DNA of 56,469 nucleotides from Bacteroidales bacterium (GTDB lineage: Bacteria > Bacteroidota > Bacteroidia > Bacteroidales > WCHB1-69), in NCBI GenBank assembly GCA_017395245.1, contig JAFPVR010000074.1:1-56469 (forward strand), read 5' to 3'. Numbering within the stretch: the first letter of the stretch is position 1; each line of letters opens with the position of its first letter. This document shows, piece after piece, positions 1 to 56,469 of the stretch. A model generated the notes under the pieces. It did no database searches. It was not told the origin of the DNA and was given only the letters and a program-made list of their open reading frames with translations. The position numbers were made by a program, and so were the translations under genes.

Positions 1-182
1 GCTCGATGCTGCGGTAGCCGTACATGTAGCCGCACACGGTGGTCCGCCCGTCCGTGGGGTTGGGGTAGAGGTAGATCTCGCGCTCGCGGTTCTGGTAGTA
101 CTCGTCGATGCCCACGGAGTCGTCGGGGACGAAGGGCTGGGTGAACTCGGGATTGTGGTAGAGGGCGAAAACGGCGCTGGAT
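1..182. repeat. Copy 1 of a near-identical 182-bp repeat (T9SS gene 3' ends)
   Basis: Bases 1-182 match 3125-3306 with two differences that I can see (position 44 t versus c, position 173 g versus t). The segment encodes SSAVFALYHNPEF through the first strand of the T9SS sorting domain. The match may continue beyond the left edge. Confidence 0.9.
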
Positions 183-1912
183 GTTGCCGGACTTCCGTTG
201 ACAACAACGTTATTGGTGAAAGCCATATTTCCAATCATTTGTATAGTACAAACAACATTCCCAGAATTGTTAATAATGGTGGGGCCGGTTCCGCAATAAG
301 AAACTGGGTACGATACCGCAGGAGCAAAATCTATAAAAGAACCATCTATGCACCATCTGGCTAATCCTATTTGTTTGCTCGTCTTGCCAGTTGTCGCAAG
401 CATAACAAGTTGGTTGTTTACTATAGCAGGAGAAGCACTGCCCGCATTGGCAAGGGAAGACTCTGTCTCATTTGGAATAAAGTCATTCTTTATATAAGTA
501 CCTGTTGTTTTGTCAAACATTGCATAAAATGCACGGCGTTCTTGTTCTATCGAACTTCTACCGATAGTGTTTTCTACATCTTGCTCAAAATAAATATTAG
601 AATCTGTATTGGGCGTGTTTTTCGCTTCCCCACAAACATAGACAGCATTCGAATTGACCTGACTTCTATTAAATCCAACAGTGACGAAGTTTTCAGGATT
701 TTGTACTCTCGTATATACTTGGTTGCTCCATACCACATCACCGTCAGTGTTATATTTAACGATAAAATTGCAAGCGTATGCGGAGGAAATGTCGTTTGCT
801 GTGAGGTGATGAATACTATCCCACCAGTAATGGACTGGATACTGGTGTAATAGCCCTCCTCCACTCACAGTGTTCTCGGCCAATTCCATACGCCCAGTAA
901 TATACATGTTGTCCTCCTCGTCAAAGGATAAGCCGCTATATCTGCAATAAAAGTATCTGTTGATACTATCTCCCGTAAATTGATATGACGAAGCAATCCC
1001 ATCGGTATGGTCAACCAATGGTTTATGAAAGATCAGGTCTCCTGAAGGTGAAAATTTATACAATATGGCATTGTTGATACAAGCGTTATTGTAACTATTG
1101 GGGCTAACGTTCCCGGGAAGGAACAGGTTGTAGATCTTGTTTGAATCTCCGTCAACTATTATGGTCAGGGAATCGGTTTCCACTCCCGAGTACTGTATGG
1201 GACTATACACATAATAATTGCCATTGATGTCCCAGTGGACAAGATTTGTCTCTTCTCCCGATTGGCACAGTGGTGATACCACTCTAACTTCTTCATTCCC
1301 TTGAAGGTAGCGTTCTCGCGAATAGGCTTCAACAAAATGTTGATCCGAGACATCTCCATCGGTGTCCAAGATAGCAAAAAAAGTCCATCGACCAGTTTGG
1401 TACGGAGGTCTTCTGTTTTCAACAGGAATTGCATGTACTTGAGCCCCACGAATCAGCGTGTCCAAATAGTAGAGCCAAACATTGCCCCAATTGTAATCAA
1501 CATATTCCATCTCAACATTACCCGAAATAAACACCCGGTTATTTCTCACCTCCATCCAAAGAGGTGTACAATAAGAGCCGCTATTTTTCACTACTTTATA
1601 CCATAACATATTCCCCAAGGTGTCGAATTTGGCCAGAAGTATGGATTTCTTGTTGCTGTTGAGCACTTGTGCGCTGGTCGTGAACTGCAGGGTGTTCTCA
1701 TCATATTTCGGACTTCCGCCCATGGTGCCATAGACGTAGATGTTGCCCTCATCGTCAAAGGCGGTGTTGATGATTTTATTGTAATAGTCGCCGTAGGAGC
1801 CGTCGCCTCCCGTCCAGTAATGCGCCCACTTCCACTCGCCCTGGGCGGAGGCGGTGAGGGTGATGAAAAGGGTGGCGAGGGTGGCCACGAAAAGGGATAG
1901 TCGTTTTTTCAT
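1..1912 (-). CDS. T9SS-secreted protein, 3' end cut by window edge
   Basis: This open frame starts at an ATG (1912-1910) and runs off the left edge without a stop. It begins with a signal peptide (MKKRLSLFVATLATLFITLTASAQ). The body is a repetitive beta-rich region of the kind seen in Bacteroidota surface proteins, with recurring patterns such as FDDEGNIYVYG and SFDEEDNMYITG. These resemble SBBP/beta-propeller repeats, which is a pattern-based guess. Near the window edge it has the start of a T9SS type A sorting domain (REIYLYPNPTDGR). The protein is probably exported through Sec, secreted by T9SS and anchored at the surface. Substrate and role are unknown. The last 182 bases are nearly identical to the 3' part of the broken gene at 2964-3832. 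Confidence 0.75.
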   Translation of the reverse strand, partial: MKKRLSLFVATLATLFITLTASAQGEWKWAHYWTGGDGSYGDYYNKIINTAFDDEGNIYVYGTMGGSPKYDENTLQFTTSAQVLNSNKKSILLAKFDTLGNMLWYKVVKNSGSYCTPLWMEVRNNRVFISGNVEMEYVDYNWGNVWLYYLDTLIRGAQVHAIPVENRRPPYQTGRWTFFAILDTDGDVSDQHFVEAYSRERYLQGNEEVRVVSPLCQSGEETNLVHWDINGNYYVYSPIQYSGVETDSLTIIVDGDSNKIYNLFLPGNVSPNSYNNACINNAILYKFSPSGDLIFHKPLVDHTDGIASSYQFTGDSINRYFYCRYSGLSFDEEDNMYITGRMELAENTVSGGGLLHQYPVHYWWDSIHHLTANDISSAYACNFIVKYNTDGDVVWSNQVYTRVQNPENFVTVGFNRSQVNSNAVYVCGEAKNTPNTDSNIYFEQDVENTIGRSSIEQERRAFYAMFDKTTGTYIKNDFIPNETESSLANAGSASPAIVNNQLVMLATTGKTSKQIGLARWCIDGSFIDFAPAVSYPVSYCGTGPTIINNSGNVVCTIQMIGNMAFTNNVVVNGSPATSSAVFALYHNPEFTQPFVPDDSVGIDEYYQNREREIYLYPNPTDGRTTVCGYMYGYRSIE

Positions 1913-1960
1913 AGGGTTTAAGGTTTTGGGTTTAGGGTTTAAGGGAGTAGGGAATAGTTT

Positions 1961-2016
1961 AGTCTCAAGTCTCAAGTCTCAAGTCTTAAGTCTTAAGTCT
2001 TAAGTCTCAAGTCTCA
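1961..2016. repeat. Eight-copy heptamer tandem repeat (agtctca/agtctta)
   Basis: There are eight exact 7-base units: three agtctca, three agtctta, then two agtctca. They lie between the start of the first T9SS gene and the end of the phosphoribosyltransferase gene. A short ttta/ggg-rich stretch with telomere-like units lies next to it at 1915-1943. Confidence 0.95.
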
Positions 2017-2042
2017 TTTCCGGACGTAAAAATACCGTTCAA

Positions 2043-2849
2043 CTACATGGCGGCATCCGCCATCAAGTCTTTGCGGCCTATCAAACTGAAAACAACGATG
2101 TTATTGTCCTCGTTCAAAATCCGTAATGTACGAAGCATCTCGTTCAACGTGGAACCGCTGGTGGTCACATCGTCGATGATGAGCACGTTCTGGTCTCGAA
2201 TGGAAGCGCAAAGCCGTTCGTCTTCTTCGTTGGCGAATTTCAGGAAATGCATGATGTATGGGCGTAAGCGGCTTTTCTTCACATCTTTGGCAATCGTAAA
2301 ATAATCTTTCTGGTGAATGAGATCGACCATGTTATTAATGGCGACCCTCGCTTCCTCTTTTTGTTTTTCCGTATAACGGGGACGCCCGTTTTCCAGCACA
2401 TCGTCCAGATACTGTTTTTCGTATCCGTCCATATCAAACGAAATGTTCTGGGGCAGAGCCTTCACGAGTTGCATTTTGTGGAGCGTGGGCTGCGCGAAAC
2501 GATAGATATAGCGCAGCATGTACTGGTTTACCTTGCTGGAGGACTCGGGCATAATCACCATCTGATAATCGTACAGGTTGATCTTCCGGCTCAAGTCATC
2601 GATAGCTTTTTTGATGAATTGCGTCAGATTCGAGTCCTTTTGAAGATCTTCGGAGAATTTCACATATTGGATGAACGCACTTCGGACACTGCTGTCCACC
2701 TGCTCGGAGAATTCATAGCCATAGTAGAAGCACTTGCCGAACGCCTCCACCTGGTAGCCCTCGTCGGTCAGTTGCACAATGTCCTTTTCGTTGTCATGTT
2801 CAAAATCGAACACGAACTTTTGTGTCCTTTCATCAAAAGTGATACCCAT
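2043..2849 (-). CDS. Phosphoribosyltransferase-domain protein
   Basis: This is a 268-residue cytosolic protein. Its C-terminal third carries the PRPP-binding signature of type I phosphoribosyltransferases, VLIIDDVTTSGST at residues 222-234: two acidic residues followed by a TTSGST loop. The N-terminal 200 residues match no family I recognise, and no zinc-binding cysteines are present, so it is not a canonical ComF. It could transfer a base onto PRPP or sense PRPP; the substrate is unknown. It stands alone on the minus strand with a good promoter directly upstream. Confidence 0.7.
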   Translation of the reverse strand: MGITFDERTQKFVFDFEHDNEKDIVQLTDEGYQVEAFGKCFYYGYEFSEQVDSSVRSAFIQYVKFSEDLQKDSNLTQFIKKAIDDLSRKINLYDYQMVIMPESSSKVNQYMLRYIYRFAQPTLHKMQLVKALPQNISFDMDGYEKQYLDDVLENGRPRYTEKQKEEARVAINNMVDLIHQKDYFTIAKDVKKSRLRPYIMHFLKFANEEDERLCASIRDQNVLIIDDVTTSGSTLNEMLRTLRILNEDNNIVVFSLIGRKDLMADAAM

Positions 2850-2881
2850 AACTACTTGTCTAACATTAGAATTTCCAGCCG

Positions 2882-2911
2882 CAAAGATACATTTTTTCCA
2901 ATTCGCTGCAA
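2882..2911 (-). promoter_or_regulatory. Bacteroidota-type promoter of the phosphoribosyltransferase gene
   Basis: Read on the minus strand, a -33 TTG (2911-2909), a 19-base spacer and a -7 TATCTTTG (2889-2882) lie 33 bases before the ATG. This fits the TTTG/TAnnTTTG consensus of the Bacteroidota primary sigma factor. Confidence 0.65.
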
Positions 2912-2934
2912 TTCCATCCCTCGTTTTTCACGCC

Positions 2935-2973
2935 TCATCATTCATCATTCATCATTCTACATTCTACATTCTC
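2935..2973. repeat. Short tandem repeat (catcatt / ctacatt units)
   Basis: Tandem heptamers of the type tcatcat and tctacat lie at the 3' end of the broken T9SS gene. The stop codon (2966-2964) and the last Met codon of that reading frame fall within the array. Confidence 0.8.
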
Positions 2974-3832
2974 ACCGCCTTCCTCACCACGCTCACCCCT
3001 CGCTCGAAGTTGATCTTCACGAGGTACGTGCCGGAGGGATAGGGCGAGAGGTCGATTTCGGGCAGGGACGTGCCGTGGGGCGAATCTAAGAGGGTGGCCA
3101 GTTTGCGGCCCTGGAGGTCGAGCAGCTCGATGCTGCGGTAGCCGTACATGTAGCCGCACACGGTGGCCCGCCCGTCCGTGGGGTTGGGGTAGAGGTAGAT
3201 CTCGCGCTCGCGGTTCTGGTAGTACTCGTCGATGCCCACGGAGTCGTCGGGGACGAAGGGCTGGGTGAACTCGGGATTGTGGTAGAGGGCGAAAACTGCG
3301 CTGGATTGTGAAGAAGGACAGTTAACGGATACATTATTGTCAAAACAGACAGGGGCGTTTGCTCTGAAATTAACCAACAAGTTGCCACCTTCATTGGCAA
3401 TCAACGAACCGTCTGCGAGTGGCATTGGCGATGATATTGTGTCAGACCCGATATAAACACCATCTGTTCGCCATTGGGATATTATTCTGTAGTTATAATT
3501 AACATTTGAAAACGAAAAGATACGATTGTTAATGATGGCGGGAAGATGACCATGTACAGCCTGAGCAGCGGGAATAACGCCAGCTCCTTGGTTTTCTCTT
3601 GCTCGTTGCACGCCACGGCGATTGACAAAAAATTGTACAAATCGGTGAAATGCGGAATTCCATTATAGATGGAATCCATCCTGCAATACATCCCGTAAGC
3701 GATTTCGGGTGGGTAGTCGTTATGGTTGATTTTATCCCTAATCTGGCAGTATTCCGTCCACTCCGGCGTCTGCGCGAAGCTGCCGAGCGTGAACAAGCAG
3801 AGCAGAAGGATGGTCAAGGTCGGTTTTTTCAT
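2964..3832 (-). pseudogene. Chimeric, frame-broken T9SS-secreted protein gene
   Basis: The 5' part (3832 to about 3530) encodes a signal peptide (MKKPTLTILLLCLFTLGSFAQ) and about 75 further residues (PEWTEYCQIRDKINHNDY and on) of an unrecognised family. The 3' part lies in another frame, from about 3560 to 2964. It is homologous to the C-terminal third of the gene at 1-1912: the PAIINN segment, SSAVFALYHNPEF, then a T9SS type A domain ending VKINFERGVSVVRKAVRM. The two parts do not share a reading frame, and their N-terminal families appear unrelated. I read this as an illegitimate fusion or large internal deletion that left no intact product. A translated 116-residue secreted stub remains possible. 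Confidence 0.7.
3125..3306. repeat. Copy 2 of the 182-bp T9SS 3'-end repeat
   Basis: This is the second copy of the segment at 1-182. It lies inside the chimeric pseudogene. Upstream of the repeat the two genes are clearly diverged, so the match looks like recent gene conversion or duplication limited to the sorting-domain end. Confidence 0.9.
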
Positions 3833-3898
3833 GACGGTTTATGTTTAGTGAAATGACATATTTCTACGAATAAAGGATAATCTGGCGATTTCCGCCTC

Positions 3899-4140
3899 GT
3901 GCCAGCGGCACGAAATCTCAATAACCCCATACCAGCGGAACGAAGTGAAGCGCAGTGTGGGGTAGAAGGGGCGATGAGGGTACCTGCGTGCAGAATGCAC
4001 GCCACTACATGTATAGCAGTGGAGGATGTCCATCGATGGTGATAGTAGTGTGTCTCCGACACACAGCCTCGTGCCCCCGACACGTACCCCACACGGCACT
4101 CACTGCGTTCGTTTCGAGTGGGGTTACTGAGATGGCGTGC
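3899..4140. repeat. Composite palindromic intergenic element
   Basis: This fills most of the gap between the chimeric gene and blaR1. I see an outer ACCCCA...TGGGGT stem (3925-3963), hairpins with CGTGCA/TGCACG and GTGTC/GACAC arms, and a second ACCCCAC...GTGGGGT block near 4087-4127. Similar ACCCCA/TGGGGT palindromes occur in the elements at 11832, 12645 and 16114. No credible gene is present. Confidence 0.6.
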
Positions 4141-4177
4141 ATCCTGCACGCGGCGAGAGGATTCGATATACACTGCC

Positions 4178-5779
4178 TTATTCATAAAACTGCACCTTAT
4201 ACGTTTCGCATGGGAAAGTATCGATTTGGACACGCAGGAAGCGAGATGCAGACTGTCTGTCGGATTGGACAAGGTCAACACTCGTGTAATTCCGGGAAGA
4301 GCGTGGATCAGTTACGGTGATTTTACCCGTGAGGTTTTCGTCAGAGGTGAAACCCACCGGCAACCATAAACAGCAGCGCACGGGCTGCCCGTCTTTCATG
4401 GCCGGCTTGCAGGCGGGCGCAGCACGGAAAGCACGGCTGAACTCTGTTATGAGCGATTCATACAATTGCCGTATAATCTCGTTCCGCGATTCCTCATCTA
4501 AGGATGTGCTTTCGCCAGGGTCAAGACGCGCAAGCGTATAACCATTATTGCCTAACAAGGCCACCAAACATCCATCTTCGGACTTCCATTTGACGTATGC
4601 CGTGTCTAACTCCACGTGGCGTACCTGACCATCCTTCTCCACAATGAAACGGACTGTGAAAATGCCTTGTAGCTTGTATTTCTTGGCCAACTCGGGATAC
4701 TGCATGCTGCTGTACAGGTTATCGACGTACTGTTGGATGCCACCCGGGAATTCCGGCATCACATCGGGACTATTGCCGACTGGGTTATAGATGACTGGAT
4801 CCTCTGGCTCTTCGATAACCTCTTCCACCAAATCTTCGGCAACTTCCTCCTTCGGATGGCAGTTCACCATCAGCAAACCGCACACGACGGGGATGAGCGC
4901 GAGCATCCACCACGCTGACACTCTGCGTTTCACGGGCTGGCTCATCATCAGAATCCGCTTCTTGGTCAGCAGATGACGGAAACTGTTGCCCACGGGCATG
5001 AATTTGCCCACGCACAACTGCTTGTACAACAGCTCCAAATAGTCGCGCTTGAGGGCGCCTTGTGCCAGCACCTGCTCATCCGCGAGGTATTCGTGAACAC
5101 AGCTTAACTCCTTCGCACAGAGGTAAATGACGGGATTGAACCATTGCAGCACCTTCAGTACTTCCAGGAAGAGCAGGTCGAAGGTGTGGCGCTGACGGAT
5201 GTGCGCCCGCTCGTGCGCCAATACCTGCCGCAACTCGCTGTCGGTAAACACGTCCGGATTCACGAAGACCGACCGCAGGAATGAGAAAGGAAGGTTGCCG
5301 TCGGGCTCAGCCAACACGCGCACACGCTCCTCCCGCGTGGAAAGCTCGTCCGAAATAGAACTGCGTCGGTAATACGAGGATGTCTTTATCAGTTTGACAA
5401 TCAGAAGGATGAAAGCGAATGCGCATCCAACGAGATATACAGCCAACAAGGCATCTTTCCAATTCCAAGCGGAAGACACCGCGACAGGCTCCGTTGGCGA
5501 CGGCGTAACAGTCTGCACCGGCTCTATAGAGGCTTCTTTAACCTCAATTTGCGGCACGACGGTTTCATCGGGCATCTGGATTTGCTGCACGTAGGCGCTC
5601 ACGCGGGCAGCCTGCGGGGCTTTTGTCTCGATGGAAACGAAGGGAATGATCATGGCAACAATCAATGTGCCAATGAGATAGAATCGGCGTAGACGGAACA
5701 GATTGCTCCGGCGCAAGGTGGCGGCATACAGCCCGAAAAAGAGGGCGATGGCGACAGCGGAAAAAAAGATCGTTTTCAT
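4178..5779 (-). CDS. blaR1: BlaR1/MecR1-type M56 metallopeptidase sensor with TonB-like C-terminus
   Basis: This is a 533-residue inner-membrane protein. Membrane segments are visible at about 3-20, 33-50, 108-130 and 288-307. The M56 zinc site is HERAH at 189-193, with the third ligand Glu230 in HEYLAD. After the last membrane segment, residues about 340-395 (MQYPELAKKYKLQGIFTVRF and on) form a TonB C-terminal-like domain, common in Bacteroidota members of this family in place of a penicillin-binding sensor. The family relays a cell-surface signal to proteolysis and derepression of a BlaI-type repressor. It overlaps blaI by four bases (ATGA), so the pair is one operon. The signal is unknown; beta-lactam should not be assumed because no penicillin-binding domain is present. 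Confidence 0.85.
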   Translation of the reverse strand: MKTIFFSAVAIALFFGLYAATLRRSNLFRLRRFYLIGTLIVAMIIPFVSIETKAPQAARVSAYVQQIQMPDETVVPQIEVKEASIEPVQTVTPSPTEPVAVSSAWNWKDALLAVYLVGCAFAFILLIVKLIKTSSYYRRSSISDELSTREERVRVLAEPDGNLPFSFLRSVFVNPDVFTDSELRQVLAHERAHIRQRHTFDLLFLEVLKVLQWFNPVIYLCAKELSCVHEYLADEQVLAQGALKRDYLELLYKQLCVGKFMPVGNSFRHLLTKKRILMMSQPVKRRVSAWWMLALIPVVCGLLMVNCHPKEEVAEDLVEEVIEEPEDPVIYNPVGNSPDVMPEFPGGIQQYVDNLYSSMQYPELAKKYKLQGIFTVRFIVEKDGQVRHVELDTAYVKWKSEDGCLVALLGNNGYTLARLDPGESTSLDEESRNEIIRQLYESLITEFSRAFRAAPACKPAMKDGQPVRCCLWLPVGFTSDENLTGKITVTDPRSSRNYTSVDLVQSDRQSASRFLRVQIDTFPCETYKVQFYE

Positions 5780-6168
5780 AAGGCATCGGTTTTTTCGTTA
5801 GAATTGTCGGAGGGCACCGCGTCAATCATGCGGCGGATTTCGTCCAAGTCCTCCATCGAGATGTCCTTGTTCTGGGCGAAAAAGGAGACCATCGACTTGA
5901 AGGAATTGTCGAAATAGTGCTGCACGAAATGCTGCATGAACGCTTCCGAATATTGTTCCTTGCTGACCAGCGGGTAGTAGCGGTTCGCTTTCCCGAAGGT
6001 CTCGTGGCCCACGAACCCCTTCTTTTCGAGGATTCGCACCACGGTCAACACGGTGTTGTACGCGGGTTTCGGCTCGGGGAAATTGGCGGTGAGATCCGCT
6101 GCGAACCCTTGACCGATCTTCCACAACACCTGCATCACTTGTTCTTCTGCTTTTGTTAATTCTCTCAT
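5776..6168 (-). CDS. blaI: BlaI/MecI/CopY-family transcriptional repressor
   Basis: This is a 130-residue winged-helix repressor beginning MRELTKAEEQVMQVLW, the typical start of the family. The recognition region YNTVLTVVRILEKKGFV is present. The C-terminal half (from about residue 70) is the dimerisation and cleavage segment. BlaI proteins bind short dyads at their own promoter and are inactivated when the partner M56 protease is triggered. It is the first gene of the blaI-blaR1 operon. A matching dyad sits on the promoter 245 bases upstream, implying autoregulation. Confidence 0.9.
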   Translation of the reverse strand: MRELTKAEEQVMQVLWKIGQGFAADLTANFPEPKPAYNTVLTVVRILEKKGFVGHETFGKANRYYPLVSKEQYSEAFMQHFVQHYFDNSFKSMVSFFAQNKDISMEDLDEIRRMIDAVPSDNSNEKTDAL

Positions 6169-6264
6169 ATTGTTATATTTTATTGGTTAATGTTCGTTGC
6201 TCGTTTATCGTTCGTTCGTCGTATCATTCATTGTTCATTCATCGTATCGTTCATCGTTATCTGA

Positions 6265-6324
6265 TCCCAGGGCTCACTATCGTTCACCCTGGGCTGACAT
6301 ACGTCGGGCTTTCAGCCCTTTTGG
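6265..6324 (-). repeat. Dispersed GGGCT-hairpin repeat, copy 1
   Basis: On the minus strand this reads CCAAAAGGGCTGAAAGCCCG, then acgtatg, then a CCCAGGG...CCCTGGG palindrome. The same roughly 60-base element lies at 22100-22159, upstream of asnS. Each half forms its own hairpin (GGGCT/AGCCC and CCCAGGG/CCCTGGG). Here it lies in the long leader between the blaI promoter and the blaI start codon. Confidence 0.9.
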
Positions 6325-6383
6325 AATGTTGTTTGTATTATTCATAATTCATCATTCATAATTCATCATTTGAAATAACGCGG

Positions 6384-6428
6384 CAAAAATACAATTTATT
6401 ATTTAATTATACAACTAAAAAATTAGTT
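6384..6428 (-). promoter_or_regulatory. blaI-blaR1 promoter with overlapping repressor dyad
   Basis: On the minus strand a -33 GTTG, a 20-base spacer and a -7 TATTTTTG (6391-6384) form a good Bacteroidota promoter. Overlapping the -33 element is the dyad AACTAA-AAAA-TTAGTT (6413-6428), with perfect 6-base arms. Its ACTA/TAGT core resembles BlaI/MecI operators. A repressor bound there would block the -33 contact. The leader of about 210 bases before the blaI ATG holds short degenerate repeats and the hairpin element at 6265-6324. Confidence 0.65.
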
Positions 6429-6449
6429 TTGTGATTTTTTTTGTTTCAT

Positions 6450-6484
6450 GGATAAAAAATGAAAAGGGTCGAGAGACCCTTTTC
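6450..6484 (-). terminator. Rho-independent terminator of the ABC exporter operon
   Basis: There is a perfect 10-base stem GAAAAGGGTC (6461-6470) / GACCCTTTTC (6475-6484) with a GAGA loop. Read leftwards it is followed by ATTTTTTA. It lies about 155 bases after the permease stop codon. Confidence 0.75.
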
Positions 6485-6638
6485 GTCAATGTGTATCGGG
6501 CTTGTGCGAGACAGGCGTTAGTGTGATTGCCACTGTAGATATGACGCGAAAAAAGCAAATGGTTGCAGTTTGTTAAAAACTTTTTTTCGGCACACGTATA
6601 TCGTGCTGAAGTTCGTCAGAAACAGTTTGCCGACCGCG

Positions 6639-9241
6639 CTAACTTCTAACTGTCTCCACCGGCTCGAACCGCAGCGACAGCGCCGACTGTACTGTAACGA
6701 CCAACACCGTGAGCGCCAGCAGGATAAGGTAGGCGATGACGAAGAGCCAGACCGTGATAGGCGCGTGGCAGACGAACAGCTTCAGCCAATGGCCGATCAG
6801 CGGGAGGCTGACGGTCACGGAGAGCAGGAAGGCGACGGTGCAGACGAGGGCGTACTTGCCGTTGGCGCGGGCGAGCAGCTGTCCCGTGGAGGAGCCGAAG
6901 ATCTGCCGCAAGCCCAGCTCGGGACGGCGGTAGGTCATCTCCAGCAGCAACATCCCCGCCACGCCCGTCAGCGCGAGCAGCACCGCGATGCCGCAGAGGA
7001 TGAACATCCCCTTCGAGAGGCCGGCCTCCTTTTCGTAGAAGCCCGCGATGTCGTCGTCCAACGTGCTGATTTCCAAATTGTCACAGCCGAATTCTTTTGC
7101 CAGTTGACGAATCTCTCGGGCAATAACGGACGTGTCCGCCCCCTCGCCGTATTTAACATAGAAGTACTGCAGTATCTGACCGTACTTCCCGACCTCCAGC
7201 CCCAACGGCTGAATGGTATCAAACAACGGGCGGAAATGGAAATCCTGCACAAAACCCACGACAGTCGTTTTCATCATCTTCTCCCCATAATGCCAGTTTA
7301 GCTGTAAATGATTGGTTTCCTGCGCTTTTCGGTTAAAAAACACATATTGGTTGTACTTGATGGAGTCGCTGTCTTGGGGCAACCGGCCTTCCAGCAGCTT
7401 CACCCCGAAGAAATCCATAAAGTTGGGCATAATCTGCATGACGTTGAATTCCACATTCGTCACATTCTCCTCCCGCTCGTTCAACACCGGACGTCCGTAC
7501 AACACATACCCGCTTTTGCGCACTATCGGACATGAAGTGGCGGTGAATTTCTCAACACCGACAAGCTGTCCTATGGCGTTGACAAACGAATCCACTTGGG
7601 TATGGTTGATGTTTGCCGGGAAACCGAGGATGTTTTTCGTCTGAAAACCCATGTCATACGTCTTGAGGTAACGGTTTTGGACCGCGACATACATCGTGCA
7701 GGTCAGGATGACAGAGGCGAGGAAGAATTGCAACCCGATGAAAGCCGTGCGCAGCCGAATTCCCGCCTTCGAGAACCCGTAGCTGCCCTTCAGCGCAACA
7801 TCGGGCGACACGGCGGTGACCATCCGGGCAGGGACAATGGAGACGACCACACCGGCAGCGACGGACATCAGTAAGGTCAGCAATAGGATGCCGACATTGC
7901 CAGCGAAACGGACAGGAACAGTCAGCAGCGGGAGTTTGGGGATCAGCGTGCACAAGGCGACGATGCCCACGGCAACGGTGAAAGCGATGAGGGCGAGCAC
8001 AACATACTCGAGCATCAAAATGAGCCGGATGCGGCGGTCCGACTCGCCGAGTACCTTGCGGTGTTCACACGCCGCATCCGCAGGGGCGCATCCGCGATGG
8101 CGAAGTTGGCGAAGTTGAGGAAGGCGATGAGGAGAACCGCCCACGCAATGCCCGCCAGACAGTTCGACACGAAACGGCTTGTCTGGTCCCGATAGCCGTT
8201 ACTGGCATCCGTCTCGAAATGGATGTCGTTGACGGCCTCCAATCGCACGAACGCACCTTCGTCGTCGCCAAACCACTTGGTGAAGAGCGGCTGCAGCTGC
8301 GCCGCCAAGGTGTCCGGATGGGTGCCGTCCTCCAACTTGCAATAGATGGATCCTACGCCACTCGGATCTTTCATCACGCGCTCTACCATCACCGGCGCCG
8401 GCTTATTCGAGTCACAAGAAGCCCTGACGGTAAGCCATTCTTCCTCAACAGGCTCTAATCCAACATAATTGGAGGCTTCCGTCACTGCACCCTCCTGCCC
8501 TGATGTTTTGGCCGTCAGCCACACATCAGCATACAAGGAATCCTCTGTGCCATCAATGCAAAGGACTCCCGCTGAGAACTCTCCAGGCTTATTACGCAAG
8601 GCCCGTATCGAATCCTTACATATCTGTTTCACCTTATATTCCCAGTGAGGCAATCGGATGAAAAACAGCGGGTTTCCGAAGGTGTTGTTCGCTGGCATAT
8701 CCTTATACACCGCCACAATCTTTCGCTGAATGACAGAATCGTGTCCATAAAGTCCATAAAAGTGCTCCTTTAAGGAAATGGTCTTGTCCACCGCACTCAC
8801 CTTCGGGAAGAGCTTCACGGCCAAAGATTTGGGCAAAACGACCTCTTCTTCGTCATCCAAGTCGCCGAAAGTGCCGTCAACGCATTGGAATCCGAAGAAG
8901 TCGAAGAACCGCGTGTCGAAGAGTGTCACCTCCGGCAGGTCACCTCCAATTCCTGTGGGTTCAACAACGCTGCAACCTTTTCCATAGGCTAAACACTGAT
9001 AGACATCCTCGACACCATGCAAACTGGCCAGGGAATCGGCCACCCCATCTTCATAGATGTTATGGTCATATCCCTGATTATCGGCATTTTGTTCCACGCG
9101 ATACATCCTTTCGGAATCCGCGAAGCACCTGTTGTAGCTCCGGTCGTAGCGGACCTGCGTCTGGAGGATCATAAAGGCGGCCAGGGCAACGGCGAGGCCG
9201 AGGATGTTGAGGATTTTTGGGGTTTTCGGGGTGGTTTTCAT
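6639..9241 (-). pseudogene. FtsX/MacB-like ABC permease, disrupted by one frameshift
   Basis: Two consecutive frames together make a permease of about 867 residues, matching its 863-residue neighbour. The upstream frame starts MKTTPKTPKILNILGLAV (first membrane helix) and includes the periplasmic MacB-type domain up to ADAPLRMRRVN. The second frame resumes at RKVLGESDRRIRLIL and contains the remaining membrane helices. The break is at about 8059-8065. Restoring a single base there, in what would be an ACCCGC run, rejoins the frames. The protein would pair with the ATPase at 11955 in an exporter or signalling permease. It is either a real recent mutation or a sequencing error. Confidence 0.8.
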
Positions 9242-9270
9242 AATATGTTTTATTGTGATTTTTTCGATTC

Positions 9271-9332
9271 GGCTATTGGCTTTTGGCTTTTGGCTGACAA
9301 GCTAATAGCCAAAAGCTAATAGCTAAAGGCTA
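9271..9332. repeat. Inverted short-repeat array (ggctattggcttttggct)
   Basis: Units of the type GGCTATT/GGCTTTT run in one direction (9271-9294), followed by the complementary AGCTAATAGCCAAAAG units (9300-9332). Together they could fold into a hairpin between the two permease genes. The last two codons and stop of the upstream permease (CTTTAG) lie in the array. Confidence 0.85.
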
Positions 9333-11914
9333 AGAACAGGTTCCTCCCGCAACGTCCGCAGGGTCTGCCAGACGGTGATGGCGAGGGCGAGGAGGGTGAT
9401 GCCGAGGAAGGTCGCGGGGAAGACCCAGAAGGGAATGTCGGCCTTGAAGGCGAAGTGCTGCTGCCACTTGTGGAAGAGGCTGACGGCGAGGGGTACGGCG
9501 GCGGCGAAGCAGACGGTGCAGATGATGAGTTGGTTGCGGATCATCTTCCAGAGCTGGTTGCCGGTGGAGGCGCCATAGACGCGGCGCAGACTCAGCTCGC
9601 GGCGACGGTACGTGCAATTCAACATCACCATGCCAATCAGCCCGGTAAGCGTGACGAACAACGTGGCCGCCCCGAAAAGGACCATCAGCTTGGCGAAGTC
9701 GTCCTCTTTCTCGTACTCCTTGTCGATTTCCTGCTTCAATGACTGGAAATGCCCTAACTTGAAATCATCGACGCCAGCGGATTTCAATTTCTTCAAAATT
9801 TCCTCTTCCACTCGCTGAATGTCCTGTCCCTCGCCCAGCTTCACATAGAAATAAACCGTCCGTAATCCCCTTGCCAGTCCATGGGCGTAGGGACTGTAAA
9901 TACACGGAAGAATCTCATTGGTCAAGGAAAGGTTGTGGTAGTCACGCACCACACCGACCACACGAGGGAATTTTCGAAGAGAATCGGAATAAAGAGCTTC
10001 GTTCTCTTGAAGCGCCGCCTCGTTGACCATCGATTCCGTATGAATTGAGCCGATTGGGCGCGCCATCATTCTTCCACGAACCACCTCTATACCGAAAAAG
10101 TCGAAGAAATCGAGCGACACAGTTCTGGCATTGAGATGTATTTGTTCATCTCCTATGAGAATCCCCTGAATGGAAACCACTTCCCCATGACCCATAACAG
10201 GGTCCATAGCAAAAGCGACCGCATGAACGCCAGAAACAGAGTCAAACATATTCTGCAACATATATGGGTCTATGTTGACAACCCCTTCTGAATTGGAAAA
10301 ATTCGTCCTGAAGCATCGTCCGACGGATACATACACATTGTCCGTTTTGAAGCCCACATCGGCGGTCTTCATGCTATGATTCTGCACAAAAACCAACGTC
10401 ATGAAGAGGATGATGGCAAACGAGGCGAAGAACTGCACCACGGAAGCTGGAGTGGTCTGCATACGAAGCAACACTTTGCGCCACTTGCCGTACTTCTGCG
10501 GGGTGGATAGCTGGCTCTTCAACGCCGATTCGATGTTAGTGGCGGCGGTGGCGTAGAAGACTGGATAGAGCGAGGCAACCACGGCAACCAGAAGGGTGAC
10601 GGCGGCGGAAATCCACACCACAGGCAGGTTGTCCGCCAATTTCAGACTGATTTCCACGAACGGGATCACCTTCGTGCGGGCGCACACCTCCACGATGACC
10701 AGCGCGATGAGGAACGCGATAACAGCGGAGAGCAGGAAACGCCCGAACATCTCCCAGCGAAGCTGCGCGTTGGAGCAACCCTCGATCTTGCGGATGTTCG
10801 TCTTGCGCAGGAACATCGGCACAGTAGCCACCGCATAGTTGGTAAAATTCAGGAAAGCGAGCAGCAATAGCACGATGCCGAACACGCTTAACACCTTGGA
10901 GACGTTGGTGGAATGTTCCTCATCCACATTCCAGAAATTGTTCGTGGAGAAATGCTGCTCGCTTAACAATTCCAGTGACATCGAATCGCATTCCTTAGGC
11001 GCGTTTTCGTATTTCTCCGCACGTTCCGTATAGCACAGTTGCGAATCGCCTGTGGTGTCTTGGGTTGCCATATATGCTTGATAATCACTCTGATATATTT
11101 CAAACATCCGCTTCTCAAAAGGATATTTTTCACAACCCTCTTTGAGCTTATAATAGATATGGCCCTTGATTTGCTTCGGATTAAAACAACGAATGATTCC
11201 ATAATATGCCATCGAAGTGTTCTGTGGTAAATCCTTGCAGACGGCGATGACCGTAACCGTGTCACCGTTTTCTATCGAGTTCAATTCTGCATAGTCGCCA
11301 AACTCGTCATCGGGGTCCGTGGCAATGACCAATTTTTGCCCCACTGCGTCTCCTTTCGGAAAAAGATGCTTTGCCAAACCATTGGTGATCACAATGTTGT
11401 TGTCATCGCCAAAGGTCTCCAAACTTCCCGCCTTGAGTTTGATCCCGAAAAATCGGAACACCGACGGCGTGGCCACCTGCATCGGCACGAGCGTGTCCAC
11501 CTCTGGAAGGCTGGGTGCGTAAAGATGGTAGAGGCCGTAACCATAACCGCGAGCCAAGCAGACGTCCTCCAACTCCTCGAAAGGGAGATCGGAAGGGAGT
11601 TTGGCCACGTTTTCCGGTGTCACATCCGCTAATCGTCGAATCCCCGCCTTGTTCTGTATGATTGGCCATTTGTCGTCAGTGTAGTTGTTCCTCCATGACT
11701 TCACTTCGTAGATGCGGTCCGCACCGGGATAGAATTTGTCGTACCGGAGGTCATAGTATCTTACCATCGCCACCACCATGAAGGCGGCGATGGCCACGGC
11801 GAGGCCGAGGATGTTGAGGATTTGGGGTGCCCCCCACATTGCGCTCCGCTTATGTGGGGTTAATTGCGCTTCGCGCGTCTTGCCCCTCCGGGGCTGCTTA
11901 AGGAATATGTTCAT
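9323..11914 (-). CDS. FtsX/MacB-like ABC transporter permease
   Basis: This is an 863-residue inner-membrane protein of the MacB/FtsX family, in the double-length Bacteroidota form. It has a first helix (ILNILGLAVAIAAFMVVAMV), a periplasmic MacB-type domain, helices near residues 330-470, a second periplasmic domain and three final helices. It is a tandem paralogue of the frameshifted permease downstream, and both follow the ATPase at 11955-12620. Such complexes export peptides or lipoproteins or sense envelope stress; the substrate is unknown. The N-terminus is odd. Residues about 7-30 (KQPRRGKTREAQLTPHKRSA) are encoded by a dispersed intergenic repeat, so the gene seems to have absorbed it in frame. 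A later start is possible, but no Met lies between the repeat and the first helix other than the one at MWGAPQ. Confidence 0.88.
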   Translation of the reverse strand: MNIFLKQPRRGKTREAQLTPHKRSAMWGAPQILNILGLAVAIAAFMVVAMVRYYDLRYDKFYPGADRIYEVKSWRNNYTDDKWPIIQNKAGIRRLADVTPENVAKLPSDLPFEELEDVCLARGYGYGLYHLYAPSLPEVDTLVPMQVATPSVFRFFGIKLKAGSLETFGDDNNIVITNGLAKHLFPKGDAVGQKLVIATDPDDEFGDYAELNSIENGDTVTVIAVCKDLPQNTSMAYYGIIRCFNPKQIKGHIYYKLKEGCEKYPFEKRMFEIYQSDYQAYMATQDTTGDSQLCYTERAEKYENAPKECDSMSLELLSEQHFSTNNFWNVDEEHSTNVSKVLSVFGIVLLLLAFLNFTNYAVATVPMFLRKTNIRKIEGCSNAQLRWEMFGRFLLSAVIAFLIALVIVEVCARTKVIPFVEISLKLADNLPVVWISAAVTLLVAVVASLYPVFYATAATNIESALKSQLSTPQKYGKWRKVLLRMQTTPASVVQFFASFAIILFMTLVFVQNHSMKTADVGFKTDNVYVSVGRCFRTNFSNSEGVVNIDPYMLQNMFDSVSGVHAVAFAMDPVMGHGEVVSIQGILIGDEQIHLNARTVSLDFFDFFGIEVVRGRMMARPIGSIHTESMVNEAALQENEALYSDSLRKFPRVVGVVRDYHNLSLTNEILPCIYSPYAHGLARGLRTVYFYVKLGEGQDIQRVEEEILKKLKSAGVDDFKLGHFQSLKQEIDKEYEKEDDFAKLMVLFGAATLFVTLTGLIGMVMLNCTYRRRELSLRRVYGASTGNQLWKMIRNQLIICTVCFAAAVPLAVSLFHKWQQHFAFKADIPFWVFPATFLGITLLALAITVWQTLRTLREEPVLSL
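11832..11905 (-). repeat. Dispersed palindromic repeat inside the permease 5' end
   Basis: On the minus strand it reads TTCCTTAAGCAGCC..., then GACGCGCGAAGCGCAATTAA, then CCCCACA...TGTGGGG. It aligns along its length with 16114-16189 and partly with 12645-12698. Here it codes for the first about 25 residues of the permease. Confidence 0.9.
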
Positions 11915-11954
11915 GATATTGGGGCTTTTCGTTACAACTACTAACTACTAACTG

Positions 11955-12620
11955 CTAACTATCTTGGATCGTTCCGTCCAGCAGCTTCACAATCCGGTGA
12001 GCGAAGCCGGCGTCGTGGGCGCTGTGGGTGACCATGACGATGGTGGTGCCGCCGGCGTTGAGGTCGCAGAGCAGGTGCATGACGTCGAGGCCGTTGTGGC
12101 TGTCGAGGTTGCCGGTGGGTTCGTCGCAGAGGATGAGCTGCGGGTTGGAGACGACCGCCCGGGCCACGGCGACACGCTGCTGCTGCCCGCCGGAGAGCTG
12201 CTGCGGATAGTGGCTCGCCCGGTGGATGATGCTCATGCGGTCCAGCACCTCGTTGACCTTCGCCTTGCGCTCCGACTTGCTGAGGCCGAGATAGCGCAAC
12301 GGCAGCTCCACGTTCTCGAAAACGTTCATGTCGTCGATGAGGTTGAAGCTCTGGAAGACGAAGCCGATGACCCCGCGCCGCAGCTTCAGCCGGTCGCGCT
12401 CTTTCAGTCCGCTCACGTCGCGGCCGTCAAGGAAATAGCGGCCCGAGTCGGGGGTGTTGAGGAGGCCGAGGATGTTGAGCAAGGTCGTCTTGCCGCAACC
12501 GGAAGGTCCCATTATGGCTATGAACTCGCCCTTCCGGACCTCCATATTTACTTGCTGTAGCGCTTTCGTCTCCACCGTTTCGGAGCGGAAGCTTTTGCTG
12601 ATGTTTTCGAGTTTGATCAT
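11955..12620 (-). CDS. ABC transporter ATP-binding protein (LolD/MacB type)
   Basis: The start was set at MIKLENISKSF (221 residues) because the longer frame upstream only reads through a dispersed repeat. Complete ATPase motifs are visible: Walker A GPSGCGKTT at 38-46, Q-loop Gln90, signature LSGGQQQ at 142-148, Walker B LILCDE at 162-167 and switch His199. It is closest in type to the ATPases that serve MacB/FtsX permeases. It is the first gene of a three-gene operon with the two permeases, energising export or mechanotransmission across the inner membrane. Confidence 0.93.
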   Translation of the reverse strand: MIKLENISKSFRSETVETKALQQVNMEVRKGEFIAIMGPSGCGKTTLLNILGLLNTPDSGRYFLDGRDVSGLKERDRLKLRRGVIGFVFQSFNLIDDMNVFENVELPLRYLGLSKSERKAKVNEVLDRMSIIHRASHYPQQLSGGQQQRVAVARAVVSNPQLILCDEPTGNLDSHNGLDVMHLLCDLNAGGTTIVMVTHSAHDAGFAHRIVKLLDGTIQDS

Positions 12621-12644
12621 TGTCCTGATGTTTCGTTTTGACTG

Positions 12645-12772
12645 CACCACACTGCGCTTCGCTTGTGTGGTGTTAATTGCGCTTTGCGCGTTTTGCCTTA
12701 CCACCCCGCCCTTCGGGCACCCCTATTCCCCTCCTTTGGAGGGGTGGCCGATAGGCCGGGGTGGTTAAGGAA
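12645..12772 (-). repeat. Dispersed palindromic repeat upstream of the ABC ATPase
   Basis: The core (12645-12698, minus strand) reads GGCAAAACGCGCAAAGCGCA, then ATTAA and a CACCACA...TGTGGTG palindrome. It matches the elements at 11832 and 16114. It is followed by a second palindrome, CACCCCG...CGGGGTG, to 12772. The remaining gap to pheT (12773-13032) holds only AT-rich promoter-like sequence. Confidence 0.85.
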
Positions 12773-12963
12773 GCAGAGACGTGCCACGGCGCGTCTCTAC
12801 TTCGTAACCCATAATCGTGCCAAAAATGCAATTTGTTGTGTTCCAGTGAAATAAAAATGCGGTCTGATTTCTGACGTGTCTAATAATTGGACATTTACGT
12901 CAAAAAAATGTACGGTTGAAAAAAAATTATCATTATCGGCTCCCGTATCTATGTTATATATAT

Positions 12964-12971
12964 TATATTTG
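12964..12971 (+). promoter_or_regulatory. Putative pheT promoter (-7 element)
   Basis: TATATTTG matches the TAnnTTTG -7 consensus and lies 62 bases before the pheT ATG. No convincing -33 TTTG is at the expected distance. Confidence 0.5.
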
Positions 12972-13032
12972 CAGCCGCAAAAAAATCTTGGTTATTTTGC
13001 GATAACTTGTTTATAATTAAAATGTTAGATAT

Positions 13033-15501
13033 ATGAAGATTTCTTACAAATGGCTGAAGGATTTGATGAAATTCGACCTTACGGCGGATGAGACAGCCGC
13101 TATTCTCACCGACTGCGGCCTTGAGGTTGAGGGTGTTGAGACGTTCGAGACGGTGCGCGGCGGGCTCCGCGGCCTCAAGATCGGCGAGGTGCTGACCTGC
13201 GAGGCGCACCCCAACTCCGACCACCTGCATGTGACCACTGTCAACGTGGGTGACCCCGAACCGCTGCACATTGTCTGCGGTGCACCCAATGTGGCCGCCG
13301 GTCAGAAGGTGGTGGTCGCCACCATCGGCACGGTGCTCTACAGCGGCGACGAGTCTTTCACCATCAAGAAGTCGAAGCTGCGCGGCGAGCCCTCCGAGGG
13401 CATGATCTGCGCGGAAGACGAGATCGGATTGGGCAACTCCCACGACGGCATTATGGTGCTGCCCGAGGAGGCTGTGCCCGGCACCCCTGCTGCCGAATAC
13501 TTCCACGTGGAGTCCGACACTATCTTCGAAATTGGCCTCACGCCCAACCGTTGCGACGCCATCTGTCACTTCGGCGTGGCTCGCGACCTCTACGCCGCCC
13601 TCATGCAGCGTGGCATCCCTTGCTCTACGCTCGTGCGCCGCAATGCCCGCGAGGTGCAGTCCGTTGCCGGCGTCCATGCCCGCGTCGACATCGTCATTGA
13701 GAACACCACCGACTGCCCCCGCTACTCCGGCGTGTTGCTCGAAGGCATCAACGTCAAGGAGTCGCCCGAGTGGTTGCAGACCAAGCTGAAATCCGTCGGG
13801 GTACGCCCCATCAACAATATCGTGGACATCACCCAATACATCATGCTCGAACTCGGGCAGCCGATGCACGCCTTCGATGCCGACAAGATTGAAGGCAACA
13901 AGGTGATTGTCAAGAATCTGCCCGAAGGCACGCCGTTCGTCACCCTTGACGGCAACGAGGTGAAGCTCAGCGCCGCCGACCTGATGATCTGCAACGAGAA
14001 GGAGGGCATGTGCATCGCCGGCGTCTATGGCGGCTTGCACTCCGGCATTACCGAGAACACCACGCGCCTCTTCCTCGAAAGCGCCTACTTCAACCCCGTC
14101 AGCATTCGCAAAACGGCCAAGCGTCACGGCCTCAAGACCGACGCCTCGTTCCGCTACGAGCGCGGCTGCGATCCCTCCATCACCGTTTACGCCCTCAAAC
14201 GCGCTGTGGAACTCGTGGTGGAACTTGCCGGCGGCTATCCCGTGATGAACATCGTGGACCGCTATCCGGTCAACATAGACCCCGTACAAGTCACCCTCTA
14301 TTACGAGGATGTGAATCAAGTGGCGGGCAAAGTGATTGAGAAAAAGACCGTTACGAGAATCCTTGAGCTTCTCGACATGGAGGTGAAGCCCGTCGGTGAC
14401 GACAAGGTCATTGTGACCGTGCCGCAAAACAAGGCCGACGTGACGCGCCCCATCGATCTCATCGAGGAGATTCTGCGTATCTATGGTTACAACAACATCG
14501 AGATACCCACCACGCTGACCTACGATATGTCCTGCTTGCGGCAGAATGACAGTGCCTACCAGATGCAGATGACGATTTCCAAGTATCTGGCAGACAACGG
14601 GTTCTACGAGGTGATGAACAACTCGCTCACCAAAGCGGAATATGCCGAGAAGTTCGACTTCCTCGACGAGCGCGAGACCGTGAAGCTCCTCAACCCGCTG
14701 AGCAGCGAGCTCAACGCCATGCGTCAGACGCTGCTTTTCTCCGGCTTGGAGAATGTGGCCCGTAATGTCAACAACAAGGCGGCCGACCTGCGTCTGTTCG
14801 AGTTCGGCAAGACCTACCATTTCAACCCGCAAACCGCTTCGGGCGACGATGTTACGTTGCGTTATCAGGAGAAGGAGATGATGTCGGTGTTCGTCACCGG
14901 CAAGCTCGGCGAGGACGATTGGACCGGCAAGGCGATGGCCGCCGACTTCTTCTTCCTCCGCAATATGATCGACAATTTCCTGCAGAAAATCAACTTCCCG
15001 ATGGAGAAGCTGACGCTGGTCACTGACGGCGAGCCCCGCATGTTCGCGCAGCACGTTGCCTACCAGGTCGGCGAGTTGACGCCCGTGCGCGTGGGTATCC
15101 TGCGCAACGACATCCTCCGTGCCTTCGACCTGAAGAAACCGGTCTACTATGCCGAAATCGATGTCCGGGAACTCAACGATCTGACAAAGGGCCAGTCTGT
15201 GTCGTTCCAGCCCATCAACACCTTCCCGGCCGTGCGCCGCGACTTGGCGTTGGTGGTGGACAAGAACGTGAGCTATGACGCGCTGGAGAAAATTGCCCGC
15301 AAGTACGCCTCCAAACTGTTGAAACAGGTGAGCCTCTTCGACGTCTACGAAGGTGCCGGGGTAGGGGAGGGCAAGAAGTCCTACGCCCTCAACTTCGTGT
15401 TGCAGAGCGCGGACAAGACCCTCACCGACGAGGAAATCAACAAAGTGATGAACAAGTTGATTGCCGCCTACGAGCGTGAGGCTGGCGCGAAACTACGTTA
15501 A
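13033..15501 (+). CDS. pheT: Phenylalanine-tRNA ligase beta subunit
   Basis: This 822-residue protein has the full bacterial PheT architecture: an N-terminal helix (MKISYKWLKDLMKFDLT), an EMAP/tRNA-binding domain at about 42-150, the B3/4 editing domain at about 210-390, B5 at about 405-475, the pseudo-catalytic core and a C-terminal FDX-ACB anticodon-binding domain (FQPINTFPAVRRDLALVV and on). With PheS (not in this window) it forms the heterotetramer that charges tRNA-Phe and edits mischarged Tyr. It is followed after 15 bases by the ribF-like gene. The start ATG follows a Bacteroidota -7 element. Confidence 0.98.
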   Translation: MKISYKWLKDLMKFDLTADETAAILTDCGLEVEGVETFETVRGGLRGLKIGEVLTCEAHPNSDHLHVTTVNVGDPEPLHIVCGAPNVAAGQKVVVATIGTVLYSGDESFTIKKSKLRGEPSEGMICAEDEIGLGNSHDGIMVLPEEAVPGTPAAEYFHVESDTIFEIGLTPNRCDAICHFGVARDLYAALMQRGIPCSTLVRRNAREVQSVAGVHARVDIVIENTTDCPRYSGVLLEGINVKESPEWLQTKLKSVGVRPINNIVDITQYIMLELGQPMHAFDADKIEGNKVIVKNLPEGTPFVTLDGNEVKLSAADLMICNEKEGMCIAGVYGGLHSGITENTTRLFLESAYFNPVSIRKTAKRHGLKTDASFRYERGCDPSITVYALKRAVELVVELAGGYPVMNIVDRYPVNIDPVQVTLYYEDVNQVAGKVIEKKTVTRILELLDMEVKPVGDDKVIVTVPQNKADVTRPIDLIEEILRIYGYNNIEIPTTLTYDMSCLRQNDSAYQMQMTISKYLADNGFYEVMNNSLTKAEYAEKFDFLDERETVKLLNPLSSELNAMRQTLLFSGLENVARNVNNKAADLRLFEFGKTYHFNPQTASGDDVTLRYQEKEMMSVFVTGKLGEDDWTGKAMAADFFFLRNMIDNFLQKINFPMEKLTLVTDGEPRMFAQHVAYQVGELTPVRVGILRNDILRAFDLKKPVYYAEIDVRELNDLTKGQSVSFQPINTFPAVRRDLALVVDKNVSYDALEKIARKYASKLLKQVSLFDVYEGAGVGEGKKSYALNFVLQSADKTLTDEEINKVMNKLIAAYEREAGAKLR

Positions 15502-15516
15502 TTTTCTGCGCGTAAG

Positions 15517-16098
15517 ATGTTGGTTTTCAGAGGAACGGACAATTTGCCGGAGTGGAAATCGCCGGTGGTGGCCGTCGGCTCGTTCGACGGTGTGCACCTC
15601 GGTCATGTCCGCATCCTGCGTTTCCTGCGCGAGCAGGCCGAGCGCGTCGGCGGCACGAGCGTAGTGCTGACCTTCGACCCGCACCCGCGCACCGTCCTGC
15701 ATCCCGCCAGCAACTTTTTCACTATCAACACCTTGGAGGAGAATCTCCATCTTATTGAGCAGCAAGGTATTGACGCGACCATCATCCAGCCGTTCACCGT
15801 GGACTTCTCGAAGAGGACCTACCGGCAGTTCATCCAGGAGGTCATTGTGGGTACGTTGCACGCGCACACCCTCGTGATGGGCCCGAACCACGCCTTCGGC
15901 CATCAACGCGAAGGCCACCACGACAATATCAAGGAGTACTGCCGGGAACGGGACCTTGAGGTGGTGGAAATCCCCGAGGAGATGTGGCACTCCGCCGGTG
16001 TCCACTCCGCCGTCATCCGCGACCACATCCGCCAGCACGACTGGCCCACCGTCAACGCGATGCTCGGCTACCCCTACTCAATGAAGAATGCAGAATGA
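15517..16098 (+). CDS. ribF: FAD synthetase (RibF N-terminal domain only)
   Basis: This 193-residue protein holds the FMN adenylyltransferase domain of RibF, with the nucleotidyltransferase signature SFDGVHLGH at 22-30, TFDPHP and GPNHAFGHQREGH. Normal RibF is about 310 residues and continues after the LGYPYS linker into the riboflavin kinase domain. Here the frame reads LGYPYS-MKNAE-stop, and the kinase domain is gone. The terminal MKNAE is encoded by a short-repeat sequence of the type found between genes in this window, and a dispersed palindrome follows at 16114. The gene may still make FAD from FMN, with riboflavin kinase supplied elsewhere, or be a decaying extra copy. Confidence 0.85.
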   Translation: MLVFRGTDNLPEWKSPVVAVGSFDGVHLGHVRILRFLREQAERVGGTSVVLTFDPHPRTVLHPASNFFTINTLEENLHLIEQQGIDATIIQPFTVDFSKRTYRQFIQEVIVGTLHAHTLVMGPNHAFGHQREGHHDNIKEYCRERDLEVVEIPEEMWHSAGVHSAVIRDHIRQHDWPTVNAMLGYPYSMKNAE

Positions 16099-16113
16099 TG
16101 TATATGAAAATGC

Positions 16114-16189
16114 TTCCTTAAACAGCCTCGAAGAGGCAAAACGCGCGAAGCGCAATTAACCCCACACAAGGCGGAGCCGCAGTGTGGGG
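16114..16189 (+). repeat. Dispersed palindromic repeat between ribF and topA
   Basis: TTCCTTAAACAGCC..., AACGCGCGAAGCGCAATTAA and CCCCACA...TGTGGGG align with the element at 11832-11905. It contains several nested palindromes (GCGCGAAGCGC, CCCCACA/TGTGGGG) and no gene. Confidence 0.9.
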
Positions 16190-16226
16190 ACGAGTGACAA
16201 GAATAAAATAAAGTAAACCAAACTAT

Positions 16227-18722
16227 ATGAGCAAAAACCTAATCATCGTCGAGTCTCCGGCGAAGGCCAAGACCATCCAGAAGTTCATCGGCAAGGACTA
16301 CACCGTGATCTCCAGCAAGGGCCACGTGCGCGACCTCCCGTCGAAGGGCATGGGCATCGACATCGCCCACGACTTCGAACCGCAGTACGAGGTCCTGGAG
16401 GACAAGAAAGCACTCATCAACGACATCAAGAAGAAGGCCGCCGAGGCCGACACCATCTGGCTCGCAACCGATGATGACCGCGAGGGAGAAGCCATCTCGT
16501 GGCATCTGATGGAAGTGACCAAGATGGATCCTGAAAAGGTGAAACGTATTGTGTTTCACGAAATTACAAAGCCCGCCATTGAGGAAGCCTTGTCGCATCC
16601 GCGTGATCTCGACATCGACTTAGTCAACGCCCAGCAGGCGCGCCGCGTGCTCGACCGTCTGGTCGGCTTCGAGCTGTCGCCGGTGCTGTGGCGCAAGGTG
16701 CGTCCGTCATTGTCGGCGGGCCGCGTGCAGTCGGTGGCCGTGAAGCTCATCGTTGAGCGCGAGCACGAAATCGAGAAGTTCAACAGCACGTCGTCGTTCC
16801 GCGTGGACGGTCTTTTCACGCCTGTGCGCGACGAAAAGGTGGAACTTTCCGCCGAACTCAACAAGCGCTTCCCCTCGCAGGAGGATGCCACCGCATTCTT
16901 GGAACACTGCAAGAATGCGAGTTATCATATTTCAGCCATTGAGAAGACGCCGGGCAAGAAGAGTCCTGCGCCTCCGTTCACCACTTCCACGCTACAGCAG
17001 GAGGCTGCCCGCAAGCTCGGCCTTTCTGTGTCGCGCACCATGGTGGTGGCCCAGCAGCTCTACGAGGCCGGTTACATTACCTACATGCGTACCGACTCCG
17101 TGAATCTGTCGAACGTGGCCCTCGGCGTCGCCCATAATGTCGTGGCCGCGAAATACGGCGAGGAGTACGCCAAGACGCGCAAGTATGTCACCAAGTCGAA
17201 GGGTGCACAGGAGGCTCACGAGGCCATCCGCCCCACCGACATCGCGCGTGAGACCATCCCCGGCGACACGTTCGCCAAGAACCTCTACGAACTTATCTGG
17301 AAGCGCACCATCGCTTCGCAGATGAGTGACGCCAAGACGGAGAAGACCACCATCACCATCCCCGTGGAGGGCCGCGCCGAGAAGTTCGTGGCCACCGGCG
17401 AAGTCATCCTCTTCCCTGGCTTCCTGAAGGTTTACACCGAATCGAAAGACGACGAGACCGAGGAAATCAAGGGCATGTTGCCGGCAATGGAACTCAACGA
17501 AGCGCTGAATGCCCGCCAGATTACGGCCACGCAGCGTTACGCCCAGCCACCGGTGCGCTATACGGAGGCAAGCCTCGTGAAAAAGTTGGAGGAACTCGGC
17601 ATCGGCCGTCCGTCCACCTACGCGCCCACCATCTCGACCATCCAGAAACGCGAGTATGTGCGCAAGGCCACCCGCCAGGGCAAGGAGCGGCAGTACGTCT
17701 GCCTCACGCTCACACCCGACGGCATCAAAGAGGAACTCAAGAAAGAGAAATACGGCTACGAAAAGGACAAACTCATCCCCACCGACGTGGGCATCGTGGT
17801 CAACGACTACCTGCAGGAGAACTTCAAGGACATCATGGACTACGGCTTCACCGCCGATGTGGAGAAGGAGTTCGACGAAATCGCCGACGGCAAGGCCAAC
17901 TGGCAGGAGATGATGCAACGTTTCTACGGCGACTTCCACCAGCAGGTTGACACCGCCATCAACTACTCCACCAAGGCGAGCGGCGAGCGATTGTTGGGTT
18001 ATGACCCCAAAACCAACGAGAAGGTTTTTGCCAAGTTAGGCAAATACGGCCCGATGGTGCAGATCGGCGAGACTTACGCCGACGCGAAACCCCGCTATGC
18101 CCGTCTGCAGGCCGACCAGTTCATTGACACTATCACCTTGGAGGAGGCTCTTGACCTGTTTAAGCTGCCGCGCACCGTGGGTGAGTGGAACGGCAAAGAG
18201 GTCTCCGTCGGCGTGGGACGTTTCGGCCCGTATGTGCGCTACGATGGCACTTTCGAGTCCGTGCCGAAAACCGAGGATCCCTATTCAATCACCTTGGAAC
18301 GCTGTGTCGAGCTGATAGAGAGTAAGATGAAGAAGACTGCCGACCGCGCCCCGCACTTGATTGGATACTATGAAGGCAAGGAAATCTTTGCCGCCGCCGG
18401 TCGTTACGGTCCTTATATTAAATATGATGGCAAGAATATCACGCTCGACAAGGGCATGGATGTCAACACGCTCACCGAAGAGCAGGCCATCGATTTCATC
18501 CGCAACAAGGAGACGCGCAACGTGTTGCTCTCGTACCACGAAGATCCCAACGTGAAGGTGATGAACGGCCGTTACGGTCCGTACCTCACCAACGGTACTG
18601 ACAATTACAAGATTCCCAAAGACTTGGTGGCCAATAAGTTGTCATATCAAGACTGCTTGAAGATTATGCAGGAGACCGCTCCGACCGCCAAGAAACGTAC
18701 CACCACAAGAAAGAGAAAATAA
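16227..18722 (+). CDS. topA: DNA topoisomerase I
   Basis: This 831-residue type IA topoisomerase relaxes negative supercoils. The TOPRIM domain occupies residues 3-115, with Glu9 and the acidic DDDREGE motif at 82-88. The catalytic tyrosine is Tyr286 in GYITYMRTDSVN, followed by HEAIRPTD. The C-terminus has no four-cysteine zinc fingers. It carries three copies of a short repeat (FGPYVRYDG, YGPYIKYDG, YGPYLTNG) as in many Bacteroidota TopA proteins, and ends in a basic tail. The next gene begins six bases after the stop. Confidence 0.98.
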   Translation: MSKNLIIVESPAKAKTIQKFIGKDYTVISSKGHVRDLPSKGMGIDIAHDFEPQYEVLEDKKALINDIKKKAAEADTIWLATDDDREGEAISWHLMEVTKMDPEKVKRIVFHEITKPAIEEALSHPRDLDIDLVNAQQARRVLDRLVGFELSPVLWRKVRPSLSAGRVQSVAVKLIVEREHEIEKFNSTSSFRVDGLFTPVRDEKVELSAELNKRFPSQEDATAFLEHCKNASYHISAIEKTPGKKSPAPPFTTSTLQQEAARKLGLSVSRTMVVAQQLYEAGYITYMRTDSVNLSNVALGVAHNVVAAKYGEEYAKTRKYVTKSKGAQEAHEAIRPTDIARETIPGDTFAKNLYELIWKRTIASQMSDAKTEKTTITIPVEGRAEKFVATGEVILFPGFLKVYTESKDDETEEIKGMLPAMELNEALNARQITATQRYAQPPVRYTEASLVKKLEELGIGRPSTYAPTISTIQKREYVRKATRQGKERQYVCLTLTPDGIKEELKKEKYGYEKDKLIPTDVGIVVNDYLQENFKDIMDYGFTADVEKEFDEIADGKANWQEMMQRFYGDFHQQVDTAINYSTKASGERLLGYDPKTNEKVFAKLGKYGPMVQIGETYADAKPRYARLQADQFIDTITLEEALDLFKLPRTVGEWNGKEVSVGVGRFGPYVRYDGTFESVPKTEDPYSITLERCVELIESKMKKTADRAPHLIGYYEGKEIFAAAGRYGPYIKYDGKNITLDKGMDVNTLTEEQAIDFIRNKETRNVLLSYHEDPNVKVMNGRYGPYLTNGTDNYKIPKDLVANKLSYQDCLKIMQETAPTAKKRTTTRKRK

Positions 18723-18727
18723 CCGGT

Positions 18728-19903
18728 ATGGATTTGTCATTGTATTTTGAACCCGTATCGGCGGAGTCGCTTCATTTCTCGGACATTGAGGAGTTGGAAG
18801 GCCGGCTGTTGAAGTCCGTGCTGATGTATGATCCCTCTTGTTCGGTGGATATCACGGAGGCGGACATTGCCATCATCGGCGTGCCCGAGGCGCGGAATGC
18901 CTACAAGAATCCCTCCTGTTCGCTCGCGCCCGACGAGATTCGCCGCCAGTTCTACCAGCTGTTTCCCTGGCGCCGCGAGGTCCGCATCCTCGACTTAGGC
19001 AATATGCGCGTGGGAAACACCGTGGAGGATACTTACTCCGCGGTGGCTGAAGTGGTTGCCTATCTTATTGAGAACAAGGTTGTTCCGATAATCTTGGGCG
19101 GTAGTAACGACCTCGCTTTTGCCAACTATCGCGCCTACCAGCTGATGGAGCGCGTGGCCAACGTGGTCGCCATCGATGCCTGTTTTGACCTTGGTCAGGA
19201 GGCTATGCCCATCCGTTCCGACGCTTACGTCAACAAGATGGTGCTGAGGCAGCCCAACTTCTTGCTGAATTACGCCAATATCGGTTACCAAAGCTACCTG
19301 AACAGCCCTGAATCGCTCGGGATGATGGAGGAACTCTTCTTTGAGAGCTATCGTGTGGGGCTGATGCGCCGCAATTTGGAAGAGGTGGAGCCGATTGTGC
19401 GCAACGCCGACATGGTGTCGCTCGACATCTCTGCCGTGCGCCGTCCCGACGCTCCCGGATGCCCTCACAACTCCCCCAACGGCTTCTATGGCGAAGAGAT
19501 CTGCCAGATAGCCAAGTATGTGGGACTCAGCGACAAACTCTCCTCGTTCGGCATCTACGAGTATGACCCGATGCTCGACTTCAACAACCAAACCTCCCAG
19601 CTGATAGCCCAGATTCTGTGGTATTTCGTGGAGGGTTTCGTCTTCCGCCAGAACGACGGCCAGTTCAAGAACCGCGAGGATTACCGGCAGTTCAACATCT
19701 CCGTTTCCGGCGCACCCGACGAGCTGGTCTTCTTCCATAGCCGCAAGTCCGACCGCTGGTGGGTGCTCGTCCCGATGTACCAGAAGGACAAGGACTATGT
19801 GCAGCAGTACTACCTGCCCTGTTCCAAGCGCGACTACGACCTGGCCTGCGAGGACAAGATTTCCGAGCGCTGGTGGCGCACATACCATAAGGTGAACCAG
19901 TAG
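18728..19903 (+). CDS. Ureohydrolase (arginase/formimidoylglutamase)-fold protein, likely inactive
   Basis: This 391-residue protein has the arginase-like arrangement, but the manganese ligands are lost. The GGDH motif is GGSND at 124-128, the DAHxD motif is DACFD at 150-154, and the SxDxD motif is SLDIS at 231-235. It is therefore probably a pseudoenzyme or has a changed chemistry. It lies immediately after topA with a five-base gap. I do not know its function; a structural or regulatory role is inference. Confidence 0.75.
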   Translation: MDLSLYFEPVSAESLHFSDIEELEGRLLKSVLMYDPSCSVDITEADIAIIGVPEARNAYKNPSCSLAPDEIRRQFYQLFPWRREVRILDLGNMRVGNTVEDTYSAVAEVVAYLIENKVVPIILGGSNDLAFANYRAYQLMERVANVVAIDACFDLGQEAMPIRSDAYVNKMVLRQPNFLLNYANIGYQSYLNSPESLGMMEELFFESYRVGLMRRNLEEVEPIVRNADMVSLDISAVRRPDAPGCPHNSPNGFYGEEICQIAKYVGLSDKLSSFGIYEYDPMLDFNNQTSQLIAQILWYFVEGFVFRQNDGQFKNREDYRQFNISVSGAPDELVFFHSRKSDRWWVLVPMYQKDKDYVQQYYLPCSKRDYDLACEDKISERWWRTYHKVNQ

Positions 19904-19912
19904 AATGCTGAA

Positions 19913-19990
19913 TGCTGAATGTTGAATGATGAATATGTAATGTAAAATTAGTGCTGAATGTTGAATGATGAATATGTAATGTAAAATAAG
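19913..19990. repeat. Two-copy 39-bp tandem repeat
   Basis: A 39-base unit beginning TGCTGAATGTTGAATGATGA is repeated directly (19913-19951, 19952-19990) with one visible transposition near the end (TTAG versus TAAG). It is itself built of GAATG(T/A)T sub-repeats. Confidence 0.93.
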
Positions 19991-20009
19991 TAATGTATAA
20001 TATAAATAA

Positions 20010-21038
20010 ATGACTATGATGAAAAAATTTTTACCGTTTTTTGTACTTGCGATGGCGTTTTCGTTCGTCAATGCGCAGGTGGATGAAAAAACTGCGGCCG
20101 ACGAGGCCTTGAAGACGAAGGTGAAATCGGCGGAGATTGACAGCGCAAAGCACTGGAAGTTCACGGGTGTTTGCGGCCTCAACGCAGCCCAGACCGCGCT
20201 TTTCAACTGGGCCGCCGGCGGTAACAACAATGTGACGGGCTTCGTTTTCGCCAACCTCACATTGTCCTACAAGAAGGACAAGTGGACATGGGATTCCAAC
20301 CTGGACACCGAGTTAGGCTTGATGTTCTCAAGCGATTACGTGCGTTATCCTTGGAGAAAGGCCAACGACAAACTCAACTTCACGACCAAGGTCGGTTACC
20401 AGATGCATCCCCAATGGTATCTTTCCCTGTTAGGCAGCTTCCGCTCGCAGTATGCGCCCGGCTTGGACTACAAACCTGTGGATGCGGGCGATTTGGATGA
20501 TTATGGAAATCCCGTTGAACCTACGTTGATTTCAAAATGGCTTTCCCCGTCCTACACGGATTTGGCACTCGGTGTCGAGTATCGTCCGAACGACATTTTC
20601 AACATCGGTGTTTATCCCGTCGCGGGTCGTATGACGACCTGTTTGGAGGAGGTCCTCCGTCCCAAATACGGTATGTCGCAGCGAGAAGACGGCACGTACA
20701 AGCCCGTGATGCTGAACATGGGTCTCCGCATCAACGGCGGTATCAACTACACATTGGTGAAAAACCTCAAGATTATCTCCACCATCACGCTGTTCACCCC
20801 CTATACGGCGCGGATTCATGATGAGAACGGTCAGAAGTTCGGCAACTTCGACGTGGATTGGGATGTCGCTCTCACGTACAACTTCCTCAAGGTGTTCAGC
20901 GTCAGTCTGATGACTTCGCTGAAGTACTACGACATGGTGAAGATTGACGGTTCGGCATGGGGCAAGTACGGCGATCACCCGCGTGCCCGTGTGCAGTTCA
21001 AGGAGGTGGTCGGTTTAGGAATCGGTTACAGCTTCTAA
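20010..21038 (+). CDS. DUF3078-type secreted beta-rich protein
   Basis: This 342-residue protein (an alternative start at the third Met, 20019, is equally likely) has a signal peptide (MKKFLPFFVLAMAFSFVNAQ). Its body contains the conserved start WKFTGVCGLNAAQTALFNW-AAGGNNN and alternating hydrophobic strands ending in VVGLGIGYSF, which suggests an outer-membrane beta-barrel. It matches the DUF3078 pattern and is paralogous to the protein at 42013-43134. Function is unknown. Confidence 0.8.
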   Translation: MTMMKKFLPFFVLAMAFSFVNAQVDEKTAADEALKTKVKSAEIDSAKHWKFTGVCGLNAAQTALFNWAAGGNNNVTGFVFANLTLSYKKDKWTWDSNLDTELGLMFSSDYVRYPWRKANDKLNFTTKVGYQMHPQWYLSLLGSFRSQYAPGLDYKPVDAGDLDDYGNPVEPTLISKWLSPSYTDLALGVEYRPNDIFNIGVYPVAGRMTTCLEEVLRPKYGMSQREDGTYKPVMLNMGLRINGGINYTLVKNLKIISTITLFTPYTARIHDENGQKFGNFDVDWDVALTYNFLKVFSVSLMTSLKYYDMVKIDGSAWGKYGDHPRARVQFKEVVGLGIGYSF

Positions 21039-21082
21039 TTCGTTTTATTCATATCTATAGTAAGAAACTCATGGCATTAGTG

Positions 21083-21150
21083 ATTAGTGAACAGTGATTA
21101 GTGAAAGGTTTCACCCAAAGCCAAAAGCCAATAGCCAAAAGCTAATAGCC
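21083..21150. repeat. Short tandem repeats upstream of rpoD
   Basis: AGTGATTAGTGAAC and AGTGATTAGTGAAA are adjacent near-copies, followed by AGCCAAAAGCCAATAGCCAA-type heptamers. The latter are the same unit family as the array at 9271-9332. Confidence 0.85.
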
Positions 21151-21166
21151 AATTTATAAACAGGAA

Positions 21167-22030
21167 ATGAGACAATTAAGAATTACAAAGCAGGTGACCA
21201 ACCGTGGCGAGACCCCGTCGTTGGACAAGTACCTGCACGACATAGGAAAAGTTCCATTGTTGACGGCTGACGAGGAGGCGGAACTGGCTCGCCGGATTCG
21301 GAACGGTGACGAGGATGCATTGGAGAAGTTGACGAATGCCAACCTCCGTTTCGTGGTCTCCGTGGCCAAACAGTATCAGAACCAAGGCATTACGCTTTCT
21401 GATTTGATTAACGAAGGCAACCTCGGCCTTATCAAGGCGGCGCACCGTTTTGACGAGACGAAGGGCTTCAAGTTCATCTCGTTCGCGGTGTGGTGGATTC
21501 GGCAGGCCATCCTGCAGGCCATCGCCGAGCAGTCGCGCATCGTGCGCCTGCCCATGAACAAGGTCGGCGTCATCAACAAGATTTACAAGACAATGGGTAT
21601 CCTGGAGCAGGAACTGCAGCGCGAACCGAAGATCTCCGAGATTGCCGAGCGTATGGGCATGACCGAGGACGAGGTCAAGGATTCGATGAAGAATTCCCCG
21701 CGCCACCTCTCCATGGATGCCAGCCTCACCTCCGACGAGGACACCAACATGTACGATGTGATGCGCAACGAGAACACCGCTCCGCCTGACAGGGAGTTGA
21801 TTTACGAGTCGCTGCAGCAGGAGCTCGGCGCCGTCATCGACACGCTGCCCGAGCGCGAGGCGGAGATTTTGAAGCTCTTCTACGGCCTTGGCAGCAAGCA
21901 CCCGCTCACTCTCGATGAGATCGGCGAGAAGTTCGACCTCTCCCGCGAGCGCGTCCGCCAGATCAAGGAGAAGGCCATCCGCCGCCTCCGCCACAACGCG
22001 AAGTGCAAGGCACTCCAGGCGTATCTATAA
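21167..22030 (+). CDS. rpoD: Primary sigma factor (Bacteroidota RpoD type)
   Basis: This 287-residue sigma-70 protein has the length typical of the Bacteroidota housekeeping sigma, which lacks region 1.1. Region 1.2 (SLDKYLHDIGKVPLLTADEE), region 2 (LRFVVSVAKQYQNQG, FDETKGFKFISFAVWWIRQAI), region 3 and region 4 with the helix-turn-helix (TLDEIGEKFDLSRERVRQI) are all present. It directs RNA polymerase to the TTTG/TAnnTTTG promoters noted across this window. The ATG follows an AGGA-like purine stretch. Confidence 0.97.
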   Translation: MRQLRITKQVTNRGETPSLDKYLHDIGKVPLLTADEEAELARRIRNGDEDALEKLTNANLRFVVSVAKQYQNQGITLSDLINEGNLGLIKAAHRFDETKGFKFISFAVWWIRQAILQAIAEQSRIVRLPMNKVGVINKIYKTMGILEQELQREPKISEIAERMGMTEDEVKDSMKNSPRHLSMDASLTSDEDTNMYDVMRNENTAPPDRELIYESLQQELGAVIDTLPEREAEILKLFYGLGSKHPLTLDEIGEKFDLSRERVRQIKEKAIRRLRHNAKCKALQAYL

Positions 22031-22031
22031 T

Positions 22032-22059
22032 GGTTATTGGTTATAGGTTATAGGTTATT
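22032..22059. repeat. Four-copy heptamer repeat (ggttatt/ggttata)
   Basis: GGTTATT, GGTTATA, GGTTATA and GGTTATT lie immediately after the rpoD stop. The same units recur between rplW and rplB. Confidence 0.95.
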
Positions 22060-22099
22060 GAAGCTGATAGGTGATACTATAATCATCGTTAATATAATT

Positions 22100-22159
22100 C
22101 CAAAAAGGGCTGAAAGCCCGACGTATGCTAACCCAGGGTGAACGAAGTGAGCCCTGGGG
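22100..22159 (+). repeat. Dispersed GGGCT-hairpin repeat, copy 2
   Basis: CCAAAAAGGGCTGAAAGCCC, then gacgtatgctaa, then a CCCAGGG...CCCTGGG palindrome. It matches 6265-6324 on the opposite strand. It ends 27 bases before the asnS start, so it will be transcribed in the asnS leader if transcription starts upstream. Confidence 0.9.
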
Positions 22160-22186
22160 CATAACAAGAAATAAAAACAAAAAGAT

Positions 22187-23635
22187 ATGAACAAACTAAG
22201 ACTGAAAGATATCATCAAAACCCCCGAGGTTGTCGGCATCGGCAACCCCGTGGACGTGAAGGGTTGGGTGCGTTCCAGACGCGGCAACAACTTCGTGCAG
22301 TTCATCGCCCTCAACGACGGCTCCATCGTCACCAACCTGCAGGTGGTGGCCGACACCGCCAAGTTTGACGAGGAATTGTTCAAACAAATCACGACCGGCT
22401 CGTGCATTCACGTGACCGGTAAATTAGTGGAGTCACAAGGCAAGGGGCAAAACGTTGAGGTTCAAGCCGAAACGATTGAAGTGTATGGTACTGCCGACCC
22501 CGTGCTGTATCCCTTGCAGAAGAAAGGCCACTCCATGGAGTTCATGCGTGAAATCGCCCACCTGCGTCTGCGCACGAACTACTTCGGCTGTGTGCTGCGC
22601 CTGCGCCACGCCATGGCTTTCGCCATCCATAAATTCTTCAACGACAGAGGGTTCTTCTACCTTCACACCCCGCTGATTACCGCCTCCGATGCGGAAGGTG
22701 CCGGCGAGATGTTCAACGTCACGACCTTCGACCTGAACAACATCCCGCGCACTGAGGATGGTCAGATCGACTACAAGCAGGATTTCTTCGGCAAGCACAC
22801 CAACCTGACTGTTTCCGGACAGTTGGAGGGTGAATTAGGTGCGATGGCCTTAGGCAATATCTACACTTTCGGTCCCACGTTCCGCGCCGAGAACAGCAAC
22901 ACCCCTCGCCACTTGGCCGAGTTCTGGATGATTGAGCCTGAGATGGCCTTCTACGACATCAAGGACAACATGGACCTCGCCGAGGAAATGCTGAAATACT
23001 TGATTCAGTATGCGTTAGACAACAATATGGACGACCTGCAGTTCCTCAGCAAACGTCTGCAAGAAGAAGAAAAGGGCAAAAAGGAGGACGAGAAGTCGAT
23101 GGAACTCATCAGCAAACTGCACTTCGTGCTTGAGCATGAGTTTGTCCGCCTGACCTACACGGAGGCCATCGAGATTCTGCGCAACTCCAACTACAACAAA
23201 AAGGGCAAATTCCAGTATCCCGTTACCGGCTGGGGCATCGACCTGCAGTCGGAGCATGAGCGTTACCTCGTTGAAAAGCACTTCAAGAAGCCCGTCATCC
23301 TGACCGACTATCCGAAGGAAATCAAAGCCTTCTACATGAAGCAGAACGAAGACGGCAAGACCGTGCGCGCGATGGACGTGCTCTTCCCGGGCATCGGCGA
23401 GATTATCGGCGGCTCCGAACGTGAGGCCGACTACGAGAAACTGCTCAACCGAGTCCACGAATTAGGCATGACCGAGGAGCAATACTGGTGGTATTTCGAC
23501 ACCCGCAAGTTCGGTTCCGCGCCGCACTCCGGCTACGGACTCGGTTTCGAGCGACTGTTGCTGTTCGTCACGGGCATGTCCAACATCCGCGACGTGATAC
23601 CCTTCCCGCGTACCCCGCAAAACGCTGAATTTTAA
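22187..23635 (+). CDS. asnS: Asparagine-tRNA ligase
   Basis: This 482-residue class IIb aminoacyl-tRNA synthetase has an N-terminal OB-fold anticodon-binding domain (residues about 18-105, [16 protein letters not shown] and on). A class II catalytic core follows with motif 2 ([20 protein letters not shown]) and motif 3 ([16 protein letters not shown]). It charges tRNA-Asn. The ending [18 protein letters not shown] is characteristic of AsnS. rpoN follows after eight bases. Confidence 0.97.
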
Positions 23636-23643
23636 TAGTTTAT

Positions 23644-25164
23644 ATGTCTACGCAAAACAGCGGTTTATCTTTGGAGCAAAAGAACGTGCAGCGGCAGGTC
23701 GGTCTGCCGATGACCGTTCAGCTGATGCATTTGGTGGAGTTGCCGTATGCTTCGTTGGAGCAGGAGGTTCGCAACGCCGTGGAGGACAATCCCGCCTTGG
23801 AGATTTACGATGACGAGGCTGCCGAACCGGAAACCCGCGAGGAGGCTTCCCGCGAAGAGTACGATGCCAATGGCGACCCGTTGGAGCTTTCGGGTGAGCA
23901 ACTCCCCGAGGATGAGATTTTCAAGGAGGATTACTACCGTGACAGCGACGACTACGACGAGGGCTTTTCGGACTTGGAATTAGAGAACTACATCGCCAAG
24001 ATCAACGCGCCCGACGAACAGCAGCGGAATCCGAAAAGCGATGTCTATTACCAGTCGATGCGCGAGCAGTGGCAGTGGCAGCTCGGTGAGATGGAGATGA
24101 CCGAACGGCAGGCGCAAATCGCCACCTACCTGATGGGAACCCTCGATGATGCCGGCTACCTGCATGCTGATTTGCAAGCGATTGTGAACGAGCTTCTCTA
24201 CACCGAAAATATCCAGACCGATGTCGCCGAGGTGGAATATGTGCTGACGCATTTCGTGCAGGAACTCGATCCGCCCGGCACCGGCGCCCGCAACCTGCAG
24301 GAGTGTCTGCTCTTGCAACTCGACCGCTTGCCGGATTCCTCGCCCGCGCATGAGTTAGCCCGCGTTTTGATTACGCAATATTTTGATTTGCTGACGAAAA
24401 GGCATTACGACAAGCTGCTTTCCTTGCTGAACATCTCCAACGAGGAACTGCGGGCGGCTCTTGATGTGATTCAGAAGCTGGATCCTCGTCCGGCCTCGCA
24501 GGAGTCTCCCTTGCAAAAAAACGCCGAAATCATTATTCCCGACTTCACCATCACCAACCAGGACGGGAAGTTAGCTCTTTCGTTGAACAACCAGTACGTG
24601 CCTAAAGTGCGGATTAACAAGGAGTTCAGCAACGAATACCGTTTCCTTTCGAAGGAGGAGTACGAACGTCGGCGCGGCGAGGCGGAGAAGTTCATCAAGA
24701 AATATGTCGATGACGGGCAACAGTTCATCCGGACGCTGTCGCTGCGCGAGATGCTGCTCTACAACACGATGTACGCCATCATGCAGCATCAACAGGAATA
24801 CTTCCTCACCGGTGACAATCGCAAGCTCAAACCGATGATTCTCAAGACGATAGCACATGAGGTCGGCGTGGACATCTCCACCATCTCCCGGGTCTCGAAC
24901 AGCAAGTATGTGCAGACGGACTTCGGCATTATCCCGCTCAAGCACCTCTTCTCCGAGGCTGTGAATGACGACGAGGTATCCTCCAAGGAGATCAAGCAGA
25001 TTCTCGGCGACCTGATTGAGGCCGAGGACAAGAAGAAGCCGCTCTCCGATGACAAACTCTGCGCCATGTTGAAAGAGAAGGGTTACGACATCGCCCGCCG
25101 CACCGTCGCCAAATACCGCGACCAACTCGGCATCCCCGTCGCACGGCTGCGAAAAGAATTGTAA
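23644..25164 (+). CDS. rpoN: RNA polymerase sigma-54 factor
   Basis: This 506-residue protein has the Q/L-rich activator-interacting region I at the N-terminus (LSLEQKNVQRQVGLPMTVQL). An acidic region II (about 55-120) follows, then the core-binding domain and the C-terminal DNA-binding domain with the RpoN box (ARRTVAKYR) near residues 489-497. It directs activator-dependent transcription from -24/-12 promoters. No sigma-54 activator is encoded in this window. Confidence 0.97.
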   Translation: MSTQNSGLSLEQKNVQRQVGLPMTVQLMHLVELPYASLEQEVRNAVEDNPALEIYDDEAAEPETREEASREEYDANGDPLELSGEQLPEDEIFKEDYYRDSDDYDEGFSDLELENYIAKINAPDEQQRNPKSDVYYQSMREQWQWQLGEMEMTERQAQIATYLMGTLDDAGYLHADLQAIVNELLYTENIQTDVAEVEYVLTHFVQELDPPGTGARNLQECLLLQLDRLPDSSPAHELARVLITQYFDLLTKRHYDKLLSLLNISNEELRAALDVIQKLDPRPASQESPLQKNAEIIIPDFTITNQDGKLALSLNNQYVPKVRINKEFSNEYRFLSKEEYERRRGEAEKFIKKYVDDGQQFIRTLSLREMLLYNTMYAIMQHQQEYFLTGDNRKLKPMILKTIAHEVGVDISTISRVSNSKYVQTDFGIIPLKHLFSEAVNDDEVSSKEIKQILGDLIEAEDKKKPLSDDKLCAMLKEKGYDIARRTVAKYRDQLGIPVARLRKEL

Positions 25165-25222
25165 TGGTAGAGCCGCCTTAATATGACGGCTCTACGTCCA
25201 TTTAATCGTTAATCATTATCGT

Positions 25223-26782
25223 ATGAAACGTAAAACATTATTAACGGCTCTTGCCCTATTTGCCGCAACGAACGTATTCGCGCAGACCGTCACTGAATAC
25301 ACCAATCTGGTCATCTTCGTCCGTTTTGCGGATGATGCGGAAATCGACCATCCTTTCGCATCCATCGATTCCATGTTTAATGGGAAAACGCCGGGATACC
25401 TCAGCATCTATAATTTCTATGATGTGATGACATACGGCAGAATCCATTACAACACCATTTACACAAACAATATTCAAAATGGGGTGATTGTATCTTATCA
25501 GGATACGGAGTCGCGCGGCTATTTTGAACCATACAGTCCGGAGAATCCCATTGGTTATACGGAACCGAACCCCTTCATGGGCGTGTCCATGCGAGAGGCG
25601 CAGCTCTTGGGTCGAATTGTCAACTATGTCGATTCCATGCATTTGGTGAATTCCGACGTGATTTTGGATGGCAATGGCGATGGGATGCTGGACAATCTCA
25701 GTATCGTCGTGAAGGGCGGTACAGGCGCATGGGCTTCGATTTTATGGCCGCACATGGAGTATTTCCCGTATGACTCTCTTGATTATGAACCGCGTATCAA
25801 TGGATTGAGAATCAATACTTTTAATTTTGAATTCGAGGGCGCACCCCCCTTCTTTACGGCTCATGTCTTTCGCCACGAAATGGGACATTCATTGAATCTT
25901 CCCGATTTGTATCATTATGTTAATTATCAAAATGTTAACCCTGCCGGGAGTTGGGATATGATGTGCTATGATTATGATAACAACCAGATGGCTGCCATCT
26001 ACAAGAACAAAATTCTGCATGTTTCAGACGACCCGATCGAAATCACGGAAGACGGCGATTACACGCTCTTGAGTGTTGGCTCCAGCTCGTCGCAGAATTG
26101 CTACTATATCCGTTCGCATATAGACCCTACGCAGTGGTATGTCTTTGAGTACCGTAATCAGAGCGACCTTTTCGAAGAGGGCATTCCTGGTTCTGGCTTG
26201 TTGGTTGCCCGTTGGAATGACACTGTGCCGGCCGGTTATAGTGGTATGTTCGCCAATGCTTTCTTCGATTTTTACAATGTAGCCCATCAATATTGGATTT
26301 TCCGTCCGGGCAGCAGCATCGATACCGTTAATGGCAACCTTGGCAATGCGCATTTCAGTCAGCTTGTCGGCCGTACGAGTTTTGGCCCTACTACCGACCC
26401 GCATCCATACCTCACCGATGGCACTCCGGAATCCAGCTTCGAAATCACGGATATTTACGACCACGGCGATCACCTCACCTTCCACGTCCACTTCTTTGAT
26501 GTCGGAATTGAGGATAATCACCTGGCCGACAATGTGCGCGTTTATCCGAACCCCGCCACGGACGTTATCAATGTACAATGTACAATGAACAATGTACATT
26601 GTAGCGACGGAATCATGGAAATAGTTGATGTATATGGGAAAACCATCCGCACCATCGCAGGGACGAACAATGATTCGCCCATGCAGACCCGCGTCAACGT
26701 TCGGGACCTCGCTCCCGGTCTTTATTTCATTCGTCTCACAACGAATCAAGGTGTGGTGACGAAGACATTTGTGAAGAAATAA
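25223..26782 (+). CDS. Secreted M6-type metalloprotease with T9SS sorting domain
   Basis: This 519-residue protein has a signal peptide (MKRKTLLTALALFAATNVFA). Its zinc site HEMGHSLNLPD at 218-228 fits the HExxHxxxxxD form of M6 (immune inhibitor A-like) peptidases. A calcium-binding-like DGNGDGMLD lies at 149-157. The C-terminus from about residue 430 is a T9SS type A sorting domain (VRVYPNPATDVINVQ ... YFIRLTTNQGVVTKTFVKK). It is probably a surface or secreted protease. A short palindromic repeat has been inserted in frame in the sorting domain (26570-26603). Confidence 0.88.
   Translation: MKRKTLLTALALFAATNVFAQTVTEYTNLVIFVRFADDAEIDHPFASIDSMFNGKTPGYLSIYNFYDVMTYGRIHYNTIYTNNIQNGVIVSYQDTESRGYFEPYSPENPIGYTEPNPFMGVSMREAQLLGRIVNYVDSMHLVNSDVILDGNGDGMLDNLSIVVKGGTGAWASILWPHMEYFPYDSLDYEPRINGLRINTFNFEFEGAPPFFTAHVFRHEMGHSLNLPDLYHYVNYQNVNPAGSWDMMCYDYDNNQMAAIYKNKILHVSDDPIEITEDGDYTLLSVGSSSSQNCYYIRSHIDPTQWYVFEYRNQSDLFEEGIPGSGLLVARWNDTVPAGYSGMFANAFFDFYNVAHQYWIFRPGSSIDTVNGNLGNAHFSQLVGRTSFGPTTDPHPYLTDGTPESSFEITDIYDHGDHLTFHVHFFDVGIEDNHLADNVRVYPNPATDVINVQCTMNNVHCSDGIMEIVDVYGKTIRTIAGTNNDSPMQTRVNVRDLAPGLYFIRLTTNQGVVTKTFVKK
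26570..26603. repeat. Short repeat/palindrome inside the protease sorting domain
   Basis: AATGTACAATGTACAATGAA followed by CAATGTACATTGTA combines direct ACAATGT units with a TACAATGTACATTGTA palindrome. It encodes NVQCTMNNVHC, which adds two cysteines and breaks the usual strand spacing of the sorting domain. Confidence 0.85.
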
Positions 26783-26800
26783 TTCCAAAATCAAACAATA

Positions 26801-27739
26801 ATGTCAAAAGTTTTAGACGTTTTAAAATCGAAGAAGTTCTGGGTGGAACTTCTCATCATGACCGTCGGTATGCTGATTACCGCCATCGCGGTCTATTATT
26901 TTCTGGTGCCGAGCAAACTGATTATCGGTACTATCTCCGGTCTCTCCATTGTGATCAGCGGGGTGTCGGAACAGCTCTTTGGAGTGGCATTGCCTGTCTC
27001 CACGGTTATTTTGGTAGTCAACGCCATCCTGTTGGTGCTGGCTTACTTCTTGATAGGCAAGGAGTTCGGTATCAAGACGGTCTATACCGCGCTGATACTC
27101 GGTCCGCTGATGGCCTTGCTTGAGAAGTACATGCCTTACACGAATTTCTTGGCCGAGGGCTCCACTTCGGTGATGGGCGACATCTGGTTCGACCTTTGCT
27201 GTTTCGTACTGTTGCTCAGCGCATCGCAAGCGGTGCTTTTCTCCATCAACGCCTCCACCGGCGGTTTGGACATTTTGGCCAAAATCGTCAACAAATACCT
27301 GCACTTCGACATTGGCAAGTCTGTGACCATTGCGGGCGCCTGCATCTGCTGCACCGCCTTTGCCATCAACCCGTTCCGCATGGTCGTCATCGGCCTTATC
27401 GGCACATGGATCAACGGCTTGGTGGTGGATTACTTCACCGCGAACCTCAACAACCGCAAGCGTGTCTGTATCGTCTCCAAGGATTATGACCGCATCCGCC
27501 GCTACATTATCGACGAGTTGGTGCGCGGCTGCACGCTGTATGAGGTCATTGGCGGCTACACCAACGAGAAATCCATCGAGTTGGAGACCCTGCTGACGAA
27601 GGATGAATTCTCCAAACTTATGGAATTCATCGGGAAACAAGACATTAAGGCGTTCATCACCGCCGGCAACGTGAGCGAGGTCTACGGCCTCTGGTTCAAG
27701 GACAAAAAGCGCGTGAAACAGCACGCGGAGCTGCGGTAA
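26801..27739 (+). CDS. YitT/DUF2179-family membrane protein
   Basis: This 312-residue inner-membrane protein has five or six hydrophobic helices over residues 1-200 (for example LLIMTVGMLITAIAVYYFLV). A C-terminal cytosolic DUF2179 domain (RKRVCIVSKDYDRIRRYIIDELVRG ... FITAGNVSEVYG) follows. The family is widespread and of unknown function. It ends only six bases from the converging stop codon of the large T9SS protein, with no hairpin terminator between them. Confidence 0.88.
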   Translation: MSKVLDVLKSKKFWVELLIMTVGMLITAIAVYYFLVPSKLIIGTISGLSIVISGVSEQLFGVALPVSTVILVVNAILLVLAYFLIGKEFGIKTVYTALILGPLMALLEKYMPYTNFLAEGSTSVMGDIWFDLCCFVLLLSASQAVLFSINASTGGLDILAKIVNKYLHFDIGKSVTIAGACICCTAFAINPFRMVVIGLIGTWINGLVVDYFTANLNNRKRVCIVSKDYDRIRRYIIDELVRGCTLYEVIGGYTNEKSIELETLLTKDEFSKLMEFIGKQDIKAFITAGNVSEVYGLWFKDKKRVKQHAELR

Positions 27740-27745
27740 TAGAAC

Positions 27746-30700
27746 CTACTTTTTTACCAGTTTGCAGACAGCAAAGCTTGTCTCAGTATAGATTTTTACG
27801 ATATAGACGCCGTCAGGAAGCTCGGAAACGTCCGTTCTGACGGCGTTTTCTTTTTCTACATGAGATGATACAACGGCGCTTCCGGCGAGGTCGCAGATTT
27901 CAATCCGGGTGATGAGGTCTTGCGATGAGGTGACCGTCAGCAGGCCGGTGGTGGGATTGGGCAGCAGAGTGATGCTGTTGTCATATCCGGCAATGCCGAT
28001 ATTCGTGGTGGAAACCGTTATCGTGTCCGTGGAAGTCGGCACTCCGTCTTCGCAATAGGTTCTCACAAAAACTTCGTATTCGGTTACCCCTTGGAGCTCG
28101 CTGATTGTGACGGGCGGGGCACTCACCGTGACGGAATCCCAAGCGTTAGCACCCGTTTCCCGATAAAAGACGGTCCAGTGATCCGCTTCTCCGTCGGGAG
28201 CCCAGCTCAGCGTGAGGTCGTGGTTGCCGATGTCGGTGACAGTGAGGTCAGCGGCAGGCGCGCAGGTGTCCGGTATCATCTCCCCGGTGATGCTGATGTC
28301 GTCAAGAAAGATGCCGTAGCCATACCGGACAGTGCCCTGGAAAGCCACCTGGTAGGTGCTGGTGAGGTTGGGCAGCAGCACGGAATCCAAGGTCCATGAC
28401 GGGATGTCCTGATTGTAAGAGACCAGCAACGTCCACTCGTCGGAAGGGGAGGTGCGGAAAAGGATGGCCAGCGTGTCTTGGTCGTTGACCCACTTCTTCT
28501 GCACGTGCCAGAAACGGAGGGTAGCGTTGTTGAGGCTCTGAAGATTCAGTGTGGGGCTCACTAACGTGGTGATAAAACTGGTATAGCTGTTGTTTTTAAT
28601 GCAGATAGCCTTGACGCCTCCATGGGCCCCAGTGGGATTGGAAGTCGGGTTTACGACAGTCCATTCGACGCTGCCGGTGTCGAATTGTTGTGACCAACAG
28701 TCGGGAAATGTGCCCGTGACGGTTTCGAAATTCTCGAAATAGGGCGGTGTTGTCAGATCGCAATCAGTCGAGAACGAAATGCATTGCCAGGCACTGAGCT
28801 CGCTGCCGCAATCGGCGCGGACGCAGCAGGTATAGGCGGTGGCGGGGTTAAGACCCGACAACGTTACGCTACTGTCGGTGACGGTAAGCGAAGTCCCGGT
28901 TCCCAAGGTGAAATCCATTGGGCCGTATTCAACATGCCAACTGGTGGTGGAGGATGAGTACGTTGACCATTGGAGCGTGACCGATTGGGTTGAAACGTTT
29001 GTAACGGCCAGGTCGGCGGGTCTCGGGCAGAAGGGCATCACATCCACCACTAAATCGTCCACATTGAGCTGGACGGTTGAACTGGAGGTCGAGCGCATAC
29101 GCAAGGCGATGTATTTCCCACTGCCAGTGTAGGATGTGAGAGGCACGAGATATTCCGTCCATCCCCAAGCAGGCTGCCATCCGCTGACTGAAACAAAGGA
29201 CCCCGTGTCAGCTGGGTCGGTCATCACGCCGACCTCAAATAGCCCGTTGTTGTTACACTGTGTGTTCAGGGTGACGGCGAGGTTGGACATTGTGAAGTTG
29301 TCGCTGAGTCGGGGCAGCACGGCCAAGGCGTACGGTGTGTTGGCTGGATTGTGGAGCAAATTGAGACTGTGGTTGTTGGTAGTGCCGGTGACACTGTTGT
29401 AATTGACAACGGAGACCTGCCCCAAACGTTGCCAACATTCCACGAAATTGTTGGTTATATTGCTTTCGAAATCCACAGAGTAGGGTAGAACCTCTATATT
29501 GCCGCATCCCGTAGTGAAGGAGATCGAAGTCCAATTGCTATAGTTCCCAGTATCGCATATTGACCGCATACGAGCCACGTAGGATGTGTTCAGTTGCAAT
29601 CCGGTCAGGGTGACTTGGAACCCCGTCGGGTTGTTGTATGTGGTCCAAACCGTGTCAGACGTCTTCTTGTATTCCAACTCCCATTGGTTTTCCTGGTATC
29701 CGGCCGCCCAAATCAGGCGGGCTCCGTTTCCGCCGACGCTGTCCACCAGCAGGTTCGGAGCGCCGCAGGTGACGGAACTGTCGCAGTCCGTTTGGAAAAT
29801 CACGTTGAGACGGTCTTGGCCCCACATCCAGTCATCGGAGTTGAATTGAGCATCAGGGGTATATGCATGTCCTGTCGCGTTCGAGAGATGGCTGCAAAAA
29901 CTATAGTAGAATTGATTGGCAGAAGCTGCCGAAAAGCCGGTGGTGTCCTGTATGGTGAGCACTAAGTTGGAAGTGCCGTTGTAGTAGAACGGGGTATCGA
30001 AGTAGATGGTGATCCAGCCGTCGTGAAAGTCCACAGGACCTGCAAAGACTTGAGTGTACGGAAGGTTGTCAAACGGTGCGTCACCAAAGTAGAAATCACT
30101 TTGATTGGTGTATTGAAGGAATAGTTTCCAAGCGCGTTGGGGTGTCGTGGGTTGAAAAACCCGGAACGAAGCGGAGTAGATGTACCCAGGGCCTCCAAAA
30201 TCATTGGGATAATAGAGTTGGCGGGTGACACTGTAATCCCAATTAGGTATGTAAATGCCGTGGTTCGAGCTGTTTCCGATTGTCACGTAACCGCCCGAAA
30301 AACACTCTGTATGGAAAGAGGAAGTGGCCCAATCTCCATACAAACTGTCTGAGCAGCGTGTTTTCACGCGCACGTCGTACCAAGTGCGGGGAGTCAGGCC
30401 GGTCAGGAAAAACGAAGTGTTGGTCAGATGGTCATGAATGACCCAGGTGCTGTCGCCTTGTTCCCTGAATTGCAAAGTGTATTCTTGGGCATTGCCGACT
30501 TGGCCGGCCTGCCATGTGACCAATGCGGAGCCGCTACCAATCTGCTCGAAGCCCAAATTGTCGGGCGGAGCACAATCGTAGTTGTATTGGGAAAGAACAA
30601 AGTTGTCGGCACTTGCGTAGGAACCGCTCTGGTTCTTGATGGCAATGTAGCGGCCGTTGCCGGTATAAGAATGAAAGAAGACCTCGTCATGCAGTAAATA

Positions 30701-31414
30701 GCTTGAAAACGTGTATCCAACGTTAATTTCCTTTACAACTTGAAAGGTGCTTGCGTCATTGGGATCTGTCAACACACCCACGGTAAGGTGGTTCGTCTCG
30801 TCATAGTAGCTGACATCCAGATCCAGCTTGAGATAACGAATGTCGATAGGGTTCCCGTTTGTGTCGAAGTCGGCAATCCTCGGCGAGACAGCAATGCCTG
30901 GGTAGTATATGAAACAGAGTCTGCCTGAAGATGGTGCGCTGAATTGTATTTCAACGGATTGGCTGTTCAGCCGTCCCCAGCATTCGGGGAGGTCGTGGAT
31001 TCCGTTGCCGGTTCCTTTTGCGTTGAAGTTCTCGGTAAACGGGAAATGGTCGATTTCGTAACACGGCGTGCTAAAAGTATAGGCGTCTGTCCACTCGCTG
31101 TGGCTGTCAGTGTCGCAATCGCTGCGTACATATACGTTATAGGTGTGATTAGCTAGCAGTCCTGTCAGCGTGAATGAATTGCTGTCTGTGAGAACCAGCG
31201 TTCCAGTGCCCTGCGTGAAACTGCCCACCCCGTATTCGATACTCCAATGAGTGGCATCACCCGCCTCGGTCCAGGCAATCTCGGCGGAATAGGGTGTTAT
31301 GTTTGTCACGGTGACACCCAATGGCGTGTAACAGCTGTCAGTATCTTGTTGTGCCCATGTCCAAAGTGGAAAAGTTCCAAAAAGGAATAAAATAGTTGAC
31401 AGTATTTTTTTCAT
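27746..31414 (-). CDS. Large T9SS-secreted fibronectin type III/jelly-roll surface protein
   Basis: This 1222-residue protein has a signal peptide (MKKILSTILFLFGTFPLWTWA). At least five fibronectin type III-like repeats are recognisable by CxxPxxLxVTxIxxxSAxIxW starts and LxGLxxxTxYxVxVRxxC ends. They alternate with jelly-roll or MAM-like domains (for example EIDHFPFTENFNAKGTGNGI, TTPPYFENFETVTGTFPDCW). The C-terminus from about residue 1140 is a T9SS type A sorting domain (ITLLPNPTTGLLTVTS ... YIVKIYTETSFAVCKLVKK). It is probably a cell-surface adhesin or carbohydrate-binding scaffold; the ligand is unknown. Its start codon lies 13 bases after the stop of the next T9SS gene, so the two are probably co-transcribed. 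Confidence 0.88.
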   Translation of the reverse strand: MKKILSTILFLFGTFPLWTWAQQDTDSCYTPLGVTVTNITPYSAEIAWTEAGDATHWSIEYGVGSFTQGTGTLVLTDSNSFTLTGLLANHTYNVYVRSDCDTDSHSEWTDAYTFSTPCYEIDHFPFTENFNAKGTGNGIHDLPECWGRLNSQSVEIQFSAPSSGRLCFIYYPGIAVSPRIADFDTNGNPIDIRYLKLDLDVSYYDETNHLTVGVLTDPNDASTFQVVKEINVGYTFSSYLLHDEVFFHSYTGNGRYIAIKNQSGSYASADNFVLSQYNYDCAPPDNLGFEQIGSGSALVTWQAGQVGNAQEYTLQFREQGDSTWVIHDHLTNTSFFLTGLTPRTWYDVRVKTRCSDSLYGDWATSSFHTECFSGGYVTIGNSSNHGIYIPNWDYSVTRQLYYPNDFGGPGYIYSASFRVFQPTTPQRAWKLFLQYTNQSDFYFGDAPFDNLPYTQVFAGPVDFHDGWITIYFDTPFYYNGTSNLVLTIQDTTGFSAASANQFYYSFCSHLSNATGHAYTPDAQFNSDDWMWGQDRLNVIFQTDCDSSVTCGAPNLLVDSVGGNGARLIWAAGYQENQWELEYKKTSDTVWTTYNNPTGFQVTLTGLQLNTSYVARMRSICDTGNYSNWTSISFTTGCGNIEVLPYSVDFESNITNNFVECWQRLGQVSVVNYNSVTGTTNNHSLNLLHNPANTPYALAVLPRLSDNFTMSNLAVTLNTQCNNNGLFEVGVMTDPADTGSFVSVSGWQPAWGWTEYLVPLTSYTGSGKYIALRMRSTSSSTVQLNVDDLVVDVMPFCPRPADLAVTNVSTQSVTLQWSTYSSSTTSWHVEYGPMDFTLGTGTSLTVTDSSVTLSGLNPATAYTCCVRADCGSELSAWQCISFSTDCDLTTPPYFENFETVTGTFPDCWSQQFDTGSVEWTVVNPTSNPTGAHGGVKAICIKNNSYTSFITTLVSPTLNLQSLNNATLRFWHVQKKWVNDQDTLAILFRTSPSDEWTLLVSYNQDIPSWTLDSVLLPNLTSTYQVAFQGTVRYGYGIFLDDISITGEMIPDTCAPAADLTVTDIGNHDLTLSWAPDGEADHWTVFYRETGANAWDSVTVSAPPVTISELQGVTEYEVFVRTYCEDGVPTSTDTITVSTTNIGIAGYDNSITLLPNPTTGLLTVTSSQDLITRIEICDLAGSAVVSSHVEKENAVRTDVSELPDGVYIVKIYTETSFAVCKLVKK

Positions 31415-31426
31415 TTTTCAACTGGA

Positions 31427-34105
31427 TTATCGGATAATCGTAATCGACCCATTCCACTGGAACGACTTCGCTTTGCCCTTGTAGGTGAAGACGAAGTAGT
31501 AGACGCCGTCGCTGAGGCCTTCTCCGTCGAACGGGTTGAGGCCTTGGTGGATTTCGCCGTTCTTCGACCACGTGTCGTAGTTCTTGGCGTGGAAAACCAC
31601 CTTGCCGTAGCGGTCGCTGACGCGAAGCTCGTTGTGGCGGTACTCATCGGGATCCTCCGGGTTGATGGCCGTGTTGAGGTTGCCGATGGCCCACACGTCG
31701 TTGATGCCGTCGCCGTTGGGGGTGATCACATTCGGGAAGATGAGGTCGTCCTCAATGACCACGCCGTGGCTTACGGAGTCGCCGCAACCGCCGCCGGTCA
31801 CCAATGTCAGGGTCACGGTGTAGTCGCCCCAGGAGGTGTAGGCGTGCGAGACTGTTGTTTCCGGCCCCTCCTCCGTTTCGCCGTCGCCGAAGTCCCATAC
31901 GAGGTTGTTGGTCGAGTTGCCCGTCACATTCTCAGACAGAAAAGCGGTAAAATCGACGTTACCGCCGTTGTCGCCCATCATGGAAATCTCGGGTGTGGCA
32001 ATGAAGTCAATGGTCGGTTGCGCCGACGTGGTGATGTAGTTCCACTTAATGATGGAGTCCCGGCAGCCTTCGGGCGTGGTGATAACGAGCTTCACGGAAT
32101 AGGTGCCGGCATCCACAATGTCAACCGAGGGGTTGTCTTCGTTGGAGTAGTCCACGATGTTATAGTTTTCGTCGAAGATAATCCATTCGGTGGTGAGACT
32201 GTCCGGGTTGGGCGTTGAGATGTCGGTGAAATGGATGGAGAGCGGGGTACACCCGGCTGTGATGTCGGCTTCTAGGTCGGCGTGCGGCAGCGGATAGAAC
32301 GTAACCAGCACGGTGTCGGAACTCTCGCATGTGAACGTGGCGTTGGGGTCGTCAAGGGACACGTTGAGGATATACTCGCCGGAGGTGATGACCTCGATGG
32401 TGTCGCCCGTGTCGCCGATGTTCCAGTTGTAGGTCACCCCGTCGGCGGCGTAGTTGGCATGCAGCACGGCCACCTCGCCGGTGCAGAGGTAGATGTCGGG
32501 ACCGAGGTTCGGCTTGTAGGAGTTCACCAATTGGATGTTAATGCTGTCCTTGACCCACGTTTCCTCGCATCCTATCTCGCTGTGTGCCAGAAGATAATAC
32601 CAGCCGGTGTCCGCCAAGGTGAGGTCGGGGATAACGAAGGGTGCCTGTGTGAGCGTGTCGCCGGAGGGGGTGACGAGGTGCACAGTGTCGATGTTTTCGG
32701 TCAGGTAGATGAACGGCACGGAGTCGTGCAGGCAGTAGAGATTCTCCATGTAGACATCGATGCGGCCCACGCTGCTGTAGTTGCTGAAGTAGCCTAACGA
32801 CGACGACATGCCGGAGTAGTAGTCGAGAATGCCGAGGTGGAACGGTCCGAGGGAGTTCTGCAGGATCATCACCTGCTGGGTCGGCACCGAGGAGGCGAAG
32901 TCGCGGTAGCAGTACGACCAATTGGGGTTGTAGGGCAGAACGGTGAAGTATGAGGCCGGCACGGGCACGTTGTTGTTGCCCACAGTCATGGTGAAGCCGT
33001 TGACATATTGGGTGGGCACCACGATGGAAAGGCGCAGGTGGGTGGAGTAGGAGGGGCGTGCATAGACGACCTCCATGGAGCCGGTGCATCCGAGCGCGGG
33101 GAGTTGCGTGCCGCCCGCCTCGCCGTCGGAACCCGTCACTTGGAAGACGTGGATCGGCTTGTCGGAGGTAATCACCGTGGCGATGGTTGGCGAGTTGCTA
33201 GGCAGGTAGGTATAACTCTGCCCTTGGTTGAGCGTCGCCGTCGGGGTTGCACTCCCGTTGATATAAATATTTGTGTTATTCTGGATGGGGATGATGCTGA
33301 TGTTCTCAAACAGGCGGTTGTTGTACATGGCGATGAAGAAGTCGCCGGCGTACTCGTCGGGTACGAGCTGCTCGCCCACGAGGTCCTGGCCGGAGTAGCC
33401 CGACACCTGATTGCTGGCCACGGAGTCGTCGGTGGAGTTCACCGCGATGGGCTTGTCGGAAGTGATGCGCGTGTTGGTGAGGTGCCCGGCAGCGGTCTGG
33501 TCGGCCGACTTAATGCAGTACGACTGCCCCTCGTTGAGGGTGATGGTGATGGGTGTGCCTGCCGGGATGCCGCCTTCCAGCGCGTGCGACGGGATGATGG
33601 TCACTGTGGTGTTGTTCTCCGTGGCCACAATTTCGATACTGTTTTTCGCGTCCGTGGGCGGCCCGTCCAACAGATAGTTCTGCATCGGGATGGTGAAGTC
33701 CGTACCCAAGGCGTTGCGTCCCTTGAGCGTGTAAATCTCGCTGTTGTTGGCACCCAACTGGTAGTAGGTGGTGATGTTTGCTGTGGAGACAATCTTGAAA
33801 CCGTGGTTGCAGACCGTGTTCACCGGCGCGGTGGAGACGGTGCTTTCCTGATTGGTGACGTCGAGGGCGTAGTAGCTGTAGGCGTTGAGGTTGACGGTCA
33901 CGGGTGTGAACGCCGGATTGGCCGGTTGCGAGATGGTGACCGTGGCGGGGCTGCTGAACGATGTGAAACAGAAGGTGATAGGGTTGTGTGCGTGGTTTGG
34001 GGAGATTTCCGGTGCTGCGAACCAGAATATGTTGTCGATTTGCGCACGGAGCGGTATCGCCAGCGCGGCGACAGCAAGTAAAACGATAAGCCGTTTAGGT
34101 GACAT
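31427..34105 (-). CDS. T9SS type B surface protein with PKD and IgGFc-binding-like domains
   Basis: The start was set at MSPKRLIVLLAVAALAIPLRAQ (892 residues) because this gives a clean signal peptide just after a good promoter. Residues about 25-400 resemble the IgGFc-binding N-terminal domain (WFAAPEISPNHAHNPITFCF, repeated TSDKPIAVNSTDDSV-type motifs). PKD or Ig-like domains follow (VWDFGDGETEEGPETTVSHAY near residue 750). The C-terminus is the gliding-motility-associated T9SS type B sorting domain (VITPNGDGINDVWAI ... VYYFVFTYKGKAKSFQWNG). It is probably a secreted adhesin. It precedes the fibronectin-type T9SS gene in one transcription unit. Confidence 0.88.
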   Translation of the reverse strand: MSPKRLIVLLAVAALAIPLRAQIDNIFWFAAPEISPNHAHNPITFCFTSFSSPATVTISQPANPAFTPVTVNLNAYSYYALDVTNQESTVSTAPVNTVCNHGFKIVSTANITTYYQLGANNSEIYTLKGRNALGTDFTIPMQNYLLDGPPTDAKNSIEIVATENNTTVTIIPSHALEGGIPAGTPITITLNEGQSYCIKSADQTAAGHLTNTRITSDKPIAVNSTDDSVASNQVSGYSGQDLVGEQLVPDEYAGDFFIAMYNNRLFENISIIPIQNNTNIYINGSATPTATLNQGQSYTYLPSNSPTIATVITSDKPIHVFQVTGSDGEAGGTQLPALGCTGSMEVVYARPSYSTHLRLSIVVPTQYVNGFTMTVGNNNVPVPASYFTVLPYNPNWSYCYRDFASSVPTQQVMILQNSLGPFHLGILDYYSGMSSSLGYFSNYSSVGRIDVYMENLYCLHDSVPFIYLTENIDTVHLVTPSGDTLTQAPFVIPDLTLADTGWYYLLAHSEIGCEETWVKDSINIQLVNSYKPNLGPDIYLCTGEVAVLHANYAADGVTYNWNIGDTGDTIEVITSGEYILNVSLDDPNATFTCESSDTVLVTFYPLPHADLEADITAGCTPLSIHFTDISTPNPDSLTTEWIIFDENYNIVDYSNEDNPSVDIVDAGTYSVKLVITTPEGCRDSIIKWNYITTSAQPTIDFIATPEISMMGDNGGNVDFTAFLSENVTGNSTNNLVWDFGDGETEEGPETTVSHAYTSWGDYTVTLTLVTGGGCGDSVSHGVVIEDDLIFPNVITPNGDGINDVWAIGNLNTAINPEDPDEYRHNELRVSDRYGKVVFHAKNYDTWSKNGEIHQGLNPFDGEGLSDGVYYFVFTYKGKAKSFQWNGSITIIR

Positions 34106-34139
34106 AGTTGCCTGTTTTAATAATAAGTGTATTGGGCTG

Positions 34140-34169
34140 CAAAGATAACCTTTTTTTGACACGCTCAAA
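34140..34169 (-). promoter_or_regulatory. Promoter of the T9SS two-gene unit
   Basis: On the minus strand a -33 TTTG (34169-34166), an 18-base spacer and a -7 TATCTTTG (34147-34140) lie 35 bases before the ATG at 34105. It overlaps a weaker divergent candidate for the lipoprotein gene (-7-like TATTTTCG at 34182-34189). Confidence 0.7.
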
Positions 34170-34259
34170 GAAAAAAAAGTGTATTTTCGCGGTCCTGTTT
34201 TTTATGGGTAAAATTCAGGTAATTTATTGATGGTTAAATAATTGAAAAAATAAAAAGTT

Positions 34260-35123
34260 ATGAAGAAGACATTTGCAATCATGACGGCGGTTGTTGTGGC
34301 CGCTGTGTTTCTCACCTCATGTGAAAAAGAGGGTCAGTACGTGCCCAAACAAAAGATTTCCGAAATCAAGCACGTTCGTTACCACGAGCTCCCCGATGGT
34401 ACGACTATTTCCAACAACGAGCACGAGGTCTGGACCTGGAACGGCAAGGTGCTCAGCTACATCGACTATTACAATGCCAAAGAGGAGCGCACCGGCACCA
34501 CGCTTTTCCGCTATGACAATGATAACCGGATTGTCGAGATCAATTACGGAAGCACCACGGCCAAGTTCGACTATGACGACAATGTAATCGACGAAATTGA
34601 AGTCGTCAACGAAAATGGTGCCACGCTAGGAAAATTCGATCTTGAGCATAAGGGGAAAACGGTGATATCCATTGATGTGACTTTGAATGACAGTAAGTCC
34701 ATGGCTTCGCTCCCCTTCAACCCGCTGAGCTTCTTCATGCCTGAGAACGCCGCCGACAAGGTGCTGGAAAGCTCCTGTACGAAAGGCACCACTCATGTGG
34801 TCCTCACCTGGACGGGCAAGAACGTCACGGCCATGGAAATGAGCGGTACCTACAACCTTTCCTACAAATGGACTTACGACGACAAAAACAACCCCTACAA
34901 AGGCCTTTTCGATATGAGTGGTCTTAACATGGAGATAATCTTCTCGGCAAACAATGTTGTTCGTCAGGTGTTGACGGAAGGCGGTTCCACTTACACGACG
35001 GAGTATACGTATACATACGACGGGAAGAAGTGCCCTGTTAAAAAGAGCTGGGAAAGCGTGATTTACCTTTCCGAATACAATGTTAGTGTGCCGGTCAAAT
35101 GCGTGGACGAGTTCCAGTATTAA
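34260..35123 (+). CDS. Lipoprotein of unknown function
   Basis: This 287-residue protein has a lipoprotein signal peptide (MKKTFAIMTAVVVAAVFLTSC; lipobox LTSC, modified Cys21). The mature part is made of repeating short beta-strand units with aromatic/acidic patterns (VWTWNGKVLSYIDYYN, FRYDNDNRIVEINY, FDYDDNVIDEIEVVN), similar in style to RHS/YD-like repeats. This suggests a beta-rich envelope protein. No catalytic motif is seen. It lies just upstream of the ribosomal protein block. Confidence 0.75.
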   Translation: MKKTFAIMTAVVVAAVFLTSCEKEGQYVPKQKISEIKHVRYHELPDGTTISNNEHEVWTWNGKVLSYIDYYNAKEERTGTTLFRYDNDNRIVEINYGSTTAKFDYDDNVIDEIEVVNENGATLGKFDLEHKGKTVISIDVTLNDSKSMASLPFNPLSFFMPENAADKVLESSCTKGTTHVVLTWTGKNVTAMEMSGTYNLSYKWTYDDKNNPYKGLFDMSGLNMEIIFSANNVVRQVLTEGGSTYTTEYTYTYDGKKCPVKKSWESVIYLSEYNVSVPVKCVDEFQY

Positions 35124-35175
35124 TCTGCTGTTGAAAACTTTTTTCACGCAAGTGTCTGAGTATAAAGAAAAAGTG

Positions 35176-35183
35176 TATATTTG
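35176..35183 (+). promoter_or_regulatory. Putative promoter (-7) of the ribosomal protein block
   Basis: TATATTTG lies 122 bases before the rplC ATG. The untranslated leader (35190-35304) shows no recognised autoregulatory structure. The promoter fits rplC being first in its own transcript, with no rpsJ upstream. Confidence 0.55.
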
Positions 35184-35304
35184 CACGCTTGTTAGAAAAG
35201 CTGGTTTTTGAAGTTCAATCGATTGGTTTTCAGTCGGTTGAATGATGATTCAAAGCGTCGAAACAGGCAGAAAAAGTTATAGTTTTTTACAAATCTAACC
35301 AAAA

Positions 35305-35934
35305 ATGTCAGGATTAATAGGAAAAAAAATTGGGATGACTAGCATCTACGATGCCTCCGGCAAGGTTGTGCCGTGCACGGTGATAGAGGCTGGTCCTTGC
35401 GTGGTCACGCAAGTCAAAACCGTCGAGACGGACGGCTACAACGCTATCCAATTGGCCTACGACGAGAAGAAAGAGAAAAACACCACCAAGTCTCTGAAGG
35501 GTCACTTTGAGAAGGCCGGCACCACGCCGAAGAAGGTTCTGCGTGAGTTCACCCGCTTCGAGGAGGGTCATCAGAAGTCTCTGGGCGACGTGCTCGACGT
35601 CACCGTCTTCGAAGAAGGCGAGTTCGTCGATGTGAGCGGCACTTCCAAAGGTAAGGGCTTCCAGGGCGTGGTGAAACGCCACGGCTTCGGCGGCGTCGGC
35701 GATGCCACCCACGGCCAGCACAACCGCCTCAGAGCCCCCGGTTCTATGGGCGCCAGCTCCTACCCGTCACGCGTGTTCAAGGGCATGCGCATGGCCGGCC
35801 AGATGGGCAACGCCAAGGTCAAGGTCATCAACCTCCAGATCGTCAAGATTGTCAAGGAGAAGAATTTATTGTTAGTTAAAGGTTCCGTTCCGGGAGCCAA
35901 TGGTTCATATATAATTATTGAGAGATGGAGCTAA
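35305..35934 (+). CDS. rplC: 50S ribosomal protein L3
   Basis: This 209-residue L3 has the conserved start [30 protein letters not shown]. The universally conserved loop [15 protein letters not shown] is followed by [20 protein letters not shown] and the typical C-terminus. It binds 23S rRNA near the peptidyl transferase centre. It overlaps rplD by ten bases. The usual upstream partner rpsJ is absent. Confidence 0.98.
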
Positions 35935-36554
35935 GAGTTTATAAGATAGACGGCAGCGAGACTGCCAGAACGGCCACCCTGAACGACAAGATCTTCAACG
36001 TGGAACCGAACGACCACGCCATTTGGCTGGACGTGAAACAATATTTGGCCAACCAACGCCAGGGCACGCACAACACGCTGGAGCGCTCCACCGTGTCGGG
36101 CAGCACCCGCAAGCTCAAACGTCAGAAAGGTACTGGCGGTGCCCGTGCCGGTAGCATCAAGAGCCCGACCATCCGCGGCGGTGCCACCGTTTTCGGCCCG
36201 CACCCGCGCGACTACGGCTTCAAGCTCAACAAGAAAGTGAAACGCCTCGCCCGTTTCTCCGCCTTCACCTACAAACAGCAGGAAGGCTGCATCACCATCG
36301 TCGAGGATTTCACCTTCAACGCCCCCAAGACGAAGGATTACAAGGCCATGCTCAAGAGCCTCAACCTCGAGGGCAAGAAGACCCTGTTGCTGCTCCCCGA
36401 CACCGACCGCAACGTTTACCTGTCGGGCCGCAACCTCCAGCGCACCAACATCATGCGCGCCATTGAGGCCAATACGTATCACGTGCTTAACGCCAACAAC
36501 CTGATCATCTGCGAGAGCAGCCTCAAGGAGTTGGAGAAGATGTTAGGCGAATAA
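35925..36554 (+). CDS. rplD: 50S ribosomal protein L4
   Basis: This 209-residue L4 has the extended loop that lines the exit tunnel ([20 protein letters not shown], then [13 protein letters not shown]). The globular rRNA-binding domain is intact. In some bacteria L4 autoregulates the S10 operon, but no such leader element is evident here. Confidence 0.98.
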
Positions 36555-36577
36555 TTCACCCTTAAAAAGTCAGAACA

Positions 36578-36868
36578 ATGAGTTGCATCATAAAACCCAT
36601 CATTAGCGAGAAGATGACCGGCGTGGCCGAGAAATACAACCGCTACGGCTTCATGGTGACGCGCGAGGCCACGAAACCCGAGATCAAACGCGAGATCGAG
36701 GCTGTCTATAACGTCAAGGTTGTGCGCGTGAACACCCTCATCCAACGCGGCAAGACGACCGCCCGCAACACCAAGGCTGGCGTCATCTTCGGTCAGAAGA
36801 ACAACTTCAAGAAGGCCTACGTCTTCGTCGATCAGAACGATAAAATCGATTTCTACAGTAACATTTAA
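36578..36868 (+). CDS. rplW: 50S ribosomal protein L23
   Basis: This 96-residue protein has the L23 pattern: IIKPIISEKMTGVAEKYNRY at the start, VNTLIQRGKTTARNTKAG in the middle and the end KAYVFVDQNDKIDFY. It sits at the tunnel exit and docks SRP and trigger factor. It is followed by a short-repeat array before rplB, an unusual interruption inside this operon. Confidence 0.97.
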   Translation: MSCIIKPIISEKMTGVAEKYNRYGFMVTREATKPEIKREIEAVYNVKVVRVNTLIQRGKTTARNTKAGVIFGQKNNFKKAYVFVDQNDKIDFYSNI

Positions 36869-36872
36869 TAAT

Positions 36873-36969
36873 GGTTATAGGTTATGGGTTATGGGTTATT
36901 GAAACTGGACAGCCCCTTTGCACCAACCTCAATAACCACCGATAACCAATAACCAATAACCAATAACCC
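36873..36969. repeat. Inverted heptamer arrays between rplW and rplB
   Basis: Four GGTTATN heptamers (36873-36900) are followed, after a 29-base spacer, by four complementary AATAACC-type units (36930-36969). The two arrays can pair into a long hairpin in the ribosomal protein mRNA. The units match those after rpoD (22032-22059). Confidence 0.93.
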
Positions 36970-36977
36970 TTAAAAAA

Positions 36978-37802
36978 ATGGCATTAAAAAAGTACAAACC
37001 TGTAACGCCGGGTCAGCGCTTCAAAGTGATTAGCGCTTACGACGACATTACCGCGAGCAAGCCCGAGAAGAGCTTGTTGGCCCCCAACCACAGCACGGGT
37101 GGCCGCAACAACAGCGGTAAGATGACGATACGGTACCGCGGAGGCGGTCACAAGCAGATGTATCGCATCATTGATTTCAAGAGAAATAAGGATGGTGTCC
37201 CGGCCACCGTAAAGACCATTGAGTACGATCCGAACCGCACGGCGCGTATCGCCCTGTTGTTCTACGCCGATGGCGAGAAACGCTACATCGTGGCGCCTCA
37301 CGGCATCAAGGTTGGACAGCAGATCGTGAGCGGCAGCGGCGTCGCCCCCGACCTCGGCAACTGTCTGCCCGTCGGTGAGATTCCGTTCGGCTCGATCATC
37401 CACAACATCGAGATGCGTCCCGGTCAGGGCGGCAAGATTGCCCGTAGCGCCGGTTCCTACGCCCAGCTGATGTCCCGTGACGGCCGTTACGCCATCATCA
37501 AGCTGCCCTCCGGTGAGACCCGCATGATCCTCTGCGCCTGCAGAGCCACCATCGGCATCGTCTCCAACGGAGACCACAGCCTGGAGGTGTCCGGCAAGGC
37601 CGGTCGCAGCCGCTGGCTCGGCCGTCGTCCGCGCAACCGCGGTGTTGTCATGAACCCTGTCGATCACCCGATGGGTGGTGGTGAAGGTCGTGCATCCGGC
37701 GGACACCCGCGCTCCCGCAACGGTATGCCTGCCAAGGGCTACAAGACCCGTCATCCGAAGAAGAACTCCTCCCAGTACATCGTGGAGAGAAGAAAGAAAT
37801 AA
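36978..37802 (+). CDS. rplB: 50S ribosomal protein L2
   Basis: This 274-residue L2 has the conserved start [14 protein letters not shown] and the rRNA-binding segment [18 protein letters not shown]. The essential C-terminal loop [20 protein letters not shown] contains the conserved histidine. It is required for subunit association and peptidyl transfer. It is followed by rpsS after 17 bases. Confidence 0.98.
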
Positions 37803-37819
37803 CCTAAAAGCATACGATT

Positions 37820-38098
37820 ATGAGCCGTTCATTAAAAAAAGGACCGTATATCCACTACAAACTGGAGCAGCGCGTGATCGCTGCCCAGGAGTCCGGCAAG
37901 AAGTCCACTATCAAGACGTGGTCTCGCGCCTCCATGATCTCCCCCGACTTCGTGGGCCTCACCATCGCCGTGCACAACGGGAACAAATTCATCCCGGTCT
38001 ACGTCACGGAGAACATGGTCGGCCACAAACTCGGAGAGTTCGCCCCGACGCGCATCTTCCGCGGCCACGCCGGCCAGAAGGACAAGGGTTCCAAGTAA
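37820..38098 (+). CDS. rpsS: 30S ribosomal protein S19
   Basis: This 92-residue S19 has [19 protein letters not shown], the basic [24 protein letters not shown] segment and the C-terminal [18 protein letters not shown]. It forms a complex with S13 in the 30S head. In the usual S10 operon rplV, rpsC and rplP would follow; here the operon ends at this gene with a strong terminator. Confidence 0.98.
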
Positions 38099-38152
38099 CC
38101 CCGCCAGGCTTTAGGTTATCTCCCACCGAAATTCTTACAACCACAATATGCG

Positions 38153-38179
38153 AAAGGCTGCCGCAATGGCAGCCTTTTT
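38153..38179 (+). terminator. Rho-independent terminator after rpsS
   Basis: The stem AAAGGCTGCC (38153-38162) / GGCAGCCTTT (38168-38177) has a five-base loop (GCAAT) and continues in a T run. It lies 54 bases after the rpsS stop and closes the five-gene ribosomal block. Confidence 0.9.
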
Positions 38180-38184
38180 ACTAT

Positions 38185-38410
38185 CCGTACGTGCTTATAT
38201 GCGGTGGGGTATACCTCGGTTAACAACAATGCCTGGATTCAGTGCGTTACCGGCAGGCGACTACTACTTGGGTTACTGCCACGAATCGGGTGCCAACGCT
38301 AACTTCTGGACCGCTACGGAAGTTCCATCCAAAAGTCGTGGCCGGTGCGGTCGCGCCCTTTGTTTTGGGAGTAACACTTCCCAGCGTTGCATTGGCAGCG
38401 ACGCTTAAGA
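38185..38410 (+). pseudogene. Decayed FISUMP-type domain fragment
   Basis: One frame reads TTMPGFSALPAGDYYLGYCHESGANANFWTATE, which closely follows the FISUMP (Fibrobacter succinogenes major paralogous) domain pattern GFSALPAG...FWSSTE. A neighbouring frame continues with SWPVRSRPLF, resembling the usual SVRPV end. No start codon or full-length frame supports a gene, so this is probably the 3' relic of a surface-protein gene that once stood here. Confidence 0.55.
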
Positions 38411-38530
38411 ACATCGGCCACTATTTCAAAATACTATCTTTGCCGCCATAGTTTTAGTCCTCCTTTCTCTACAGGATATGAAATTTTAACATTTTTTTGT
38501 CTTTGGTTATCAGTCGTTTATGCAGAAAAA

Positions 38531-38562
38531 TTTGGTGGTTTCAATTTTATTTTGCACTTTTG
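38531..38562 (+). promoter_or_regulatory. Putative promoter of the lipocalin-like/PEP-synthase-like pair
   Basis: A -33 TTTG (38531-38534), a 20-base spacer and a -7-like CACTTTTG (38555-38562) lie 53 bases before the ATG at 38615. Confidence 0.5.
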
Positions 38563-38614
38563 CGCCCGAATTTAAGATGGTTAACAAGTGTTTTTTAATA
38601 TCAAAAAGAGGCTG

Positions 38615-39604
38615 ATGGCCAGGACGATAGACAAAAGGAACCAACAACATCCTTTTGATTATCAATATGCCGATAATTTCTCGCTCAAGGGCGTTGACGA
38701 CCCTTGGATTAACAATTCCTACTATTTTTCTGCGCATGATGAGAAAATGTCAGTTTTTACGCGCTTGGGTAGGAGAGTGAACGCGGAGGAGACCTGGTTT
38801 GCCGTCTATTTGGACGGAAAATTGTATTCTTTGAAACAAGAGTTTTACCCGCAGGGCCAATCGCCCATCGTGGTTGAAAAAGCGGGTGAGGATTGGGCCA
38901 TCGCGTATCAAGGCACCCTGAACGACCATGACGACATCCTCTTTCAGGCAAAGTTTGTCGCCAAGCAGAGCCCTGTTGATTTCACCAGCCACATGCCGGC
39001 GGCGCGGATGGCCACGGGCATGGCCAATGAGAAGTGGAGCAAGGCGTTTTTCGAAGAACTGCAGAACATCAGTGGGCAATGCCACTATGAGCAGGAAGGA
39101 ATTCTGGAAGGACAACTGACGTTGAACGGCAAAACCGTGGATTTTCAACTGCCCTGCGTGCGTGACCACTCCTTCGGCAAACGGGATTGGAACTACATGA
39201 ACAACCACCTTTGGCTGATGGCGGTGGCGCCTGATTACCAGTTCAATTACTCGCTGGTCTCCTATCCGGTGATGAGCGTGTTGGAGGTGGGGCATTTTCG
39301 CGACGAGATGGGGATACATTGCATGAGGCAGGCGGATTTGGATTTCCACGAAATCAACAAGGGGACGGTTCCGCAGGAATTGTCCTTGAACGTGATGTTG
39401 GATAATGGTCAGAAAATCAATGTCTTGTCCAAGAAGTTGGCGGGCGTGACCTACCATTTTCAAGACGGCCAATATATTCTGCATGAAAATATCGCGGAAT
39501 TCACCATTGATGGGAAAAGAGGCCGCGGAATCTTGGAAATCGGCTTTAACCGCGACAGCAGCCGTTATTTTAACCAAAGAGATTTGAATAGTATTCGAAG
39601 ATGA
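38615..39604 (+). CDS. Lipocalin/CrtC-like protein coupled to a PEP-synthase-like enzyme
   Basis: This 329-residue protein starts at the ATG encoding MARTIDKRNQQHPFDYQYAD; a GTG nine codons earlier is the alternative. It has no signal peptide. The sequence is rich in alternating strands with conserved-looking tryptophans (WINNSYYFSAHD, VRDHSFGKRDWNYMNNHLWL). It resembles the lipocalin-like hydroxyneurosporene-synthase (CrtC) superfamily domains often encoded beside PEP/pyruvate-binding enzymes; this is pattern recognition, not proof. Its stop overlaps the next start (ATGA), so the two proteins are probably made in equal amounts and act together, perhaps with this protein binding a hydrophobic substrate. 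Confidence 0.6.
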   Translation: MARTIDKRNQQHPFDYQYADNFSLKGVDDPWINNSYYFSAHDEKMSVFTRLGRRVNAEETWFAVYLDGKLYSLKQEFYPQGQSPIVVEKAGEDWAIAYQGTLNDHDDILFQAKFVAKQSPVDFTSHMPAARMATGMANEKWSKAFFEELQNISGQCHYEQEGILEGQLTLNGKTVDFQLPCVRDHSFGKRDWNYMNNHLWLMAVAPDYQFNYSLVSYPVMSVLEVGHFRDEMGIHCMRQADLDFHEINKGTVPQELSLNVMLDNGQKINVLSKKLAGVTYHFQDGQYILHENIAEFTIDGKRGRGILEIGFNRDSSRYFNQRDLNSIRR

Positions 39605-41943
39605 AAATATATCGTTTAGGAGAGTTGCCTGAGGAGCTTTATTCCAGGGTAGGAGGGAAGGCGAAGGGATTGGATCTGTTGATCAAGCACCATTTTACCG
39701 TTCCCAAAGGTTTTGTAATCACGGATATTAATCAAGTTGATGAAGAAGCTGTATATCAGGCTTTTGATGCTTTGAATGTGGTTCAGGTGTCAGTGCGCTC
39801 GTCGGCCTCCAATGAGGACCAGGCGGGGGCTTCCAATGCCGGACAATATGAAACTTGCCTGTTCGTGGATCGCCCGCATCTGTTGGAGAGTGTCCGGAAA
39901 TGTCTGGATTCGTTGGATTCCCATCGCGTGAAGGACTATGCCGAGCACTTCGAGTTGGGCAAAGGGACGATGAACATCGTCGTTCAGGAGATGATCGACA
40001 GCGACAAAGCGGGGGTGATGTTCACCGCCAGTCCGAACAAGGGCTCTGACATCCTGATCGAAGCGGTAGATGGGCAAGGGGAGAACCTGGTTTCGGGACA
40101 GGTGACCGCCCATCGTTACGAGATTTCCCGGAAGTGCTACCGTCCCTGCCCTGACGATTTGCTGGATGAGAGCGAAATCAGGCGGCTCTATGATGCCGGG
40201 AAGCAGATTCGGGCCGCTTTTGACGGAGAGATGGATGTGGAATGGGCGCTCAAAGACGGGGAACTCTATTTTCTGCAGATGCGCCCTATTACCACGGAAA
40301 TTATTGATATTGAAGAATTTGACAGGGATGATGATCTGAGCGGGCATCTTTTCACCAAGCGGAATGTGGGGGAGATGATGCCGGGTGCCGTCACCCCGCT
40401 GACCCTAACGACCTCGGCGAAAGCCATCGACTACGGTATGCGCTATATGCTGGCCAAAGCGGGGGCGTATCAATCACCGGACGATGAGAAACCGTTGCGG
40501 TTAATCTCTTCGATATCAGGACATCTGTTCTTCGATATGAATCTGCTCTACAACATGCACGCGAAGGTCGGGGTTGCCAATCCGCAGTCGATGAACCTTT
40601 CCATCATGGGGGAATACCACGATTTTCCTCCCATCTCGGCTGCATTTGCGAATCCGCTGGCCCGAGCTGTCAATTCCGTGAAATTTTTGAGGTTTGTCTT
40701 TTCGGGGCATCGCGCGATGAAGAAATTCGACGCGCTGCTGACCAGAGTTCATTTTGCGAAGACCACCTCTTACCAGGAATTATACAAAAGCATTGATGCC
40801 AATATCGCGCTTTTGGACGAGAGTCTGATTTACCATTACGCCTCGTCGGCTTATTCCGGCAGCGCCACCAGCACCTTGTATATGATGTTGGACAAGTATT
40901 TCCCGGATAAGAAGGAGTATCAGTCGTTCTTGTCGCATCTGTTGACGAACATCCCCAACATTGAGAGTGCGGATATTTTGTCGCGTTTGCAGGATTTGGC
41001 TTCCATGATAAAGCAGCAGGAACCGAAAGCCGTCGATTTCAGTGCCGAAGAATTGCTGGCATACATCCGGAATCATGCGGAAATCCATACGAAATATCAG
41101 GACTTTCTGGCGCATCATGGCCATCGTTGCATCAAAGAGGCGGAAATGCGGAGCAAGCCGTGGCGTGAAGATGAGATTCCGTTGATGAACTATCTGTTGA
41201 GTATTATCAAGTCGCCGATGGACTTGGTGCAGGGAAGTGACGAAAAGATTGACTATCAAAAGGAGTTTGCTTTTGTCAAGAATCCATTGTTGAAAGCGGC
41301 TGCAATCTCATACGCCAAGAAAGCCCGACAGGCAGTGGTCGATCGTGAATTCACCAAATCGCAGCTCATCAAGCTCATTGATCTGTTCAAGACGCAGTAT
41401 GCCCGGCTGGCGGGTCTGTTGGTGGATGCAAATCTGTTATCGGATGCGGATTTGATCTATTTCCTGACACACGAGGAAATCGGTAAATTGATAGATGGGG
41501 ATTCCGTGCTGCTTCCTCAGGCTGTGAGAAGGCGGAAAGCGCACGCCATTCAGGAAGGACTGTCGTTTGATGACATTTACATCGGCAAACCCATTGCGGA
41601 TGTGTTTGAAGTGAAGCAAGCGGACGGTGTGGTAAGGGGCGTTCCGGTTTCGAACGGTGAGTGCGAGGGAGTGGTTCGTATCGTTTGTTCTGCCGACGAT
41701 GCCAACCAGTTGCAAAAAGGGGAGATTATGGTGGCACGATTCACGGACATCGGCTGGACACCCTACTATTCCATCGTCAACGGTCTCATCACCGAGATTG
41801 GATCCTCCTTGTCGCACGGAGCCGTGGTGGCGCGCGAATACGGTCTGCCCACCATCGTCAACGTGAAAGGCGCCACGAAGCTGTTGAAAAACGGCGACCG
41901 CATCAAGATGAACGCCAGCAAGGGGACGATTGTCATCTCCTGA
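39601..41943 (+). CDS. PEP-synthase/rifampicin-phosphotransferase-like enzyme
   Basis: This 780-residue enzyme has an N-terminal PEP/pyruvate-binding ATP-grasp domain (residues 1-240: VGGKAKGLDLL, VSVRSSASNEDQAGASNAGQY, MQMRPITTE-type end). A long helical middle domain (about 250-660) follows, then a C-terminal swivelling phosphohistidine domain with the catalytic His739 in SLSHGAVVAREYGLP. This three-part layout without a C-terminal TIM barrel matches rifampicin phosphotransferase rather than true PEP synthase. Such enzymes split ATP and phosphorylate a bound acceptor through the His. The acceptor here is unknown; coupling to the lipocalin-like gene suggests a small hydrophobic molecule or lipid. 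It may therefore be a biosynthetic or inactivating kinase. Confidence 0.8.
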   Translation: MKIYRLGELPEELYSRVGGKAKGLDLLIKHHFTVPKGFVITDINQVDEEAVYQAFDALNVVQVSVRSSASNEDQAGASNAGQYETCLFVDRPHLLESVRKCLDSLDSHRVKDYAEHFELGKGTMNIVVQEMIDSDKAGVMFTASPNKGSDILIEAVDGQGENLVSGQVTAHRYEISRKCYRPCPDDLLDESEIRRLYDAGKQIRAAFDGEMDVEWALKDGELYFLQMRPITTEIIDIEEFDRDDDLSGHLFTKRNVGEMMPGAVTPLTLTTSAKAIDYGMRYMLAKAGAYQSPDDEKPLRLISSISGHLFFDMNLLYNMHAKVGVANPQSMNLSIMGEYHDFPPISAAFANPLARAVNSVKFLRFVFSGHRAMKKFDALLTRVHFAKTTSYQELYKSIDANIALLDESLIYHYASSAYSGSATSTLYMMLDKYFPDKKEYQSFLSHLLTNIPNIESADILSRLQDLASMIKQQEPKAVDFSAEELLAYIRNHAEIHTKYQDFLAHHGHRCIKEAEMRSKPWREDEIPLMNYLLSIIKSPMDLVQGSDEKIDYQKEFAFVKNPLLKAAAISYAKKARQAVVDREFTKSQLIKLIDLFKTQYARLAGLLVDANLLSDADLIYFLTHEEIGKLIDGDSVLLPQAVRRRKAHAIQEGLSFDDIYIGKPIADVFEVKQADGVVRGVPVSNGECEGVVRIVCSADDANQLQKGEIMVARFTDIGWTPYYSIVNGLITEIGSSLSHGAVVAREYGLPTIVNVKGATKLLKNGDRIKMNASKGTIVIS

Positions 41944-42012
41944 AGCCCCGGGACAGTCCACGGTCCATGTCGGAAGCCACGATGAGGGTCGGTATAGGAA
42001 GCTCTTCCAATG

Positions 42013-43134
42013 TCAGAAACTGTAACCGAGGCCGACGCCGAAAACCGATTTGAACTGCACGTGCTCTTTCTCGACACCTTCCTTGTCCTTTACTAAGATG
42101 CCGTTGTAGTATTTCAAGTTGGTGGACAATGTCACGTTCAGCACTTTAAGGAACTGATAGGAGATGAGGAAGTCCCATTCAACATCGAAATTGCCGAAAC
42201 GACGGTTCAAGTTCGAATATTGGTAATACATGTTGTAGGTTTCGCCGGGGTGGGCCTGCTCATAGGCCTCTTTTATATCGAATCCCTTTCCTTGATAAGG
42301 GGTGTAGAGCCAAATCGAGGAACTGATTGTCAGATTTTTGTGCTTGTAATCAACGGTGCCCTTGAGGGAGAGACCTAACTCGGCGCGACAGCTACGCCAA
42401 TCGACAACAGGAATGCCATCGTCAGTCAGGATGACTTTGTAGGTGCCGTATTTGGCCTGCATCTCCCGACGGAAGTCTACATACTCTTCCGGAACAGGTT
42501 CTCCTGCCGCCTCCATGGCCGCCAAATACTCTTCGGTATATTTCTGGTTGTCCGCATCGTTCACGTATGCCGTGATGAGAGCCCCCGCAAGCGGTGAGGC
42601 ATAGACCGAAAAGTCGCAACTGCCGACCGATTTCTTCCAGTCGATACCCAGTGACAATTCGGTGTTGGACGGCGCGAGCCATTTGGAGATCACCGGGTCA
42701 TATTGCCCTTTTTTGTATTTGCGACCAATCGCATATTGGCTCTTGAAACTACCTGACGCAGTCAAGTACAAATTATCCTTGATTTTCCAGCCCAACTTGG
42801 TGTTGAACTTGATATCGTCGGATGTCTTTTTGAGTTGGTCGTCCTCCTGGTCGATCCAAGTCAAGCCGAAATCGGTGTCAAAGTTGGTTTCCCAGGCAAT
42901 GGCATCTTTTTGATATTGCAGCCGTAATTTGGCGAAAGTCAGCGCGTTAGCGTTGTTGTTACCCCCTGCAGACCAAAAGAAGAGGTTCGTGGCGCCAGCG
43001 TTCAAACCGATCACGCCGTCAAACTTCCATGCCTTTGTCGAGTCGGCTGCCTTTTCCGTGGTTTTGTCCGCTTGGGCGTAGGTTGCGGAAATGGTTAATA
43101 CACTAAGAATCAATATGATGTAATAATGTTTCAT
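42013..43134 (-). CDS. DUF3078-type secreted beta-rich protein (second copy)
   Basis: This 373-residue protein was started at MKHYYIILILSVLTISATYAQ to give a signal peptide. WKFDGVIGLNAGATNLFFW-SAGGNNN parallels the protein at 20010-21038, and the end VFGVGLGYSF is shared. Between the two, a long insertion (DADNQKYTEEYLAAMEAAGE and on) differs. It is probably an outer-membrane barrel. It is convergent with the PEP-synthase-like gene. Confidence 0.8.
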   Translation of the reverse strand: MKHYYIILILSVLTISATYAQADKTTEKAADSTKAWKFDGVIGLNAGATNLFFWSAGGNNNANALTFAKLRLQYQKDAIAWETNFDTDFGLTWIDQEDDQLKKTSDDIKFNTKLGWKIKDNLYLTASGSFKSQYAIGRKYKKGQYDPVISKWLAPSNTELSLGIDWKKSVGSCDFSVYASPLAGALITAYVNDADNQKYTEEYLAAMEAAGEPVPEEYVDFRREMQAKYGTYKVILTDDGIPVVDWRSCRAELGLSLKGTVDYKHKNLTISSSIWLYTPYQGKGFDIKEAYEQAHPGETYNMYYQYSNLNRRFGNFDVEWDFLISYQFLKVLNVTLSTNLKYYNGILVKDKEGVEKEHVQFKSVFGVGLGYSF

Positions 43135-43152
43135 ACTTTTGTGATTTGGACG

Positions 43153-43160
43153 CAAATATA
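43153..43160 (-). promoter_or_regulatory. Putative promoter (-7) of the second DUF3078 gene
   Basis: On the minus strand TATATTTG (43160-43153) lies 19 bases before the ATG. No clear -33 element is visible. Confidence 0.45.
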
Positions 43161-43271
43161 CCGCTTTTTTTGATTGGCGGTTTGAGGTTTTTGCCTTTGG
43201 TCGCGCTGTTCAGCAGGGCATCGACGCATGTGCACTTGCCGTTGGCCATCTGCTCTTCCGTGGGTTAGGAG

Positions 43272-43291
43272 CGACCGCATCCTTGCGGTCG
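43272..43291. repeat. Perfect hairpin in the gap upstream of the ncRNA
   Basis: CGACCGCA-TCCT-TGCGGTCG has 8-base arms and no following T run. It probably belongs to the dispersed palindromic elements of this genome. Confidence 0.6.
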
Positions 43292-43334
43292 TTGATGCGA
43301 ATCATAAAATTCCTGCGTATCGTATTATTTTTTG

Positions 43335-43342
43335 TATCTTTG
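43335..43342 (+). promoter_or_regulatory. Promoter (-7) of the structured RNA
   Basis: TATCTTTG is a perfect TAnnTTTG match and lies just before the first base-paired element (43346). No clear TTTG is at the -33 distance. Confidence 0.6.
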
Positions 43343-43345
43343 CAG

Positions 43346-43659
43346 CGTCAAGTGTCCGTGACCTCTTGACGGGGAAGCGGGCGGGCGACAGACATAAAAG
43401 GCGTTGAGTCAACGTCTTATCTGCGGCTTGTAGAATCTCGCAAATTCAACATTCTCCCGCACGGTAAGGCAATGTTCAATGCCCATTGGATTGTATATTC
43501 TCGGTATTGACACATTAAATGTGTTCGACCAAACGGATTTCCTCAATATCCGTTTAATATACAACAGCGTGGGCTTCGGCATTGCTTATCCTCGGGAGAT
43601 GGGCAATGCGAGAGCCTTACAAGCGGGATGAGCGATGGTTCAGATTCCCGCGCTTTTTT
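43346..43659 (+). ncRNA. Long structured non-coding RNA (novel or 6S-like)
   Basis: This stretch has no credible reading frame and many exact complementary arms. They include a 5' hairpin CGTCAAG/CTTGACG (43346-43352/43365-43371) and a hairpin CGTTGA/TCAACG (43402-43414). A long rod is built from CTCGC/GCGAG (43437-43441/43608-43612), CTCCCG/CGGGAG (43454-43459/43593-43598), GTAAGGCAATG/CATTGCTTAT (43464-43474/43580-43589), TGCCCA/TGGGC (43480-43485/43570-43574) and TTGTATATT/AATATACAA (43491-43499/43556-43564). The rod is capped by two hairpins, ACACATT/AAATGTGT and AAACGGAT/ATCCGTTT (43531-43538/43548-43555). A promoter precedes it and a terminator ends it. The rod of about 180 bases recalls 6S RNA (the Bacteroidales-1 family), but the two-hairpin cap and the 5' domain differ from what I would expect. 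tmRNA, RNase P and SRP RNA motifs are absent. Confidence 0.6.
43623..43659 (+). terminator. Terminator of the structured RNA
   Basis: The arms GCGGGA (43623-43628) and TCCCGC (43646-43651) enclose TGA/TCA as an inner extension and are followed by GCTTTTTT. Confidence 0.65.
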
Positions 43660-43751
43660 ATGTGGTTTAGTTGAGTAATTGTTGTGTCCGGAGTTGGGAA
43701 TCGCCGGAGGATGAGGATAATTGACTGTTTTTACAAGTGATTTAACGTTTT

Positions 43752-45017
43752 ATGAATGAACTATCCAAAGGAGCGAAAGTGACATTGTCGAACGGCAGTT
43801 TTGTGACCATCAAGAAAGAACTTGGACGCGGTGGTCAGGGAATTGTCTATTTGGTGGATTACAACGGCAAGGATATGGCGTTGAAATGGTATCTGAACGC
43901 TCCGGACAGCTGTTTATACAACAATCTCAACAACAATATTCTGAATGGAGCACCGAGTGATGCTTTTCTTTGGCCAAAGGCACTTGCCGAACGTCAACAA
44001 GGTAGTTTCGGATACCTTATGGATTTACGACCTGGCAACTATTTCGAGTTTGGAAACTTCTTGATGGCGAAAGTCAAGTTTGCCAGTTTCGACGCGATGC
44101 TGAACGCTGCCATGAAGATATGCAATGGCTTCATGATGCTTCACCGTTTCGGTTACAGCTATCAGGACTTGAACGATGGCAACTTCTTCATCGATCCGAA
44201 AACAGGAGACGTCCTCATCTGCGACAATGACAATGTGATGCCCCAGGGCGAGAAGTCAGGCATCATGGGTAAAGCCCGCTATATGGCACCCGAAGTGGTG
44301 GCCGGTGGCATTCCCGACAAGTACAGCGACCGCTATTCGTTGTCCGTCATCCTCTTCATGCTCTTCTATGTCAACCATCCGCTCGAAGGTGCAAAGGTTG
44401 TTGCCTGTCCCTGTATGACTGAGACTTACGAGAAGAAGTTTTACGGAAGTGAGGCGGTATTTATCTATAACCCCAACGACAAAAGCAACCTCCCTGTTCG
44501 CGGGATCCATCAAAATGTCATTCGCCGCTGGCCGGCTTTGCCTGCTATTCTGCGGAATACGTTCACTCGTGAGTTTAGCGAAGAAATGCTCCGAAATCCG
44601 CAGAAACGTATGCTTGAGCAGAATTGGGAGAAGTTGATTGCAACCCTGCGCGATAGCCTTGTTATCTGCCCCCATTGCAAAGGAGAAACCTTTATCGAAG
44701 AGGGCAAGAGCATGTGTATGAACTGTGGAAAGGATGTAGAAGTTCCTCTATCGCTTAAAATAGGCAATCGAAATGTCTTTCTAACAGGAGGTACCAAACT
44801 CTATATTGACCACGACAACAATGCCGATGTGTTGGTGTTAAAGGATGCAAAAGCAGGATTATTGCTCTTAAAGAATCTTTCATCGGATACTACATGGACG
44901 GCTGAAACTCCTAGCGGAAAGTTGAAAACAGTTGCACCTGGAGAGTGTGTGCCAGTGAAGGAGGGAATCAAAGTCTCTTTCAATCAAACGACCAAAGGAG
45001 AAATAATATCAAGATAA
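43752..45017 (+). CDS. TerY-P type Ser/Thr protein kinase with zinc ribbon
   Basis: This 421-residue cytosolic protein has a kinase domain over residues about 15-300. It shows a glycine loop GRGGQG at 25-30, ATP lysine Lys45, a catalytic loop YQDLNDGN at 137-144 (Asp139, Asn144) and the metal-binding Asp158 in DND instead of DFG, followed by APE at 179-181. After it come a zinc ribbon (CPHC 306-309, CMNC 322-325) and a C-terminal beta-rich domain (about 335-421), perhaps FHA-like. A kinase with a C-terminal zinc ribbon next to a vWA protein and a PP2C phosphatase is the TerY-P triad. It heads the gene run and probably phosphorylates the vWA protein or HxsA-system components; targets are unknown. 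Confidence 0.88.
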   Translation: MNELSKGAKVTLSNGSFVTIKKELGRGGQGIVYLVDYNGKDMALKWYLNAPDSCLYNNLNNNILNGAPSDAFLWPKALAERQQGSFGYLMDLRPGNYFEFGNFLMAKVKFASFDAMLNAAMKICNGFMMLHRFGYSYQDLNDGNFFIDPKTGDVLICDNDNVMPQGEKSGIMGKARYMAPEVVAGGIPDKYSDRYSLSVILFMLFYVNHPLEGAKVVACPCMTETYEKKFYGSEAVFIYNPNDKSNLPVRGIHQNVIRRWPALPAILRNTFTREFSEEMLRNPQKRMLEQNWEKLIATLRDSLVICPHCKGETFIEEGKSMCMNCGKDVEVPLSLKIGNRNVFLTGGTKLYIDHDNNADVLVLKDAKAGLLLLKNLSSDTTWTAETPSGKLKTVAPGECVPVKEGIKVSFNQTTKGEIISR

Positions 45018-45019
45018 CT

Positions 45020-45391
45020 ATGCCTGAAATTACTCCTTTAAGCGAAACTGCGTTTGTCACACTGGCGATGTGTGAAAAAACAAAGAAGCCCTATGGAATT
45101 ACCGTAGATAAGGGGGAATTTGGTTTGTATAAGATGGTGTGGTCTTTCAAAATCGATTATGAAAAGGCACAAAGAGAAGGGTATGATCGCATCAAGGTGT
45201 CTGGAGGAATTGTCGAAGATGCAAACTTCCCAGGGTGTCCTTATTGTGAATCTAAACACTGGTATAGTTGTAGTAATTGCCATACAATTATATGTTATCA
45301 TGGTCAAGGTCATGTCACTTGTCCAAGATGTGGTTTTGAAGGGGGAATAACCCAAGTTGAAAAGATTAATATTGAAGGAAGTGCATATTAG
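45020..45391 (+). CDS. Free-standing TerY-C-type zinc-binding protein
   Basis: This 123-residue protein starts two bases after the kinase stop. Its C-terminal half carries the metal-binding pattern CPYC...CSNC...C...CPRC (residues about 73-108, PGCPYCESKHWYSCSNCHTI and on), as in the TerY-C domain. That domain is usually fused to the end of TerY vWA proteins; here it is a separate gene placed just before the vWA gene. Its N-terminal part (FVTLAMCEKTKKPYGITVDK) is a domain often seen with TerY-C. It probably binds the vWA protein. Confidence 0.7.
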   Translation: MPEITPLSETAFVTLAMCEKTKKPYGITVDKGEFGLYKMVWSFKIDYEKAQREGYDRIKVSGGIVEDANFPGCPYCESKHWYSCSNCHTIICYHGQGHVTCPRCGFEGGITQVEKINIEGSAY

Positions 45392-45449
45392 TAGCATTGA
45401 AACTATATAGAAAAAAGAAATTTTAATAATAACGTAAAAACATATCATT

Positions 45450-46190
45450 ATGTCACTTTTAGACGAAACCGTAGAAATCCCGCGTCGTACAATGACGCTT
45501 TTCTTCATGATTGACACCTCCGGCAGCATGGCTGGCAGTAAGATTGGCGCCGTAAATGACGCCGTGGTCAATGTTCTTCCCATGTTGGAGGAAATTTCCG
45601 CAGAAAACCCCGATGCAGAAATCAAAGTGGCTGCATTGGAATTCTCCACCACCTGCCATTGGCTCTATAACGAACCCAAACCCGCCAATGAGTTTGTTTG
45701 GCAAGATGTTCAAGCATCAGCACTTACTTCTCTCGGTGCTGCTTGCAAAGAATTGTCAGGCAAGCTGTCCAGAAGTGGATTTATGAAATCCGCCAGCGGT
45801 TCTTTCGCGCCTGCTATCATATTGCTTTCTGACGGAGCTCCCACGGATGATTTTGAATCAGGACTTGCTGTGTTGAAAAACAACAATTGGTTCAAAGCCG
45901 CCATCAAGGTGGCAGTGGCCATCGGCGAAGATGCGGACAAAGAGGTGCTGGCACAGTTCACTGGGACTAACGAAGCAGTTTTCACTGTCCACAATATTGA
46001 AGCTCTGAAGCAAGTGATTCGTATTGTGGCCGTTACTTCCTCACAGATCGGCAGCAAGAGCAGTACGGCTGGCGACACCACCAAGCAGGAACAAGTGATC
46101 GCTGAAGTGAAGTCGGCGGTTGACAATATCGGCGGTGCCGAAGTGGCTTCCGCTCCATCTTCAACCGTTTCCTACGATGATTGGGATTAA
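45450..46190 (+). CDS. TerY-like von Willebrand factor A protein
   Basis: This 246-residue protein has a complete MIDAS site: DTSGS at 22-26, a threonine in the TSLGAA loop and the acidic loop LLSDGAPTDD. It is a metal-dependent protein-interaction domain of the TerY group. The C-terminal tail (about 200-246) is low-complexity and lacks the TerY-C zinc domain, which is encoded separately upstream. The stop lies 14 bases inside the PP2C gene. In TerY-P systems the vWA protein is the presumed scaffold or substrate of the kinase and phosphatase. Confidence 0.9.
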   Translation: MSLLDETVEIPRRTMTLFFMIDTSGSMAGSKIGAVNDAVVNVLPMLEEISAENPDAEIKVAALEFSTTCHWLYNEPKPANEFVWQDVQASALTSLGAACKELSGKLSRSGFMKSASGSFAPAIILLSDGAPTDDFESGLAVLKNNNWFKAAIKVAVAIGEDADKEVLAQFTGTNEAVFTVHNIEALKQVIRIVAVTSSQIGSKSSTAGDTTKQEQVIAEVKSAVDNIGGAEVASAPSSTVSYDDWD

Positions 46191-47250
46191 GTGCTTTAAC
46201 AGCCATTGTCAGGGAGAAAGCCACAAAGCAACGGGCAAACCCTGCCAAGACTTTTCGTTCAGTATCAAAACGGAAGGTTATGCTATCGCTATGGTCAGTG
46301 ATGGCCATGGCGGGGAGCGTTATTTTCGTAGTGATGTGGGATCGAAGATAGCAGTGGAAGTGGCTCACCGATGTTTAGTGGAGTTTGCAGAGGGCATTTC
46401 CCCGTCCTTGTTTGCTGATTTGCCGAGCACACCGGTTGGCATTGGCGACACCTATCATCCTGAACTACAGCGATTAGTGGAAGCAATTGTGGTAGGGTGG
46501 CGGAATGCCGTCTTGGAACATGCAACGGCAAATCCCTTAACCGAGACAGAACAACTCATATCAAATCCGAAAGATGATCATGAGTGGGAAAAGACGTATG
46601 GTTGCACGCTCATTGCGACACTCCTCACCCCTCAGTTTTGGCTGGCGTTTCAGATAGGCGACGGGAAATGTGTGGTCATTGACAAAGAGGGAGTCCCCTG
46701 CGAACCGATTCCATGGGATGACAAATGCTTTCTAAACAAAACCACCTCTATTTGCGACACGGATGCCGCAAGAGAGTTCCGATATTGCATTGGGGGCAAA
46801 GAGTCTTTCCCGATCGCAGTGTTTATGGGCAGCGATGGCATTGACGACTCGTTTGGCGAAGAAGAAAACCTGTACAATTTCTATATTCAATTGGCCAAAG
46901 GTTTTGCCAAGGATGGATATGAAGCCACCATTGCTGATTTGATAGCGACATTGCCCGTCCTCAGCAAGCGGGGAAGTCAAGATGACATGTCGGTAGCGGG
47001 GTGGTATGAGGACAACGCTTTATCACATATCTCGCAAAAAATGTCTGAATGGCAATTATCACGTTTAAAAGCCAAACAGGAATCACTTTCAACCAAAATA
47101 GCATCAGTTTGGCATCAAATTATTTTCAAAGGAACAACAAAAGAGACCAAACGTAGCATGTTTGATGAATTGATGCGCTATGGAAATGAAAAAAATGTCA
47201 TTAACAAAAGAATATTATTAATCAAAAATAAATCAGAAAATGGGAATTAA
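46177..47250 (+). CDS. PP2C-type Ser/Thr protein phosphatase
   Basis: The start was set at MIGIKCFNSHCQGESH (357 residues), which overlaps the vWA gene by 14 bases. Metal-binding motifs of PP2C are present: QDF near residue 24, SDGHGG at 41-46, GCTLIATLL, GSDGIDD and QDDMSVAGW. It is the third member of the TerY-P triad and should reverse the action of the kinase at 43752. The C-terminal 60 residues are helical and basic. It overlaps the next gene by 11 bases. Confidence 0.92.
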   Translation: MIGIKCFNSHCQGESHKATGKPCQDFSFSIKTEGYAIAMVSDGHGGERYFRSDVGSKIAVEVAHRCLVEFAEGISPSLFADLPSTPVGIGDTYHPELQRLVEAIVVGWRNAVLEHATANPLTETEQLISNPKDDHEWEKTYGCTLIATLLTPQFWLAFQIGDGKCVVIDKEGVPCEPIPWDDKCFLNKTTSICDTDAAREFRYCIGGKESFPIAVFMGSDGIDDSFGEEENLYNFYIQLAKGFAKDGYEATIADLIATLPVLSKRGSQDDMSVAGWYEDNALSHISQKMSEWQLSRLKAKQESLSTKIASVWHQIIFKGTTKETKRSMFDELMRYGNEKNVINKRILLIKNKSENGN

Positions 47251-48055
47251 CGAACTTGTGGAAAAAGGTGAAGGTTATTTGAAACAGAAGGACTTCACGA
47301 CTGCTATTGAATATTTTCAAGCCGCATTGCAATCGGAACAAGAAAATGAAAGAGCAAATGTTGGAATAGCACAAACATTGAAGTTTAAAGGGGAAACATT
47401 CAATGCAAAAAAACATGTGTTCAAGGCTTTGTCTGTAAATCCTAACAATCAGGATGCTTTATCACTAATGTTAGAATTAATAAATCAGACACCAGCGAAC
47501 GGAGAGGTTGCAACAGAATCTTTGGAAGACAATGTGGATAAAGATTTTAGAGTTGCAAATTGGGGAGATTCTAAAGAACTTGTGATGAAAAAAGAGGGCC
47601 GTCCAAACATCATTGACAACATGCCAGATCTTTACGCTTTTACGGACAATATAGCTGGTCTTCCTTGCACTGTTTTATATTGTTTTTCGGACAATAAATT
47701 AACCATGGCGAAATATTTATTTGATGTAAAACATTCAAATGATAATCTTTTTATTCAAGATTACCATGATTTAGTTGATTTAATGACCCAAAAATATGGA
47801 GCTCCAACTAGTGGAGGTAAAAACAATGCAGTATGGTTTAACGATTTGTTTAAAGATGATTTTAATCGTTGGGGATTAGCCATAGGTACTGGAGATTTAG
47901 CATTTGACAGTTCATGGGATTCTGATAACACAGAAATACTTCTCCTATTAAAAGGAGAAAATTATAACATTAATTTAGTGCTGCAATATGTTAGCAAACA
48001 TCTTTCTGAGCTACGTGAGCAACAATCTAACAAGAAAAAATTACTGGGATTATAG
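47240..48055 (+). CDS. TPR protein of the TerY-P/HxS cluster
   Basis: This 271-residue protein has two or three TPR units in residues 1-85 (LVEKGEGYLKQKDFTTAIEY, then ANVGIAQTLKFKGETFNAKK). A C-terminal domain of about 170 residues follows that I do not recognise (LYAFTDNIAGLPCTVLYCFS ... WFNDLFKDDFNRWGLAIGTG). No signal peptide is present. The base composition is markedly AT-rich compared with the housekeeping genes. It starts inside the phosphatase gene, so its translation is coupled; an adaptor role is inferred. Confidence 0.7.
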   Translation: MGINELVEKGEGYLKQKDFTTAIEYFQAALQSEQENERANVGIAQTLKFKGETFNAKKHVFKALSVNPNNQDALSLMLELINQTPANGEVATESLEDNVDKDFRVANWGDSKELVMKKEGRPNIIDNMPDLYAFTDNIAGLPCTVLYCFSDNKLTMAKYLFDVKHSNDNLFIQDYHDLVDLMTQKYGAPTSGGKNNAVWFNDLFKDDFNRWGLAIGTGDLAFDSSWDSDNTEILLLLKGENYNINLVLQYVSKHLSELREQQSNKKKLLGL

Positions 48056-48063
48056 AGTATTTA

Positions 48064-49248
48064 ATGGTGCCAACGCCCTTACATATTGCCCTAAAGAAAG
48101 CGGTTGACGACCTCGGAATGGATATTCTGAAGTCGCCAATGTTGCTCAATGTTTTGACCGATTACCACGCTTTTGACGTGCACGACCCCGTGTTGAAAGA
48201 GAAGAAGGTTGTCATCAAATCTTTGGTGGCGGAAAACTATTATGACATGATTTCAGAATGGCAGAAAAAAAATGATGCACATTGGGAAAGTAAGGACAGC
48301 GATTGGTTGAATAGATTCTGTAAGAAAACGAGTCTAAAAAGGACTGTCGTGGGGCCAATTGCAGATGCTATGAAAATAGCGATTGGTCTGAAAGAAGCAT
48401 CAAGAGATTTTTCAGACTTAAAAGGATTGTTCTCCTCAATCAAAATGGAGTATCTTGAAGCTCTTGAACAACTCATCCAAGTACATACAGACTTCTTAAA
48501 AATTAAGACCGCATATTATCCTCCAGAAGCAGAGACGGAGCTTTATTTGCTTGAAGGCAAGTTGATGATTTTAGCGAAGGATTTCAACAAGGCCAAATCA
48601 TGGATTGAAAATACTCGCCTGTCAATTATTCAGAAACATTCAACCCCTCCTCAAATACAAAAACGCAAACGCAGTCGTTTTGTCGCAGCTGTTTGGATTT
48701 CGGCAGTTGTATTCGGTTTGGCGGTATATATAGCAGCGGATAGGATTAGTTATTCCAAAAACAAACTCGCCATTGCCACATTTGAGAGCAATATCGCGAA
48801 CGGCGATGAAGCCCTGAAGAACAATGATCCTGAGACTGCGTTGTCTTTTTATATCGAAGCGGAGAAAAAATATACCTCTGGCTATCATCACAGAAAGTAC
48901 AAGAAAATAGCCTCCGACAAACAGGAAGAAGTAGCACGAAAAGTTGTTAAGGAATATATGTGGCAAATAACCAAAGCTTTACATGAGGGGAAGTGCTCAA
49001 CTGCAAAGGACTTGTATAATAATTTTCTTTCGACTGATTTCCCGGAGTGCATCGACAAGAAATCCGAAGCGGAAAAATTCGATAAAGATATCCATCAACG
49101 CGTCATCCAGATAAGAAATGATCTACTCTCCTCTATATCTAAAAATAAGGGGAAGGCCACTTCAGAAGAAAAGGCGACAATTGAAGATTTATTGTATTGT
49201 TATCCCGACGATTATTACCTGAATATGATAAAAGACAAAATAAAATGA
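48064..49248 (+). CDS. Single-pass membrane protein with TPR-like cytosolic/periplasmic parts
   Basis: In this 394-residue protein, residues 1-60 (PLHIALKKAVDDLGMDILKS and on) resemble an N-terminal helical domain common in Bacteroidales proteins. A basic KRKRSR stretch precedes one transmembrane helix at about 206-225 (FVAAVWISAVVFGLAVYIAA). The C-terminal part is helical and charged, with TPR-like spacing. Two domains on either side of the membrane would suit a link between the cytosolic phospho-module and exported HxsA. Its stop overlaps the hxsA start by four bases. Confidence 0.65.
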   Translation: MVPTPLHIALKKAVDDLGMDILKSPMLLNVLTDYHAFDVHDPVLKEKKVVIKSLVAENYYDMISEWQKKNDAHWESKDSDWLNRFCKKTSLKRTVVGPIADAMKIAIGLKEASRDFSDLKGLFSSIKMEYLEALEQLIQVHTDFLKIKTAYYPPEAETELYLLEGKLMILAKDFNKAKSWIENTRLSIIQKHSTPPQIQKRKRSRFVAAVWISAVVFGLAVYIAADRISYSKNKLAIATFESNIANGDEALKNNDPETALSFYIEAEKKYTSGYHHRKYKKIASDKQEEVARKVVKEYMWQITKALHEGKCSTAKDLYNNFLSTDFPECIDKKSEAEKFDKDIHQRVIQIRNDLLSSISKNKGKATSEEKATIEDLLYCYPDDYYLNMIKDKIK

Positions 49249-50135
49249 AACATAAGTCAAAAAAACTGATTCGCTCGTTGCTGTTGTCGGCAACGATGTC
49301 CCTATTGGGTCTCCATTCGGGAGCAGAAAATGAAGTCCGTATAGGGGGAGATGTGGAAGATGGGGATGCAAAACAGTTGGATGTGATGAAACAGCGGGTG
49401 TGGCATCATGTCTTGAAAGTGGGCAGTAATGGAAATATTACGGAAGTGAATAGCCATAGCTCTCATCGGTCACACAGTTCACACCGATCACATAGCTCTC
49501 ACCGTTCGAGTAGCCACGGTTCTCACTATTCGAGTCACAGCTCCCATTATTCAAGCAGTTCGGGCTATAGAAGTCCGTCCACATCATCTTCCTCCTCTTC
49601 TTCTTCCACACCTACAACTTCATTGTACTCCGCTCCTGCAAAGACATATAAAACGTATTCATTTGGGGATAGAACATTAAAGCGAGGCTTGTATGGTAAC
49701 GACGTGGATGAATTAGTCAGGAAGTTGAAAAACAATGGATACTTGCATGATAGTCACAGTGCTACCCAATCGGGCTATGCACTGTACGATGGAGAAGTGG
49801 AGCAAGCCGTGAAATATCTTCAAGAGGAACGAGGCGACAAAGTGACTGGTGTGTTCTCATCTTCCGAGTCCACCTCAATTAGCCCGACGAAACACCATCA
49901 TTTGGGCACACGAGATTTGAGAATAGGATACGAAGGGGATGATGTGTCCGAACTTATTACGCTGTTAACAAAAGCTGGATTTGCCCCTGATTCATCGAAA
50001 GTAAAAACAGGGCAGAAAGAGTATTCAGAAGCAGTGGCTGATGCAGTTCGAGTGTTTCAAGCGTTTACTGGATTGGAACCTACTGGTATTGCAAATCTTG
50101 AGACCATTAAAAAGCTGAAAACATATAAGAAATGA
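49245..50135 (+). CDS. hxsA: His-Xaa-Ser repeat protein HxsA
   Basis: This 296-residue protein was started at MKHKSKKLIRSLLLSATMSL to give a signal peptide. Ten His-Xaa-Ser triplets occur in residues 71-103 (HSS, HRS, HSS, HRS, HSS, HRS, HGS, HYS, HSS, HYS), followed by a serine-rich linker. Two C-terminal peptidoglycan-binding-like domains follow (RGLYGNDVDELVRKLKNNGY at about 147; RIGYEGDDVSELITLLTKAG at about 227). It is the presumed substrate of the radical SAM pair HxsB/HxsC, modified at the repeat and then exported to the envelope. This is family knowledge; the chemistry is unknown. Confidence 0.9.
   Translation: MKHKSKKLIRSLLLSATMSLLGLHSGAENEVRIGGDVEDGDAKQLDVMKQRVWHHVLKVGSNGNITEVNSHSSHRSHSSHRSHSSHRSSSHGSHYSSHSSHYSSSSGYRSPSTSSSSSSSSTPTTSLYSAPAKTYKTYSFGDRTLKRGLYGNDVDELVRKLKNNGYLHDSHSATQSGYALYDGEVEQAVKYLQEERGDKVTGVFSSSESTSISPTKHHHLGTRDLRIGYEGDDVSELITLLTKAGFAPDSSKVKTGQKEYSEAVADAVRVFQAFTGLEPTGIANLETIKKLKTYKK
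49452..49561 (+). repeat. HxS-encoding repeat tract in hxsA
   Basis: Nine-base units such as CATAGCTCT, CACAGTTCA and CACCGATCA code for the His-Xaa-Ser triplets. Synonymous variation between units shows that selection acts on the peptide pattern rather than on the DNA. Confidence 0.85.
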
Positions 50136-50419
50136 GAATTGAAGTTGACAGATCTATTTACAGTGACGAATGTATCAGCAAGTGTGTTTATTCTATGCTT
50201 GCCGAATTTGATATTGAACGAAATTTGTCAGACGGGATTGAAATAATTGAGATAGAATCTAGGGCTGGATTGTCGGATGAAATAACGCGAAGCAGGTTCC
50301 TTTCTTGTCTCAATGATTACAAAGTCCGGGATGTCGTTAGCAAAGAGACTCATGACATTCGTGTTATTCTGTATGCGAAGGCTTTTGCAGACAACGATGA
50401 TTATAATGAGAATGTATAA
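50132..50419 (+). CDS. hxsD: His-Xaa-Ser system protein HxsD
   Basis: This 95-residue protein overlaps the hxsA stop by four bases. It carries the family signature LLNDYxLRE in the form CLNDYKVRD at residues 59-67. It is a small soluble protein. By analogy with other radical SAM peptide systems it could be a recognition or chaperone subunit that presents HxsA; that role is inferred. Confidence 0.85.
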   Translation: MRIEVDRSIYSDECISKCVYSMLAEFDIERNLSDGIEIIEIESRAGLSDEITRSRFLSCLNDYKVRDVVSKETHDIRVILYAKAFADNDDYNENV

Positions 50420-50422
50420 GCA

Positions 50423-51820
50423 ATGAGATACTATTTGTTGCCATTTGGTTTTGAGAGAATCGGTGAGTGTGAAGTTCTTGTGAACGAACTTGGCGATATG
50501 GTTGTTGCACCTTTTGGCACAGCAGCTGCATTGTCTGCTCACGAAGAGATATCTACTGATTTGTATAAAACGTTGGTGGCAAATTATTTCCTCTCTGAAG
50601 AGCCAATTCCATCTACAATTGGTGTTTATTCATCACGTCTTCGAGCAAAAAAACATTTTATGGACGATCGTGCTGCTTTGCACATCTTTGTGCTGACACT
50701 GCAATGCAATCAGGGCTGCACCTACTGTCAGGCTTCATCTCGAGACAAACATGCGGAAAGTTGTACAATGAGCAAAGAGGTGTTAAAAAGAAGTGTGGAG
50801 TTCATGTTCCAGTCTCCAGCTCATGTTTTAACAATGGAGTTTCAAGGTGGGGAACCGAGTCTTCATCCCGAATTGGTTCGTTATGGTATAGAAGTGGCGG
50901 AAAATTTGCGCAAACAGCAAAGCAGAGATATCAGATATGTGTTATGCACGAACTGCGTGGATGTAAATGACGATTTGTTATCGTTGTGCAAGGAGTTTAA
51001 TGTACTGATTTCCACTTCGCTTGATGGTCCAGAATGGCTCCATAATAGAAATCGAGGAAAAGCGGACAGTTATCAAAAGGTTGTGGCTGGTATCAAAAAA
51101 GCTCGGGAAGTTTTGGGCAACAACGCCGTTTCTGCCCTGCAAACAACATCGGTTATGGCGTTGGATCACCCAATTGGAATTGTTGACGAATATGTCCGCA
51201 TGGGATTTCATGATATGTTTCTCCGTGCTTTAAATCCGTACGGACTGGCTGCAAACAATGATGATTGGTCACAATATACTGATCGTTTCGTTGAGTTCTA
51301 TAAAAAAGCATTTGAGCATATCCTCGAATTGAACAGACAGGGTATATCATTTGTGGAGGATTTTGCCACTATTATACTTCGGAAAATACTCACGCCTTTT
51401 GACTCTGGTTTTGTGGATTTACAGTCTCCTGCTGGAATTGTGAATTCTGTGCTTGTTTATAACTATGACGGCAATGTCTATACTTCTGACGAGGGAAGAA
51501 TGTTGGCAGAACATGGCGATTACACCTTTTGTCTCGGAAACGTATTCGACCAATATGAAGACATTGTTTATGGACCAAAAGTACAACAGCTGGCGCAGGT
51601 TTGGTCTGCCGAAACATTAGCTGGATGTTTTGATTGTGCTTGGAGGCCATATTGTGGTGCCGATCCTGTCAGGAATCACTCAACACAGGGAGATGTGTAT
51701 GGTTTCCGGCCCTCATCTTTGTTATGTCGTAAGAATAAAACTATTATCACATATTTGGTTTCGCTGATAATTGAACGGTATGATGAAGTGATGCCCATCT
51801 TCAAAAATTGGCTACAATGA
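50423..51820 (+). CDS. hxsB: Radical SAM maturase HxsB
   Basis: In this 465-residue enzyme the radical SAM cluster motif is CNQGCTYC (Cys95, Cys99, Cys102), followed by the SAM-binding GGEPSLHPEL region. The C-terminus holds a SPASM/twitch-like cysteine set (CFDCAWRPYCGADPVRNHST ... LLCRKNK), implying extra iron-sulfur clusters. The N-terminal 80 residues (YYLLPFGFERIGECEVLVNE) are typical of HxsB. Such enzymes modify peptides in the cytosol; HxsA is the expected substrate. It overlaps hxsC by four bases. Confidence 0.92.
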   Translation: MRYYLLPFGFERIGECEVLVNELGDMVVAPFGTAAALSAHEEISTDLYKTLVANYFLSEEPIPSTIGVYSSRLRAKKHFMDDRAALHIFVLTLQCNQGCTYCQASSRDKHAESCTMSKEVLKRSVEFMFQSPAHVLTMEFQGGEPSLHPELVRYGIEVAENLRKQQSRDIRYVLCTNCVDVNDDLLSLCKEFNVLISTSLDGPEWLHNRNRGKADSYQKVVAGIKKAREVLGNNAVSALQTTSVMALDHPIGIVDEYVRMGFHDMFLRALNPYGLAANNDDWSQYTDRFVEFYKKAFEHILELNRQGISFVEDFATIILRKILTPFDSGFVDLQSPAGIVNSVLVYNYDGNVYTSDEGRMLAEHGDYTFCLGNVFDQYEDIVYGPKVQQLAQVWSAETLAGCFDCAWRPYCGADPVRNHSTQGDVYGFRPSSLLCRKNKTIITYLVSLIIERYDEVMPIFKNWLQ

Positions 51821-52689
51821 GAGACTTTTTTGACATAAAATCCAACGACAACGCACTATTTGTCACAGAACAATGTAACAATCATTGTTTGATGTGCTGT
51901 CAACCGCCCCGAAATGTGGATGACATTGACAAATTGTATCAGAAAAACCAACACCTGATACGATCAGCACCCAAAGAATTGAAAGTCCTTGGAATTACTG
52001 GCGGTGAGCCGACACTTCTCGGCGAAAAACTTTTCGACCTGATTGCCGAAATTCGCCAATTTCTACCAGATACAGAATTACATCTCTTGAGTAATGGCCG
52101 GAGTTTTGCTAATGAAGCATTCGCTCAACGATTGGCTGAAGTGTCAGAGGGCATGATAGTCGTTGGCGTTCCGCTTCACAGTGATTACGAAAGGGATCAC
52201 GACAAAATCAGCGGCTGCAAAGGTGCGTTCGCTGAAACAATGTATGGTTTATACAATTTGGCCGATGCAGGTGTTCCCATAGAATTAAGAATTGTTGTCA
52301 ACAAATTGAATTTCATAAGATTACCCCATATTGCCCAATTCATCTTCAAGAATCTCCCATTTGTTTCTTGGACAGCCTTTATGGGTATGGAACAGACAGG
52401 GCTTGCCCATAAAAATCACAATGCAATATGGGTAGAGCCTGTAGATTATGTGGATTTGCTGGCACAAGCTGTGTTTTATCTTGGAAGTTGGGGATTGGAT
52501 GCCTGTATATACAACATTCCTTTATGTTTGTTGCCCGAAACAGTATGGCTACACGCCGAGAAAAGCATCTCGGATTGGAAAACGCAATACTCTGCACAAT
52601 GCGACAAGTGTTTGAAAAGACAACAATGTTGCGGTTTGTTCGGAACATCTTCCGAAGAATATGTTGGACTAAATCCTTTTATGTCATGA
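51817..52689 (+). CDS. hxsC: Radical SAM maturase HxsC
   Basis: This 290-residue protein starts at the ATG that overlaps the hxsB stop (ATGA); a TTG nine bases earlier is less likely. The cluster motif is CNNHCLMC (Cys20, Cys24, Cys27), followed by ITGGEPTLLGEKLF and LLSNGRSFANEAF, as in the radical SAM fold. The C-terminal cysteine group (CDKCLKRQQCCGLF) may bind another cluster. It is the paired partner of HxsB. It overlaps the next gene by four bases. Confidence 0.92.
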   Translation: MRDFFDIKSNDNALFVTEQCNNHCLMCCQPPRNVDDIDKLYQKNQHLIRSAPKELKVLGITGGEPTLLGEKLFDLIAEIRQFLPDTELHLLSNGRSFANEAFAQRLAEVSEGMIVVGVPLHSDYERDHDKISGCKGAFAETMYGLYNLADAGVPIELRIVVNKLNFIRLPHIAQFIFKNLPFVSWTAFMGMEQTGLAHKNHNAIWVEPVDYVDLLAQAVFYLGSWGLDACIYNIPLCLLPETVWLHAEKSISDWKTQYSAQCDKCLKRQQCCGLFGTSSEEYVGLNPFMS

Positions 52690-53591
52690 TTACTATCAAC
52701 ATACCATCTTCATACTGTGGCTCAGATGACAATATCACTCAATGTCTCACGCATCTTCCGCATCAAATAGGTCAGATACGTGGATTAGATTACTATGTGA
52801 CGTTAAAGCAAAGCAAGATAAAGAACCTTTATGAGCGACGCGCCATGCCTATTCCAGAACCGACACTCGCTGATATTCAAAGCGAGATACGTGCATTAGG
52901 TAAGATATACAAGGGAACACCTTCGGTGGAAGACATATTGTCCGAACGAAAAAATGCTTGGAGAGAGTTATATGCTTTCCACAACAACGTGGAGGACAAA
53001 TTAGAGGAGCAAGTTAACCTTCAATTCAATGACGAATATGTGACAACTTGCAAACAAATTGACAAGATTATTGCAGGACCAAAAGACATTGTGGAAAAAG
53101 AACTGAAATCTGAAATACAAAACATTAAAGTGCCATGCGATGTACAAGTTAAAGTCCATTATTCTCAAAAAGAGCAACTTGCGGTTTTAAATGCCGTTTT
53201 CCCTTGGAATATCCCTATTCCGACCATAAAGAAAGTTTCTCATAGTAGAGGTACAAGTGTTAAAGATAAATTGCAACGGGAGATTCACCAAGAAGAAACG
53301 GAATGTATCATAGGAATGGCCTTTCTTATGGGAGGGAAGGCTTTCGCCGCTTCGCCAAACATTAAGACGGCCGTTGTCGCTATATCCAAACAAACACAAT
53401 ACATGCTTGCTGTCCATTTGGGACGAGTGCCCTTTTGCCAAGAAATCCAGTATATGGACGTCCCCTCAAAACTCATCAATCTTTTTCCATTTTTGGCTGA
53501 CATAAGAACGGTGCGAAATGCTATGGTGATGTACCCAGTTTGGATCCGGGATTTTGAAGCCTTTGATGCAAGGTTGTCGTATGTGTTATGA
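52686..53591 (+). CDS. Uncharacterised protein coupled to hxsC
   Basis: This 301-residue protein was started at MITINIPSSYCGSDDNITQC because this gives a four-base overlap with hxsC. No signal peptide is present. Residues about 45-150 are highly charged and probably coiled-coil (PEPTLADIQSEIRALGKIYK ... VEDKLEEQVNLQFNDEYV). The C-terminal half has a patterned alpha/beta region (CIIGMAFLMGGKAFAASPNI, VRNAMVMYPVWIRDFEAFDA). I do not recognise the family. Its coupling makes it a likely extra component of this HxS variant. Confidence 0.65.
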   Translation: MITINIPSSYCGSDDNITQCLTHLPHQIGQIRGLDYYVTLKQSKIKNLYERRAMPIPEPTLADIQSEIRALGKIYKGTPSVEDILSERKNAWRELYAFHNNVEDKLEEQVNLQFNDEYVTTCKQIDKIIAGPKDIVEKELKSEIQNIKVPCDVQVKVHYSQKEQLAVLNAVFPWNIPIPTIKKVSHSRGTSVKDKLQREIHQEETECIIGMAFLMGGKAFAASPNIKTAVVAISKQTQYMLAVHLGRVPFCQEIQYMDVPSKLINLFPFLADIRTVRNAMVMYPVWIRDFEAFDARLSYVL

Positions 53592-53628
53592 TAAGAGATG
53601 AGAATGATAGTAGAAAATTTGAATTGAT

Positions 53629-54027
53629 ATGGCAAAGAAATCTAAAGATAACACTTCCTTGCACGAGGAGTTCCCGTTTGAGATAGTTGATGTCGCTTAT
53701 GCTATGCAAAGAAGTGTCAACCAAGACACTGTTGTGGACAAAGATGCTGAACTATCAAACAAGAATAAAAAAAACAAGATAATCGAAAAGGACATCCAAC
53801 AGAGAACTCAAAAGACTACAAATACAGTTACTGCGAAATATAAAGATACTTCAACCGAAACGGGTAAATCAGAAACATCTAGGAAAGAACTATTAATAGC
53901 ACTAATCGTTGTAATAGGGACTGTTTTATTAGCACTAATGATTGCATTTCCCGAAGAATTTTTTGCTATAATTATTGGTGTTCCGTTGGCTTATGCTTGG
54001 CTTTTTGGAGGGTCTAAAAGAAAATAA
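53629..54027 (+). CDS. Small membrane protein of the cluster
   Basis: This 132-residue protein has a charged, probably disordered N-terminal part (1-85, rich in Lys, Thr and Asn). Two adjacent hydrophobic segments follow at about 87-125 (LLIALIVVIGTVLLALMIAF, FFAIIIGVPLAYAWLFG), ending GGSKRK. It is likely anchored in the inner membrane with both ends cytosolic. No family is recognised. Confidence 0.65.
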   Translation: MAKKSKDNTSLHEEFPFEIVDVAYAMQRSVNQDTVVDKDAELSNKNKKNKIIEKDIQQRTQKTTNTVTAKYKDTSTETGKSETSRKELLIALIVVIGTVLLALMIAFPEEFFAIIIGVPLAYAWLFGGSKRK

Positions 54028-54051
54028 TAATTATCATTCAATCAATTGATT

Positions 54052-55146
54052 ATGAGTGCCTGTAAATACTGTGGACAAAAAGCCGGACTCTTTTCCGACT
54101 GTCATAAAGAATGCGAAGCGAAACATGCCCAAGGGCTTGTACGGTTACGTAAGCTCATGGACGATTTTTTCCGAAACCCAAACGGGGTCACAACCTTGCT
54201 CCAAGAGTATCAAGAGTTGGTTAAAGAACACTATCTGAACAGAGAGAATGTTGCGAATGTTGCGAGAGCGGCTATCGACCGATACGCTGATTCGCTGCAC
54301 AGACCATTCCCCGCGTCAATCTTGCAAATAGTCTCGCAGTTCCTGATCCAGTTCAAAGTGTCTTATTCCGATGCGAACCAATTAGGGGCAATAACGCGAT
54401 TGTCGCAGAAAATCATCAAGGGACATATCGCCGACTATTTCACTGAAGCTATTGACCTCGCCCAAATGCAAGAACGTATTCACAAAGTCATCACGACACT
54501 TCCCATTTTGCCTGACGACATCAACGAGACCTATCAGTATATGCTCAACAAGGCTGCCGACAACTTTTTGAAAGATGGTCAATTGACTGGACAAGAGGAA
54601 CATCTTTTGAACCAATACATGGCTGCGCTGAATATACAAGTCCAAAATCTGCCGGTTAAGTATCAGAACGGTAGCATCACCAAGATTGCACAAACCGCTA
54701 TCCTGAACAATGTTCAAGCAGGCAATTTACCCAGCCAACCTGTCATGTTGCCCATTGTTCTTGGAAAAGATGAAGCATTGTTGTGGACATATCCTGATGT
54801 TACCTTGTATCAAGAGAAAGTCGAAAAAGAGTTTGTGGGCCGTCATAATGGGGTCAACATTCGTGTGATCAAAGGAGTGACTTTGCGTACAGGGAAAAGC
54901 AAAGGGAAACCAGTAGAACATAGTTACATGAACAACATGGGGACAGGAGATCTTTATGTGACCAACAAACATCTGATTTTCCAATCTCCAACAAAAGCCG
55001 TCAAAGTGCCTTTCGCAAAACTGATCGGCATCACCCCCTATACAGATGGGATTGAGGTTCACAAAGAAGGCGATGCAAAACGGTTAGTGTTACAAGGCTT
55101 CGACAGCTGGTTTGTGATGTGTCTGCTCCAAATTGTCAACCAATAG
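54052..55146 (+). CDS. Zinc-ribbon/TerB-like/GRAM-like protein
   Basis: This 364-residue protein was started at the ATG of MSACKYCGQKAGLFSDCHKE; an upstream TTG is unlikely. A zinc-binding N-terminus (Cys4, Cys7, Cys17, Cys21) is followed by an all-helical region (about 25-225). Part of it (KDGQLTGQEEHLLNQYMAAL) resembles TerB-type acid-helix repeats. A C-terminal GRAM/PH-like domain follows (GDLYVTNKHLIFQSPTKAVK ... GIEVHKEGDAKRLVLQGFDS). TerB-like and PH-like domains fit a membrane-linked Ter stress module. Domain calls are by eye. Confidence 0.65.
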   Translation: MSACKYCGQKAGLFSDCHKECEAKHAQGLVRLRKLMDDFFRNPNGVTTLLQEYQELVKEHYLNRENVANVARAAIDRYADSLHRPFPASILQIVSQFLIQFKVSYSDANQLGAITRLSQKIIKGHIADYFTEAIDLAQMQERIHKVITTLPILPDDINETYQYMLNKAADNFLKDGQLTGQEEHLLNQYMAALNIQVQNLPVKYQNGSITKIAQTAILNNVQAGNLPSQPVMLPIVLGKDEALLWTYPDVTLYQEKVEKEFVGRHNGVNIRVIKGVTLRTGKSKGKPVEHSYMNNMGTGDLYVTNKHLIFQSPTKAVKVPFAKLIGITPYTDGIEVHKEGDAKRLVLQGFDSWFVMCLLQIVNQ

Positions 55147-55150
55147 GCTT

Positions 55151-55975
55151 ATGAACGCCGAGAGTCCTTTTTGTAAAATACTGATAATCATTAAAAAAAG
55201 CAGCTACATTTTGTTGTTGTTTGCGGTGATGCTTTCTTCATGTGCATCTCCTAATCAGCAACACCTGTCAACTGATTCGCAAAAACAACAAGAGAATAAT
55301 AGTGAAAAACGACAACGCTCAACTATTATCCACTATACCGGTTTCACCGTCTCCTATAACCCTGTAACGCGCCAACCCGATTGGTTATCCTATACTTTGA
55401 CAGCGGAGCAGGTTGAGCAGACAAAACATACCCCCAAAATTCCACGCTGTTTCATGCCAGACCCAAACCTGGACCTTCCGCAAGCCACTAACGAGGATTA
55501 CAGCGGCTCGGGGTGGGTGAGAGGACACATGGCACGACGGCAGGATATGAAATGGTCGGAGCAGGCGGTGAAAGAGAGCGACTACTTTACCAATATCTGC
55601 CCGCAGAACAAGGAGATGAACAACGGGGTGTGGCACCAGATCGAGAATCTGGCCCGAAAATTGGCCATCAGATACGATTCGGTGATGATTGTGTGCGGAC
55701 CGATATTCGTTTCCAATACTCCTGAAACGATAGGACCGAATCGAGTCTGGATTCCCGACAGCTTCTTCAAGGCCTTCCTCATCAAACACCAAGACGCCTA
55801 CCATACCATAGCCTTTATCTGCCCCAACACCCCCGATTCCGTAACCATCGCTGGAACAGCCCAATCAGTGAACGCTGTCGAATCTCTCACGGGTTATGAC
55901 TTCTTTGGTTTCTTGGACGATAGTGTGGAAGAAACAGTTGAAGATGAAGTTGAGGTCGGGCTTTGGGTGCGTTGA
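55151..55975 (+). CDS. DNA/RNA non-specific endonuclease lipoprotein
   Basis: This 274-residue protein starts at the ATG four bases after the previous stop. It has a lipoprotein signal (ILLLFAVMLSSC). The catalytic region carries RGHMARRQDM in place of the usual DRGHxxP (catalytic His kept, preceding Asp replaced by Val), and the metal-site segment FTNICPQNKEMNNGVWHQIE with its Asn. The C-terminus is acidic. It should act outside the inner membrane on nucleic acid. Tight spacing suggests it belongs to the same run, though the pairing could be incidental. Confidence 0.8.
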   Translation: MNAESPFCKILIIIKKSSYILLLFAVMLSSCASPNQQHLSTDSQKQQENNSEKRQRSTIIHYTGFTVSYNPVTRQPDWLSYTLTAEQVEQTKHTPKIPRCFMPDPNLDLPQATNEDYSGSGWVRGHMARRQDMKWSEQAVKESDYFTNICPQNKEMNNGVWHQIENLARKLAIRYDSVMIVCGPIFVSNTPETIGPNRVWIPDSFFKAFLIKHQDAYHTIAFICPNTPDSVTIAGTAQSVNAVESLTGYDFFGFLDDSVEETVEDEVEVGLWVR

Positions 55976-55984
55976 GTCTTGTGT

Positions 55985-56247
55985 TTAGTGATCTCTCAAC
56001 CAGTTCTTGACAATCTCCTCCACCACCTTCTCCGCTGTCCTGCCATCGATATTGCATGTGTTTGGGATGATTTGCACACAAACTCACCGATGGAGCAACC
56101 GCAGTGTTTCACAATTCCGTCATCTACATCGAAGAAAAACCAGCGTAACTTGTCGGCAAGAAGTTTCCCGACTGTCGTTTTTCCAACGCAGGATACACCG
56201 AACAACAAGATATTGATAGACTTTTTGCCAAACTTTTTGATTATCAT
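55985..56247 (-). pseudogene. Shikimate-kinase-like P-loop kinase, internally deleted
   Basis: The 5' part encodes MIIKKFGKKSINILLFGVSC-VGKTTVGKLLADKL with an intact Walker A and the FFDVDDGIVKHCG segment typical of shikimate-kinase-type enzymes (about 55 residues). A different frame then gives the usual C-terminal tail IIPNTCNIDGRTAEKVVEEI-VKNWLRDH before a stop. Roughly 100 central residues are missing, and the two ends are out of frame. It is a relic of a small-molecule kinase gene. Confidence 0.65.
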
Positions 56248-56413
56248 TTCTTTCACGACAACGCAACATGTCAATTTTGTTTGGCAAAGATAAACAAAAT
56301 TGTTGAATTACGATTTTGTTGCATGCCCCCGGTGCAAAAAACGGTCGATATCCACCCACCCAAAACGGGGATATCCGTTCACTTTTTCTGACTCGCTTAT
56401 CCTAATGGCGCTG

Positions 56414-56421
56414 CAAAAATA
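56414..56421 (-). promoter_or_regulatory. Possible promoter (-7) of the decayed kinase gene
   Basis: On the minus strand TATTTTTG matches the -7 consensus, about 165 bases before the kinase ATG. The rest of 56275-56469 is AT-rich with no gene seen. Confidence 0.35.
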
Positions 56422-56469
56422 ATCATTTTTCCTTGTCCGCGTTTTCTTTGTCCGTTTTTTTCCTCCGCA

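Follow-up and report, generated by a model that had tools for sequence, protein, structure and literature searches.

HxsABCD was reportedly described by Haft and Basu in 2011, a study cited in PMC9062424; to our knowledge no role has been assigned to it, and a functional paper was not found in the literature searched. The TerY-P triad is made up of a VWA protein, a PP2C phosphatase and a zinc-ribbon kinase, and TerY-P modules are found in type II and III-A CoCoNuTs, according to the sections of the CoCoNuT paper that bear on them (PMC11090510). In the passages that deal with TerY-P directly, experimental antiphage activity is given both for the TerY-P of Gao et al. 2020 (PMC7699616, PMC11090510) and for TerY-P tested in P. 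aeruginosa (PMC10889362). Kinase-PP2C-vWA triads, the kinase often with a zinc ribbon, have also been noted on GAP1-N2 conflict systems of actinobacteria, in the part of the source devoted to them (PMC7159879).

Here we analyze a locus in which a TerY-P triad and an Hxs block stand in one gene run. The DNA comes from a Bacteroidales bacterium (assembly GCA_017395245.1, contig JAFPVR010000074.1; WCHB1-69 in GTDB), and the window is the whole stretch of 56,469 nt that was analyzed. Its enzyme trio is the same as that of the antiphage TerY-P and of the CoCoNuTs, where, in the relevant sections (PMC11090510), the kinase likewise has a zinc ribbon and the trio is joined to larger defence systems; in the GAP1-N2 triads (PMC7159879), a kinase similarly lies beside a PP2C and a stand-alone vWA. 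The partners differ, however: these sections name a McrBC-type restriction system for CoCoNuTs and GTPase systems for GAP1-N2, whereas in the window the partner is Hxs, an envelope radical SAM system. Compared with the TerY-P triad and CoCoNuTs as presented there, the window also has TerY-C as a separate gene, a recurring U3 and cargo with a common N-terminal domain. The kinases of antiphage TerY-P carry an OB-fold in the corresponding account (PMC11090510), which sets them apart from the window; moreover, in PADLOC 2.0.0, possibly without a TerY-P model, the VWA and PP2C of the window had no match and its kinase only weak partial ones (PD-T4-6, mad6). As in HxsABCD, a His-x-Ser repeat protein is present, and hxsD, hxsB and hxsC score above curated cut-offs; unlike in HxsABCD, hxsA comes first, encodes ~300 aa with two wall-binding stretches and falls below both HxsA models, and TerY-P and the membrane protein MEM are present in addition.

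The Gene Run

The locus comprises 14 genes (43752-55975), all on the plus strand, as are all coordinates below, in the order KIN, TerY-C, VWA, PP2C, TPR, MEM, hxsA, hxsD, hxsB, hxsC, U1, U2, U3, NUC. Our choice of ATG starts reproduced the overlaps given in the first-pass annotation (14, 11, 4, 4, 4 and 4 bases); the intergenic gaps are 2, 58, 8, 3, 37 and 24 bases, then 4 before NUC. The run of TerY-P and Hxs genes that it had claimed was likewise borne out by families above cut-offs on the same strand, and its genes at 43752-55146 stand as listed, while its end point does not: the PF01223 endonuclease at 55151-55975 had been omitted. Since promoter- and terminator-like sites within the run occur at chance level only in a sequence scan, it is from gene spacing that we infer a single transcript for the whole run. 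Rfam gave one match in the gap upstream, with E 0.46 and under its gathering score. A 386-base element upstream of the run is a dispersed repeat and is not peculiar to this locus.

KIN (43752-45017) is a Ser/Thr kinase with a C-terminal zinc ribbon (PF00069, 50.3 bits against a cut-off of 31.7); it has K45, a YQDLNDGN catalytic loop, CDND and two CxxC pairs C-terminal to the kinase domain, and is 62-98% identical to five other sequences. TerY-C (45020-45391; PF15616, 32.9 against 28.4) is a metal-binding domain protein with CxxC pairs largely retained across 8 aligned sequences, and its gene was not found in locus L036. The TerY-like von Willebrand A protein VWA (45450-46190; PF00092, 40.8 against 23.8) has the MIDAS DTSGSM and an invariant DDW close to its C-terminus, and ten other sequences are 63-100% identical to it. 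The PP2C-type phosphatase (46177-47250; PF13672, 115.4 against 24), whose gene overlaps that of VWA by 14 bases, contains DGHGG, GDG and SDG. A zinc-ribbon kinase, a MIDAS VWA and an adjacent PP2C, the defining features of the triad, are thus all present. The next gene encodes a TPR adaptor (47240-48055) with TPR matches in Pfam and an uncharacterised C-terminal part. U3 (54052-55146) has a CxxC...H...C N-terminus and a C-terminus with weak GRAM/PH-like matches, the only ones in Pfam; it accompanies TerY-P, including at loci without Hxs.

The Hxs block contains the hxsA-like gene (49245-50135), hxsD (50132-50419; TIGR03976, 67.2 against 50) and two radical SAM maturases with CxxxCxxC, hxsB (50423-51820; TIGR03978, 538.4 against 370) and hxsC (51817-52689; TIGR03977, 346.4 against 267.9), the HxsC motif being read in the window sequence alone. 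HxsA has a signal-peptide-like N-terminus, two PF01471 stretches (64.8 bits) and His-x-Ser repeats: 12 H-x-S motifs, compared to a mean of 3.4 and a maximum of 9 in 2000 shuffles, with a repeat core invariant across 13 aligned sequences. It should be noted that the original call of HxsA stands on position, motif excess and repeat core, from which we take the name, and not on model scores, as both curated models are missed (TIGR03979, 17.7 against 121.65; NF038296, 24 against 48). The cluster cysteines of HxsB are kept throughout a set of 12 sequences that includes 5 from loci lacking TerY-P, and the full-length family match is retained with and without TerY-P. A viperin (pVip) reading of HxsB and HxsC was rejected, the partial PADLOC matches of 30-43 bits being far under the Hxs scores. 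Wall-binding HxsA without TerY-P is also found on Hymenobacter, Adhaeribacter and Roseomonas plasmids.

Downstream lie U1 (52686-53591), poorly conserved, with relatives in L004, L029, L030 and L032, the first of which carries an FtsK gamma domain; U2 (53629-54027), by hydropathy a small membrane protein, with no Pfam family above cut-off; and NUC (55151-55975; PF01223, 162.6 against 23), a predicted lipoprotein DNA/RNA non-specific endonuclease, which in the alignment has VRGH at the DRGH site, i.e., Val at the first position. In 20 genomes, 8 of the 25 NUC-type genes are situated at these loci. An ion channel was considered as a part of the system but not counted as one, because only 2 of the 15 channel genes in 11 genomes are at these loci.

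The Membrane Protein MEM

MEM (48064-49248), encoded between TPR and hxsA, has no Pfam or NCBIfam match at E 0.01. By hydropathy it has one transmembrane segment, with the C-terminal domain predicted outside the membrane; the transmembrane and C-terminal region (48679-49245) ends in a Y-(W/Y)-L-(N/H)-x-I-x-x-K motif. The N-terminal domain of ~105 aa (48067-48393) is common to cargo proteins of TerY-P loci, being found also on helicase, FGE, FtsK-like, LRR and TPR proteins. Across 62 loci it occurs in 23 proteins, of which 21 belong to TerY-P or MEM-Hxs loci, and it is present in all three kinase loci retrieved once the domain model existed (L076, L077, L108); there was no match in kinase genomes G448 and G312, nor in loci L065, L066 and L039. 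In the draw of 393 genomes, six have the domain, four of them with the kinase, versus 2 of the 387 genomes without the kinase (p 1e-5, which is not independent, because all four kinase genomes gave rows to the search alignment). The transmembrane and C-terminal region was found in 8 of 10 window-type Hxs loci and nowhere else among the 62 loci searched. The N-domain is attached in seven of these eight; in the eighth (L029, genome G157), MEM has no N-domain and the kinase is absent genome-wide. Conservation is far higher for the kinase (62-98% identity) than for MEM (24-30%), and the 4-base overlap of MEM and hxsA in the window is also seen in L003, L004, L032 and L036. As a hybrid of the N-domain and an Hxs-linked region, MEM is, judging from its domain make-up, the putative bridge between the TerY-P and Hxs halves.

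Recurrence, Block Exchange and Sister Loci

TerY-P and Hxs are physically linked in five loci (the window, L004, L032, L035 and L036), with conserved order. In a sixth case, G469, the pair is divided between two contigs, and this fits one broken locus because the kinase contig breaks off within PP2C and the Hxs contig stops 112 bases short of MEM. HxsB was found in 15 of 393 genomes of the order, of which nine, with short HxsA and another gene order, were excluded, leaving six of window type. Without the window's genome, window-type Hxs is present in 2 of 5 kinase genomes in the draw of 392 (Fisher p = 0.0013; one of the two is G469, with the pair on separate contigs) and in 2 of 3 in a family draw of 103 (p = 0.0006), counts that are small, ignore kinship and come from many draft genomes. 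The association of the kinase with any HxsB was weaker (p = 0.011 without G000). For these counts, 5 of the 6 seed rows of the kinase alignment were from Hxs-linked kinases, and up to 4 kinase candidates were scored per genome in the order draws. The pairing is thus commoner than chance in Bacteroidales, and the idea, held against the first-pass annotation by its own author, that the modules almost never co-occur does not apply inside this order.

Beyond these loci, TerY-P was next to Hxs in none of nine other Bacteroidales Hxs loci and none of 14 viral-collection loci with clear HxsB (L079-L092; 16 returned), and of 16 plasmid records inspected around the HxsB match (402 records matched), 15 likewise lacked it; a general link between Hxs and TerY-P was therefore rejected. 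The remaining record, Cupriavidus pMTS1, carries another kind of triad ~1.8 kb from hxsC, without a bridge protein. Pairs further apart would be missed, because the flanking DNA covered no more than 6-10 kb and was in many cases truncated where a contig stopped. HxsB was found in 2 of 50,697 phage records, and VWA in one plasmid record, a Prevotella plasmid. Window-type Hxs loci without TerY-P also occur (L029, L031, L033), so TerY-P would be an added layer that Hxs does not need.

HxsB proteins linked to TerY-P form one nested group, including L003, with moderate support (90/84); the kinase is present in all six members with a readable genome or locus, and TerY-P persists down to ~62% HxsB identity. 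Between the window and G010, of the same genus, DNA identity is 96% over 43711-47125, in the TerY-P front end, and ~67.5% over 50627-52392, in the Hxs block, and it is from this difference that blocks are seen to exchange. The weak correlation of KIN and HxsB identities over six loci (rho 0.43, p 0.11) fits exchange, not strict co-evolution.

The kinase family occurs in seven further loci without Hxs, where the cargo includes BREX, a type IIG-like restriction enzyme, an Hhe/PDC-S37-like helicase, FGE with UvrD, and LRR-TPR. TerY-C begins 1 base past the restriction-enzyme gene in L076 and 1 or 7 bases past brxL in L077; in G069, of the same family, the front end has FGE and UvrD cargo. BREX, RM or Hhe genes were seen only at L064, L076 and L077, the cargo of L065 (LRR-TPR) and L066 has no evident link to defence, and a PADLOC scan of 7 of the 14 proteins of the run found no BREX, RM or Hhe core genes. 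From this gene content, the TerY-P cassette is best read as a reusable front end, one that frequently lies beside defence genes.

Discussion

We consider it about an even chance (roughly 50%) that the run forms a single composite system and serves as a phospho-switched envelope effector. The composite proposed in the first-pass annotation is borne out by joint recurrence and by the hybrid MEM that joins the halves; no description of the pairing was found in the literature searched, which excluded the original TerY-P and Hxs papers. The cytosolic switch (VWA, kinase, PP2C and TerY-C, with U3) would serve as the front end, on which cargo proteins may dock through the common N-terminal domain. 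MEM would have its N-domain in the cytosol, cross the membrane once and meet HxsA with its C-terminal region; HxsA would be a wall-binding protein with His-x-Ser repeats modified by HxsB and HxsC. Once the switch has been triggered, MEM would be altered by phosphorylation or dephosphorylation, and modified HxsA would be released or activated in the envelope, often with the surface nuclease NUC acting alongside. The likeliest purpose would be that phage or DNA entry is blocked or punished at the envelope. The system is probably defensive, and the data suggest an unrecognised immune or stress system acting at the cell surface. The defence flavour proposed earlier is upheld for the TerY-P half by the BREX, restriction-enzyme and Hhe-like helicase genes of sister loci, and immunity itself is what we infer.

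Other readings have to be weighed. That kinase and phosphatase directly control maturation by HxsB and HxsC or export of HxsA, as first proposed, draws on the shared gene run and on maturases as obvious control points; nevertheless, HxsB cysteines and full-length match are the same with and without TerY-P, it is the MEM N-domain that varies with TerY-P, and the front end exists at L064 and L065, two loci in which we saw no maturase. We therefore regard MEM as the likelier candidate control point, and direct control of maturation as quite unlikely. Two independent modules that happen to be neighbours within a defence or variable island would account for the seven kinase loci without Hxs, for window-type Hxs alone in L029, L031 and L033, for the exchanged middle block and for pMTS1; we find this doubtful, given the recurrent 4-base MEM-hxsA overlap, the existence of a hybrid bridge protein, the retention of TerY-P within one HxsB group and the co-occurrence statistics.

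A metal or envelope-stress response, in which metal would be sensed or buffered by TerY-C, the zinc ribbons and the His-rich wall protein, is unlikely: the presence of BREX, a restriction enzyme and an Hhe-like helicase beside this kinase family in sister loci speaks against it, as does the lack, by eye, of a metal-transport gene among clusters recurring in Hxs loci, even with three zinc-ribbon-like proteins (KIN, TerY-C, U3), a His-rich repeat and a former proposal, in the section concerned, of TerY-P as a metal-sensing switch (PMC11090510). HxsA could finally be a secreted antagonistic, bacteriocin-like peptide with release timed by TerY-P and the nuclease neighbour as a second weapon. This would be in line with secreted peptides being frequent substrates of radical SAM maturases, yet HxsA has peptidoglycan-binding domains and no evident leader/core split, and inspection by eye showed neither an exporter nor an immunity gene among clusters recurring in TerY-P-Hxs loci, making such a role highly improbable.

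Returning to the phospho-switched envelope effector, a broader version can be put forward tentatively: an immune platform with one phospho-switch, a shared docking domain and swappable effectors (BREX, restriction enzymes, helicase-nucleases), the effector here being a wall-bound, radical-SAM-modified HxS protein attached via the chimeric MEM, so that HxsABCD would be an envelope-acting immune effector. The run gives HxsABCD a testable role, as Hxs occupies the slot held elsewhere by BREX, a restriction enzyme or an Hhe-like helicase, with the hybrid MEM as the apparent wiring between switch and Hxs. The common N-terminal domain may be how the TerY-P switch selects its effectors, and the question of TerY-P phosphorylation targets therefore becomes directly testable.

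Composition of the gene run

Positions 43752-55975 of the window hold 14 genes, all on one strand: the kinase (KIN), TerY-C, VWA and PP2C genes of the TerY-P front end, a TPR gene, a membrane protein gene (MEM), hxsA-hxsD-hxsB-hxsC, U1-U3 and NUC. The families named in the first-pass annotation are upheld by curated models, with the kinase (PF00069), TerY-C (PF15616), VWA (PF00092) and PP2C (PF13672) above cut-offs and HxsD, HxsB and HxsC above those of NCBIfam; the catalytic or cluster motifs were found in kinase, VWA, PP2C, HxsB and HxsC. HxsA is a variant that scores under both HxsA models, with a signal-peptide-like start, two peptidoglycan-binding stretches and 12 His-x-Ser repeats versus a shuffle maximum of 9. 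The previously claimed overlaps are exact (14 bases for VWA/PP2C, 11 for PP2C/TPR, and 4 each for MEM/hxsA, hxsA/hxsD, hxsB/hxsC and hxsC/U1), and the genes named stand, but the run does not end at U3, since NUC, a PF01223 endonuclease gene, starts 4 bases downstream. The window genome (G000) is a draft (97.6% complete, 3.25% contamination, 129 contigs); misassembly of the run is unlikely because it recurs in separate assemblies.

Recurrence of the pairing

HxsB was found in 3/104 genomes of the family, 15/393 of the order, 2/12 of the family of genome G279 and 2/395 of the phylum draw, where only the window's own passed the cut-off. Window-type Hxs, defined by the hxsA-D-B-C order and a long wall-binding HxsA, accounts for six of the 15 order genomes (G000, G157, G279, G296, G321 and G469), and another Hxs type for nine. 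The kinase family (A1) is present in 6/393 order and 4/104 family genomes. Kinase and window-type Hxs occur together in 3/6 in the order draw (p = 0.0013 without G000), and kinase and Hxs in 3/4 in the family draw (p = 0.0006 without G000), both uncorrected for kinship; it should be noted that these counts are small, and that members of a shared genus or family do not count as independent genomes.

The search for triads near Hxs in other genomes that the first-pass annotation had proposed found them physically linked at four loci besides the window (L004, L032, L035 and L036). Linkage is likely in G469 as well, where the genes lie on two contigs: that of the kinase (3,754 bases) ends within PP2C, and that of Hxs (7,953 bases) ends 112 bases before MEM. 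The stretch read at L003 begins within MEM. Three window-type loci (L029, L031 and L033) have no TerY-P within the stretches read, and their genomes are outside the six order genomes with the kinase. The position of TerY-C differs among loci, and the gene was not found in L036. In Cupriavidus sp. P-10 pMTS1 (L062, 12845-21384), HxsABCD is followed ~1.8 kb downstream by a VWA-PP2C-kinase triad of an unrelated type, without annotation in its record, possibly a second, independent pairing.

Among the literature matches listed for TerY-P and for Hxs, which did not extend to the original papers on either, no paper was common to both sets and none joined the two. In the matched passages, TerY-P occurs on CoCoNuTs and is proposed as a metal-sensing switch (PMC11090510), and has antiphage activity (PMC7699616, PMC10889362); kinase/PP2C/vWA triads are described for GAP1-N2 systems in PMC7159879, HxsB/HxsC are mentioned in PMC9062424, and zinc modules of YprA helicases are compared to TerY-C in PMC12458937. 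A term search of the 2026 BREX survey (PMC12839542) returned neither PP2C nor radical SAM, and, among the passages listed, vWA just with MoxR systems.

The membrane protein as a bridge

MEM is a hybrid. Its ~105-residue N-domain is also located at or near the N-terminus of an FGE protein, a helicase, and FtsK-like, LRR and other proteins. Across 62 loci, some overlapping, we counted 23 such proteins, 21 of them in TerY-P or MEM-Hxs loci; the remaining two stand alone in loci chosen for carrying the domain (L073, 8909-10213; L074, 9822-11339), in two kinase-less genomes, and are possibly loners or partners of other systems. The domain is present in 10/14 kinase loci and absent from L039, L063 (broken in PP2C), L065 and L066. 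In the 393-genome draw, in which at most 12 candidates per genome were scored, it was found in six genomes, four of them with the kinase (p = 1e-5 without G000, a value that is not independent because those four genomes gave rows to the search alignment); the kinase genomes G448 and G312 had no match in this draw. Cleaner evidence comes from its presence in just 2/387 genomes without the kinase, and in 3/3 kinase loci (L076, L077 and L108) obtained after the domain model was made.

The membrane segment and C-terminal region of MEM gave eight matches, each just upstream of hxsA, in 8/10 window-type Hxs loci, and no match in the remaining loci searched. Seven carry both halves; in the eighth (L029), MEM has no N-domain and the genome has no kinase. 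The N-domain thus follows TerY-P, and the membrane and C-terminal half follows Hxs, so that MEM physically connects the two. A basic stretch precedes the membrane segment, suggesting that the membrane separates an inner N-domain from an outer C-region. At L004 (12267-18094), four more N-domain proteins, with LRR, TPR or unknown C-parts, lie in tandem behind hxsC; we regard them as an expanded cargo set, cargo being the proteins joined to the front end.

Other cargo of the same front end

The 14 kinase loci comprise six with Hxs (G469 included), seven with other neighbours and one distant Methylomonas plasmid triad; L078 duplicates L077 and was left out. Several of the seven hold defence genes. 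The front end lies directly behind BrxC, PglX, PglZ and BrxL in L077, with FGE and UvrD proteins downstream, and in L076 it follows a type IIG-like restriction enzyme of 1648 aa by one base. L064 encodes a 2302-aa DUF4011/MTES_1575 helicase (PADLOC: PDC-S37, 1255 bits; Hhe, 555). L038, a Prevotella plasmid, and L108 of the window's own family (genome G069) each pair a protein bearing an FGE domain with a UvrD helicase, which in L108 is broken by the contig end. LRR-TPR proteins are encoded in L065, and L066 encodes another VWA besides a MotB-like protein. U3 is present without Hxs in four TerY-P loci (L038, L064, L076 and L077), and therefore belongs with the front end. In G069, a gene named by eye as a RecD-like helicase lies between kinase and VWA (L108, 3387-5180).

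Evolution and block exchange

In the HxsB tree, the TerY-P-bearing sequences and L003 form one group with moderate support (90/84), nested in window-type HxsB, with L033, L031 and L029, all without TerY-P, as outer branches; most simply, TerY-P would have been coupled to Hxs once and then kept. The Hxs-linked kinases are not one group, and their split is well supported (96/99): kinases linked to FGE, restriction or BREX genes group with those of L004, L032 and G469, and those linked to helicase or LRR genes group with the kinases of the window, L035 and L036, the placement of the long branches L039, L066 and L077 being unsure. This split is as expected if cargo is exchanged.

Block exchange is directly displayed by the mosaic between the window and contig C38 of G010, a genome of the same genus. 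DNA identity is 96% over the front end (43711-47125) and 85.6% over U3-NUC (54046-55983); the middle block (47125-54046) is swapped, with ~67% identity where alignable and 67.5% over hxsB/hxsC (50627-52392). A second, window-like MEM N-domain (84%) remains behind hxsC in G010. In G010 (L075, 452-2499), one transposase-like and one AbiH-like gene are inserted ahead of TPR-U3-NUC; PADLOC returned no match for the latter.

The nuclease and other neighbours

In 20 genomes picked for HxsB or the kinase, 8/25 PF01223 genes are at these loci. The nuclease adjoins TerY-P-less Hxs in L025, L029, L031 and L092, and Hxs-less TerY-P in L064. In Methylobacter (L042), the gene behind hxsC encodes a thermonuclease; secreted nucleases may be more general neighbours of Hxs. 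At the DRGH site, NUC of the window (55151-55975) and of G010 (L075, 4459-5298) reads VRGH, and seven other copies covering the site read DRGH (four), SRGH (L029), DKGH (L064) and QRGH (L092). The window and G010 copies also have ARRQD where most read APAGD, and are possibly an altered nuclease; because the DRGH site varies, the predicted nuclease activity of the window's NUC is uncertain.

In G010, the kinase is preceded at 27 bases by an Ion_trans channel gene (L035, 4668-5429), and in L032 such a gene (5475-6230) lies 8 bases past U1; of 15 channel genes in 11 genomes, just two belong to these loci. The start of a short ORF after hxsC in L031 (11573-11800) resembles the channel by eye, and tblastn with the channel reported no match there. 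Upstream of the window's kinase is a dispersed noncoding repeat (43329-43714). The genome has six other matches to it, spread over five places, at 76-80% identity; partial copies also precede the kinase of G469, and L024 has a weak one. The window's S10 ribosomal operon (genes named by eye) is interrupted after rpsS (37820-38098), and the L22 gene is on another contig (G000:C114, 38025-38330), behind a non-ribosomal gene; either the genome is truly rearranged at this point or the break was made by an assembly join.

Proposed mechanism

The first-pass annotation proposed that TerY-P controls the maturation of the HxS protein, which is possible; however, nothing indicates the maturases as the target. 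We propose that VWA, kinase and PP2C would set the phosphorylation state of the MEM N-domain, or of a partner reading it, and that MEM would relay this state to HxsA, which would sit in the wall and carry modifications made by HxsB/HxsC. The output may be directed at phage or DNA entry, or at the envelope itself.
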